Source: a virus
Strand: one strand, 5' to 3'
IMG/VR virus record: IMGVR_UViG_3300044527_000174
Location: 1-42,656 of that record
Length of the DNA: 42,656 nucleotides
Position numbers and translations under genes: made by a program. The notes beneath the pieces are model-generated. The model was not told where the DNA came from. It saw only the letters and a program-made list of their open reading frames with translations, and ran no database searches. Positions within the stretch are counted from its first letter, which is position 1; the number at the start of each line of letters is the position of its first letter. Below are positions 1 to 42,656 of the stretch, piece after piece.

Positions 1-3000
1 TAGGTTGACGCTGATTCAATGAGTGATTGGTCTGGTTAACAGCAGCAATACCAATTGCATACTTACCTGTTACAAACGCGTGACGCAATCTTGACATGAA
101 TGTTCTGTCAAGCATGTTGTCTACATTTTTATAATCAAATGACTGACCTACAGTTTTCTCAGCAATTTCTTCAGAGAGTTTCTTTAAAGACTCTGCAGAG
201 TTTGGCTTAATAAGGTTGTCATAGTTCTTAGGATGGGTGATAAGGTTTTCCATACTCTGGATGTACTCATTCTCCAAGCTCTTCTTATATAACCTGCTGA
301 TGATCTGGTCTTTAGAAGCTATACCTCTTGTGAACTCTTGTGTAAGTTCTTCCTCAGAGAACAACTTACCAAATATGGCGCTCATGAGTTTACCACCTTT
401 AGACTCCTCAGCAATGTCCTGCAATAAGAGCATTTCCTCATTGATGTATCTGTCAAGCTCTTTCATCTCTTCCTCTGTAAGGAATTCACCTTTGTCGAAG
501 AGTTCTTTGAACTTGTTGATAGCCTGCTCACCAATTCCAAAATAAGGAATCAATCTAGGCTTACCGTCTTTAACATATACGTTCTTAAGATATACTGAGA
601 GTTTATCTATGTCAAAGTCAGATCCCACCTTCTGAACCAAAGCAGCAGGAATCACCACACTGTCTCCAAATTCTTTAGGTAAGAACTTCTTAATAACAAT
701 AACGTCAACAGAGTTTTGTTTCTGTGTAGGAATACGATAGCCCACACCAGCTAAAATCTTCTGTCCTTCTTCTGTGTTGTTCAGATAGTTTAATAGTTCC
801 TCATCAGATAGAGGGCTGTCAAACCATCTACCAAGCATAACCTCAGCTACACGCTTACCATCTTTCTCATAGAACTTCAGAACGTCAGACTCATAAAGTC
901 CGTCCTTCACATTACGTACACCACTTTCTAGCATAGTAGAAGGAATCTGTACCTTCATACCACCACTAATCTTTGGAGATATGAATTGCTTATCAGCGAT
1001 GGAGTAGATGATGTTTCTCACTTGTTGGTATGCAGGAGTTGCTTCAAGCACCACCTTACCCTGTAAGAATCCAGCCAACGCATCAGAGATGTTATCATTC
1101 ACTTCTCTCTTCAAGATTTCATCACGTAGAGTTTGTGCAGCTTTAGAGAAGTCTGTGATTTCAAACTTCTTCTTACCATCCTTACCAACAGTTTCTTTGA
1201 TGCCCAGTCTGTCAAGGGTGTTCTTATACCCCTCTTCAATTAGAGCCTCAAGAATATCTTGGTTGTTCTTTATCTCTTTGTAGAGCTCAGACTTTGCAAC
1301 CTTTTCAGCATCGCTAAGTTTATACCAAGCTTTGTATCTGTTTGCAAATGGTTGACCAGGGAAGAAATCCACAGGTACACCAGCTTCCATGAAGTCAAGC
1401 GTGATGAGCTTTGTGATTTGAGATCCTCTGGTTACAAGGTTGTCTTCTTTAGAAGGCACCTCAGCTTGAATGCTCATGATAGAGAACGGAACATTGATAA
1501 CACCCTTGTAAGGGTCATTGTTGAACGCACCATCCTTGTATGTCTCATGAGGACTTTCAGCTCCCACCTTTCTACCACTTGTAAACACCACATAATCAAT
1601 GTCTTCTCTCTGCATCTTGTCATACAACTTGATAGCATTGGCATCCTTGTCTATCTCTTTCATGATACGATAGGATAAAGGATAAAGAGCGAACTTGTCT
1701 AACACCACATTATTGTATGAGCTAGCTGTACCGTTCTTTGCAAGTTTGCTACCAGACACGATTGGCTTAAGAGGAGTGTATGCACTCTGGATGCCAGGAT
1801 TACCAGCACCAAGGATAGCCACTTCTTCATTACTTAGAGGAAGATTCTTATCGTTCTTCTCCCAAGCAACATCATATCTATATTGACGCTCTTCTTCACT
1901 ATTCCAATTACCAGCTCTGATTCTGAACTGACGGTTAGCTTTCATACTAATGATACCACTACCATCAGTTTCTTTAAATGATGTATAGTTAGGAAGATCA
2001 ATTATACCAATTACATCAGCATGTGTAGCTGAACGGAAATAGTCTTGTGTAAACTTCGTAAAGCCAATATCTCCAGCGCTGAATCCTCTGTTCCAAACAT
2101 TGCTTAGAGCAGCGTTCATCTTTGGAGAGCTATTGATGATAGCCTGGCGTGGAGAGTTGAAACTCTTGATACGCTTAAGTTCATCTTCATACTGATAAGG
2201 ATCAGAATAAAGAAGCTTATGCATCTCGATGTTAGCAATCATATAGTTGGCTGTAAGGGCCATGAGTTGTCTGTCCACTTCTTTCTCACCAATGTTCTTT
2301 GGTAGATTGATGTTTTCAAAGTCAAAGCCTAACATACCTTCCTTCAGAATGCCAAACTGTGTGAGGGATTGCTTCAGCTTGATCATATCTTTTTGTATGA
2401 AGTCAGCCAGCTTACCATTTATCTTATTCTCAAATGCTTTGTACACTTCTTCAGGAGTTCCTTTAGCAGCCAATACATCTGAATGCAATGTATCACCAAG
2501 GATACCTTTGAAGAAGCGCATCTCATTAGACTTTCTACCTTTTGCTACAGGACGATTTTCTCTAACTAGTTCAAGCTCAGCTTTAAAATATTCTTTGAAG
2601 ATAGCATTGATGTCACCCATTCCTCTACTAACAGAGGCTGTAGATATAGCATTGCCCATCTTAATCATCCATTCAATAGACGCATCCCCAGGAACCAGAT
2701 TCAGGTAGTAACCTGATAGGTTTAGGTTAAGCTCTTGAACCAGACGATCTTTGTATGTAAGTTTAGAAGATTCTTTACGCTTTCCTTTCTCTTCATTTAC
2801 TAGTCCACTTACATATCCAATCTTGAATAGATCTTCTGTGTTCTCCTTACGAGTGCCAGCATCTGTAAACATTCTGCTCAACAGGTTGGAACCCTTAGCA
2901 AATGAATCTGTCAAAAGGTAACCATAACGTGTACCACCTACAGACTCTTTGTTAAATCTTTCAAGTTTAGAAAGGAATTCATATAGATCACTAGCAGCGT

Positions 3001-6000
3001 TTGTACCAATAAATGATTGTGTACGCTCACCAGATACGTTAAAATATGTGCTGCTGAACTCAGGGTTGCTTACAGCACTCTTTACAAGACCAAGCTCAAG
3101 TAAACGACCACTCATACCAAGAGCCTTTCCAGAGAAGGTAGCAACCTTTTCTGTTTTAGAAATACTTTCCTTGATACCAGCAACAGCTCCTTTGAACACT
3201 TTATATTGCTCAGGAGTCATCTTATTTACATCAGATACAGTGAATGGTATTCCCATTTTGTTTAGGAAGTCCACCATAGCTGTAACACTATTCAGGTTTA
3301 CACCTTTTAGCTTAGCAGGGTCTCCCTTGAATACCTTCTCCTTATCATCGTATGTAAAGAATCCTTTACCTTCTTTAGCCTTGAATACAATTGAGTTAAT
3401 GTATTCACTTCTAAGTTGTTGTGCAGCAGAAGCAAGGTTTGCTTCACCCACAACCACTTCTCCATTCTCAAGAACAAACACGTTTCTTACATCAGGATTC
3501 TGCTTCTTGAATGTGTTCCATATAGAACTAATAAGCTGTAAACCATGTTGTGTGTCCACCTTAGATAGGTCAACACCACCATCTTTCCAGTCTCTCTTGG
3601 TAATTCTTTTGTATAATGTTCTGTAGTTAGGATCGCTTACAGCCATCTGACGAAGTCTACCTAACATCTCTTCTACGCTAGCAGAAGTGTGTAGGTTGTT
3701 CATCATGCTGATGTATGTCTTACTTACAGGTAGTAGTTTTGCTCCACCAATAGATGAAGGAACAAGCTTACCAGCATCATCCACTTCAGGGATGGTAGCT
3801 AATAATATCTTTACAGCACTGTTAGACTTTTTGAAGTTATCTATCTTGGTAGCATCCTGATAGGTTTCTCTACCACTATTGTTCTCATCTCTGAGGTTGA
3901 TGTTATCGTTCTCATCAAACTCAATAGCATAACTCTTCAGATACTCCTCATGTCTTTCAGTGATTGTACCCCATTGATCCTCAACATTTTGCATCAATTG
4001 CAATGTGTTGGATATAAGAGGATTAACTTCCTCTTGTGTAAATGCACCCTCACTAACAAGTGATTGGGCCATACGAATCTTCTGAGAGATGGTCTCAAGC
4101 ACTTGGTCCTTCAGCTTAGCATACACTTGCTTCTTGTTTCTCTTCTCAATGTTGAACAGGCTTTCGTCTGTCTTGATTAGATCCGCTAGAGTGAGGTAGG
4201 TCATGTGCTGAATGATGTCACTTCTTTCTTTGTCATTAATGTCCTTAAGACTAAGAGCAGCATCTGAATCAGCAAATGCATCCTCGATATCAATCACACC
4301 CTCTTTAGCGAAAGCAAGACTGTTTTGGAATGGTACGTGGGATTTGTAATAGCCCTGACCAATCTTTCCAAACATCTTAGCCACCTTGGAATCAGCATTT
4401 GGTCCAATGAAGAACTCTTTAATAGCTGTCACCATATCAGCAAACAGCTTTAATATATATGGTCTGCCTTTTGTAGGCTTAGCAGGAATCTTCTTAAACT
4501 GTATGTAATCTCTGAACTCTTCAGCCAGCTTTTCTTCAAGCTGATCTTCTGTAGCTTCAGAATAACTAACGTCATTCATAGATGCTCTGTCATAGAACTT
4601 ACCGCCTCTAGATCTCATTTCATCTAATACAGCTTTCTGTTCTACAGGATCGGAGAACATTCTCCATACAGCATGGAACACCTCGTGATACACTGTACCC
4701 ACTTCAGCATTCTCATAGATGTATATTGCACCATCCTTGAACATACCCCAAGCTTGTCTACCGTTTGTAGCTTGGATGATGTTCTTCACACGATACACAG
4801 GAATGTTAGGGAAGTTAGCCTTAAGCCATGTTTCCACTTGACTCCAGTTCTCAGGAACGAATGCTTTAAGTTCTTTCTCAATCACTACACGTAGAGCCTC
4901 ATTATCTAGTCCACTAATTTTCTTGTTTACAGCATCTAGTACAGACTGACTGATAGGCTTACCCATCTTAGACTCAGCATCAGCAACCACCACTTCTTCT
5001 ACATCATCAGGAATAGTTACAGTGAGCTCAGCTTCCATAGCTCTCGTTTGATTGAGCATAGGAGCAATAGCATTTGCAAATATTGCCTTCTTTAACATTT
5101 CTCCAGGATCTTTTCCTGCAGCTTTTATCTTAGCAACCACCTCATCTAAATCACCACCTTGTACAATCTGTATTTTGGTAGTAGCGTTTTCAGATGTAGT
5201 ATCAGCAGGAGCTTTGAATATAATCTTCTTTCCTTCTGGGGAAGTGTATGTATTGGAAGTTTTACCATCCAACGTATATGTAACAGTTGGGGCTTCAGCT
5301 ACAGGAGCTGGTGCAGCAGCAGGTGTTGGAGCACCTGGTGTAAGCACCTTAGGTGTTACAGCTTTCTTCTTCTCAACTACAGGGATAACAAAGTTATCAG
5401 CTGTGTCGGTTGTAAAGAAGTAGATGTTTGTTCTGTTAATATCCTCCTCATTGGTAGTAGGTCTAACAGTAGTGGATAGAGGAAGCTCCTCACCACTTCT
5501 CACCTTACCATCAGGAGTTTGGTTAGATAACAGATATGACTGATAGTTCTTCCATGTTCTGCTGGTTATCTCACCAGATTCAGAGATGGATAAGATTTCT
5601 TCGTAAGGCTCGTTAAGTTGCTTAGCAAAGTGACTGTTGATATTGTTGTACATGTTTGATAACATGAGAACAATAGCATCTTTGTTTTCCTCTAGAGCTG
5701 TAGGTGTAAACACAAAGTCTTTACCCTTTCCAGAGAGTGTGAGCATCAACTTTCCAGTCTCACTGTCCTTCTCAAAGAACGCACTGTTATAACCTGCAGG
5801 TTTCCTTTTCTTATTTTGATCTTCAGGAATACCCCAGTATACAGTGGATTTCAACCAGTTAAGCAAACGTTCAGACTTAGCATCCTTTATACCCACTTGT
5901 GGATCAAGCATGTTCTTAGCTAGCTGAAGAATAGCTTGGTAGATAGTTTCAGCTTCTTTCTCACTATGCTGTTTGTTCTGAAGTTTAATCAGTCCATTAG

Positions 6001-9000
6001 GGGTTTCAAGGAGCACGGTTCCCACAGGAACTCTGAATGTTACAGTGCCTTGATTTTCAACAGCAATATTATTACCTTCTGTAGGAAGGGTTGGTATCTT
6101 AATTAACTGTGTAGATTCTAACTCATCAGTAGTGATGAGGTTAGCATCTTGTGCAGATGTTCTAGTGTCATAGATAATCTTACCATCAGCGTCTGTCACA
6201 TTCTCAACTCTTCCAAAGGAAGCTTCAATCTCATGACGCTCTGATAGGTCTGGGTTCTCAAGAACTGAGGTGCGCCACTCTTTGTATTGTTTTGTAACAG
6301 CATCTTTAACTTCCTGAGGAGTGTCCTTACGGAACATGCTTTCGTTGTTAAACTCAGCACCCCATGTTAAATTAGCATCAGGGAACACTTGGAATATGGC
6401 AGACTCTAAAGCATTAGCTCCATCAGGAATAGGTTGTCCATCCACTCCTACAAGTTGAATGTTACCATCCTCATCCTCCTGAACCATAACAAGAGCGATG
6501 ATTTCATCCTTGTTGATGTCCTCATCAATCTGTCCAGCCTCATCCATTCTCAACATGTCTGTGATACCAGGAATCAGTTGGTCCTCATTCTTAGATGTAA
6601 CATATACACCACGAATGTTCTTTCTATTAGCAAACCTGTTTAGGTTAAATCCAAAGGTGTTAGCTCGTATTTGATGAGGCTTACCTCTTACAATACCCAT
6701 TGTAGCCCTAGGAATAATCTCATCAGACTTCTTAGCTGTAGGTTCGTATTCTTTACTAAACTCTGCTGTTTGAACACCTGATTCAGCTGTGCCAAGAGCT
6801 TCAGCCAACAGTTGCTCGTTCTCCATCATCTTAGTTTCTTCAGCCTTCCTAGCTTGGTAGGCATCAGCTACAGATTGAAATCTGTCTAAGATTTGCTTCT
6901 TTACATTATGTTCAGCACCAAGTTCATTAAGTTTTTCGTAGAGTTTAGTCACCTCATCTTCAGCCTCTTGTAACTGGTTCTCATTTACAGAAATTTCTTT
7001 CTGTAAATCTTGTAACATAGCGTAGTCTGCAAGATATTCTTTAATACTTTTAGCTTCAGAGAATAGAGGTTCTTCCTTCATTCTCTCAAAACTATTTCTC
7101 AAGTAGTCAGGATAATCTTCATCAAACTTCTGCATTGAGGATTGTAATAATTTTACAAAGTCCTTAATTGCTGAATTGATTGACTTAGCTATATCAAAGA
7201 GAGTGTTAATTTCACTTCCTGTTTCTTTAACCAACTCTTCAAGCCAACCAACTTGTTCTTTAAGTTCCTTAAGAAACTCACCACTATTTTCTGGAAGTTC
7301 ATCAAGGTTTTGAGCAAAGTCTGAGAAGTATGCTAAGTTAAACTCTAATTCATTTTTTTCAGTGGTAAGCTTTTCTATCTCATTCTCAACATCATTCTTC
7401 ATGTTAGAAAGCTTAGATATAGCCTTACTGGTTGATGACAACACTTTACCAAATCTAACCTTCTGACGACTTAATTCAGGATACTTTGCTTCAAGAGACT
7501 TCTCTCTTTTAGTACGTGGTTCAGCCACCTTTACCTCATCACCAATTTTAGCTAGGTCTTTCTGAATGTTTTCAAGCTGTTCTTTCTTAGCTTCAAGCTT
7601 TTTACTTACTTCCTCAAGACGCTCGTTAGCTTCGGTCTCAAGTTGTGCTATGATTTCAAGACGTGCATCTCTATTCTTAGCCAATGTTTCTTTCTGATTA
7701 GCAATCTCTTCAGGAGATGTAAACTCTTCTCTAGAAACCTTTTGCTCTTCGTTTTCTACCTCACCAACCTTTTTAATACGAGCCTGTGTGTATCCTTCCT
7801 GAGCAACAAAGTATTCATTCTTCAGTGCCTTTCTTCTAATCTTACCCTTATCATCTTTGTATACAAAGAAGAGCTTACCCTTCTCGTATTCAAGTCTTCC
7901 TGTTTTTTTACCACCAAACTTCTCTCCAAAGTTGTATTCAAAGATTTCGTTTCTGTGGTTGTAGAAATATTTAGCTGTTTTATTAGCACGAAGATCTGCC
8001 ACCTTTCCAAGCTTATAATCTTCAAGCACTTCCTTAGAGACATCTCTAATCTGTCCCTTGTTATCTTTTATCTTGATGGTACCATCTTCATTCTCACCAA
8101 GGATGGTAAGTGCAGCAACTTCTACAGGAACCTCTAAACCATCTTTATCATAGTCCACTCCTTTACCAACAAAGTATTCTGTACCCACCTCTAATTCTTT
8201 CTCACCAGTTTTGGTTTTCACCTTGATGGTTTCTCCTTTAGGGGCTTCAGTTTCTTCTGTGTCAGTAGGGGTAAACTCTTGGAACTTAACAGGTTCTTTC
8301 TTTATCTCATTGTACTCTTTTAGATAGTTGTCTCTACGAACAGCCATTTCAGCTACATCCTCTAGAGCTTGACCAAGGTCTTCTTTTTGATCATCGGTGA
8401 GATCTTTCATACCCTTGATGTTGTCAATAGCATCATTGAAACTATCTACATTGCCATCAATAATATCTCTCATCACCTGGTCTACATTAATACCAGCAGC
8501 TGAAAGCTCAGGAGTGAGAGCAGGGATACGTACATCATAGTCAGCCACTTTAGAAGCAGCATATATCATTTTGTCTATTACAGCTGATGTATATAATGGA
8601 TTACCATTATCATCAACCTGTCCTCCATAACGTAAGTTAAGAGATTGGTAGAGAGATAAAGTGTTATTAGCTGTCTGTTCAAGCTTAGTGAGACGATCTA
8701 AGAATGCCTCTCTTGTATCTGTAGGAAGAGCTTTACCCTCAGCAACAAGCTGAGCAAAACCTTCTTCTGTACTAGCTAGCGCTCTGTTATCTCTGATTTC
8801 TGCTTCTACAAGATCAAACCTACCATACTTAATACGAGGAGACAGATAGTTGATTACAAAGTCTGCCTCTCTATCTTTACTATTCAGAACATCACCTTTC
8901 TTCAAGAACCCTTCTCTTTCCTGTTGTAGCACAGTGCCACGGTTTACAGAATCAATTGTGTCCTTTGTAAAGTCTGATAGTCTATACTTATTGAACTTTT

Positions 9001-10486
9001 GGATAGCGTCTGCTGTGTTTCTAGACTTAGACATGTCCTCTCTAAATCTACCTCTACCTTGCATGATAGCTCCAGACAATCCACCAATCAACACGTTCTC
9101 CATACCTTCGTCTGTACCAAAGGTTTGTATAAATCCTTCTGATAAACTTTCAAGGAAGCTGGTAGGTTCGTTGTTGTTCTTCTTGTTGTAATAGTTTTCT
9201 ACACCTTTACCAATAGCAAACTGAGCACCTTCTTCAAATGCTTCAGATGTAGAGAATGTATATGGTCTGATTTTATCAAGCGTGCCAAGAATCTTACCAG
9301 CACGTGAAGGCTTAGCTATATACTTACCACCATCTTCAATGATGTTCTTTGTTTCTCTTGTAAGTTCATTTAATACAGACTTCTCTCCTCTATATGTAGA
9401 ACCAAGTATTCTTGGGAACTGGATGTAGTTAGTAGCTGTAAGTAAACCAACGTTCAATAAGAAAGCAGAGTTGCCCACTTCTGAAGCCTTTGCATTGATG
9501 TCTTCCATTGCTTGAGCATCAGGATATACACCATCATTTGCAGCTACATATTCTTGAATCAGTTCATTTCTCTTTTCATTAAGAGTTTGCAATGCTTCAA
9601 ATCCAGCCTCACCTGTTGTAGAGAGACCAGCAACAACAGCTCTTCCTCCTTTGTTTAGTACATTGTAGGATGTGATAAATCTATCAGATAGAGATTTCAC
9701 TTTACCAAATGTATCAGCCACCTTATTAACAGATGTAAGTCCTGCTTCTGTAGCAGCTAACACCTCAGCTTGTTTACCAACAGATACAAGGCGAGAGATA
9801 CCAGGAAGTGCGCTAAGTGCTTTAATGCCAGCACTGTATACACCTCCTGTAAGAGCTGCACCAGCAGCAAAGCCAAGGTTCTTTACAATACCATTCCAAG
9901 CAAAGTTGGCTGTAAAGAGATTATCAGGAGAATACCATTTAGCTTCCTTCTCAACATCTGTGTAGTAGTTAGGAAGTAGGTTATCGTCCAGTTGCTTATT
10001 TAAATTATCTAATCCTCTATTGAGGTCATTATCATAGAACGAAGAGAAGTTACCTGTAGCTATCCAGTTACCAACACCGTTAACAAGACCTAATGTGCCT
10101 TGTAAAAAGGTTGTACCTGTAAGAGCCAATCCTTTACCCACACCATTCACCATCTTCTCAGTCCAGCTTTGTCCCTGAGCATATGCATCCTCATTATTGT
10201 AATCACCAGGTACAAATACATTGTATCTAGGATTAGTGAGTTCTGACATAGCACGGGGAATAGAACCACCCTGTAGTCCTTTGTTAGATGATCTAACAGA
10301 AGCATCCAGTGCCTGAAGAGCAGACACAGGTTCATCACCTCCAACGCCTGGGGTGCTAAGTCCTCTAAACGGTATATTAGGAAGAGGCTCTGGAATGCCA
10401 GCAGGTGTATATCCACCATACTGTTGTTCTAGAGCCATTCTATCAAGCAGAGGTACTTGAGGGGGATTCACTGGGGTTTCTGCCAT
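1..10486 (-). CDS. Giant virion RNA polymerase polyprotein with zincin motif (3' end outside window)
   Basis: The reading frame stays open from ATG at 10486 to the left edge, giving at least 3495 residues with no stop. Seen by residue: Gly/Ala-rich hydrophobic stretches near 112-145 and 199-224; a charged coiled-coil block about 930-1230; a Pro/Ala linker about 1714-1735; HEVFH at 1934-1938 (bases 4673-4687), a zincin metallopeptidase signature; and DFDID at 3290-3294 (bases 605-619) in context KVGSDFDIDKLSVY. In the crAss-like family DFDID is the DxDxD metal-binding motif of a packaged RNA polymerase that transcribes early genes after injection. The hydrophobic N-terminus could help cross the envelope, and the zincin could cut the chain or host peptidoglycan; both are inferences. 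The start overlaps the upstream stop as TAATG. If the tail after DFDID matches that of Cellulophaga phage phi14:2 gp66, several hundred residues lie outside the window. The polymerase call is strong; the roles of the other regions are uncertain. Confidence 0.9.
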   Translation of the reverse strand, partial: MAETPVNPPQVPLLDRMALEQQYGGYTPAGIPEPLPNIPFRGLSTPGVGGDEPVSALQALDASVRSSNKGLQGGSIPRAMSELTNPRYNVFVPGDYNNEDAYAQGQSWTEKMVNGVGKGLALTGTTFLQGTLGLVNGVGNWIATGNFSSFYDNDLNRGLDNLNKQLDDNLLPNYYTDVEKEAKWYSPDNLFTANFAWNGIVKNLGFAAGAALTGGVYSAGIKALSALPGISRLVSVGKQAEVLAATEAGLTSVNKVADTFGKVKSLSDRFITSYNVLNKGGRAVVAGLSTTGEAGFEALQTLNEKRNELIQEYVAANDGVYPDAQAMEDINAKASEVGNSAFLLNVGLLTATNYIQFPRILGSTYRGEKSVLNELTRETKNIIEDGGKYIAKPSRAGKILGTLDKIRPYTFSTSEAFEEGAQFAIGKGVENYYNKKNNNEPTSFLESLSEGFIQTFGTDEGMENVLIGGLSGAIMQGRGRFREDMSKSRNTADAIQKFNKYRLSDFTKDTIDSVNRGTVLQQEREGFLKKGDVLNSKDREADFVINYLSPRIKYGRFDLVEAEIRDNRALASTEEGFAQLVAEGKALPTDTREAFLDRLTKLEQTANNTLSLYQSLNLRYGGQVDDNGNPLYTSAVIDKMIYAASKVADYDVRIPALTPELSAAGINVDQVMRDIIDGNVDSFNDAIDNIKGMKDLTDDQKEDLGQALEDVAEMAVRRDNYLKEYNEIKKEPVKFQEFTPTDTEETEAPKGETIKVKTKTGEKELEVGTEYFVGKGVDYDKDGLEVPVEVAALTILGENEDGTIKIKDNKGQIRDVSKEVLEDYKLGKVADLRANKTAKYFYNHRNEIFEYNFGEKFGGKKTGRLEYEKGKLFFVYKDDKGKIRRKALKNEYFVAQEGYTQARIKKVGEVENEEQKVSREEFTSPEEIANQKETLAKNRDARLEIIAQLETEANERLEEVSKKLEAKKEQLENIQKDLAKIGDEVKVAEPRTKREKSLEAKYPELSRQKVRFGKVLSSTSKAISKLSNMKNDVENEIEKLTTEKNELEFNLAYFSDFAQNLDELPENSGEFLKELKEQVGWLEELVKETGSEINTLFDIAKSINSAIKDFVKLLQSSMQKFDEDYPDYLRNSFERMKEEPLFSEAKSIKEYLADYAMLQDLQKEISVNENQLQEAEDEVTKLYEKLNELGAEHNVKKQILDRFQSVADAYQARKAEETKMMENEQLLAEALGTAESGVQTAEFSKEYEPTAKKSDEIIPRATMGIVRGKPHQIRANTFGFNLNRFANRKNIRGVYVTSKNEDQLIPGITDMLRMDEAGQIDEDINKDEIIALVMVQEDEDGNIQLVGVDGQPIPDGANALESAIFQVFPDANLTWGAEFNNESMFRKDTPQEVKDAVTKQYKEWRTSVLENPDLSERHEIEASFGRVENVTDADGKIIYDTRTSAQDANLITTDELESTQLIKIPTLPTEGNNIAVENQGTVTFRVPVGTVLLETPNGLIKLQNKQHSEKEAETIYQAILQLAKNMLDPQVGIKDAKSERLLNWLKSTVYWGIPEDQNKKRKPAGYNSAFFEKDSETGKLMLTLSGKGKDFVFTPTALEENKDAIVLMLSNMYNNINSHFAKQLNEPYEEILSISESGEITSRTWKNYQSYLLSNQTPDGKVRSGEELPLSTTVRPTTNEEDINRTNIYFFTTDTADNFVIPVVEKKKAVTPKVLTPGAPTPAAAPAPVAEAPTVTYTLDGKTSNTYTSPEGKKIIFKAPADTTSENATTKIQIVQGGDLDEVVAKIKAAGKDPGEMLKKAIFANAIAPMLNQTRAMEAELTVTIPDDVEEVVVADAESKMGKPISQSVLDAVNKKISGLDNEALRVVIEKELKAFVPENWSQVETWLKANFPNIPVYRVKNIIQATNGRQAWGMFKDGAIYIYENAEVGTVYHEVFHAVWRMFSDPVEQKAVLDEMRSRGGKFYDRASMNDVSYSEATEDQLEEKLAEEFRDYIQFKKIPAKPTKGRPYILKLFADMVTAIKEFFIGPNADSKVAKMFGKIGQGYYKSHVPFQNSLAFAKEGVIDIEDAFADSDAALSLKDINDKERSDIIQHMTYLTLADLIKTDESLFNIEKRNKKQVYAKLKDQVLETISQKIRMAQSLVSEGAFTQEEVNPLISNTLQLMQNVEDQWGTITERHEEYLKSYAIEFDENDNINLRDENNSGRETYQDATKIDNFKKSNSAVKILLATIPEVDDAGKLVPSSIGGAKLLPVSKTYISMMNNLHTSASVEEMLGRLRQMAVSDPNYRTLYKRITKRDWKDGGVDLSKVDTQHGLQLISSIWNTFKKQNPDVRNVFVLENGEVVVGEANLASAAQQLRSEYINSIVFKAKEGKGFFTYDDKEKVFKGDPAKLKGVNLNSVTAMVDFLNKMGIPFTVSDVNKMTPEQYKVFKGAVAGIKESISKTEKVATFSGKALGMSGRLLELGLVKSAVSNPEFSSTYFNVSGERTQSFIGTNAASDLYEFLSKLERFNKESVGGTRYGYLLTDSFAKGSNLLSRMFTDAGTRKENTEDLFKIGYVSGLVNEEKGKRKESSKLTYKDRLVQELNLNLSGYYLNLVPGDASIEWMIKMGNAISTASVSRGMGDINAIFKEYFKAELELVRENRPVAKGRKSNEMRFFKGILGDTLHSDVLAAKGTPEEVYKAFENKINGKLADFIQKDMIKLKQSLTQFGILKEGMLGFDFENINLPKNIGEKEVDRQLMALTANYMIANIEMHKLLYSDPYQYEDELKRIKSFNSPRQAIINSSPKMNAALSNVWNRGFSAGDIGFTKFTQDYFRSATHADVIGIIDLPNYTSFKETDGSGIISMKANRQFRIRAGNWNSEEERQYRYDVAWEKNDKNLPLSNEEVAILGAGNPGIQSAYTPLKPIVSGSKLAKNGTASSYNNVVLDKFALYPLSYRIMKEIDKDANAIKLYDKMQREDIDYVVFTSGRKVGAESPHETYKDGAFNNDPYKGVINVPFSIMSIQAEVPSKEDNLVTRGSQITKLITLDFMEAGVPVDFFPGQPFANRYKAWYKLSDAEKVAKSELYKEIKNNQDILEALIEEGYKNTLDRLGIKETVGKDGKKKFEITDFSKAAQTLRDEILKREVNDNISDALAGFLQGKVVLEATPAYQQVRNIIYSIADKQFISPKISGGMKVQIPSTMLESGVRNVKDGLYESDVLKFYEKDGKRVAEVMLGRWFDSPLSDEELLNYLNNTEEGQKILAGVGYRIPTQKQNSVDVIVIKKFLPKEFGDSVVIPAALVQKVGSDFDIDKLSVYLKNVYVKDGKPRLIPYFGIGEQAINKFKELFDKGEFLTEEEMKELDRYINEEMLLLQDIAEESKGGKLMSAIFGKLFSEEELTQEFTRGIASKDQIISRLYKKSLENEYIQSMENLITHPKNYDNLIKPNSAESLKKLSEEIAEKTVGQSFDYKNVDNMLDRTFMSRLRHAFVTGKYAIGIAAVNQTNHSLNQRQP

Positions 10487-13092
10487 TAGAAAGGATTTTT
10501 AGAAGCTTTTTGTAATCTTTGTAAGTCGGTTTTAGTTGCAGACTTCTCATTAATTATTTCATAAACAGATGCATCCGTTAGTCCCTGCATAAGAGGAACC
10601 ACCTCAGCTTCAGTAAGCATTCTTGGATAAGGAATGTCTTGTTGTAGTGATTTTGTAATAGGGTCGTAGATATTCAATCTTAATGAATATGTTCTACCAC
10701 CATCTCCAGAAACAATATTTCCACTTACGCCAAAAGACTTTACGTTAAAAAAGTCTGTAGGACCAAGTGCTGAGTTGTTTATATTTGTTTGACCTCCTTC
10801 AGGACTAGTTGAGAGATAAGGGCTTTCTGCTGAGCTAAACTTTCTCATCATACTTTGATATGGACGGAAAGCTTGTACAGCTGGAGAAGCTTCAAATCTA
10901 TCTCCGAATATTGCATTCTTTTGTTCAGGAGTTATTCTGAATGTGGTACTACCAGCAGCTCCTCTTGCTGTCACTTCGTACATAGCAGGAGAAAACTCTG
11001 TGCCTTCTACTATCTTCAATGTACCCTGAGGATTACCTGACTCAGCAATTTTTCTTAACAGTGGTACATTTAAATTAGGAGAGTTAGCTATTCCACCTTT
11101 TTGTTGCTCAGCAAGATTTGCCACTGATGCAAATGTACTAGCAAGACTCTCTTGTTGTACCTTAGTAGTTGTAGGAATATTATAGTCTACTCCTTGGAAA
11201 CCAGTCACTCTTCTCTTCACCTCATTACCTACCCAATCTTGTTTTTGATTTAGAGTTTGTTGGTAAGGTAAGTTTATAGCCTTACGATAATTTTCTAAGT
11301 TCTGTGCAAGAACTTGGTCAGCTCTATTTAAATTTGACTCACCTCTATAGTATCTTTCTTTGTGAAGTTGATAAAGCTTATAGTCTTTTGGAGACAACTC
11401 TGCTTTAGCTTTCTCATCATTATATGCAACTGTTGTTGTTCCACCAGTCCCTGTTGTAGGACTACCAGGAGTAGTACTTACTGTTCTATAGTTATTTATC
11501 TTACTGTTGAAATCTACAAAGTCTCTTGGAGTGTATGTTGTTTTACTTCCATCAGAAGCAGTGTAGGTGAGGTTGGGAGCATTCTTTGGAATGTTCTTAT
11601 AAACATCTCCATAAATTCTATCAGCCTCAGCATTGATTTGACCCACCATTATCTGGTTCTCCATTGCAACTCTTCTTGTTCCTTCTGTTTGATTGAAGTG
11701 TTGAGCAACCATTGGGTCCACTCCATTAGGAGATTTTAACCATGCAATTCTTTGCTGGTCAAGCCATGCTTTATCTTTCCCTTGTGATTTTACAAAAGCA
11801 GAGTCTTGTTGATTAATTGCATCTAAGTTAGCTTGTGTTTGTGCCACAACTTTATCAAGAGCAACATTAGGTACATCCTTAGGGTCAACAGGAGCTGGAA
11901 AACCACCATACCCTGTTTGTGCTAGTTTCTCCAATCTAATCTTCTCATCCTCTCGACTCATTGTGTCTTTATGGAATCTCTCTCTTTGTGAATATTCCAT
12001 TGTAAACTTCTTCCACTCTTGAGCCTTATTCTCTCTCCACTGTTGAGCTTGAGCAAATGGACTAGTTTCGTAAGTCTGAGCAGTTTCTGTGTATGAGAAA
12101 GCTTTGGAAAAACCATTCATGAAGTTAGCTGTGAACAATCTTGCTTTTGCAGATTCAGCATCTCCATCATCAAAGGTTTTTGAAACACTGTTGTATTCTT
12201 CCTGAACACTGTTTAATATCTTAGTAAGTTCTCCAATCTTTTGGTCAATCTTTTGCTTTTCTACAGCAGAAGATGTAGAAGATTTTGCATTCTCAAGAAT
12301 GGTTCTTTGCTGAGCAAAGGCATCATACTTCCCCTTATAAGAAGCATTTAATGATTCTGCGAAAGACTGAGGAGTAGTGTTGGCATAGTTGTATCTACCA
12401 TCCACTGATATTTGTTCCCAGTCATCAGGAGAAAGTCCTGTTAAAAGAGCTTGTTGAATCTTCTCTGGAGAAATACCCGCAAGCTTTGTACGGGTCATTG
12501 CATCCTTGATTACAAGATTACCCTTAGCATCAACGTCAAAAGCATCATCTCTGATGGTACTATCTCCAGTGAGTCCTTTGATTATCTCTGTAGCGTTCTT
12601 TCTGTAGTTGGTGTAAGGTTTGTATAATGTATTAAAGGAAGAATCAACATCCCCATTAAGCCAAGCATTGGCTGCATTTTTAAATTCCCAAGTTCTAGAA
12701 GCAGAAGCTTTTCCTTCTTTGGTAAGAGTAGCTATATCCTCTAGCCCCTTTCTATAGGCTTTTGTAGAAGACAAAGCATTAACAATACGAGGGTCTTTCA
12801 CAATCTGACCAGTCATACCTCCTACAGAGTTGACAAGTTGGAAGTTGGAGAAATCACCAGCAGCTACGTTTTTAAGGTTGTTTCCAAGTTCGTTCAGCTT
12901 AGATTGCAAATATACTCGTTGAGCATCTTGAGCTATGTCTAGCCCAGCAATATTATCTATCTGAGTTTGAATCTTTTGGATACCCTCATCGTAGCGCTTC
13001 TGTTTCTCCATACCCACCTGCACCATAGCTTCCACAGGAAGCTGTTGGACATAGGGGTTAAATTGTGGTATGATGTCTGTAAATGAAGCCAT
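10486..13092 (-). CDS. Probable internal virion (cargo/ejection) protein, 868 aa
   Basis: This mostly helical, polar protein has no signal peptide or membrane segment. The N-terminus reads MASFTDIIPQFNPYVQQLP followed by a heptad-like region (EKQKRYDEGIQKIQTQIDNI) near residues 29-48. A Thr/Gly linker lies around residues 541-564, and the C-terminus ends in a basic helix. I know of no enzymatic motif in it. Its place directly before the polymerase giant, with a TAATG overlap, suggests a protein packaged and delivered with the polymerase, as crAss-like cargo proteins are. That role is inferred from position and size. A good Bacteroidota-type promoter lies just before the start, so this gene and the polymerase probably form their own transcript. 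Confidence 0.75.
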   Translation of the reverse strand: MASFTDIIPQFNPYVQQLPVEAMVQVGMEKQKRYDEGIQKIQTQIDNIAGLDIAQDAQRVYLQSKLNELGNNLKNVAAGDFSNFQLVNSVGGMTGQIVKDPRIVNALSSTKAYRKGLEDIATLTKEGKASASRTWEFKNAANAWLNGDVDSSFNTLYKPYTNYRKNATEIIKGLTGDSTIRDDAFDVDAKGNLVIKDAMTRTKLAGISPEKIQQALLTGLSPDDWEQISVDGRYNYANTTPQSFAESLNASYKGKYDAFAQQRTILENAKSSTSSAVEKQKIDQKIGELTKILNSVQEEYNSVSKTFDDGDAESAKARLFTANFMNGFSKAFSYTETAQTYETSPFAQAQQWRENKAQEWKKFTMEYSQRERFHKDTMSREDEKIRLEKLAQTGYGGFPAPVDPKDVPNVALDKVVAQTQANLDAINQQDSAFVKSQGKDKAWLDQQRIAWLKSPNGVDPMVAQHFNQTEGTRRVAMENQIMVGQINAEADRIYGDVYKNIPKNAPNLTYTASDGSKTTYTPRDFVDFNSKINNYRTVSTTPGSPTTGTGGTTTVAYNDEKAKAELSPKDYKLYQLHKERYYRGESNLNRADQVLAQNLENYRKAINLPYQQTLNQKQDWVGNEVKRRVTGFQGVDYNIPTTTKVQQESLASTFASVANLAEQQKGGIANSPNLNVPLLRKIAESGNPQGTLKIVEGTEFSPAMYEVTARGAAGSTTFRITPEQKNAIFGDRFEASPAVQAFRPYQSMMRKFSSAESPYLSTSPEGGQTNINNSALGPTDFFNVKSFGVSGNIVSGDGGRTYSLRLNIYDPITKSLQQDIPYPRMLTEAEVVPLMQGLTDASVYEIINEKSATKTDLQRLQKASKNPF

Positions 13093-13100
13093 TGTATGTC

Positions 13101-13138
13101 AAGTTAGCAAATGTAATATGAATAATTATAATTTCCAA
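13101..13138 (-). promoter_or_regulatory. Bacteroidota-type promoter for the cargo-polymerase transcript
   Basis: On the minus strand TTG (13136-13138) is followed after 20 bases by TACATTTG (13108-13115), a perfect match to the Bacteroidota -7 box TAnnTTTG. Transcription should begin near 13101-13103, about 10 bases before the ATG at 13092, so the leader would be very short. Two copies of GCTATAAC (plus strand 13141-13148 and 13164-13171) sit just upstream. The match suggests host RNA polymerase with the primary sigma factor reads these genes. Confidence 0.6.
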
Positions 13139-13140
13139 GA

Positions 13141-13171
13141 GCTATAACGAGTTTTGGTAATTCGCTATAAC
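13141..13171. repeat. Two 8-bp direct repeats upstream of the promoter
   Basis: GCTATAAC occurs at 13141-13148 and again at 13164-13171 (plus strand). Starts are 23 bp apart, about two helical turns, and both copies are followed closely by GAG. They lie immediately upstream of the -33 box, where an activator or repressor would bind. Function is inferred from placement only. Confidence 0.35.
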
Positions 13172-13179
13172 TGAGTTAG

Positions 13180-16100
13180 TTAGATATTTTTTAAAGCCTT
13201 TACAATTGAGCTGTTCAGGTTCTTTTTCTTAATAGAAGTTCCTTTCCTTGCCCCCTCTATTTCCTCCTTGTTACTCTTCTTCAGAAAGGTCTGAGGAGTG
13301 CCAGGAGTAGTGGCAGGGCTAGATACAACAGCTGTAGATTGATCTCCAACCTTTTGTTCGTAGTAAAGGATATTTCCGTTCTGGTCTAATACAGGAACTC
13401 TCTGTGAGCTGGTTCCAGCTATTGTAGGAATCACTGGCTGAAAAGGAGCATTCATGTTCATAGCTCTGAAACGTGGGTCAAAGCGGTAGTTGTACAGGTT
13501 CTCCATTGTAGCTAATGTTCTGTTTTCCAATTGATTCTTAGCCATTTTGTCAGAAATAGAATTAACAACAGCCTGTCCAACAGCCTTTGTTTTACTCTTA
13601 GCTTCAGCCTGACGAACATACTGACGGTCAAGAATCTCAAGATTCTTCAGGCCAAACTGATCAAGCTTATCTCTATTCTCTTTGTAAATCTGATTCTTCA
13701 TGGCCTGGTTCATACGGAATTGCTCACCTAACACTTTCTGATTAGCAGCATATTCTTGTGCCCCAAGTTGACTTTGTAAAGCAGGATTGTATCCCACAAG
13801 CCTTTGTTGTGATCTCAAGGAAGCCCTGTTCTCATTCAGAATGTCCTGAAGAGAGATGTCATAAGGAACGCTAAGTTGAGGCTGTATAAGTTGTGCTTGT
13901 ACGGGCTCTAATTGGTTAGTAGCCATTGCGTACATCTCACCCATAAGCTGTGTAGGGTCAAGTTGTTCTTGGTCTGTAGGACGAACGTAAGGAAGCACCT
14001 GTCCAATAACATCCACTAAACCACTTCTCTTGTATTCAATAGAAGGAACATCTTTTTTAGGTGGAGCACCAACCTCAGGAATGATAGGTCTGAACTCTCT
14101 TGTTTGGAATGTAGAAGGAGTTTCAGGAATGTCTTTCTTCTTCAATCCAGGAGCAGCCCATCCAGCACCAAGTTTATTATCAAACCAGTTCTTCTTAGTA
14201 GATGTAGGATCTGAGTTATATAGTTGTTGGTGGTTGTTGATAATCATTGACTTTAGTTCAGGATCTTGGAACAGAAACTCTTGGAAAGCTTTGTTTCCTT
14301 TCTTACCTGTTTTATCAAATCCAATCTGCTCAGCAATCTCATCCCACTCTTTTGCAGTGAACGCAGATGCATTCTTGATACCTGTGCTCTTATCTCCAGT
14401 CCAAGGATCAAGTCCATATTTACTTGTATATCCAGATTGTGCTTTAATCATCTTACCAAATTTAGCAGTTTTTATTTTTCCTTTAGCAAGATCATCAGCA
14501 ACCAATCCATACTCCTCAGCTGTATCATTAATAGCGTTCTGTAGAGAAGCAGCTGAAGTTTTGTTGTCAGCAATTTCTTTTAATGTAGCACTACCACCAT
14601 TGATTGTAAGATCTAAAGAGTTGAATCTCAACTTATCAAAAGGAGTTTGTACATCAAGCTCATCAAGTTCTTCTACAGCTTTGCTAATGTTCTTATTGAT
14701 TTTATTTTCCTTTTTAGACAAATCAGCTACGTAGGTTTTGAACTTCTTACCTTCAGCTTCCTTACCAAGTAATGGAACATAAGCTTTAGGTATCTTGAGG
14801 TTGCCAAACACTACAAGGCTACTGTCACCAGGAGCACCTCCACCATCTTTTAACTTCAATGCTGGTTCACCTCTTTCCACTTCTACAGGGTTGTTACCAT
14901 AGGTGATACCTATACCTGTGTTGCCCTTACCATCACTCTCATCATGAGACTGACCTCTGAACATGATTGTTTCTCCACCATCTGGTAGGTATGGATTCTG
15001 AGACATAGACTCAGCATATCCACCCCAGTGTGTTTGAAGCTCACCACCCATCTGGAAGTCAGGTCTTTCTGTAGACATAGCTCTTTCACTAGGAGGAGTG
15101 TATTCTTTTAGGTGACCGCCAGCTCTGAGCATATCAGCATCCTTTGGAGGTCTAAGAAGGTCTTTCACTTTGTGTTCTCCAAAGGTAGCAATCACCTGAG
15201 GTTGCCATGTATGGCTCACCCATTCGTATGGAGACGTTGTTCCACCATTCTCCATGAATGATGACTGTTGTGCCTGACCACCTTGTATACCCTGTTGAAG
15301 AGCAGTGGATTGTATATTTCTTTGTGTAGCTTCTTTTGCTTTCTTAATCTTTTGAGGTTTTCTATTAATAGCAGTACCAATCAATTGACCAGCTGTTTGA
15401 CCAATCAATTTACCAGCAGGACCAAATGCTGATCCTATAGTGCCACCAATTGTACCACCTAGATTACCACCAGCGTTCTCACCAGTGATGCTTGTAAGAA
15501 GTTGTCCTGTAGCTTGTGTGCCACCAGAAGAAGCAAATGTTTCTAAACCACTCTGAGCTTTATGCATCTTGCCACCATGCATGAACTGCTTGTAGCGCTC
15601 ACTATCATTCAAAGGCTCATATCCAAGATCATCGTAAAGTGTATTAGGAGCAAACGTATTAGCAATCTCACCAGGGATTCCACCTACCATTTTACCATTC
15701 CTAGCAAGTACATTTGTACCTACACCATATATGGGGAAGAACTCTTCTCCTGTATTTGTAATATCCTCAGGACGAACATATCTACGTTGGGTTTCTTCAG
15801 GACGTGTACTAGCAGCTTGTTTAACAAGTGCACTTACATCTTCAGCTTGCTCAGCTCTTTCAAGAGCTCTCTTTTCTTCTTTAAGTTGTTGTATTCCTTC
15901 TACAATCTTACCAGCAGGACCTGCATACTTACCAACAGCTTTCATGAATTTATCTCCTTGTTTCTCTTCCACCTCAACAGGATTAGCAACACTAGCAGGA
16001 GCTGTGGATATAGTACCAGACGAAGGAGCTGACATACCTACATATGTCTGACCATTACGCCAAAGATCATGATCTGACTTCCAAGACTGATAGTCAGGAT

Positions 16101-16557
16101 AGTCTGATTGTTGAGGTTCAGGTTGAGCTTGAGTTCCTCCTTGCGCTTTCTTTATCTTCTTTCCTTTTCTAGCAAGGGCAGAAGTCATGTCAGCCATACC
16201 TTCTTCACCACCCATAGTTTGAAACACCTTTCCAAGATTACCAAGAGATGCACCTATTCCTCCTCCATCACCACCACCACCTTGTTGTTGGGCAGCAGCA
16301 AGCTCAGCTTGTTTATAGGCTTCTTCTTTACGTTGGTCCTGTGTAGAACCTGTTACTGTATAATCAGCTTCGTCATATAAATCTTTAAAGCTAATGGGTT
16401 GAAAACCAGCGCCTTGTTCTCCTCCAATATAAGCACCTATTTGTGCTTTCTTAAAGGCGCCACCATGTTTAGCCATAAAAGATGCCTCATCAGGAAACTT
16501 CTTGTAGAAATCCTTCTCAGACTTAACGCCAGCAATTTTGAGCATTTTTGCTTTCAT
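13180..16557 (-). CDS. Large Gly/Gln-rich internal virion protein, 1125 aa
   Basis: I do not recognise an enzyme here. Seen in the sequence: a glycine run near residues 93-100; a Gly/Ala/Leu/Ile segment at about 363-397 (GGTIGGTIGSAFGPAGKLIG) resembling a glycine zipper that could insert in a membrane; and four copies of KAQxG at 37-41, 137-141, 333-337 and 705-709, each after basic or hydrophobic residues. Many double glycines follow a Q, D or M, and the C-terminus is basic. Together with size and the position between tail and polymerase genes, this suits an ejected internal protein whose precursor may be cut at recurring sites; both points are inferred. The start follows the upstream TGA after one base, so translation is probably coupled. 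Confidence 0.7.
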   Translation of the reverse strand: MKAKMLKIAGVKSEKDFYKKFPDEASFMAKHGGAFKKAQIGAYIGGEQGAGFQPISFKDLYDEADYTVTGSTQDQRKEEAYKQAELAAAQQQGGGGDGGGIGASLGNLGKVFQTMGGEEGMADMTSALARKGKKIKKAQGGTQAQPEPQQSDYPDYQSWKSDHDLWRNGQTYVGMSAPSSGTISTAPASVANPVEVEEKQGDKFMKAVGKYAGPAGKIVEGIQQLKEEKRALERAEQAEDVSALVKQAASTRPEETQRRYVRPEDITNTGEEFFPIYGVGTNVLARNGKMVGGIPGEIANTFAPNTLYDDLGYEPLNDSERYKQFMHGGKMHKAQSGLETFASSGGTQATGQLLTSITGENAGGNLGGTIGGTIGSAFGPAGKLIGQTAGQLIGTAINRKPQKIKKAKEATQRNIQSTALQQGIQGGQAQQSSFMENGGTTSPYEWVSHTWQPQVIATFGEHKVKDLLRPPKDADMLRAGGHLKEYTPPSERAMSTERPDFQMGGELQTHWGGYAESMSQNPYLPDGGETIMFRGQSHDESDGKGNTGIGITYGNNPVEVERGEPALKLKDGGGAPGDSSLVVFGNLKIPKAYVPLLGKEAEGKKFKTYVADLSKKENKINKNISKAVEELDELDVQTPFDKLRFNSLDLTINGGSATLKEIADNKTSAASLQNAINDTAEEYGLVADDLAKGKIKTAKFGKMIKAQSGYTSKYGLDPWTGDKSTGIKNASAFTAKEWDEIAEQIGFDKTGKKGNKAFQEFLFQDPELKSMIINNHQQLYNSDPTSTKKNWFDNKLGAGWAAPGLKKKDIPETPSTFQTREFRPIIPEVGAPPKKDVPSIEYKRSGLVDVIGQVLPYVRPTDQEQLDPTQLMGEMYAMATNQLEPVQAQLIQPQLSVPYDISLQDILNENRASLRSQQRLVGYNPALQSQLGAQEYAANQKVLGEQFRMNQAMKNQIYKENRDKLDQFGLKNLEILDRQYVRQAEAKSKTKAVGQAVVNSISDKMAKNQLENRTLATMENLYNYRFDPRFRAMNMNAPFQPVIPTIAGTSSQRVPVLDQNGNILYYEQKVGDQSTAVVSSPATTPGTPQTFLKKSNKEEIEGARKGTSIKKKNLNSSIVKALKNI

Positions 16558-16558
16558 A

Positions 16559-17566
16559 TCAGTTGTATTTATCTAACCAGCCACCCTTGGTTGGTTTGTT
16601 ATAGTTTGTAAAGTTAAGTGATTGGTCTAACTTTTTAATAGGTTGAGCATCAGCATTATTCACACTAATACCTTTTTTAGCCACAGGATATTCTGTTACG
16701 TATTCTCCATCAAACTCATAGTCTTCTCCAGGCATCATATATTGGACATCTCCTGTATCAGATATACCAATCAACGGTTGATCTACACCCTCCATAGTGA
16801 TATCATTGGATGGGATGATTACGGGATTGCCTACATTCTCAGGGTTCCAATAGCCCATGGAATCTACAGGTATCTCACTACCATCTTGACTAATGGTCTT
16901 AGGTTTGAAATCCAAGCCTTCTTGGTAGTATTTCATCTCTTTACCATTCTGAGCACTAGCCTTTGTCTTCTTAGCATAAGGACCATTGCTAGGAGCAGCT
17001 CCTGCTGTACGTGCGTATGTGAATCCTACAGCACCAGGAATACTACCACCCATAGCCATTTCTCCCCATGTCTTTATTGGTGTAGGAATATTTTTACCTT
17101 TCTCTACATATTTATGTCTAATTTCACCAAACTTCTCAGCTTCTTGCCACGTTTTAAATGGACCACCAAGATGTTCACCTGTTCTTTTGAACTCAGCTTC
17201 AGGATCAGCCAATGGTTTACCATACTTAAATGTAGGTATTAAATAAGCTGGTACTCCTTTTGCTCCACCTATACTAGCTGCCCTTTCTGTAGATGTTTCT
17301 CCTGGTTTTCCATTAGGTGTAGGACCTACAGGTAGTTTAGGACTTGTTGGTTGTAAAAATGTTTTACTTAAAAATCCACCATCTTGAAACTGTCCACCCC
17401 ATGCAGGACTATAGTTACGTCCCTTAGTGTTATATGCCAATCCTTTGAATCCTGGAGGAAGTGATACATCAGGATTGTTTGGGTTGGCTTTCTTCCCATA
17501 GTTATCCTTGGTCTTTTGTTTTAAGACCATTCCTCCTTGTTCATATTTATCTAACCAGTTGTTCAT
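16559..17566 (-). CDS. Probable internal virion protein with WLDKY at both ends, 335 aa
   Basis: Function is not recognised. The chain begins NNWLDKYEQGG and ends GGWLDKYN, so the same pentapeptide caps both termini. Between them the protein is Pro/Gly/Lys-rich, with little sign of a hydrophobic core in the first 120 residues and QDGG, MGG and AQNG turns like those in the downstream 1125-aa protein. The last 100 residues are acidic. Neighbours and shared Q/D-x-GG turns suggest it is packaged or processed with the downstream protein (inference). The start overlaps the upstream stop as TAATG, and the gene ends in TGA one base before the next ATG. Confidence 0.65.
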   Translation of the reverse strand: MNNWLDKYEQGGMVLKQKTKDNYGKKANPNNPDVSLPPGFKGLAYNTKGRNYSPAWGGQFQDGGFLSKTFLQPTSPKLPVGPTPNGKPGETSTERAASIGGAKGVPAYLIPTFKYGKPLADPEAEFKRTGEHLGGPFKTWQEAEKFGEIRHKYVEKGKNIPTPIKTWGEMAMGGSIPGAVGFTYARTAGAAPSNGPYAKKTKASAQNGKEMKYYQEGLDFKPKTISQDGSEIPVDSMGYWNPENVGNPVIIPSNDITMEGVDQPLIGISDTGDVQYMMPGEDYEFDGEYVTEYPVAKKGISVNNADAQPIKKLDQSLNFTNYNKPTKGGWLDKYN

Positions 17567-18432
17567 TATTTGTAAGAGATTTGAGCTGGTGTGTAAATAA
17601 ACTGTGATACTAGGTGTGCATCATAGCGATTGTCTAGGATGTGTCGCACCTTTAATTCCTTAGCACGTAGAGGTTCCTTCTTGAAGGATCTCTTTCCATA
17701 ATCCATATTCACCTGATTCACCACCTTATCCAAAGACAGAGACTCGCACGTGCGTACGAAGAGAGGCAGTTGCTTGTCTTTTACCAATGACCAGAATGTA
17801 TTATATTGGTAGAAGTTATCACTCTTAGTGAATGTAATTGTCTTACTCTCAGCGTTATACATAGGATACTTTAAGTAGTCCTTGAGGTTGTTAATTGGTT
17901 TAGGAACCAACTCAAGCACACCTGTACTCTGTTGACCATTGTAAAGGACAGCCTTATTAAACCAAGCATTGTCGGTTTCTATTTTACGGTTGTCATCTGA
18001 TATACCATCTGGGTCAGAGAAGTATCTGTATGCCTTGGTGTAATCCTGTACACTCTGAAGGATTTCATCCTGATACTGATAGGCAAATGGATACTCGATG
18101 ATGTAAGGTTCTATGTTTCCATAGAAGTAGTTATACAACACTGGATTCTTCAGGTGCCTCCAGATACAAGCGGTTGATATTTGGTTATACGTGGTAGCTG
18201 CTAAACTTACAGGATTAACTGTAGTGACAGGGAAGTTTTTCTTGTTCTTACACTTACCTGTAGATTCTACAGTGATGACATTAACAGCATCATCTACAAC
18301 ATAGCTCACCCCAGAAATCAAGTCCTCCTTGGAAACACCCGTTGCTAGAGTGTTTCCAAGTTGGTCAATGATTGTGAAAGGTCCTGCTGTAGGTCCTGAG
18401 CTAGTTAATTTTATGATGATTGTCTTAGCCAT
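17566..18432 (-). CDS. Tail-associated protein with duplicated N-terminal beta-domain, 288 aa
   Basis: The first 75 residues form a short beta-rich domain with landmarks GPFTI, TGVSKEDLISG and ESTGKCKN, which recur in the same order and spacing in the next upstream gene (18443-19057). The remaining 210 residues are unlike that protein. They are rich in Tyr, Asn and Asp and end in a basic stretch (KRSFKKEPLRAKELKVRHIL) before a short hydrophobic tail. I read it as a virion protein that docks through the shared N-terminal domain, but no function is known to me. It starts 10 bases after the upstream stop and ends in a TAATG overlap with the next gene. Confidence 0.65.
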   Translation of the reverse strand: MAKTIIIKLTSSGPTAGPFTIIDQLGNTLATGVSKEDLISGVSYVVDDAVNVITVESTGKCKNKKNFPVTTVNPVSLAATTYNQISTACIWRHLKNPVLYNYFYGNIEPYIIEYPFAYQYQDEILQSVQDYTKAYRYFSDPDGISDDNRKIETDNAWFNKAVLYNGQQSTGVLELVPKPINNLKDYLKYPMYNAESKTITFTKSDNFYQYNTFWSLVKDKQLPLFVRTCESLSLDKVVNQVNMDYGKRSFKKEPLRAKELKVRHILDNRYDAHLVSQFIYTPAQISYK

Positions 18433-18442
18433 TCTTATCTAT

Positions 18443-19057
18443 TTAACAAAATCCTGATTTATATTCGATCAATACAGTATCAGTTGTAGCAAATGTTTTG
18501 TTACTAAATGTATACATTCCGTTTGCACTAACCGATATTGCTTCATTCAACACACCATTGATATATAAAGATAAACATGATGTTGAACTAAAGTTTGATA
18601 CTGTAACAAAAACTGGCGAGTTTGTTAAAGCTGCTCCACCACCATCGGCTTGTTGACCAGCGGTTATTGGAAAACTTCCAGTGTTAAAGAAGTAAAAATA
18701 TGCTCCTCCAGTAGTAGTAACATCATCTATCTGTCCACTACCTGTTGTATTTCTCACTGTAAATCCACCAGCAGTAGTTGTTGTTGTGGTTGTTGTACTA
18801 CTAGAAGTAGATGTAGTACTGGAAGTAGTGGTAGTGGTTGTAACTACTGTAACATCTATGTAGTTTACACAAGTGCCCGTAGACTTTATTCTTATAGTTG
18901 TTGTACCATTAGGCACAAGCGCAGAAGAATAACCAGCTAGAAGAGCTGCTTTAGACACCCCTGTTTCAAATGCTGAAACATAACCATCTACATTTGAGTA
19001 GAGATTAAAAGGACCTGTATCTGTCCCAGCTGTTGTTAATGTTATTAATACTGTCAT
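18443..19057 (-). CDS. Thr-linker tail appendage protein, 204 aa
   Basis: Three parts are visible. The first 75 residues are a beta-rich domain paralogous to the start of the next gene downstream (GPFNL, TGVSKAALLAG, KSTGTCVN). A Thr/Ser linker of about 25 residues follows. Last comes a beta-rich domain of about 105 residues ending in a Cys (SGFC). This architecture suits a small fibre or decoration protein: an anchor domain, an extended possibly glycosylated stalk, then an exposed tip. It lies directly after the 1994-aa nozzle protein, which has the same type of linkers. Receptor binding is a guess from architecture. Confidence 0.65.
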   Translation of the reverse strand: MTVLITLTTAGTDTGPFNLYSNVDGYVSAFETGVSKAALLAGYSSALVPNGTTTIRIKSTGTCVNYIDVTVVTTTTTTSSTTSTSSSTTTTTTTTAGGFTVRNTTGSGQIDDVTTTGGAYFYFFNTGSFPITAGQQADGGGAALTNSPVFVTVSNFSSTSCLSLYINGVLNEAISVSANGMYTFSNKTFATTDTVLIEYKSGFC

Positions 19058-19069
19058 TTTATATAATAT

Positions 19070-22000
19070 TTAAAATTTTAAGAATGGTGGTGGTGGTTCT
19101 TCTTCAACAGCTGTTCCAGCAAGTGAACAATTAGGTGCAGCTGTAGTAGTAGTTGTTGTAGTTATTGGTGCTGTTGTACATCCTGTACAGTCTGCACTTG
19201 TACTACAAACCGTAACATCAGTACATGGTTCAATTGTTAATCCTGTTCCACTTGGGTAGTTAGAAGAACAAACTCTAATATTTGCACCACCTGCTAAATT
19301 AGCATTAGTATATCCATTTACACAATCATAGTATTCATAAGCTAAATTACCACCCGTTTCGTTTAGAATATAATAACACAAACAAGACGGTGTTGCTGTT
19401 GTAGTAGTGGTGGTAGTTGGAGAAGTACAACTACCAAGTTGTGTTATGTTACCAGCACCTCCAGTTTGTGTTACTGAACCAGTTTGAGCACATACTACAA
19501 TTGCAGTGGTAACAGTTGCAGAGTTTGGAGTTCCATCACATTCAATCCACTCAACATCTATTGATGGCGCACCTTCAATATTGTAATTGTTACAAGTTAT
19601 CAATGCAGTGGTTGTCGTAGTGGTTGTGCTACTACTAGTACTACTAGTGGTTGTTGTTGTGATTGGTATAGCTGTGGTTGTTGTAGTTGTTGTACTACTA
19701 GTTGATGTAGTGCTAGTGCTACTAGTTGATGTAGTAGTACTAGTGCTACTAGAACTTGTAGTAGTGGTAGTTGTTGGAGGTACAGCAGTGGTAGTAGTTG
19801 TGGTTGTTGTTGGTGTACCTGTTGTTGTAGTTGTGGTTGTTGTGCTACTACTACTACTAGATGTAGTGGTAGTAGTTACAGGTATAGCTGTAGTTGTTGT
19901 GGTAGTGGTAGACGATGTACTAGTTGTTGTGCTAGTAGATGACGTTGTTGTTGTACTACTACTAGTGCTTGTTGTTGTTGTGGTTGTACAGTTAGTGATA
20001 AATACAATCAATCCACCAACCACTTGGAACACTGTGTTAACAGCCTGAGAAGCTCCTGTAAAATACCAACCGTCTGGTATTGTTGTACAATCAGTTGTAC
20101 CATTAGTCACAAACACCTTAGATCCAAGATAGAGTCCTTGATATTCAATAGTGAGGAATGTAGGAACAACATTTACATATGATCCACCAAATGTATTTAG
20201 GTAGGCAACAGCGTTACATGCGGCTGATTGACTTCCTGTAGAAACAACACTGCTTGGGGGAGATATAATATTGTAGCCTGTAAAGAACACATCTTCTATC
20301 AATTCATCAGGTCTTGTACAAGGAGGTATTGGAGGTGGTACTGTCACTACAGCTGTTCCTGATAATGTACAATTTGTTTCTCTAACAGTTCCTGCAAGAT
20401 TACAATTCTTTGTAGTGGTTGTAGTTGTAGTTGAGCTTGTAGAAGTGGTAGATGTACTAGATGTAGTAGTGGTGGTTGGAACAGGTCCAGGAACACCAGC
20501 TATCACTTCAAAGTCATCACAACATCCATTAAGACCAGAATAGAAGAAATTGTTCTCACCAATATACCAGTTAGGGATGTAGCTATGGAAGCTTATCCAA
20601 CTCTTAGTATTAAAGTTGAAAGACACTGTCCAGCTCTTATTACAGAAGTAGGTTTCATCTGTTAGATACACTCTCTCACGTATAGTGATTGGTTTAAGAG
20701 TAGTGGTGGTTGTAGTTGATCCAAAGGATGTTGTTGTACTAGTAGTAGTGCCAGCAGAAGTGGTTGTACTAGTGGTAGTGCTATAAGCGATTTGTTTGTA
20801 TGTCTTTTCAACATAAAACTCTCTATTTACAGCATCATATTTAACATCTTTGCTCTTTGGAACATAGTCAAGCTTAGTGATGAGCACCCTGTCATACTTA
20901 CTATCAAACACACCGTGTAGACCAATTCCTGTGAAGTGGTTATCTGTAGGTACATCTGGGAAGTAACGCAGGATTTCAAATGCCAGGTGGTCTGTAAAGA
21001 ACCTATTAAGTCCTGAACCAAATCCTGACAAGTCTACAGCCTGTGTACCAGTGATAAGGAACACTTGACCACGTTTAGCATCCACAGAGACTTGTCCTTG
21101 TGGAATCTTCAACAACATCTTGTTTTGGGTTCCTACATATCCCAAATCAGTTTCTGCGAAGTCAATCGGAGGAGCTGATCTAAAGAACTGAGGATTACCA
21201 ACATACGCTGCTTGAGGATTACTTGTATCTATCGTAAGGAGGTTGTTGTACATGAGTGTCTTGTTCTCAAAACGAGCAAGCACTGCCTTGTTCTGAATTC
21301 CATCTAGAGATACAAGATCTCCATAGTTCTGAGGGAAGTCATAATAAGATATAGCTCTGTAAATCAACCAGCTATTTACCCTATTATCAGAGTCAATGTT
21401 CTGAGAATCAGAATAGATAGCTCTGAAAGGATAAAAGGTGAAGCAAGGTCTATCCCAGTCAATAGGTAGATTTGTAAATGTATTCTCTCTGTTCTGCTTA
21501 GAATATGTGACATTATAGTAGTAGGTGTTATCCTGAACAATAGGAACATAACTTTGTTGCACCCAGTCATCAGGAATACCTGTACTCACGTGAGGCCAGA
21601 AGTCACCCTCTCTGTTGTTGAAAGCTTGACGTAAGTCTACGTTATAAGAGCTCTCACAATAGAAATTAGGAATACCATATGCAAATAGATAGAAGTATCC
21701 ATCATAGAATGTTCTTCCAGGATTGCTATCCTTAGGTTGCCCAGGAGCTACAAACTGACTGTTAGGACAGTCAAAGTTGTGAGCCTTGTAGGAAATAATG
21801 TTTGATAACACACCTACACTTGTAATAGTGTAGTCTCTAAGAATAGAACGTGCTGAGTGCCAGTATTTTGGATAGGCTATGTTACCTATCTCATCATAGA
21901 ATATATCACTATCATCAGGAGCATTCACACGGTTGTCTATAAAGAATGGAAGCTTGGTCTTGAATGCAAATCTGCTAATGAATGTATCACCACCAAACAC

Positions 22001-25000
22001 TGTTTGTATGTCGGGAGTGTTTTCATCTACAAGCACTTGGAAACCAGTGTCCACCGTGCTGTAAGAATAGATTTGTCCGTATTGGTTAACAAATACATTC
22101 TTAAGAGATGCGTAGTAAGAAACAACAGACATGTCTTCTTCCTTAGCAGGAGCTTGACACTTGCTTCTTTCTGATATAGTAAATCTTGATATGTCTGTAA
22201 CTATTGAACTTCCTGCAGACAGCATGTTAGGGCTTTGGTCTGGGAAAGGAAGACCTGGTCTATCTAGGTCAGTTCTTAGGTAGACAGATGATTCTCTTTG
22301 GAAGTTGTTGATGTTGTATATATCACCAACGTTCTGTACACCAGGAATCAAATATCTAGCGATGTCAAGGTTACGTTGCTTAATCCCTTGATCATCAGGA
22401 ACTCCTACACCATAGTTATAATCTCCTATAGAGTTGAAAGAATAGGCATAGTTCTTCCTTGTGATGCCATTTACATAGATGGTTAAATACGCCTGATATG
22501 CTGTAAACATAGCAGTCGCATTGAATGGTGTGGTTACATCACCTAGTTCTTCAGCACTTTCAAGAGCATCACGCTGAGCTTCTTCTGTTAAGAGTTTGTA
22601 CTTAGCGTTATCTCTTACCTCAACAAAGTGACCTTTACCTCTACCAAACATTACACTCTCAAGCTTCAGAACACCACCTAAGAAAGGCTGTCCAAAAGAA
22701 GTTTCAGGAGAGTTAAATATCTGTCTGTATTTTTCTGTAAATCCAGGTTGAGGATTCTCAGCTTTACAGTTTTCACCTGTAACAAGTGTTGGACCAGTAA
22801 AACAGATTTCACCAGGGCCTTCAATTTGTACAGGACCACCTGTGCCAGGAACTACATATAATGTATACACTGGAGAGGTAGGCCATCCATTCACCCATTG
22901 TGTAGTGATACCTGTATAGATGTCGTTCCACTCAATTCTACCACCTCTGGCAAATGCAAAAGGACTTGGATTACAAACCTGAGCTGTCCATATCTCATAT
23001 GTAGAAAGCCCCACTCTTCCTGTTGCAGGACCAAGGATTGTAGGCTTACCTATTGAGCAAAGTGGATATTGACCAATTGCAAAGTATTTCTTTTTTGTTG
23101 CTTTGTTTGTATTGCAATCAGTGTATTCCACCTCAGCAAAAGATGGTCCGCCAGCAGGGTCTACAACAAGTGTGTCTATGAATATAGTATACCCATCACA
23201 GATTTGTGAGTAGGCATTGTTAGTTGTATTAAGGAATGGATCTGAGTTAAGATCGTTGTATGGGTAGTTAGGATAGTAGTAGGTTTCTTCTTCTCTCTCA
23301 TACGTATTTACGTTTCTAAGGATACCCTTAGCAACAATAGACTTGTTTGTACCACGGTCAGCACGGATGATTTTGAATGCTACAATATCATCTTTCTGCT
23401 CTGGTGTAAGAGTAGATGTCTGAATAAGTGAGCTCACTAGTTGTACATCTATTTGTACACCAATAGGGAACACAGCATCATTACCCTGAACCATACCTGA
23501 AGGTCCTGTAAATATCTTAGATTCGTAAGCAGGACTTACGTTGATATCAGGGAACTTGTGGTGCCTAATAGGTTGACCAGCAAGATCACCCCATACATCT
23601 TTGTTACATGGGTAGGTGTCTGTTGATTCCCAATAACCAAACTCACCATACTGATAAGGGCCTCTGTAATCAAAAGCTGGCGAATATCCAGGACTTGTAC
23701 CAATTACAAATCCTGTGTTGTAGATTTTCCAATAAGAGCTATATCCTACTCCTCCAGATGTGTAATCAGGAACGCCTATAAAGTCTGGGTTGGTATCTGG
23801 TACATCAGGTTGTAGATTCTCTGTAGGACCTTTGATTCTACCAGGAATATGAAATCCATCTGTCTGCTTACCATTCTTAAGCAAGAACACTATCTCAAAA
23901 GCATACACCTCATCTCTCAGATAACCTCTGAGATTGGTGGCATTCAACTCATCTGAATAGTTTTGGTCAGCAGGAATTCTCCAGCTTTCCCATAACAGAG
24001 GAATTTGATTAGCAATGCTTTGGTAGTTAATACGATCAATAGATGTAAGGTTGTCCCATATCAAGACATCTTGTGCTGTTGTAAGGTCTTGAGCAATATC
24101 GTAATAAGGGAACTTCTCAAATATATCATTGATGGTCAGTCTAATTTGTGTTACGTTCTGACCAGTGTATGGGATTTCTTTTTGAACAGCATCAATATAA
24201 TATGTGCCAACCAGCTCAACAGAAGTGATGTCATTGATTGTCTTAATCACCGCTAAGTTGAAATACTGGTAAAGTCCTGTGTCCTCCAGATTGCTTATAT
24301 TGAGGATGATAGACTTCCCAACAGGATAGTTGAAGTTCACTGATGTAATGAACTTATCAGCAATAGGTGTTGGGTTGGTAACAGAATAGTAGGACGTGTA
24401 AGGATTACCCTGAGCATCAGAGTATTGTGCAGCAAACTGATATGTACCAGCAATCAGGTTACCTGTGCTAGTAACATCAATTACCTCCAGTTGAGGGATG
24501 TTAAAGTTGGGTTGAAGCTTAAGTTGATTACAGTCTAGGTCATCTGTATATTCTGGATCACAGAACGGAGTTCCAGATTTTAGAACTTTTGGAATATTAT
24601 CAATGTCCAAATATCTCCTAGGATTGAATCCATCTGTCCAATAAATCTCTGTGGTGCAATTAGTTATCTTATGCGCCACCTTATGGATGGGATAGCCAGT
24701 ATTGAAGTTGAGGCAAGGAGCATTTACAATAACACGATATACGCAATCATTGTTCTCCATCTGTCCAATCTGACTAGCTCCTGTATCAGGGTTAGTGATA
24801 AAGAATATATGTTTGTTCTTCTCTTGGATGAAGTGGTTACCTATAAGCACAAAACCAGAAGGGAACGTAACACAAAGTTCGTTCCCTGGCTCATTCTGAT
24901 AGTTTACAGAATTAGCATCATAGTTTTCAACAGCAGCATTTAATGCATACGTTAATTTCCCCTTCGCAATTTGGTTAGGGGTTTGGTCCATGTTAAGACC

Positions 25001-25054
25001 TGTAGTAGCATTGTTATACTCCTGTCTAATATTGCCTTGTTCCTGTTCAGCCAT
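19070..25054 (-). CDS. Tail nozzle/'muzzle'-like protein with Thr-linker C-terminal domains, 1994 aa
   Basis: Residues 1-1420 form a long, beta-rich body without low-complexity sequence. It begins with a segment (TGLNMDQTPNQIAKGKLTYA) typical of P22 gp10-like tail hub/nozzle proteins that open by describing a repeated-strand propeller. Size and position directly after the ring/adaptor genes match the distal tail 'muzzle' of crAss-like virions. Thr/Ser linkers follow at about 1422-1452, 1524-1548, 1691-1817, 1879-1890 and 1962-1972. Two small Cys-bounded domains sit between the last linkers (about 1821-1875 and 1891-1949). The chain ends in a short Pro-rich tail (EEEPPPPFLKF). The C-terminal modules probably project outward as adhesins. 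The nozzle assignment is a family-level inference; the linker architecture is seen directly. Confidence 0.7.
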   Translation of the reverse strand: MAEQEQGNIRQEYNNATTGLNMDQTPNQIAKGKLTYALNAAVENYDANSVNYQNEPGNELCVTFPSGFVLIGNHFIQEKNKHIFFITNPDTGASQIGQMENNDCVYRVIVNAPCLNFNTGYPIHKVAHKITNCTTEIYWTDGFNPRRYLDIDNIPKVLKSGTPFCDPEYTDDLDCNQLKLQPNFNIPQLEVIDVTSTGNLIAGTYQFAAQYSDAQGNPYTSYYSVTNPTPIADKFITSVNFNYPVGKSIILNISNLEDTGLYQYFNLAVIKTINDITSVELVGTYYIDAVQKEIPYTGQNVTQIRLTINDIFEKFPYYDIAQDLTTAQDVLIWDNLTSIDRINYQSIANQIPLLWESWRIPADQNYSDELNATNLRGYLRDEVYAFEIVFLLKNGKQTDGFHIPGRIKGPTENLQPDVPDTNPDFIGVPDYTSGGVGYSSYWKIYNTGFVIGTSPGYSPAFDYRGPYQYGEFGYWESTDTYPCNKDVWGDLAGQPIRHHKFPDINVSPAYESKIFTGPSGMVQGNDAVFPIGVQIDVQLVSSLIQTSTLTPEQKDDIVAFKIIRADRGTNKSIVAKGILRNVNTYEREEETYYYPNYPYNDLNSDPFLNTTNNAYSQICDGYTIFIDTLVVDPAGGPSFAEVEYTDCNTNKATKKKYFAIGQYPLCSIGKPTILGPATGRVGLSTYEIWTAQVCNPSPFAFARGGRIEWNDIYTGITTQWVNGWPTSPVYTLYVVPGTGGPVQIEGPGEICFTGPTLVTGENCKAENPQPGFTEKYRQIFNSPETSFGQPFLGGVLKLESVMFGRGKGHFVEVRDNAKYKLLTEEAQRDALESAEELGDVTTPFNATAMFTAYQAYLTIYVNGITRKNYAYSFNSIGDYNYGVGVPDDQGIKQRNLDIARYLIPGVQNVGDIYNINNFQRESSVYLRTDLDRPGLPFPDQSPNMLSAGSSIVTDISRFTISERSKCQAPAKEEDMSVVSYYASLKNVFVNQYGQIYSYSTVDTGFQVLVDENTPDIQTVFGGDTFISRFAFKTKLPFFIDNRVNAPDDSDIFYDEIGNIAYPKYWHSARSILRDYTITSVGVLSNIISYKAHNFDCPNSQFVAPGQPKDSNPGRTFYDGYFYLFAYGIPNFYCESSYNVDLRQAFNNREGDFWPHVSTGIPDDWVQQSYVPIVQDNTYYYNVTYSKQNRENTFTNLPIDWDRPCFTFYPFRAIYSDSQNIDSDNRVNSWLIYRAISYYDFPQNYGDLVSLDGIQNKAVLARFENKTLMYNNLLTIDTSNPQAAYVGNPQFFRSAPPIDFAETDLGYVGTQNKMLLKIPQGQVSVDAKRGQVFLITGTQAVDLSGFGSGLNRFFTDHLAFEILRYFPDVPTDNHFTGIGLHGVFDSKYDRVLITKLDYVPKSKDVKYDAVNREFYVEKTYKQIAYSTTTSTTTSAGTTTSTTTSFGSTTTTTTLKPITIRERVYLTDETYFCNKSWTVSFNFNTKSWISFHSYIPNWYIGENNFFYSGLNGCCDDFEVIAGVPGPVPTTTTTSSTSTTSTSSTTTTTTTKNCNLAGTVRETNCTLSGTAVVTVPPPIPPCTRPDELIEDVFFTGYNIISPPSSVVSTGSQSAACNAVAYLNTFGGSYVNVVPTFLTIEYQGLYLGSKVFVTNGTTDCTTIPDGWYFTGASQAVNTVFQVVGGLIVFITNCTTTTTTSTSSSTTTTSSTSTTTSTSSTTTTTTTAIPVTTTTTSSSSSSTTTTTTTTGTPTTTTTTTTAVPPTTTTTTSSSSTSTTTSTSSTSTTSTSSTTTTTTTAIPITTTTTSSTSSSTTTTTTTALITCNNYNIEGAPSIDVEWIECDGTPNSATVTTAIVVCAQTGSVTQTGGAGNITQLGSCTSPTTTTTTTATPSCLCYYILNETGGNLAYEYYDCVNGYTNANLAGGANIRVCSSNYPSGTGLTIEPCTDVTVCSTSADCTGCTTAPITTTTTTTAAPNCSLAGTAVEEEPPPPFLKF
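19605..19985 (-). repeat. Low-complexity Thr/Ser-coding repeat (about 127 codons)
   Basis: On the minus strand this is a near-uninterrupted run of ACA/ACT/ACC and AGT/AGC codons. Short Pro punctuations (AIPV, GTP, AVPP, AIPI) recur at intervals of roughly 20-35 residues. Shorter runs of the same kind lie at about 20411-20485 and 20700-20790 in the same gene. Synonymous codon mixing suggests selection for the Thr/Ser protein stretch rather than simple trinucleotide slippage, although length variation is likely. Confidence 0.85.
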
Positions 25055-25059
25055 TAGTA

Positions 25060-26031
25060 TTAATTATTGCGTCTCCAACCGTATCTATTAGTACGATTAG
25101 GAAGTTCATACATGTTAAATCTGTTCAAGTCATTCTTAATCCTACGTTGCTTAGTCCAAGGATCTTGTTTCTTAACCTCAATGTCAGCCATGATAAATGC
25201 CTCATCAGCCATCTGTTTGTAGTTCACCATCTTCCTTTCTAGCTGATTGTATGTCTCATCATTCACTTGATTGGTAAGTGTTTCTATCACCTTATACTTA
25301 ATGAAAGCTTCAACAAACTCTCTAATACGATAGTTGTCAGGAATCAACTGATTTCCACCAGCATCATATTCTGTAGCATAAAACAACAGATGTACCACAC
25401 CATTACGGAAGTTAGTGACAAACTTATTGTCTCTGATATCAAATGAATCATACCAAGAGGAACCAGGAGTGAACTCATTAATAGGAGGTGCCTGTGCATA
25501 GAACTCCCAGTTATTGGTATAGTCTACACCACAGTTACCTTGTGCAGATATGTTACCAGGTTTTAGTAAGTATTCTCTACGATAGCTAACTGCTGTTTGA
25601 TTATTAGTCTTGTATACTGTCTGAACCAATTCAGGCATACAAGATCCATCACATCCTACATTACCACAACAAGGGCTGGGGATAGTACAATCTGTGGTGA
25701 TAGGGCTCACCTGAATTGTTGTAGATGTAGCAGCTTGTGAGTAGAATGAGTTAGCCTGTTGATAAGGAAAACCATTTACAGCTGTACACATCCAAGCCTC
25801 TCTCACAGCAAAGAAGTTGTCTGGGAGCCTAGCTTGATAGTCGTTAATGTATAGGATTTCCTGAGAAATCACATAAGTGGTTCTACCCAACTTTCTGAGA
25901 CATTTGTCCAGATAGGTAGGGAACATCAAATCATCAACTGCCCCTGTATCAAAATAGCTTTTGAATTCCTCCTTAACTGTAGCGTATACAGGCTCAGGGC
26001 TGATGAAATTATATTTGTAATAGTATGACAT
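25060..26031 (-). CDS. Tail ring/adaptor-type protein, 323 aa
   Basis: The N-terminal region (about 1-80) is helical and rich in aromatic residues. A mixed region follows with a Cys-rich insert near residues 112-132 (DCTIPSPCCGNVGCDGSC). A long helix-forming C-terminal part (about 225-300) includes EAFIKYKVIETLTNQ and a basic tail. Together with its place between the IHF-like gene and the nozzle gene, this matches the conserved neck/ring components of crAss-like phages that connect portal to tail. I cannot say which ring protein it is. The Cys-rich insert may bind metal. It begins 5 bases after the upstream stop and ends 5 bases before the nozzle ATG. Confidence 0.6.
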   Translation of the reverse strand: MSYYYKYNFISPEPVYATVKEEFKSYFDTGAVDDLMFPTYLDKCLRKLGRTTYVISQEILYINDYQARLPDNFFAVREAWMCTAVNGFPYQQANSFYSQAATSTTIQVSPITTDCTIPSPCCGNVGCDGSCMPELVQTVYKTNNQTAVSYRREYLLKPGNISAQGNCGVDYTNNWEFYAQAPPINEFTPGSSWYDSFDIRDNKFVTNFRNGVVHLLFYATEYDAGGNQLIPDNYRIREFVEAFIKYKVIETLTNQVNDETYNQLERKMVNYKQMADEAFIMADIEVKKQDPWTKQRRIKNDLNRFNMYELPNRTNRYGWRRNN

Positions 26032-26036
26032 CTATT

Positions 26037-26513
26037 TTACTTTTTCCATTCGTGATAGAGATGTTGATATTTATCGTCAGCTCTTATATAGTGAGAAAGA
26101 AGTCTAGACGTGTTTCTGGAAGGTTTAAAATACCACAACGGTGATTGTCTAAATCTAGCTGTTGACTTAAACCACATCCATCCAAAGAAGAAGCCCTCTG
26201 TGTGAAAGTTAAAGTTATAAATACGTTTACCTTTCTCCTTTGTCTTTTTCCAGTCAATAGGAAGGTTGACAAACTCTTTTCCATGAATGTCTTTTACCTT
26301 CTTACGCTTTTTCTTGTTTATGGCAAACTCACCAAAACCAAAAGGCAGCTTTGCTTTCTCTCCTGTCTCAAGAATGTATTCTTTAAATGCATCGTTAAAA
26401 GAATAAACGATGTTTCTCCATTGATCAAAGGTGAGCTTTATGGACGGATGTTTCTTACAGAAACTGTTGTAGTTTTCTTTGCTGGCGCTTCTCCAGTCTA
26501 TCTTTACTCTCAT
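26037..26513 (-). CDS. Small basic protein in the IHF-like slot of crAss-like phages, 158 aa
   Basis: The protein is strongly basic and aromatic, with KKKRKKVKDIHGKEF near residues 67-81 and a Trp/Phe-rich part around 104-130. Conserved crAss-like gene order places a small IHF-subunit-like protein between tail stabilisation and tube genes, and this gene has that position, size and charge. An early helical segment followed by a basic beta arm would fit an HU/IHF-type fold. I cannot confirm the fold from sequence alone, and the same protein may act as a structural ring component rather than a DNA bender. It lies 3 bases after the upstream stop. Confidence 0.5.
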   Translation of the reverse strand: MRVKIDWRSASKENYNSFCKKHPSIKLTFDQWRNIVYSFNDAFKEYILETGEKAKLPFGFGEFAINKKKRKKVKDIHGKEFVNLPIDWKKTKEKGKRIYNFNFHTEGFFFGWMWFKSTARFRQSPLWYFKPSRNTSRLLSHYIRADDKYQHLYHEWKK

Positions 26514-26516
26514 ATC

Positions 26517-27245
26517 TTATCTCAAATTTGGAGCGTTAGGTGCTTGACCATCAACTCCATCATTTGTGATGTCTGTCTTCAATTTGAAATACGTAGAGAG
26601 AAGCTTCTGAGAAGTGAGTTCCAACACCTGCTTTTCTAGATAGCCAGGAACTGGAGATTCTTTATCTAAAGGATTTACACACAGTTGCTCTGGTGTATAG
26701 CTAGGAGTTCCGCATCCACATTCTGGATACATTATCTCATTTGGAACATCTTCCTCGAAAAGAGCAACAAGTCTGATTGCTTTTAAGAGTGGGTTGTTCA
26801 CATACAGATATCCGTTAGAAATCCAATAGTATTCCTCCTTCTTAATTATAGGAAGCTTGAGCAAGTTCACGTATCGGTTGATGGTTATTTCCTTAAGTTT
26901 CTTTCCCTGACCACTCATGGCGTTAATTGAATAAACACCCTGAATGACATATTGATAATTACCCTCTGTAATCCTAGGCAGCTTGAATCTTGTTCTAGCC
27001 ACTGTGCAAGGATCTACATAATCACAACATTCAGAAATAGGAACTTCCACCATCTCCAAGCAGGGAATGGTGGTAAAAACTGTATCGGTTGCCCATAACT
27101 TCCTCAGATTAGTCTCACGCTTAATCAAGAGGAAGGCATTGTTTCTAATTTCAGACATGACAGCTCTATCCGTGATCAAGTTGTCCGTGGAGAGCAACTT
27201 GTGCATAGAGCGCGTATCTGAAACTAGCTTCCTAAAAGTTGACAT
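26517..27245 (-). CDS. Tail stabilisation/adaptor-type protein, 242 aa
   Basis: It has an N-terminal helical part (about 1-50) and a beta-rich middle with paired Cys (ECCDYVDPC near 73-81 and ECGCG near 174-178). A C-terminal helix (about 203-225) precedes a disordered Asp/Asn/Pro tail. Order in the operon and size match the P22 gp4-like stabilisation proteins of crAss-like phages; this is inference. The start overlaps the stop of the phosphoesterase gene as TAATG, so the two are probably translated together. Confidence 0.55.
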   Translation of the reverse strand: MSTFRKLVSDTRSMHKLLSTDNLITDRAVMSEIRNNAFLLIKRETNLRKLWATDTVFTTIPCLEMVEVPISECCDYVDPCTVARTRFKLPRITEGNYQYVIQGVYSINAMSGQGKKLKEITINRYVNLLKLPIIKKEEYYWISNGYLYVNNPLLKAIRLVALFEEDVPNEIMYPECGCGTPSYTPEQLCVNPLDKESPVPGYLEKQVLELTSQKLLSTYFKLKTDITNDGVDGQAPNAPNLR

Positions 27246-28495
27246 TATAAATACTGTTTGAATATGTTTGTTATTCCATCTTGGAGATCTATCAAGAATC
27301 CTGTCACTTCACCCTTGGTGATGGTGTATCCATTCTTATCATCCCAAGAACTCTTGGCTGTAGAGAATGCAGGTAGTTGATAGAACTTAATACCATTGAA
27401 ATCAAGACTCATTTCATGGTGTTTGTCACCTGTAAATATGTAGAAATTATCGTGTTCTGACCATCCGTTCTTAAATTCCATAGGGAACAAGCCAGCAAGC
27501 TTTGCAGGTTTTAGAGCATCTCCGTGGTTAAACATTAATGCTGATGTACCATAGCTCACATACTTTCTATACCTTGGAGAGATGTCAAAGAATACACGCT
27601 CCTCATTTCTGAAATAGGTTTGTAACCAACTGGCTAAATGCCATCCTACATATTCATCATGATTGCCAGCTACAAAGATTACATCCACATCTCTTCCTTT
27701 CTGAAGGAGCAGGTTTATCACGCTCACTTCATGATCACATATTGCCTGAAAAGAATCGTGATATGAAAGAATGTTTTGTTGTGGTGTACCTTTTGTAGTT
27801 GCATTGGTGAACTCACTGTTAAACTCATCAGAACCAATGATGTATTTGATATCTGTGAGATTGTTAGATAGGGAAGCTTGATTTAAGATTATTTCCACCC
27901 TCTGGATGAAATCACCAAAGCGCTGGTCTATATCATTCTCTCCTCCTATGTCTAACTTGTTTAAATGGGAATCCTGTTTGTTGATGATTAGGCAAGCATC
28001 TTTCTTACCCTTCTCATACTTAGGAGCCATTACTTCTGGAGATACTGGCTTATAGTTTTCTAGGAAGGAGATAAAGCTGTCTTGAAACACTTGCTCATCC
28101 TTCTTCTTACCCAACCATGCTTTTACTTGCCAATGAGGACTGTTTCCATTACCCCAGTAGTTCTGTACGTATTTAGTTATCTCCCACTTCTCTGTGTCAA
28201 TATTGCACTTCTCAATTAACTCATCTAAACTTTTGATTTCATCTTTAGAGTTGAATACCACCTCACCTGTTCCTTTCTGTATATCCTCTAAAAACCTTAC
28301 TACATGGTCTTCTAACTCTCCAATGTAGTTTGAAATCTCAGCATCATTTTGTATTTCTTCTGATCCTCGCAACCCCTTCAGTAACTCATCCACCTCGTTC
28401 TCTGTGATGTTTAGTTTGTCTGCATAGAACTTTTTGCTCTTTTTCCAGTGGAGCATTTGCTCCAGTTGTTGCAGAAGGGATTGATTTTCAGGCAT
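27245..28495 (-). CDS. Calcineurin-like metallophosphoesterase with N-terminal helix-turn-helix-like segment, 416 aa
   Basis: All the metal-binding motifs of the calcineurin-like family are present in order: DSH at residues 175-177, GSDEFN at 221-226, GNHDE at 277-281, HGD at 324-326 and GDKHH at 356-360. Such enzymes cleave phosphomono- or phosphodiesters, including nucleic acids and cyclic nucleotides, using two metal ions. Before the catalytic domain, residues 20-42 (KKFYADKLNITENEVDELL) resemble a helix-turn-helix. Residues 103-130 form a Trp-rich segment. A terminator and a promoter precede the gene, and it is coupled to a structural tail gene downstream, so the enzyme may be in the virion or made with it. 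Substrate is unknown; a nuclease or signalling-nucleotide hydrolase acting early in infection is possible. Confidence 0.85.
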   Translation of the reverse strand: MPENQSLLQQLEQMLHWKKSKKFYADKLNITENEVDELLKGLRGSEEIQNDAEISNYIGELEDHVVRFLEDIQKGTGEVVFNSKDEIKSLDELIEKCNIDTEKWEITKYVQNYWGNGNSPHWQVKAWLGKKKDEQVFQDSFISFLENYKPVSPEVMAPKYEKGKKDACLIINKQDSHLNKLDIGGENDIDQRFGDFIQRVEIILNQASLSNNLTDIKYIIGSDEFNSEFTNATTKGTPQQNILSYHDSFQAICDHEVSVINLLLQKGRDVDVIFVAGNHDEYVGWHLASWLQTYFRNEERVFFDISPRYRKYVSYGTSALMFNHGDALKPAKLAGLFPMEFKNGWSEHDNFYIFTGDKHHEMSLDFNGIKFYQLPAFSTAKSSWDDKNGYTITKGEVTGFLIDLQDGITNIFKQYL

Positions 28496-28523
28496 TTACA
28501 ACTTTTTTAAATTAAAATTGCCC

Positions 28524-28556
28524 TAAAGGTACGAAGGTTTTTTGGTATTTTCCAAA
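28524..28556 (-). promoter_or_regulatory. Candidate promoter before the phosphoesterase gene
   Basis: On the minus strand TTTG (28553-28556) is followed after 21 bases by TACCTTTA (28524-28531), matching the Bacteroidota -7 box TAnnTTTG at seven of eight positions. It lies between the intrinsic terminator at 28602-28637 and the ATG at 28495, where a promoter restarting the transcript would be expected. Confidence 0.45.
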
Positions 28557-28601
28557 TTATTTTAACCTTTCTGGTTATCCATTCTAACCAACTTAGTTAT
28601 A

Positions 28602-28637
28602 AATAAAAAAACTCCCCAGGGTAGAAACCCCAGGGAG
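28602..28637 (-). terminator. Intrinsic terminator after the Thr-linker protein gene
   Basis: Read on the minus strand, CTCCCTGGGGT, loop TTCT and ACCCTGGGGAG form an 11-bp stem with two G-U pairs (28612-28637), followed directly by seven T residues (28605-28611). It sits 38 bases after the stop of the 28676-29203 gene. Strand and placement fit termination of the capsid-fibre transcript. Confidence 0.8.
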
Positions 28638-28675
28638 AAACCCTGAAAACCAACAAACAGAGCTTTTTTATTATT

Positions 28676-29203
28676 TTACCCTACGGTTGTAGTGGTGGTT
28701 GTTGTAGGACACACTCCAAGATTAGCTGATGACACACCTGATATAGGAGGCACCACTAATGTTCCTGTACAAGCACATACGTAGATGATGCTAGGACCTG
28801 CTACAGAAGTGTTTACAAGAATTCCTCCACACTGATAGTAAGATATATTAACAGGTGAAACAGTTGAATTGGTCACAGAGTAGAACGCACAAGAAGGACA
28901 AGCTATTGTTGTAGTTGTTGTGGTTGTCGAACTTGTGGAAGTTGATGTTGTTGTTGTTGTTGGACAGCAATTACCTAATGCCACCTGAAGATTGTAGATC
29001 TGTTGTTTAAGACTACAGATTTGAGTGTCAATCTTTTGGAAAGCCACGGTTGCTGTGTCATATGTTGCAATTAATGTACAAGATAAATTAGGTCCGCTGT
29101 ATGCAACATTGTTAGTTGGTGTAAGGGGCGTACTACAAGGATCACATCCGCAGGTGACAACTGGAATCGTTGTACAGCATGGATTTTGTGGAAGGTATAT
29201 CAT
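28676..29203 (-). CDS. Cys-rich Thr-linker appendage protein, 175 aa
   Basis: The N-terminal 30 residues are rich in Cys and Pro (CCTTIPVVTCGCDPC). A short helix around 53-75 (FQKIDTQICSLKQQIYNLQ) could trimerise. A Thr/Ser linker spans about 80-100. One small beta-domain bounded by Cys follows (about 102-163), of the same family as two domains at the end of the 1994-aa nozzle protein. The chain then stops inside a second Thr run (CPTTTTTTTVG), as if a further domain had been lost. It is probably a short fibre or fibre accessory lying after the collar fibre gene. Poor SD and an A/T-rich leader are as elsewhere. Confidence 0.65.
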   Translation of the reverse strand: MIYLPQNPCCTTIPVVTCGCDPCSTPLTPTNNVAYSGPNLSCTLIATYDTATVAFQKIDTQICSLKQQIYNLQVALGNCCPTTTTTSTSTSSTTTTTTTIACPSCAFYSVTNSTVSPVNISYYQCGGILVNTSVAGPSIIYVCACTGTLVVPPISGVSSANLGVCPTTTTTTTVG

Positions 29204-29224
29204 TTTATATAAAGAGTTTAACTA

Positions 29225-30328
29225 TTAAGGAATATACATGATGTAGTAACATCCCAGACCAGGCTGGTAGTTAGCATGGGCTAATCCGCCTCCTGTAGAA
29301 CCAACACTGACTGCCACAGAAACTCCTGTGACTGCTGTGTTTGTACTAGTAGACGAACTCTTTATGCCATTCATATCCATAAGGTCACCTGATGTACCAG
29401 GCTCATTCTGATCAGCTTCTCCATGGGCATATGCAATTGTATGCAAGTGTCCAGGATCAGTTACAGTAGCTGTAGCCAAGTGAGAGTGAGCAGGAATCTC
29501 TGTAGCTGAAAGAGTTACACTGTTAGAACCAGCAGTTCCTAATAAAGCATAAGCAGGATTACCAGCTACACCAGGGTCCACTGCAGGGTTGAAAGATCCT
29601 CCACCCATGCCTGTTGTAGCACCAACTGGTACACGTCCTCTTTTATCAGGAGTGCCATTGTTACCATTACAGAGGTAGATTTTCTCCCAATCAGTTCCAA
29701 CAATACCAGCACCTGTACCATCAAATCTACCTGTAAGAGTACCATAGTATTCTACAACAGAAAAAGGAACCATGCGATTGAAAAACTTACTGCTAGTTCC
29801 AACACTAGTTAGATAGGCTGCAATCAGAGAGTTAAGATCAGAAAGCTTAACATAGTTTGTACTTACATTAAGAGAAAGAGCATTTAGAGAAACCTCCACT
29901 CCACAAAGCTTTGTAATAACAGCTTGCAGGATTGCATGTGTTCCAGAGGAACCAGTTACACCTGTAAGACATCCTACACTGTAAGATGCTTCTAAAGCAG
30001 CAAAATCATCCTCTAGAGCAGTAACGCGTGTGTCTAATTCACACACAGCTTTGATGATTGCACTAATTACGTTTGGAAGACTAAGGTCTTCACATGATAC
30101 AAGATTCTTACTTACAATCTCGCAAATAATTTGAGGGTTGATGGGTAGGATTATTCCAGTTCCATCGAGAGTTGATGTGAGAAATGTAATCAATGCTTGC
30201 TCAACATACGAAAGAGAGTCTCCTGTCTTGATTCCCAAAATAGGAACATCTACACCCGTATATCTTACGCATTGATCAGATATTGTTTCTACACAACCGT
30301 TATAGCAATTTGAACAAATGTTGGACAT
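29225..30328 (-). CDS. Tail fibre with phage collar domain, 367 aa
   Basis: Residues 185-280 show the tail-collar pattern: a Trp-containing WEKIYLCNG at 214-222, TPDKRGRVPVGA at 226-237 and SVTLSATEIPAHSH at 270-283. The His pairs HSH (281-283) and HLH (294-296) resemble the metal-binding HxH sites of trimeric phage fibre tips, and the chain ends with QPGLGCYYIMYIP. The first 180 residues hold a Cys-rich start (CSNCYNGC), helical segments and a predicted coiled coil around 95-115. Fibres of this class bind the host surface. The N-terminal half probably attaches to the tail. It ends about 20 bases before the next gene and starts directly after the 88-aa gene. Confidence 0.85.
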   Translation of the reverse strand: MSNICSNCYNGCVETISDQCVRYTGVDVPILGIKTGDSLSYVEQALITFLTSTLDGTGIILPINPQIICEIVSKNLVSCEDLSLPNVISAIIKAVCELDTRVTALEDDFAALEASYSVGCLTGVTGSSGTHAILQAVITKLCGVEVSLNALSLNVSTNYVKLSDLNSLIAAYLTSVGTSSKFFNRMVPFSVVEYYGTLTGRFDGTGAGIVGTDWEKIYLCNGNNGTPDKRGRVPVGATTGMGGGSFNPAVDPGVAGNPAYALLGTAGSNSVTLSATEIPAHSHLATATVTDPGHLHTIAYAHGEADQNEPGTSGDLMDMNGIKSSSTSTNTAVTGVSVAVSVGSTGGGLAHANYQPGLGCYYIMYIP

Positions 30329-30595
30329 TTATTTATATTTTAAAAGTTTTACTCTACTCGCAATCATGTTCACCGTGAATGGAGCAGCATAATCGGGGTT
30401 ACAATACTTATAAGCAAGTATTCTTCTGTAGTTTATAAGAGCCAGCATTACCCCTCCAGGTACAGGCTGGTTCAACATAAACACAACATTGTTGTATAAG
30501 TTGTTTGCAAGAGAAGCTAGTTTACAATCTATATCAGCAATTAATGCTGGAATACTAGCGCATTCTGGACAACTTGTAAGCCTGGGTGATAACAT
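30329..30595 (-). CDS. Small conserved-looking protein, 88 aa
   Basis: Function is not recognised. The sequence is compact and mostly helical, with a Cys pair (CPEC, residues 9-12) at the start and a positively charged end (RVKLLKYK). Its first 41 bases overlap the end of the 50-aa zinc-ribbon gene in another frame, and its stop is directly followed by the collar fibre ATG. It is probably a small virion or fibre-assembly protein, a guess from context. Codon pattern and placement argue that it is real. Confidence 0.55.
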   Translation of the reverse strand: MLSPRLTSCPECASIPALIADIDCKLASLANNLYNNVVFMLNQPVPGGVMLALINYRRILAYKYCNPDYAAPFTVNMIASRVKLLKYK

Positions 30596-30707
30596 TTCCT
30601 ATAAGTTTTCTTCCTTGTTTTATAGCACCATTACATGCTGCACAAAGACCGTTAATCAATTGACATCCACATCCAACCTTAGCTCCACAGTTTTTACACA
30701 TAGCCAT
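30555..30707 (-). CDS. Small zinc-ribbon protein, 50 aa
   Basis: An ATG at 30707 opens a 50-codon frame ending in TAG at 30555-30557. The protein has CKNC (4-7) and CAAC (22-25) separated by 14 residues, the classic pattern of a zinc ribbon, plus two more Cys (13 and 15) between them and a basic helical tail (KQGRKLIG). It starts two bases before the upstream gene stops at 30709-30711 and overlaps the start of the downstream 88-aa gene by 41 bases, filling what would otherwise be a gap. The role is unknown. A metal-stabilised structural or nucleic-acid-binding peptide is possible. Confidence 0.6.
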   Translation of the reverse strand: MAMCKNCGAKVGCGCQLINGLCAACNGAIKQGRKLIGNVITQAYKLSRMR

Positions 30708-30708
30708 A

Positions 30709-31272
30709 TTAGTAGAAGTTTATTATGTAGTTGGTTCCAGAGCAACCACAATTGTTTTTTATAAAGTTATTCAGCATCATATCTGCCTGAGTATAAAGCT
30801 TTGTTGCTTCAAGATCAGCACAGTTGTTTGCAGCAGCAATGGCCCCCTGCATAAAGAAGTTGATAGAGTTGAGATCCACAAATGCTTGTGTTTTGATAGC
30901 TCTATCACATTCCATCATATCAAGCTTCATAAATGCTCCATCAAACTTCTCCTGTAACTGCTCAACACGCATAATAGACTTCTCTACGAAGTTTATGTAT
31001 GCAGGAGCTACAGAATATCTTAAACGATAAACCCCATCAGGCAGAGGTTGATCTACACCTACGGGGCTTATTCCTAAGTTTGATGTTGTAAATATGTTAA
31101 AGTCGTTAACGCTGAATGGTTTATAGAATGTTCCAAATCCAGGAACCGTAATTTCAATTGTAGCACCAGAAACAACAGGTGGATTAGTTGGGTAAACGGA
31201 AGCATCAGCAACCCCAAGAGTTGTTACATTATATGTTGGGATTACTAATATGTCTAGTTTTAAATCTGCCAT
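30709..31272 (-). CDS. Predicted virion/tail appendage protein, 187 aa
   Basis: Residues 1-95 look like a beta-sandwich, with alternating hydrophobic strands and Pro/Gly turns (VPGFGTFYKPFSVND). Residues 95-175 are helical (KSIMRVEQLQEKFDGAFMKL), ending in a Cys-rich piece (NNCGCSGTNY). The arrangement resembles an attachment domain joined to a helical assembly domain. I do not recognise the family. A strong hairpin (31289-31327) lies just before the start, so this gene may be expressed at a different level from the upstream virion protein. Confidence 0.6.
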   Translation of the reverse strand: MADLKLDILVIPTYNVTTLGVADASVYPTNPPVVSGATIEITVPGFGTFYKPFSVNDFNIFTTSNLGISPVGVDQPLPDGVYRLRYSVAPAYINFVEKSIMRVEQLQEKFDGAFMKLDMMECDRAIKTQAFVDLNSINFFMQGAIAAANNCADLEATKLYTQADMMLNNFIKNNCGCSGTNYIINFY

Positions 31273-31288
31273 GTTGCTTTAAATAAAT

Positions 31289-31327
31289 AAGCCAGAGGAT
31301 TGAGTAGTATCCTCTCACCTCTGGCTT
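31289..31327 (-). terminator. Intergenic hairpin: weak terminator or attenuator
   Basis: On the minus strand AAGCCAGAGG and CCTCTGGCTT form a perfect 10-bp stem. Its 19-base loop can fold further (TGAG with CTCA). It is followed by TTATTTATTT rather than a pure T run, and the next ATG is only 16 bases past the stem. It could end or reduce transcription after the abundant virion gene, or protect its 3' end. Confidence 0.5.
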
Positions 31328-31358
31328 AGGTTATATAATCTATGTTACTTGCCTACTA

Positions 31359-32531
31359 TTACGGAATCAAGGTTGATGTTGTAGTAGTAGAAGGCCATAC
31401 AGTGGTTGTTGTAGAAGTGGTCGTTACACACGCACCGTTCTGAGCAACAACTGCACCAAGACCTGCCACAAGAACTGCTTCCACAGCGGTTTCCATAGCG
31501 CTATCCTTTTGAAGAGCAATGATTACAGTGCTGTCTTCATAGATATAATCGCCCCACTGATAAGCAGACTTGTCGAACTCATTAAACTTGATGTAGTAAG
31601 TGGTATATGTAGTACCATCACTCACCCAGCTTTCAAAGTTCTCATTGTAACCATTCATCCTGTAGAGATGCTTCAAGTAACCAGCTTGGTAGCTGTAGAA
31701 GTTTTTCTCCAATTGTGCAATCTCTGCAGATGTACCACTAGCGTAAGAAGAACGCTGTACAACAACAGGATCAGCAACAGTGTTACAAGGATCAGCTACA
31801 ATGAAGTCAGCTGTGGTTGCAGGTCCGCTAAATACGAATGTACGGAACCACATTCTGTCATACTCGAAAGGAAATGCTGCCACATCACAAGGCTGACCAT
31901 ATTTGGTAAGAGGCTTACCAGTGATACGCAAGAATGCGTTTTGGTCGTTACCAATTCTCTGGAACTGATAGAAGTCAGAGAAAGTGATGTTGTCAGGGTT
32001 GTTACCAGGAGCTTGAAGATTGAAGTGATAAATCACATCATCAATCAAAGCAGGTACATCAACGTTAGTACAAGGATCACCACCGCAATCACAACAAGGT
32101 GCGTTTACAGTTACTGAACGAGTGAAACCGTTGAAATACAAGGTGTCAAGGTAGCTAGAGTGAGCACGAAGTGTTACAGTGATAATATCACCACACTGTG
32201 CGTTCCAGTTAACAACATCTGTAATTTGAGTGAGAGGAGTAGGACAACCGTCCACTTTATACCACTCAGTTACATTGCTGTTACAACCAGCACCAGAAGG
32301 ACAGCCTTTAATCTTATCTGAACGCTTAGAGCCTTGCAGATAAGTGTTTGTACGGCCCTGCGCAATATAAAAATAGGGAGACGCTGCAATGTTTGCAGCT
32401 GTAGCTAGAGTGTAGTCGGATTTAAAAATACCAACTTGTCCAGCTGTCAAGTTTTGCGTAGATCCAGAACTAGGGAGCGCAGTTTGCCCTACTGGAACTA
32501 CGAAAAGCGTAGTTAATGAAAAATCAGCCAT
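31359..32531 (-). CDS. Virion structural protein with Thr-rich C-terminal tail, 390 aa
   Basis: The body (about 1-365) is a compact mixed protein with landmarks SLTTLFVVPVGQ, PYFYIAQGR, GSKRSDKIKGC and a Cys cluster CCDCGGDPC near 148-156. It ends with CVTTTSTTTTVWPSTTTTSTLIP, a Thr/Ser tail like the linkers of the nozzle and fibre proteins but with no domain after it. The clean start context (TAAAGCAAA before ATG) and a downstream hairpin suggest high expression. Its place between neck and fibre genes suits a head-decoration or tail component; I cannot decide which. No enzymatic motif is visible. Confidence 0.65.
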   Translation of the reverse strand: MADFSLTTLFVVPVGQTALPSSGSTQNLTAGQVGIFKSDYTLATAANIAASPYFYIAQGRTNTYLQGSKRSDKIKGCPSGAGCNSNVTEWYKVDGCPTPLTQITDVVNWNAQCGDIITVTLRAHSSYLDTLYFNGFTRSVTVNAPCCDCGGDPCTNVDVPALIDDVIYHFNLQAPGNNPDNITFSDFYQFQRIGNDQNAFLRITGKPLTKYGQPCDVAAFPFEYDRMWFRTFVFSGPATTADFIVADPCNTVADPVVVQRSSYASGTSAEIAQLEKNFYSYQAGYLKHLYRMNGYNENFESWVSDGTTYTTYYIKFNEFDKSAYQWGDYIYEDSTVIIALQKDSAMETAVEAVLVAGLGAVVAQNGACVTTTSTTTTVWPSTTTTSTLIP

Positions 32532-32559
32532 TTTGCTTTATTTTAGGTGATTGAAAAAT

Positions 32560-33291
32560 TTATTCGTTTGTCTGTATCCTGAACTGTGCACTTTGAACAG
32601 CAGCAGCGTTCTCTGTGTACATTGCTAGGTTTTGTACTGTTAAGTCTAACAACTCATCCTCTAGATAGAGTTCAAGTTCGCAGTCTTGGTCAAATGATGG
32701 TTCACCGTCTAACATGATGTATCCTTCTTTATTAATGTATACAGGATAGCGCATGTAGGAAATATATATCTTACTCGGAGTGAACGTACCATCTGTAAAG
32801 ATGGATATTTCATCTGTCGAGAGGAAGTTGAAAGTCTCTTGGTATTCAAAAGACGGCCTATAATGTGTATTGTTCAGAATGAACTGAAGGTCACCATGTT
32901 TAGCTAAGTCTCTGTTAATCCAGATCTTTCTATCCTTACACACTCCTTTGTCAGCTAGTACATATGCATCTAAATAGAACATGTACTTAGGAACAAGTAG
33001 GTGTAGATTAGCAAACCATTGATTTAGTTCTTCGTTCTTGAGAGTAAGTTCAAGAGGTTGATGGTTATATGTTATGACCAAGCTTTGGAGGTCCTCGTAA
33101 CGCTTCTTAAAAGCATCGAGTCCCATTCCACTTACCACACTAAAACCATCAACCTTTTGTTTTATCAGCTTAATCTGGGCCTCATTGAGAGCCAGAATTT
33201 TATCTTCCAAGTTAATTTGCTGGTGTATATTAGTTGATAGTTTATTTAGTTTTTGGTCTATCTTATATAATAAACTATCTACTGGTATCAT
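32560..33291 (-). CDS. Neck/ring-type structural protein, 243 aa
   Basis: The first 50 residues are a helical, coiled-coil-like stretch (KIDQKLNKLSTNIHQQINLE, then DKILALNEAQIKLIKQKVDG). Residues 60-200 are mixed, with many Tyr/Phe, followed by an acidic stretch (DQDCELELYLEDELLDLTVQ) near 202-221. Position soon after the capsid gene and this helix-first layout agree with portal-adjacent ring proteins in crAss-like phages; the exact counterpart is uncertain. The ATG overlaps the previous stop as ATGA (33288-33291), a typical coupling junction. Confidence 0.6.
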   Translation of the reverse strand: MIPVDSLLYKIDQKLNKLSTNIHQQINLEDKILALNEAQIKLIKQKVDGFSVVSGMGLDAFKKRYEDLQSLVITYNHQPLELTLKNEELNQWFANLHLLVPKYMFYLDAYVLADKGVCKDRKIWINRDLAKHGDLQFILNNTHYRPSFEYQETFNFLSTDEISIFTDGTFTPSKIYISYMRYPVYINKEGYIMLDGEPSFDQDCELELYLEDELLDLTVQNLAMYTENAAAVQSAQFRIQTNE

Positions 33292-34256
33292 ACTGCAGCC
33301 AATTTCTTAGTTTTTAGCTTAGCTTCGAGAGTCAAGAGCAAGTCTTGATTATCATCATCAACAAGCAATTTAATTAAATCATCTTCATCCTTAGCTATTT
33401 CAAACTCACCTTCATAAATTTTACCGTTAGGTTTAGATCTATATATTGAGTGAAGAAGAGATTGTTTCACTAAGTCTTTGATATGGAGTAAGTTATCCTT
33501 CATGTCTGCGAAGCGAGTGAACACTTCAACAGGATTTAACCCTTGATACTTACCGTTTTTAAACTCGGTTTGTTTTAGGACATTGTCTACAAGGTTGTAA
33601 ACTGCTTCCTCTTTAGTATCATCAGTTACAGGTAGTCCCAACAAACGTGCCACTTTTCTTTTTCTTTCAGGAGTCATGCTGTCAAACTTAACAATAGCTT
33701 TGTTAATCATTTGCTTCTTCTTGAAGAGAACAGCATTCTCGATTTCATCATCAGCTACGTAGAACTGAGTTTCAGCAGGATATTCACCACGCTCCCAAGC
33801 TTGATATGAGCTTGCAATTGTAGGATGAACACGAAGCCACGAAAACGCTAATTCCTGAAAAGGAATGTTAAGATCAAAGAAGTTATCACTATCTAGAAGT
33901 TTTACAGGCTGAACATGCAGCGTATCACTTGTTGATGTAGACAATCCATAGTTCCAGAAACTAGAACGAGGACCTAAGTCAACATCTCCCAATGCAGATT
34001 GTAATTTGTCTCTAAGAGCTGTAACACGCTCAGTCTCTAGTTCTCTCTCAAGAGGATCAGAGATTCTGCGGATGTAACTAGCATTAGGATCAAGTCCTGT
34101 TCTGTACTGTCCATCCAATTCCTTGTAAGGATACTTAAATACCCCTGTACCAGGAATACGTGTTAGGCCTTTAAGTGAAAGACCGCCTTGCATTGTTTGA
34201 AGTTGTGAGTTATTATACTCCTTCTTAATAGTTGAGATTTTACCTAACTTACCCAT
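33288..34256 (-). CDS. Head-associated structural protein, 322 aa
   Basis: Residues 1-90 are basic and Gly/Pro-rich. Residues 90-180 are mixed, with a Trp-rich FSWLRVHPTIASSYQAW. Residues 193-225 (TPERKRKVARLLGLPV plus a following helix) look like a short helix-extension-helix of the SAP/HeH type, which could contact DNA. The last 100 residues are acidic and helical, ending in a basic tail. Genes of this size follow the capsid gene in crAss-like genomes, but their function is not known to me. Expression is probably controlled by the structured element and duplicated leader just upstream. Confidence 0.6.
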   Translation of the reverse strand: MGKLGKISTIKKEYNNSQLQTMQGGLSLKGLTRIPGTGVFKYPYKELDGQYRTGLDPNASYIRRISDPLERELETERVTALRDKLQSALGDVDLGPRSSFWNYGLSTSTSDTLHVQPVKLLDSDNFFDLNIPFQELAFSWLRVHPTIASSYQAWERGEYPAETQFYVADDEIENAVLFKKKQMINKAIVKFDSMTPERKRKVARLLGLPVTDDTKEEAVYNLVDNVLKQTEFKNGKYQGLNPVEVFTRFADMKDNLLHIKDLVKQSLLHSIYRSKPNGKIYEGEFEIAKDEDDLIKLLVDDDNQDLLLTLEAKLKTKKLAAV

Positions 34257-34281
34257 ATGTAGTTTGTTTTATTTGGTTTAT
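34257..34281 (-). promoter_or_regulatory. Duplicated 25-nt leader, copy 2
   Basis: The 25 bases directly before this ATG match the 25 bases before the scaffold ATG (37301-37325) at 23 positions. Read on the minus strand both start ATAAACCAA and end AAACAAACTACAT. The A-rich sequence has no Shine-Dalgarno site. It is likely a translation-enhancing leader or a processed mRNA 5' end. Confidence 0.6.
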
Positions 34282-34285
34282 TTTG

Positions 34286-34426
34286 CAGAGTGATTCCCAC
34301 CGAAGGGAATAGCGATTGGGAGACACCCCAGTCCAACCACTCTGTAAGTGAGAAGAGCTCCCCCACGGGGATGTGGGGGGCAATCTCTTCTCGATATAAG
34401 GTCTAGGAATACTATTCCTAGAGTGG
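34286..34426 (-). ncRNA. Structured RNA element downstream of the major capsid gene
   Basis: On the minus strand three folds follow in order. A perfect 10-bp palindrome comes first (34402-34411 with 34413-34422, arms TCTAGGAATA and TATTCCTAGA). Next is a two-part stem (34385-34392 with 34350-34357, GAGAAGAG and CTCTTCTC, enclosing CCCCCAC and GTGGGGG at 34373-34379 and 34360-34366). Last is a three-way-junction-like fold closed by CAGAGTG and CACTCTG (34338-34344 with 34286-34292), containing ATTCCC/GGGAAT with loop TTCGGT and a weaker GGTTGG/CCAATC arm. No T run follows, so it is not a plain intrinsic terminator. It ends four bases before the duplicated leader. Function is unknown: attenuator, processing site or mRNA stabiliser. 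Confidence 0.55.
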
Positions 34427-34430
34427 ATCC

Positions 34431-35984
34431 TTAGAATTGTGGGATCTCTTCAATCAAAACTGTACGAGACAAGTCTTCAATGAATACATCACAACGGTCT
34501 TTCATCCAGATTTCGTATCCTGGGAATTTGTTCGCAGAGCTCATACCCTGAGACTTAGCAAAGCCTAAGTGGTGGCGAGTTCCATCGATATAACCCCAAG
34601 TCATAGAAGGTGCACCCTTCATACGTACTTCACGGATGTTGTTAACCAATGAACCATCAGACATAGGAGATACGTCAAACACCATGAATACAGGTGTGCT
34701 CTTCTTGTTCTGACCAAATTCAAGGTTAGATTGTGGAAGGTCAAGTTCTTTCAAGTGAATTAACTCAACACGACCAGTTTCACGAGTAACCATTGCATCG
34801 AATGCAAAGTTATAAGTGATATGCTGACCTTCTCCCTGCATGTAACGGTTTCCGCTATCAGCCATGAAAGTCAAGCCACTGTTTAAAGCGTCTGTCTTCA
34901 AAGCTTGTTGGAATACGTCAAATCCAGCTTCGTTAGTGTACATTTTAACACGACGGTCTTTAACATCCACACGTCTGTAGAACAAGTCACCAAACACAGA
35001 ACGAATCAAGTTTGCAGTGAATTCTCCACGGTTGTATTGAACAAGGTTACCGTTGTTACGCATTCTGTGATAAACACCAGCAGATGTACGCTTAAGTTCT
35101 TGCTTGCTACCGTTAGTTTTAACAGTACCAGGACGAGACCAAATCATACGCTTAACTTTCAACTCAAGCATAGACTTACGCATCCAGAACTCAATAAATG
35201 GTTCCCATTTAACATCGTTACGAGTTAAAGGAAGTTGGTTACGACGTTGAGGTGCATATACAAGAATATCCAAAGGACGACCTGCAGAGTCACGCATCAT
35301 TTTGTCATCAGCCCACTCAGTGATTTTGTGCTCGAAACCATATGCAGAACCCAAAGATTCAAACATTGTGATTTGCTCACCCAAACGAGGAAGACCCAAT
35401 AAGTCTTGATCGAATTCACCAATTGCAGCATCAACCAACTCAAGTTCGATACCTACCTGTAAGAAGGTTGGGCTTACGAAGTCTACAGTTGGATTATCTG
35501 TAACAAGTGTGAAGCTGTAAAGGAAGCCCATGTTCCAAGGAACTGGATCCTTAATAACGTAGAAACGAGGACCATATTGACGAGTACCAACAGAAATGAT
35601 TGCGTTCTTAGAGAACTCATTTGTGTCAATTACCAATTGGAACTCTTGACCATCGATACCAGGCTTGCTCAGCTCAGCTGTAGAAGCAGGGATGTCGATA
35701 ATCTTAGGGAATTTGTAGGGAACAGCTACTTGCCATTTCCAAGCATCGCTATTATTATCAATGTAATAAGGCGTGCTTTTGTTGATCATGTCTAGGAAAT
35801 CATTGCTGTACAGAGAGCTCTGTGTATAGAGGCTGATGATTTTCTTATCGTAATCAGCAGGCTCAGTTGAGTGAAAGCTCTCCAGGTGGTTAGCGTCAGT
35901 TAGCTTACCCACAGCACGCTTGTCCATAGATGCGACACGAGCATACGTGAAGCCAGTTAGACCTGGGATTGTTTGAATTGCCAT
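34431..35984 (-). CDS. Major capsid protein, 517 aa
   Basis: Size, the position directly after an acidic scaffold gene and the overall composition fit the HK97-fold major capsid protein of crAss-like phages. The start reads MAIQTIPGLTGFTYARVASM. Residues around 40-70 form the helical N-arm-like segment, and the body is a balanced alpha/beta protein with many Arg (RRNQLPLTRNDVKWEPF, VKDRRVKMYTNEAGFDVF) and the end SRTVLIEEIPQF. No Cys-rich or low-complexity insert is present, unlike the tail proteins. It assembles with the scaffold around the portal and forms the shell. The leader AAAAGGATAACAAAATG has an unusually SD-like AGGA for this window, consistent with heavy translation. The 3' side carries the structured RNA element. 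Confidence 0.8.
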   Translation of the reverse strand: MAIQTIPGLTGFTYARVASMDKRAVGKLTDANHLESFHSTEPADYDKKIISLYTQSSLYSNDFLDMINKSTPYYIDNNSDAWKWQVAVPYKFPKIIDIPASTAELSKPGIDGQEFQLVIDTNEFSKNAIISVGTRQYGPRFYVIKDPVPWNMGFLYSFTLVTDNPTVDFVSPTFLQVGIELELVDAAIGEFDQDLLGLPRLGEQITMFESLGSAYGFEHKITEWADDKMMRDSAGRPLDILVYAPQRRNQLPLTRNDVKWEPFIEFWMRKSMLELKVKRMIWSRPGTVKTNGSKQELKRTSAGVYHRMRNNGNLVQYNRGEFTANLIRSVFGDLFYRRVDVKDRRVKMYTNEAGFDVFQQALKTDALNSGLTFMADSGNRYMQGEGQHITYNFAFDAMVTRETGRVELIHLKELDLPQSNLEFGQNKKSTPVFMVFDVSPMSDGSLVNNIREVRMKGAPSMTWGYIDGTRHHLGFAKSQGMSSANKFPGYEIWMKDRCDVFIEDLSRTVLIEEIPQF

Positions 35985-36010
35985 TTTGTTATCCTTTTAT
36001 TTATTAAAAT

Positions 36011-37300
36011 TTAAATGAACCATGAATTTTGTTTGGCTGGTTGACTGCTACCACCTGTCTTAGTTTTAGTCACTTGTCTAGCTACTTCCCCAAACAGTTC
36101 GTTCGATTTCTTTGAAACGCCTGTTCTTTGGATGGTAGATAGTGTAGGATCTTTTTCTAGGATTTTAAGCAGGAGGGCAACTTTCACCTTTGTTGCATGG
36201 TTCTCAGGTCTCTTCAATTCCAAGATGGTTTTGTCGAAATCAGTGAGTGTCTCACCGCTTGCTGTCTTGTATTTATCTACCAGCAGGAAGTCTTGTAGTT
36301 CGTTTGCCAACTTGGGGTTGATGGGAATTCCATCAAATTCCTTAGATTTCAGTTTGTCTTGAAGGACTCCCTGAACATTCTGGATGTATTGGTTTTTTAC
36401 TGCTTGTTTTTGTTGGAGTTCTTGTTCAGCCTTTTGCTCCATTTGAGAAAGTTTCTGGGCTTCCTTCTTAACAAGCACTTTGTGGTGTTTTGTAGCTACG
36501 CTCTCAAGATCACCATAGTTTTTAAGTCTTTCCACCTCAGTATCAATGTCTTCGGTTTCAAAACCCTGGTCAGTTAATGCTTGTCTTATCACTCTCACTT
36601 GATTGTTTTCTTGTGAAAGATCCATTTCAGAGAAACTAACCACGTTATTATATGTACCAAAATATTCTTTTGGACTAACGCCTTTTACAAATACAGCCTC
36701 GAACGCTTGTTGATAATCTTCGCCAAATTGACTAATGAAGTTTTGCACCATCTCAACAGCTCCCTTTTTCTTTTCACTTTGGAAGCGTTCAAGAAACTCT
36801 TCAGGAGTGGATATGCTTACATCATCTTCATCTTCATCCTTTGAAAAAACACCAAGTTTGAAAAGGTCACGAGATAAAGCTGTGAATTGACTCACTTGCT
36901 CTTCTCCTTCTCCCTCTCCTTCTTCGTTATTGTTTTCTTCTTCAGCAGCAGGTTTAGCTTCAGTTGTTGGAGCTTTCTTCTTAACTGGTTGAGGATCAAC
37001 CTCTTCTGAATCTTCTTCTTCTTCAGTATTATCACCAAGGAAGCTTGAAATCAAATCTTGACCAGTGAATTCTTCACCATCTGCTTTAGGAACAACTTCT
37101 TTTCCTTTAGGAACATCGGGTTTTGGATCTGGAGTAGGTGGTTCAGCAGTTTTTACGATCTTCTGAATATCATCAGGATTGCCTGTTGATGTCTCAGGAG
37201 ACATAAGATCATTAAGAAGTTCTGTACTTCCAGGTCCCATCTCCATAGTATTTTCAATACTAAAGTTACCGAATGACGGGGTATCTAGGTTCTCAGCCAT
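36011..37300 (-). CDS. Capsid assembly scaffold-type protein, 429 aa
   Basis: The N-terminal 150 residues are disordered, Pro/Glu-rich and very acidic (runs such as TEEEEDSEE and NNNEEGEGEGEE). Residues 160-330 are helical, with a coiled-coil region around 268-300 (KKEAQKLSQMEQKAEQELQQ). The C-terminus is basic and ends in Trp-Phe-Ile (QNSWFI), a suitable capsid-binding tail. This layout and its place directly before the major capsid gene are typical of scaffolding proteins, which line the procapsid and are then released. The gene has its own promoter (37333-37363) and the duplicated leader. The gap to the capsid ATG is only 26 bases, so both share a transcript. Confidence 0.7.
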   Translation of the reverse strand: MAENLDTPSFGNFSIENTMEMGPGSTELLNDLMSPETSTGNPDDIQKIVKTAEPPTPDPKPDVPKGKEVVPKADGEEFTGQDLISSFLGDNTEEEEDSEEVDPQPVKKKAPTTEAKPAAEEENNNEEGEGEGEEQVSQFTALSRDLFKLGVFSKDEDEDDVSISTPEEFLERFQSEKKKGAVEMVQNFISQFGEDYQQAFEAVFVKGVSPKEYFGTYNNVVSFSEMDLSQENNQVRVIRQALTDQGFETEDIDTEVERLKNYGDLESVATKHHKVLVKKEAQKLSQMEQKAEQELQQKQAVKNQYIQNVQGVLQDKLKSKEFDGIPINPKLANELQDFLLVDKYKTASGETLTDFDKTILELKRPENHATKVKVALLLKILEKDPTLSTIQRTGVSKKSNELFGEVARQVTKTKTGGSSQPAKQNSWFI

Positions 37301-37325
37301 ATGTAGTTTGTTTAAATTGGTTTAT
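37301..37325 (-). promoter_or_regulatory. Duplicated 25-nt leader, copy 1 (scaffold gene 5' UTR)
   Basis: These bases match 34257-34281 at 23 of 25 positions and end directly at the ATG. The predicted start of transcription from the promoter at 37333-37363 falls at about 37326, so the repeat would be the whole 5' UTR of the scaffold-capsid mRNA. Confidence 0.6.
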
Positions 37326-37332
37326 ACGTGTG

Positions 37333-37363
37333 TAAAAATAGTCAGAGATTGTTGAATAGCAAA
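37333..37363 (-). promoter_or_regulatory. Bacteroidota-type promoter for scaffold and capsid genes
   Basis: On the minus strand TTTG (37360-37363) is followed after 19 bases by TATTTTTA (37333-37340), matching TAnnTTTG at seven of eight positions. It lies in the only sizeable gap (121 bases) of the packaging-capsid block, where a strong extra promoter would let the capsid be made in excess of terminase and portal. Confidence 0.5.
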
Positions 37364-37421
37364 GAGTTATGCATCTATATACACCATTTTCGTATATAAT
37401 ATAGCATTAATCTAAATCACT

Positions 37422-37952
37422 CTAATCAAGTTTGTTTATCACCGTGTCATTTATTATCCTGTATGAACGGATTGGAGCTATGTCAGTGAGTGTAACCTGT
37501 TGAATCTCAACGCCCCACTTCTTTGCCTCCACTCTAGCTTTCTTCGTGAGGATGTTATCAATCTCAGCGTCTATGCACTCCTCTAAGGTTTTGCCCATGA
37601 TGATGTTCTTGATAATGTATTGTGTCATATCTGATATAGCATCCTCAGCATCATACACTTCTAACATGAATGTCTGAATATCAGCTATTTTGTATTTGAT
37701 TAACCCCTTCACAACAATGTTCTGTTTGTCTTTAGTGTAAAGACTCTGTGGGGGTAGGCTCAGAGTTGTAACTACAACATGCTGTTCCATGGGATCATCC
37801 ACAAATGGGATGCGCCAGTGGAAACCAGGTTTAACCACCTTGTGGAATTTACCAAAGCGTAGAACAACTGCTTCCTCAAAATCTCTAACGATAAAGAAGG
37901 GGAGCAGTTGTTCAAACCAGCCTGTGATTAGGTCAATGAGCCTATCAAACAT
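37422..37952 (-). CDS. SPFH/Band-7 domain protein, 176 aa
   Basis: The sequence is that of a single SPFH (stomatin/prohibitin/HflK) domain: an amphipathic hydrophobic N-terminus (FDRLIDLITGWFEQLLPFF) that could lie on a membrane, then VVLRFGKFHKVVKPGFHWRIPF, TLSLPPQSLYTKDKQNI, IKYKI and a helix with GKTLEECIDAEIDNILTKKA ending in GVEIQQVTLTDIAP. SPFH proteins form rings or cages on membranes and often regulate proteases. No long C-terminal coiled coil is present. Its start overlaps the portal stop as TAATG and it ends in TAG before the scaffold promoter. A role in membrane or capsid assembly, or in protecting the infected cell, is open. The domain call is strong; the function is not. Confidence 0.85.
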   Translation of the reverse strand: MFDRLIDLITGWFEQLLPFFIVRDFEEAVVLRFGKFHKVVKPGFHWRIPFVDDPMEQHVVVTTLSLPPQSLYTKDKQNIVVKGLIKYKIADIQTFMLEVYDAEDAISDMTQYIIKNIIMGKTLEECIDAEIDNILTKKARVEAKKWGVEIQQVTLTDIAPIRSYRIINDTVINKLD

Positions 37953-40537
37953 TATTTAGATTTTGTAGCTCGATTCTTGGCGTTTAGTCTTGCTATTTCC
38001 AAGTCGTTCTTTTGATTTTCTCTAGCCACCTTGAGCTTCTCTCTTTCAATTTCAAGCTTCTGAAGGTTCTGGACATTCTTCCCCTGAATGTCTGCCATTT
38101 TCATTTCATAATCTTTTGCTGTACGAGATTGTTCAGCAGCAATTTTATTAATCTCTAGAACATCAGGAGCACCACTCTTGTCTACATCACTGAGAGGTCC
38201 CATGTTCTTGGCCTCAGCAGCAATGAGAGCAATCTCCTTCTTATTAAGTCTATCCAGTTCGTTTTGATAGTTATCGTTAGCAATCTCTTGCTCTTTCTGA
38301 AGCTGAGCCTGTTGAAGCTGAGCAGCTGCAATCTCTCTTTGTTGATCAATCTGCTGTTGTTGAGTTTGCATTTGTTGATCTTGCACTTGCATCTGTCTGT
38401 CTCTCAACTCTTTAAACACCTTCTTCATAGCCCTCATGGACTTGGTGCTGTAAAGCTCAATTACATCGTACAAGCTTCCACCGTTCTGAATTACAGCCTG
38501 AGACAAACCTCTAAGCTCGTCAAACATTTGCTTATCTTCAGGACGATTTGTTAAGAACACCTTCAGGTCACGGAACTTAAGATCAGAACCGTTCACCTGT
38601 ACAAACGCAGCTTCTCCTTCATTTGTAATGTAGGAGAGAGTGGATTGTGGCTTCTTGCTTTCTACGTATAGGGCAGCATCAATAATAGATTGATAAAGCT
38701 GACCCATAATATATTCATGTGCTACAAACAGAGGCTCTGTTTGAGAATAAGATTGTTGAACAGCTGCGTTTACACCTGTAGCAGACTCACTAGCTGCCAC
38801 AGATCCCATACGTTGCTTACTCATACCCACGAGCTCCCAGCACTCATTCTTGAGCTGTTGTGCTAGCGTGTAACGAGATTGTATCTCCTGCGTACGTGTG
38901 AGGTCAATGTCTCTAAACTGGTTGAAGCTAGAAGGACTCTTCAGGTTCTCAGGAGAATCGTCAATAAACATAACCCCTCTGTTTCTTGCCTCCATTTCCC
39001 AGATGTCAAGAGCATCTTGAGCATCACCATCCTTAGGAATAGGAATGTGTCTGATGGATGTCAAATACACCTTACCAACCTCTTTTTCTAAGAGCTTGTA
39101 AAGCTGGTTCATACATACATTGTATAACACCTGGAAAGGCTTCATCAAGTCAACCAAAGACTTAGCCTCTGTGTTCTTCACCTCAAACGTTGTACCAATA
39201 ATAGGACAATAGTTGAGGAGTTTGAACGGTTTTATATGATAGATGTCAGGTCCAATCTTTGTACCCTGATACCATTGATTAATCCAGCCCCACTCAATAG
39301 ATTCTTGTGTAGGAATTGTACCACTCTTGTAGTTTTCATCCACTAGAACAGACTGTTCGTTGCCTAGCTCATCCAAATAAATCACCTTGCCAATCTTCTT
39401 CTTAGAGATCCAATAAGATCTCACCACCACATATTTGTATCCAAATGAAGACACATTAGATGTGAGTCCTAAGAAGTCTTTAAGGCCATCGTTGTTCTCC
39501 TTCATTTCACTTTCGATAATCATACGAGTCTGAAGGACTAGTGGGTCAAATGTGTCATACATCACTGAGTCTGTTCCAGGAATAGCATCAGGATTACCCA
39601 AATTTGACTCACGGACATTAATTAGTCCATAGTCTTGGAGAGAACTTCTTAGATGGTCAATTTCTTCTTTGGTGAGGTCAGGAATGCTTTCAATGATTTC
39701 TGAAAGTTCCATAACCTGTACTGTACCAGCGGCATAAGCACCCTGAGCTCTACCTGTAGGATCAGAGATCCATTTTCTATCAGGAGTTGTAAGAAACCAA
39801 GTGTTCTTGGGGTTAGCCACCTCAACATTAAATCCAAGTTTTGAGTTGTCTTCATATATGTGATAGAATTCTCTTCCAGAAATTAGCAAATCGCGAAACG
39901 CATCTTCACTTTTTTCCTTCAGGTTAAACTCAGCCTTCTGACAGGTGAGTACGTGATTAGCCCATTTCTCAGCTACAGATGTATAGCTATCTAGCACATC
40001 TTTCACTTGATCCATGGTAAGTTGCTGCAATTCTTCCTCATCAATCTCTTCACCCTGCATTGCAGCTTGCTGAACAATCTTTTGTTTAGCTTGACCAATT
40101 ACATATTCTTGAAGAATGTCTGTCTTGAATTGTAGCTCTTCAGCCTTACTGTCATCATCAAATGCCTTCACCCTGAATGTGTCAGGGCGTTTTGTGATTT
40201 CACCTACCAGCTCGTTCACAGGAGTGGTCATAATAGAATACATCTTTACATATGCAGGAAGCTGAAGATCAGCTGTCATCATATCTGTAAAGCTCTTCAC
40301 TGTAGGCTCTTGATAGAAGTCTTCCATCCTCAAGATGCCTTTTATTAAATCGTAGTTTTTGACAAAGGTGTCACGGTTCTTCACATACTCAGCATAAGCC
40401 TTGTTTGCAAAGTAGTCCATGGTGTTCTTTATCCAACTCTCGTCTTGCTTTTCCTTGTCCGTCTTAAACTGGTCAGGGAATATATTTAGATAGGCATATC
40501 TAATTGTAGCATCTTTCGTATATCTAATGATAGCCAT
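37952..40537 (-). CDS. Portal protein, 861 aa
   Basis: Position directly after terminase (TAATG overlap), length and architecture identify the portal. An N-terminal helical region leads to a central wing/stem part (VMYDTFDPLVLQTRMIIESE, then KYVVVRSYWISKKKIGKVIY), followed by the segment PFQVLYNVCMNQLYKLLEKE and a helix near VGMSKQRMGSVAASESATG. The final 150 residues are a Gln-rich, highly charged coiled coil (QMQVQDQQMQTQQQQIDQQR onward), forming the barrel/crown. Portals form the dodecameric ring through which DNA enters and leaves. The length is in the range of crAss-like portals and longer than most siphophage ones. Confidence 0.8.
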   Translation of the reverse strand: MAIIRYTKDATIRYAYLNIFPDQFKTDKEKQDESWIKNTMDYFANKAYAEYVKNRDTFVKNYDLIKGILRMEDFYQEPTVKSFTDMMTADLQLPAYVKMYSIMTTPVNELVGEITKRPDTFRVKAFDDDSKAEELQFKTDILQEYVIGQAKQKIVQQAAMQGEEIDEEELQQLTMDQVKDVLDSYTSVAEKWANHVLTCQKAEFNLKEKSEDAFRDLLISGREFYHIYEDNSKLGFNVEVANPKNTWFLTTPDRKWISDPTGRAQGAYAAGTVQVMELSEIIESIPDLTKEEIDHLRSSLQDYGLINVRESNLGNPDAIPGTDSVMYDTFDPLVLQTRMIIESEMKENNDGLKDFLGLTSNVSSFGYKYVVVRSYWISKKKIGKVIYLDELGNEQSVLVDENYKSGTIPTQESIEWGWINQWYQGTKIGPDIYHIKPFKLLNYCPIIGTTFEVKNTEAKSLVDLMKPFQVLYNVCMNQLYKLLEKEVGKVYLTSIRHIPIPKDGDAQDALDIWEMEARNRGVMFIDDSPENLKSPSSFNQFRDIDLTRTQEIQSRYTLAQQLKNECWELVGMSKQRMGSVAASESATGVNAAVQQSYSQTEPLFVAHEYIMGQLYQSIIDAALYVESKKPQSTLSYITNEGEAAFVQVNGSDLKFRDLKVFLTNRPEDKQMFDELRGLSQAVIQNGGSLYDVIELYSTKSMRAMKKVFKELRDRQMQVQDQQMQTQQQQIDQQREIAAAQLQQAQLQKEQEIANDNYQNELDRLNKKEIALIAAEAKNMGPLSDVDKSGAPDVLEINKIAAEQSRTAKDYEMKMADIQGKNVQNLQKLEIEREKLKVARENQKNDLEIARLNAKNRATKSK

Positions 40538-42564
40538 TATATAAAAAGTTTACTTTTTTTCACTTTATTAAATAACCCACGAGATTCTGTAAACAGAACG
40601 TTCTTCTTATTGGGTTTGAATATCGCACTCACTCTAGGATCAGATGACCCACCCACCTTACCAAGTACAGGATCCATCTTAAGGGCCTGAGCTATAGCAA
40701 GTTCTGCAGCAATAATACGGTCAAAGTTACCCTGATCGTTATACTGAATTATCTCTTCTAGCAGTACAGGATCAAATATCTTTGACACTCCTTGCACCTC
40801 TTTGATGATGTTACCATCTTCATCCTTCTCGGTGTACACCACTTCCTCCATATACTTCTTGAGGCAGTTGTGCAGATAGTCTCTTATCTTCTCAGAGCTT
40901 CTGTGTACACCATAATCACGCTTCACTGTTGTACCAGGCACCACCTCTTTCAACCAATCAGGTTGTTTCTCAAGGTAGTGTGCATCTCCTTTTGCTTTCA
41001 TATATTCTATGAACGAGATGTCATCATTCTCACACAGAGTTCTAGCGTTGTAATACTTGATAAGTAGACGAGCCTGTTCTTCCCAGGTGTCCTTCTTATC
41101 AGGTCTTGCACAATACGAAGCTACGAACATATCTTGATATTTCTCACCTGTTATGTCGTGCATTCTCTTATAAACGTACACAGATCCTAATGATGTAGAA
41201 TAGGCAGCTTGTCCTTGTCTGTAGGGATCGACCCCAGCTACATACAATCCATATGGAGGACTTTCGATAGGAAACTCATATATGACAACAGGGGCATCCT
41301 TTAGATCGCTATTCTTTAGAGGGAAGTTGGTTATAGGCTGTTTGTCTGTAAACTCATGACTGATTTTCTCTCCGTCATGAAACAAAATTACAGGAGTGCC
41401 TGTACGCCCCTGGTTAAGCAACCTACCCTTTTGACGTTTGGCTGCCTCTATATCAAATATGTTTGTGTCTTCATTCAGGAAGATGTCATCCACCTCAAGT
41501 GGGTAGTACATCTTTTCTTTTAGATAGGCCACCCTATCTCCTGCTTTCTTCAGGCGTTCAAGGTTGGCTGTGGTTATTTCAAGAGCTTTGTCTTCATTGC
41601 TTACAAGCATCTTGACATTATGAAGATCGCTTCCTTCAGGTTGTTGAAGAAACGCACCCAGCGTGCTCTCTTCCTTAGCTTCCATTCTATACTTATACGA
41701 AATAAACAAGCCATGAACACGTCTCTCATCTTTCTCATTGTTATAAGCAAGGAAGTTAAAATTGTCTGCGTCAAACATTAAGGACTTAGCGTCCATGAAT
41801 TTCTTCATATCACCACCTGTTCCTGTCAGGAGAGGAGAACATCCCCATCCATACGGAGTGGTGAAACCAGGCACAGCGGCCTGAAAGCCTCTGAGGAAGT
41901 TACCTTTACCAATCTCGTCAATAATTAGTTTACGAGGTTTAGTACCTGCAATAGCCTCTTCGTTATTACCTTCATCCAAGTTACGGATGAGGATTTGAGA
42001 GAACGGTATACGTTCTCCTCCACGAGTCTTGATACCTAGGGTGACTTGGTTTTTCCAATTATCCTCAACTCTCTGCCATCTCCATGCTTCAGGTAGGAAA
42101 TTGAGGCCCTTGTCCAGCTTGTCTGTGATCAGCTTTATGTCGGGAGCGTTTAACCCAGCGATCACATTCTGGGAGTTTTCATCAAATGTTGCGCCCCACC
42201 CTATGTAAGAAGCCTCTAAAACAGACTTGGCAAAACGTCGTATTCCTAGTATCACCAAGCCCTTTTTTTCTTGTTGTGCCCTGTCAATCTCATTTGTCAC
42301 AATCCATTCGTTATCACGTAACAGGGGGTTGGCATATTTCTGGTAGATGCGTCCTCTTTCGTCAACAACATCCACCTCTGTGTGCCACACATTTAGATGC
42401 CAATAGAGGAATGGGTTAATATATGTCCCATTCATCATGCATCCATTCAGACATAACTCTTTATGAAAGTCAAAGAATGACCTATACTCAGCTGACTCAC
42501 GGTCAGGGAGTCTTCCCTGATTAATGAACCAGTCTTTGTAGTCTATGCTTATAAGATCATTCAT
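40537..42564 (-). CDS. terL: Terminase large subunit, 675 aa
   Basis: ATPase part: Walker A-like GIRRFAKS (residues 107-114), Walker B IIDE (214-217) and a coupling-motif region LLTGTGGDM (245-253). Nuclease part (RNase H-like): D446 in YVAGVDPYRQ, E512 in LCENDD and D615 in GNFDRIIAAE supply the three acidic residues that bind metal. The enzyme pumps DNA into the procapsid through the portal and cuts the concatemer. Walker A has Ala where Gly is usual (RRxAKS instead of RRxGKS). The ATG overlaps the previous stop as ATGA, and the stop overlaps the portal ATG as TAATG. Confidence 0.92.
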   Translation of the reverse strand: MNDLISIDYKDWFINQGRLPDRESAEYRSFFDFHKELCLNGCMMNGTYINPFLYWHLNVWHTEVDVVDERGRIYQKYANPLLRDNEWIVTNEIDRAQQEKKGLVILGIRRFAKSVLEASYIGWGATFDENSQNVIAGLNAPDIKLITDKLDKGLNFLPEAWRWQRVEDNWKNQVTLGIKTRGGERIPFSQILIRNLDEGNNEEAIAGTKPRKLIIDEIGKGNFLRGFQAAVPGFTTPYGWGCSPLLTGTGGDMKKFMDAKSLMFDADNFNFLAYNNEKDERRVHGLFISYKYRMEAKEESTLGAFLQQPEGSDLHNVKMLVSNEDKALEITTANLERLKKAGDRVAYLKEKMYYPLEVDDIFLNEDTNIFDIEAAKRQKGRLLNQGRTGTPVILFHDGEKISHEFTDKQPITNFPLKNSDLKDAPVVIYEFPIESPPYGLYVAGVDPYRQGQAAYSTSLGSVYVYKRMHDITGEKYQDMFVASYCARPDKKDTWEEQARLLIKYYNARTLCENDDISFIEYMKAKGDAHYLEKQPDWLKEVVPGTTVKRDYGVHRSSEKIRDYLHNCLKKYMEEVVYTEKDEDGNIIKEVQGVSKIFDPVLLEEIIQYNDQGNFDRIIAAELAIAQALKMDPVLGKVGGSSDPRVSAIFKPNKKNVLFTESRGLFNKVKKSKLFI

Positions 42565-42656
42565 CGTCTGCTTTTAAGAAAGTCTTCAGCCATGGTAGAT
42601 AGTTCTCCACTGCCTCTGATTTCCACTTTAGCTTCTTCCTTCTCACGTAGTTTCTC
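42561..42656 (-). CDS. C-terminal end of an unidentified protein (start outside window)
   Basis: An open frame enters from the right edge and ends in TGA at 42561-42563, giving 31 residues (EKLREKEEAKVEIRGSGELS followed by TMAEDFLKSRR). The stop overlaps the terminase ATG as ATGA, a strong sign that it is a real, co-translated gene. The visible part is a charged helix and a short basic end. A small terminase subunit would be expected at this place, but 31 residues cannot show it. Confidence 0.6.
   Translation of the reverse strand, partial: EKLREKEEAKVEIRGSGELSTMAEDFLKSRR

What the first reader, a model, noticed from the sequence alone, without database searches (positions are those of the whole stretch)
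605..10486. Zincin motif and crAss-type RNA polymerase motif on one polypeptide of over 3495 residues
HEVFH (residues 1934-1938) and DFDID (3290-3294) lie in one open frame, with a Pro/Ala linker (about 1714-1735) before the zincin region. crAss-like phages are known for giant packaged RNA polymerases, and in phi14:2 the polymerase alone is far shorter than this chain. Here hydrophobic, coiled-coil, protease-like and polymerase regions are fused. A self-cleaving polyprotein, in which the zincin frees the polymerase during assembly or ejection, is a testable idea.
Basis: partly seen in the sequence, partly recalled or inferred. Interest (0 to 1): 0.7.

Follow-up and report, generated by a model that had tools for sequence, protein, structure and literature searches.

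The report
Crass-phage polymerase fused to protease-like domain
A virus of the crAss-like group carries one giant protein in which a virus RNA polymerase is joined to a protease-like domain; joins of this kind have been seen before, but in most of the relatives examined one key residue of the protease-like part has been exchanged, which speaks against the idea that its general task is to cut the polymerase free.

Summary
In detail: one minus-strand frame (window 2-10486, at least 3495 residues, cut by the contig end) holds HEVFH and DFDID where stated. The polymerase part matches the solved phi14:2 virion RNA polymerase by sequence profile; the HEVFH part is homologous to the C-terminal end of crAss001 gp47 and models as zincin-like. 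The chain is a gp47-type cargo protein fused to the catalytic polymerase (crAss001 gp50-type). The same zincin and polymerase share one ORF, in the same order, in annotated gut crassviruses, and phage N4 also has a polymerase and a HExxH domain on one chain, so the architecture is not new. Self-cleavage as a general mechanism is not supported: three unfused phages keep the zincin on a separate protein, the joint shows no HExxH-specific site, and 54 of 77 distinct zincin regions have HExxE instead of HExxH, although every complete gene is a fusion. That state changed at least ten times on the polymerase tree, coupled to an acidic/lysine change beside the presumed third ligand, while the other presumed active-site residues stay invariant. 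This switch is the most unusual result. Whether HExxE is active is open.

The parts
2..10486 (-). giant ORF, >=3495 residues, C-terminus cut by the contig end
   Evidence: complete in L004 (4175 aa)
8207..10486 (-). residues 1-760 (modelled part), mostly helical N-terminal cargo region, homologous to crAss001 gp47 N-terminus, phi17:2 gp039 and Leptolyngbya phage XAI97382
   Evidence: profile of residues 1-900: E 4.5e-58 (crAss001 gp47), 4.1e-61 (phi17:2); 5.9e-58 (Lbo-JY46); model mean pLDDT 60.5, almost only helices
5327..7786 (-). residues 901-1720, charged region, coiled-coil-like by eye (not computed)
   Evidence: no reference protein matched below E 0.26:
5282..5347 (-). residues 1714-1735, Pro/Ala-rich linker, in a region of variable length
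   Evidence: region 1690-1866 is 148 to 662 aa in 45 sequences
5027..5281 (-). residues 1736-1820 (about), small alpha/beta domain before the zincin
   Evidence: pLDDT 82-90 per ten residues in the model:
4364..4849 (-). residues 1880-2041, zincin-like domain
   Evidence: crAss001 gp47 C-terminus E 1.3e-14, 8.9e-14; fold rows
4673..4687 (-). HEVFH (1934-1938); last position is H in 23, E in 54 of 77 distinct sequences
4532..4537 (-). E1984 (switches with 1938: acidic or K/R) and E1985 (invariant, presumed third metal ligand)
4157..4363 (-). residues 2042-2110, start of the fusion joint between gp47-type and polymerase parts
   Evidence: read by eye: no site tied to HExxH
2..4156 (-). RNA polymerase part, residues 2111-3495 (incomplete)
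   Evidence: 6vr4 E 3.5e-24; residues 2700-3495: phi14:2 g066 E 5.7e-28, crAss001 gp50 E 6.2e-20; residues 2100-2700 weak: crAss001 gp50 E 7e-5
605..619 (-). DFDID catalytic motif (3290-3294)
   Evidence: present in the giant ORFs that are complete at both ends; aligned with DFDID of 6vr4
10486..13092 (-). 868-aa upstream ORF, by position a cargo protein; shares one base with the giant ORF
   Evidence: position only, no family match
13180..16557 (-). 1125-aa ORF, by position a cargo protein
   Evidence: position only (one unnamed PHROG at E 0.00038)

Best explanation
The ORF is a fusion of two virion cargo proteins of crAss-like phages: a gp47-type protein (helical N-terminus, charged middle, linker, C-terminal zincin-like domain) and the catalytic virion RNA polymerase (gp50/g066 type). 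It most likely travels as one chain in the capsid and is ejected with the DNA, as N4 vRNAP does: the helical front part stays with the ejection apparatus or inner membrane (inferred), the polymerase refolds inside and transcribes early genes (known for phi14:2, inferred here), and the zincin-like domain acts after delivery on a host or phage protein, or as a regulatory or structural domain (inferred). It is not a device whose general task is to cut the polymerase free. The rivals on effector and pseudo-protease roles are sub-cases that this statement does not exclude, so the odds do not add to one.
For: Fusion parts by profile: residues 1-900 to gp47, zincin to gp47 C-terminus, 2700-3495 to g066/gp50; the next ORF to gp49 (profile of 28 downstream ORFs, E 2.1e-14). 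Crassvirus hallmarks in the window. Annotated single ORFs with this zincin and DFDxD in the same order: cr1_1 (4551 aa), cr50_1 (4774 aa), cr4_1 (4491 codons, 38 in-frame stops under table 11). 62 of 62 ORFs complete at both ends among 77 distinct sequences, the window included, carry both parts. Zincin on a protein separate from the polymerase in crAss001, cr85_1, Dulem virus 41. HExxE in 54 of 77. At equal polymerase distance the zincin core is no more divergent in HExxE than in HExxH pairs: median distance ratio 0.97 (1273 pairs) and 1.00 (187 pairs), mixed pairs 1.03 (1020); pairs are not independent, and pairs under 0.05 polymerase distance were dropped. gp47, gp49 and gp50 are in crAss001 virions (PMC10172136, passages). 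N4 vRNAP: membrane-associating N-terminus, polymerase and C1 domain with HExxH on one chain; no degradation of the recombinant full-length protein seen (PMC12633501, abstract and passages).
Against: No proteomics was seen for any member of this clade; cleavage by the zincin or by another protease is not excluded. HExxE can belong to an active enzyme: CLCA proteins are described with a HEXXE motif and self-cleavage (PMC6851300, passages). A zincin between a front part and the polymerase is where a releasing protease would sit. The membrane role of the N-terminus is by analogy; no strong hydrophobic segment was found. [quoted passage not shown]
Confidence: 0.65

Rival explanations
1. Self-cleaving polyprotein: the zincin cuts the chain during assembly or after ejection and frees the polymerase (the first reader's idea; also proposed in print for zincins of phage polyvalent proteins in general).
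For: Intact HExxH plus third-ligand Glu in the window and a zincin-like model; position between front part and polymerase; the authors of PMC5512222 propose autoprocessing by such domains and cite P1 DdrB as cleaved (passages).
Against: Zincin kept where there is no fusion; 54 of 77 zincins of the clade are HExxE; joint equally conserved in both types without a type-specific site, by eye; N4 vRNAP is stated to be packaged unprocessed (PMC5512222, passages).
Confidence: 0.15
2. The zincin-like domain is a delivered effector that cuts a host (or competing phage) protein; fusion to the polymerase only co-delivers it.
For: Same domain at the end of an unfused virion cargo protein in crAss001; in phi14:2 g067 the C-terminal end looks GNAT-like (weak, Pfam E 0.025, below cut-off), and Leptolyngbya phage XAI97381 has a GNAT domain (E 3.6e-8) and two other HExxH motifs, as if enzyme modules were exchanged.
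Against: No target known; the domain is as conserved as the polymerase, less expected of an arms-race effector.
Confidence: 0.35
3. HExxE forms are metal-free pseudo-proteases in which E1938 is held by K1984 and often K1942; the domain is a structural or regulatory part of the polymerase in all members, as the N4 C-terminal domain (which includes a HExxH subdomain) inhibits its polymerase.
For: Coupled switch: H1938 with acidic 1984 in 21 of 23, E1938 with K or R in 54 of 54, moving together on the tree; 1942 is R/Q/N/T in HExxH and K (52) or D (2) in HExxE; autoinhibition in N4 (PMC12633501, abstract and section heading).
Against: H1934, E1935, E1985, A1988 and E1989 are invariant in all 54 HExxE members (33 of these, aligned, were found with probes outside the motif) and there is no faster change, unusual for a lost active site.
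Confidence: 0.35

Closest known systems
Cellulophaga phage phi14:2 virion RNA polymerase g066/gp66 (PDB 6vr4)
   Same: polymerase part: profile E 3.5e-24 over 536 positions, DFDID and surroundings aligned
   Different: stands alone at 2180 aa; no match to this zincin in g066 or the neighbouring g067
crAss001 gp47, gp50 and gp49 (Steigviridae)
   Same: gp47 = N-terminal part and zincin (HEAFH 2157), gp50 = polymerase, gp49 = next gene
   Different: three separate genes; gp47 on one strand, gp49 and gp50 on the other
Giant ORFs of Suoliviridae (cr1_1 YP_010110695, cr50_1 YP_010110216, cr4_1 YP_010112556)
   Same: one ORF with HEAFH zincin and DFDxD in the same order, about 4500-4800 codons
   Different: the profile of residues 1-900 does not match these ORFs; all three HExxH; cr4_1 has in-frame stops under table 11
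N4 virion RNA polymerase (gp50, 3500 aa)
   Same: membrane-associating front, polymerase and a HExxH domain on one ejected chain
   Different: T7-type polymerase, HExxH domain after the polymerase; no significant sequence link to this zincin (hhalign probability 1.6%, E 0.032, single N4 sequence)
CLCA proteins with a HEXXE motif
   Same: HEXXE described as part of a zinc metalloprotease domain, with self-cleavage (PMC6851300, passages)
   Different: animal proteins; no homology tested

Membership tests
crAss-like virion RNA polymerase | sequence relation to the solved phi14:2 enzyme with the DFDxD motif aligned | tested here: met
   6vr4_A E 3.5e-24, DFDID aligned; giant ORFs complete at both ends hold DFD.D. 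(The 45 aligned were chosen by DFD.D, so their agreement is partly by choice.)
crAss-like virion RNA polymerase | two double-psi barrels in one chain | not tested
   this region was not modelled; inferred from homology to 6vr4
crAss-like virion RNA polymerase | carried in the virion and injected | not testable with these tools
   reported for phi14:2 and crAss001 (PMC7886860 and PMC10172136, passages)
Crassvirales-like phage | crassvirus major capsid, muzzle and ring proteins | tested here: met
   Crass_capsid E 9.5e-27, crAss_MUZ E 2.9e-37, CrAss_Ring_1 E 6e-10
zincin metallopeptidase | HExxH plus a downstream third-ligand Glu | tested here: met
   window HEVFH 1934-1938; E1985 invariant in 77 of 77, third-ligand role inferred; 54 of 77 relatives are HExxE
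zincin metallopeptidase | zincin fold | tested here: inconclusive
   model pLDDT 64, expected order of elements; of the top 11 rows (Z 7.1 to 5.3) seven align to catalytic domains of lethal factor or PPEP-1 and four to N-terminal domains of lethal factor or Certhrax; Z under 8; Foldseek alone nothing under E 0.001
zincin metallopeptidase | bound metal and peptidase activity | not testable with these tools
   needs protein
self-cleaving polyprotein | standard protease motif kept wherever the fusion exists | tested here: not met
   54 of 77 HExxE with all 62 complete genes fused; reservation: HExxE may be active
self-cleaving polyprotein | conserved cut site at the joint, specific to HExxH members | tested here: inconclusive
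   none seen, but the alignment was only read by eye
self-cleaving polyprotein | cleavage products | not testable with these tools
   no proteomics
polyvalent proteins (PMC5512222) | several unrelated enzyme domains on one injected polypeptide, often with a zincin | tested here: met
   polymerase plus zincin-like domain on one frame; injection inferred
polyvalent proteins (PMC5512222) | match to a curated metallopeptidase family model | tested here: inconclusive
   no metallopeptidase model in the window's own tables at E <= 1 and E <= 0.1; among the other members one weak Peptidase_M9_N match, E 0.021

The most novel reading that the evidence does not exclude
The zincin domain of this clade toggles between two working metal sites, HExxH with an acidic residue at 1984 and HExxE with Lys at 1984, at least ten times on the polymerase tree, inside a polymerase-fused cargo protein: a naturally repeated exchange of a metal ligand in an enzyme class usually taken to need two histidines.
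Probability: 0.3. Interest if true: 0.65.

Novelty: new variant of a known kind. Interest (0 to 1): 0.45.

Why it matters
It shows that, in this crass-like lineage, the polymerase and the zincin-bearing cargo protein of crAss001 are one chain, as zincin and polymerase are in some gut crassviruses and, in another domain order and with another polymerase, in N4. Unrelated phage groups thus join an ejected polymerase and a HExxH domain. The repeated HExxH/HExxE exchange gives a natural series of paired domains on which metal binding, peptidase activity and any cleavage can be tested directly.

Tried and rejected
Pfam on the whole ORF gave only matches below their cut-offs, and phmmer against the PDB gave one chance-level match (E 0.76); profiles were needed. 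PHROGs gave one unnamed family for the N-terminus (E 2e-26) and one weak match. Foldseek on the zincin model gave no match under E 0.001; the VIA second look gave the rows described. The N-terminal model gave only mixed helical matches, Z 7.0 or less. Pfam on nine long linker regions gave no match above a cut-off. A scan of one genome for each of 84,980 species gave one 3.7-kb contig in a Tissierellales bin (44%), too short to name a host. A crAss001 gp47 zincin query in IMG/VR found only a contig of crAss001's own length at 100%. The hhalign comparison with the N4 zincin was not significant.

I considered that the HExxH/HExxE alternation might be one old split: rejected, because the careful polymerase tree needs 12 changes, at least 10 on well-supported branches, 11-12 in bootstrap trees; the earlier quick trees gave 10 with 6 or 7 forced. 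Exchange of whole zincin domains by recombination is not excluded: the quick zincin-only tree (columns 1938, 1942, 1984 left out) needs 9 changes but its well-supported branches force only 2, and its two independent pairs are too few for a test.

Selection and dropped rows. 143 matching ORFs were reduced to 77 distinct ones, the window included. The polymerase tree uses 71 of 77 (six lack 600 residues of that region). One search kept 80 of 141 confirmed relatives, and one of its three probes contained YHEVF (not the variable last position), so invariance of H1934 and E1935 is free of that bias only for the 45 sequences (12 HExxH, 33 HExxE), found with other probes. Those 45 were themselves chosen by holding DFD.D. 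Alignments A1, A2 and A3 used 42, 36 and 41 of the 45. One of 77 rows (L053, same contig as L114) has a polymerase-region ORF without the N-terminal part, cut at its 3' end; not examined. Three HExxH rows break the coupling or weaken it (L089 Asp, L096 Lys, L116 Asn at 1984).

Literature: searches for crAss-like with zincin, or with RNA polymerase and metalloprotease, returned no paper; Crassvirales with RNA polymerase and protease gave four, three listed (listing only); HEXXE with metalloprotease gave four, none on phages by title. PMC5512222 and PMC12633501 do not contain 'crAss'. Yutin 2018 and Drobysheva 2021 are not held, so they may describe this zincin.

Full report
What is there. The frame is on the minus strand, window 2..10486, at least 3495 residues, running off the contig. 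HEVFH and DFDID are at the stated residues. The window is a crass-like phage: crassvirus major capsid, muzzle and ring proteins and a P22-type portal, and a large terminase whose best annotated match is Leptolyngbya phage Lbo-JY46 at 39%. The 44 full-length relatives aligned with the window (chosen by size and by holding DFD.D) are 3735 to 4821 residues long, and all 45 read DFDID.

What the parts are. Profiles from these 45 sequences were run against proteins of annotated phages. The first 900 residues match crAss001 gp47 (E 4.5e-58), its relatives, phi17:2 gp039 (E 4.1e-61) and a Leptolyngbya phage protein (E 5.9e-58). The zincin region (1736-2110) matches the C-terminal part of crAss001 gp47 (HEAFH at 2157, E 1.3e-14), of cr85_1 gp056 and of a Dulem virus 41 protein. 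The part from 2700 matches phi14:2 g066 (E 5.7e-28) and crAss001 gp50 (E 6.2e-20); against the PDB the only match at E up to 1 is 6vr4, E 3.5e-24, with DFDID aligned. Residues 2100-2700 match gp50-type proteins only weakly (best E 7e-5; 2.2e-9 to cr50_1). A profile of the ORF after the giant gene (28 relatives) matches crAss001 gp49 (E 2.1e-14). So the giant gene is gp47-type plus gp50-type, followed by gp49-type. In phi14:2 the corresponding genes g067 and g066 share one base, so a fusion needs little.

The zincin. An AlphaFold model of 385 residues, from 42 sequences of both types, has mean pLDDT 64; the order is helix, four strands, HExxH helix, helix, two strands, helix with the invariant E1985-x-x-A1988-E1989. 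In the VIA second look the top eleven rows are all from lethal factor, Certhrax or PPEP-1 (best Z 7.1, rmsd 3.3 over 130 residues): seven align to catalytic domains (lethal factor C-terminal part, PPEP-1), four to N-terminal domains of lethal factor or Certhrax, which from memory share the fold without the metal site; a mixed tail starts at Z 4.3. Z is under 8, Foldseek alone found nothing under E 0.001, and no metallopeptidase model reached its cut-off, so the fold is likely, not proven.

HExxH against HExxE. Of 77 distinct zincin regions 23 have HExxH and 54 HExxE; in the 45 sequences found with probes outside the motif it is 12 and 33. Residue 1984, just before the presumed third ligand, is K in 53 and R in 1 of the 54 HExxE forms, and E in 20 and D, K and N in one each of the 23 HExxH forms. 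H1934, E1935, E1985, A1988 and E1989 are invariant in both. On a careful tree of the polymerase region (71 of 77 rows) the state changes 12 times, at least 10 on well-supported branches; over ten independent pairs residue 1984 (acidic or not) moves the same way in 8.5 on average, does not differ in 1.5 and never moves the other way (median sign-test p 0.008). On the zincin-only quick tree 9 changes are needed but only 2 are forced by well-supported branches, so exchange of domains by recombination is possible. Outside this clade the forms seen are HExxH: 16 of 16 pattern-bearing loci (of 21 examined), and 7 of 7 annotated phages in which the profile found the domain, of 12 crass-like or Cellulophaga/Leptolyngbya phages searched. 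HExxE forms are not more divergent than HExxH forms at equal polymerase distance. Invariant catalytic residues and undiminished conservation argue for a working domain; the charge-matched Lys argues for a salt bridge. CLCA proteins are described with a HEXXE motif and self-cleavage (PMC6851300, passages). I leave both readings open.

Self-cleavage. The domain sits on a protein separate from the polymerase in crAss001, cr85_1 and Dulem virus 41, so its conserved role is unlikely to depend on freeing the polymerase. The joint after the zincin (2042-2200) is conserved in both types and shows no site tied to HExxH (read by eye). N4 vRNAP, which also has a HExxH domain, is stated to be packaged unprocessed (PMC5512222, passages), and the recombinant full-length protein showed no degradation (PMC12633501, passages).

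How it probably works. Shown: fusion parts, conservation, the coupled switch. Inferred: packaging and ejection as one chain, a front part that stays with the ejection apparatus, a polymerase that transcribes early genes, and a zincin-like domain that acts after delivery or regulates the chain. gp45, gp46, gp47, gp49 and gp50 were detected in crAss001 virions and are thought to pass the tail partly unfolded (PMC10172136, passages).

Novelty. Giant crassvirus polymerase genes are known, up to about 6000 residues (PMC10136315, passages), and large multidomain transcription genes are described (PMC7886860, passages; words beginning with protease or peptidase do not occur in that main text). ORFs with this zincin and the polymerase in the same order are present in annotated cr1_1, cr50_1 and cr4_1, named hypothetical protein, DNA helicase and hypothetical protein in their records. 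I found no paper naming the zincin in crass-like phages, but two key papers were not readable. The new element is the repeated HExxH/HExxE exchange.

Noticed in passing
window 37422-37952 (-): An SPFH/Band 7 (stomatin/prohibitin-type) gene (Pfam E 7e-27) lies inside the structural block beside the portal gene.
   Followed up: no
L176 (Leptolyngbya phage Lbo-JY46): A cyanobacterial phage is the best annotated match by terminase (39%) and the only annotated match of the capsid protein (25%). Its homologue of the N-terminal part has neither HExxH nor DFDxD; the next gene (2748 aa) has a GNAT domain (E 3.6e-8) and two other HExxH motifs.
   Followed up: partly
L064:7160-12553 (phi14:2 g067), C-terminus: Where relatives carry the zincin, g067 ends in a GNAT-like stretch (Pfam E 0.025, below cut-off), as if enzyme modules were exchanged at this place.
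   Followed up: partly
L064 g065 residue 245; L151 gp077 residue 517; L154 gp27 residue 342; L150 gp32 residue 1814; L068:19716-27731 residue 2426; L017 downstream ORF residue 207: What looks by eye like a second HExxH type in crassvirus cargo proteins; in L151 it matches Pfam ATLF at E 8.7e-5, below its cut-off.
   Followed up: partly
L152:12510-21413 and 21704-24100 (cr108_1): The zincin-plus-polymerase ORF ends at polymerase profile position 592 and the next ORF takes up at 593, near the place of the DFDxD motif, with 290 bases between; possibly an intervening sequence or a break at the motif.
   Followed up: no
L012:5954-7102: The linker region of this relative carries an insert containing GIGSRETP, which resembles DprA/SLOG-type domains from memory; Pfam gave no match.
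   Followed up: partly
window 19070-25054 (-) and several small structural ORFs: Long Thr/Ser-rich runs in the muzzle-type protein and neighbours; the Val-rich plus-strand ORF 19587-20048 is probably their antisense shadow.
   Followed up: no
L053 (same contig as L114): The giant gene may be interrupted: the polymerase-region ORF starts at 8783 without the N-terminal part.
   Followed up: no
L177: A 3.7-kb contig binned with a Tissierellales MAG encodes a 44% relative of the zincin region; perhaps a stray viral contig.
   Followed up: no
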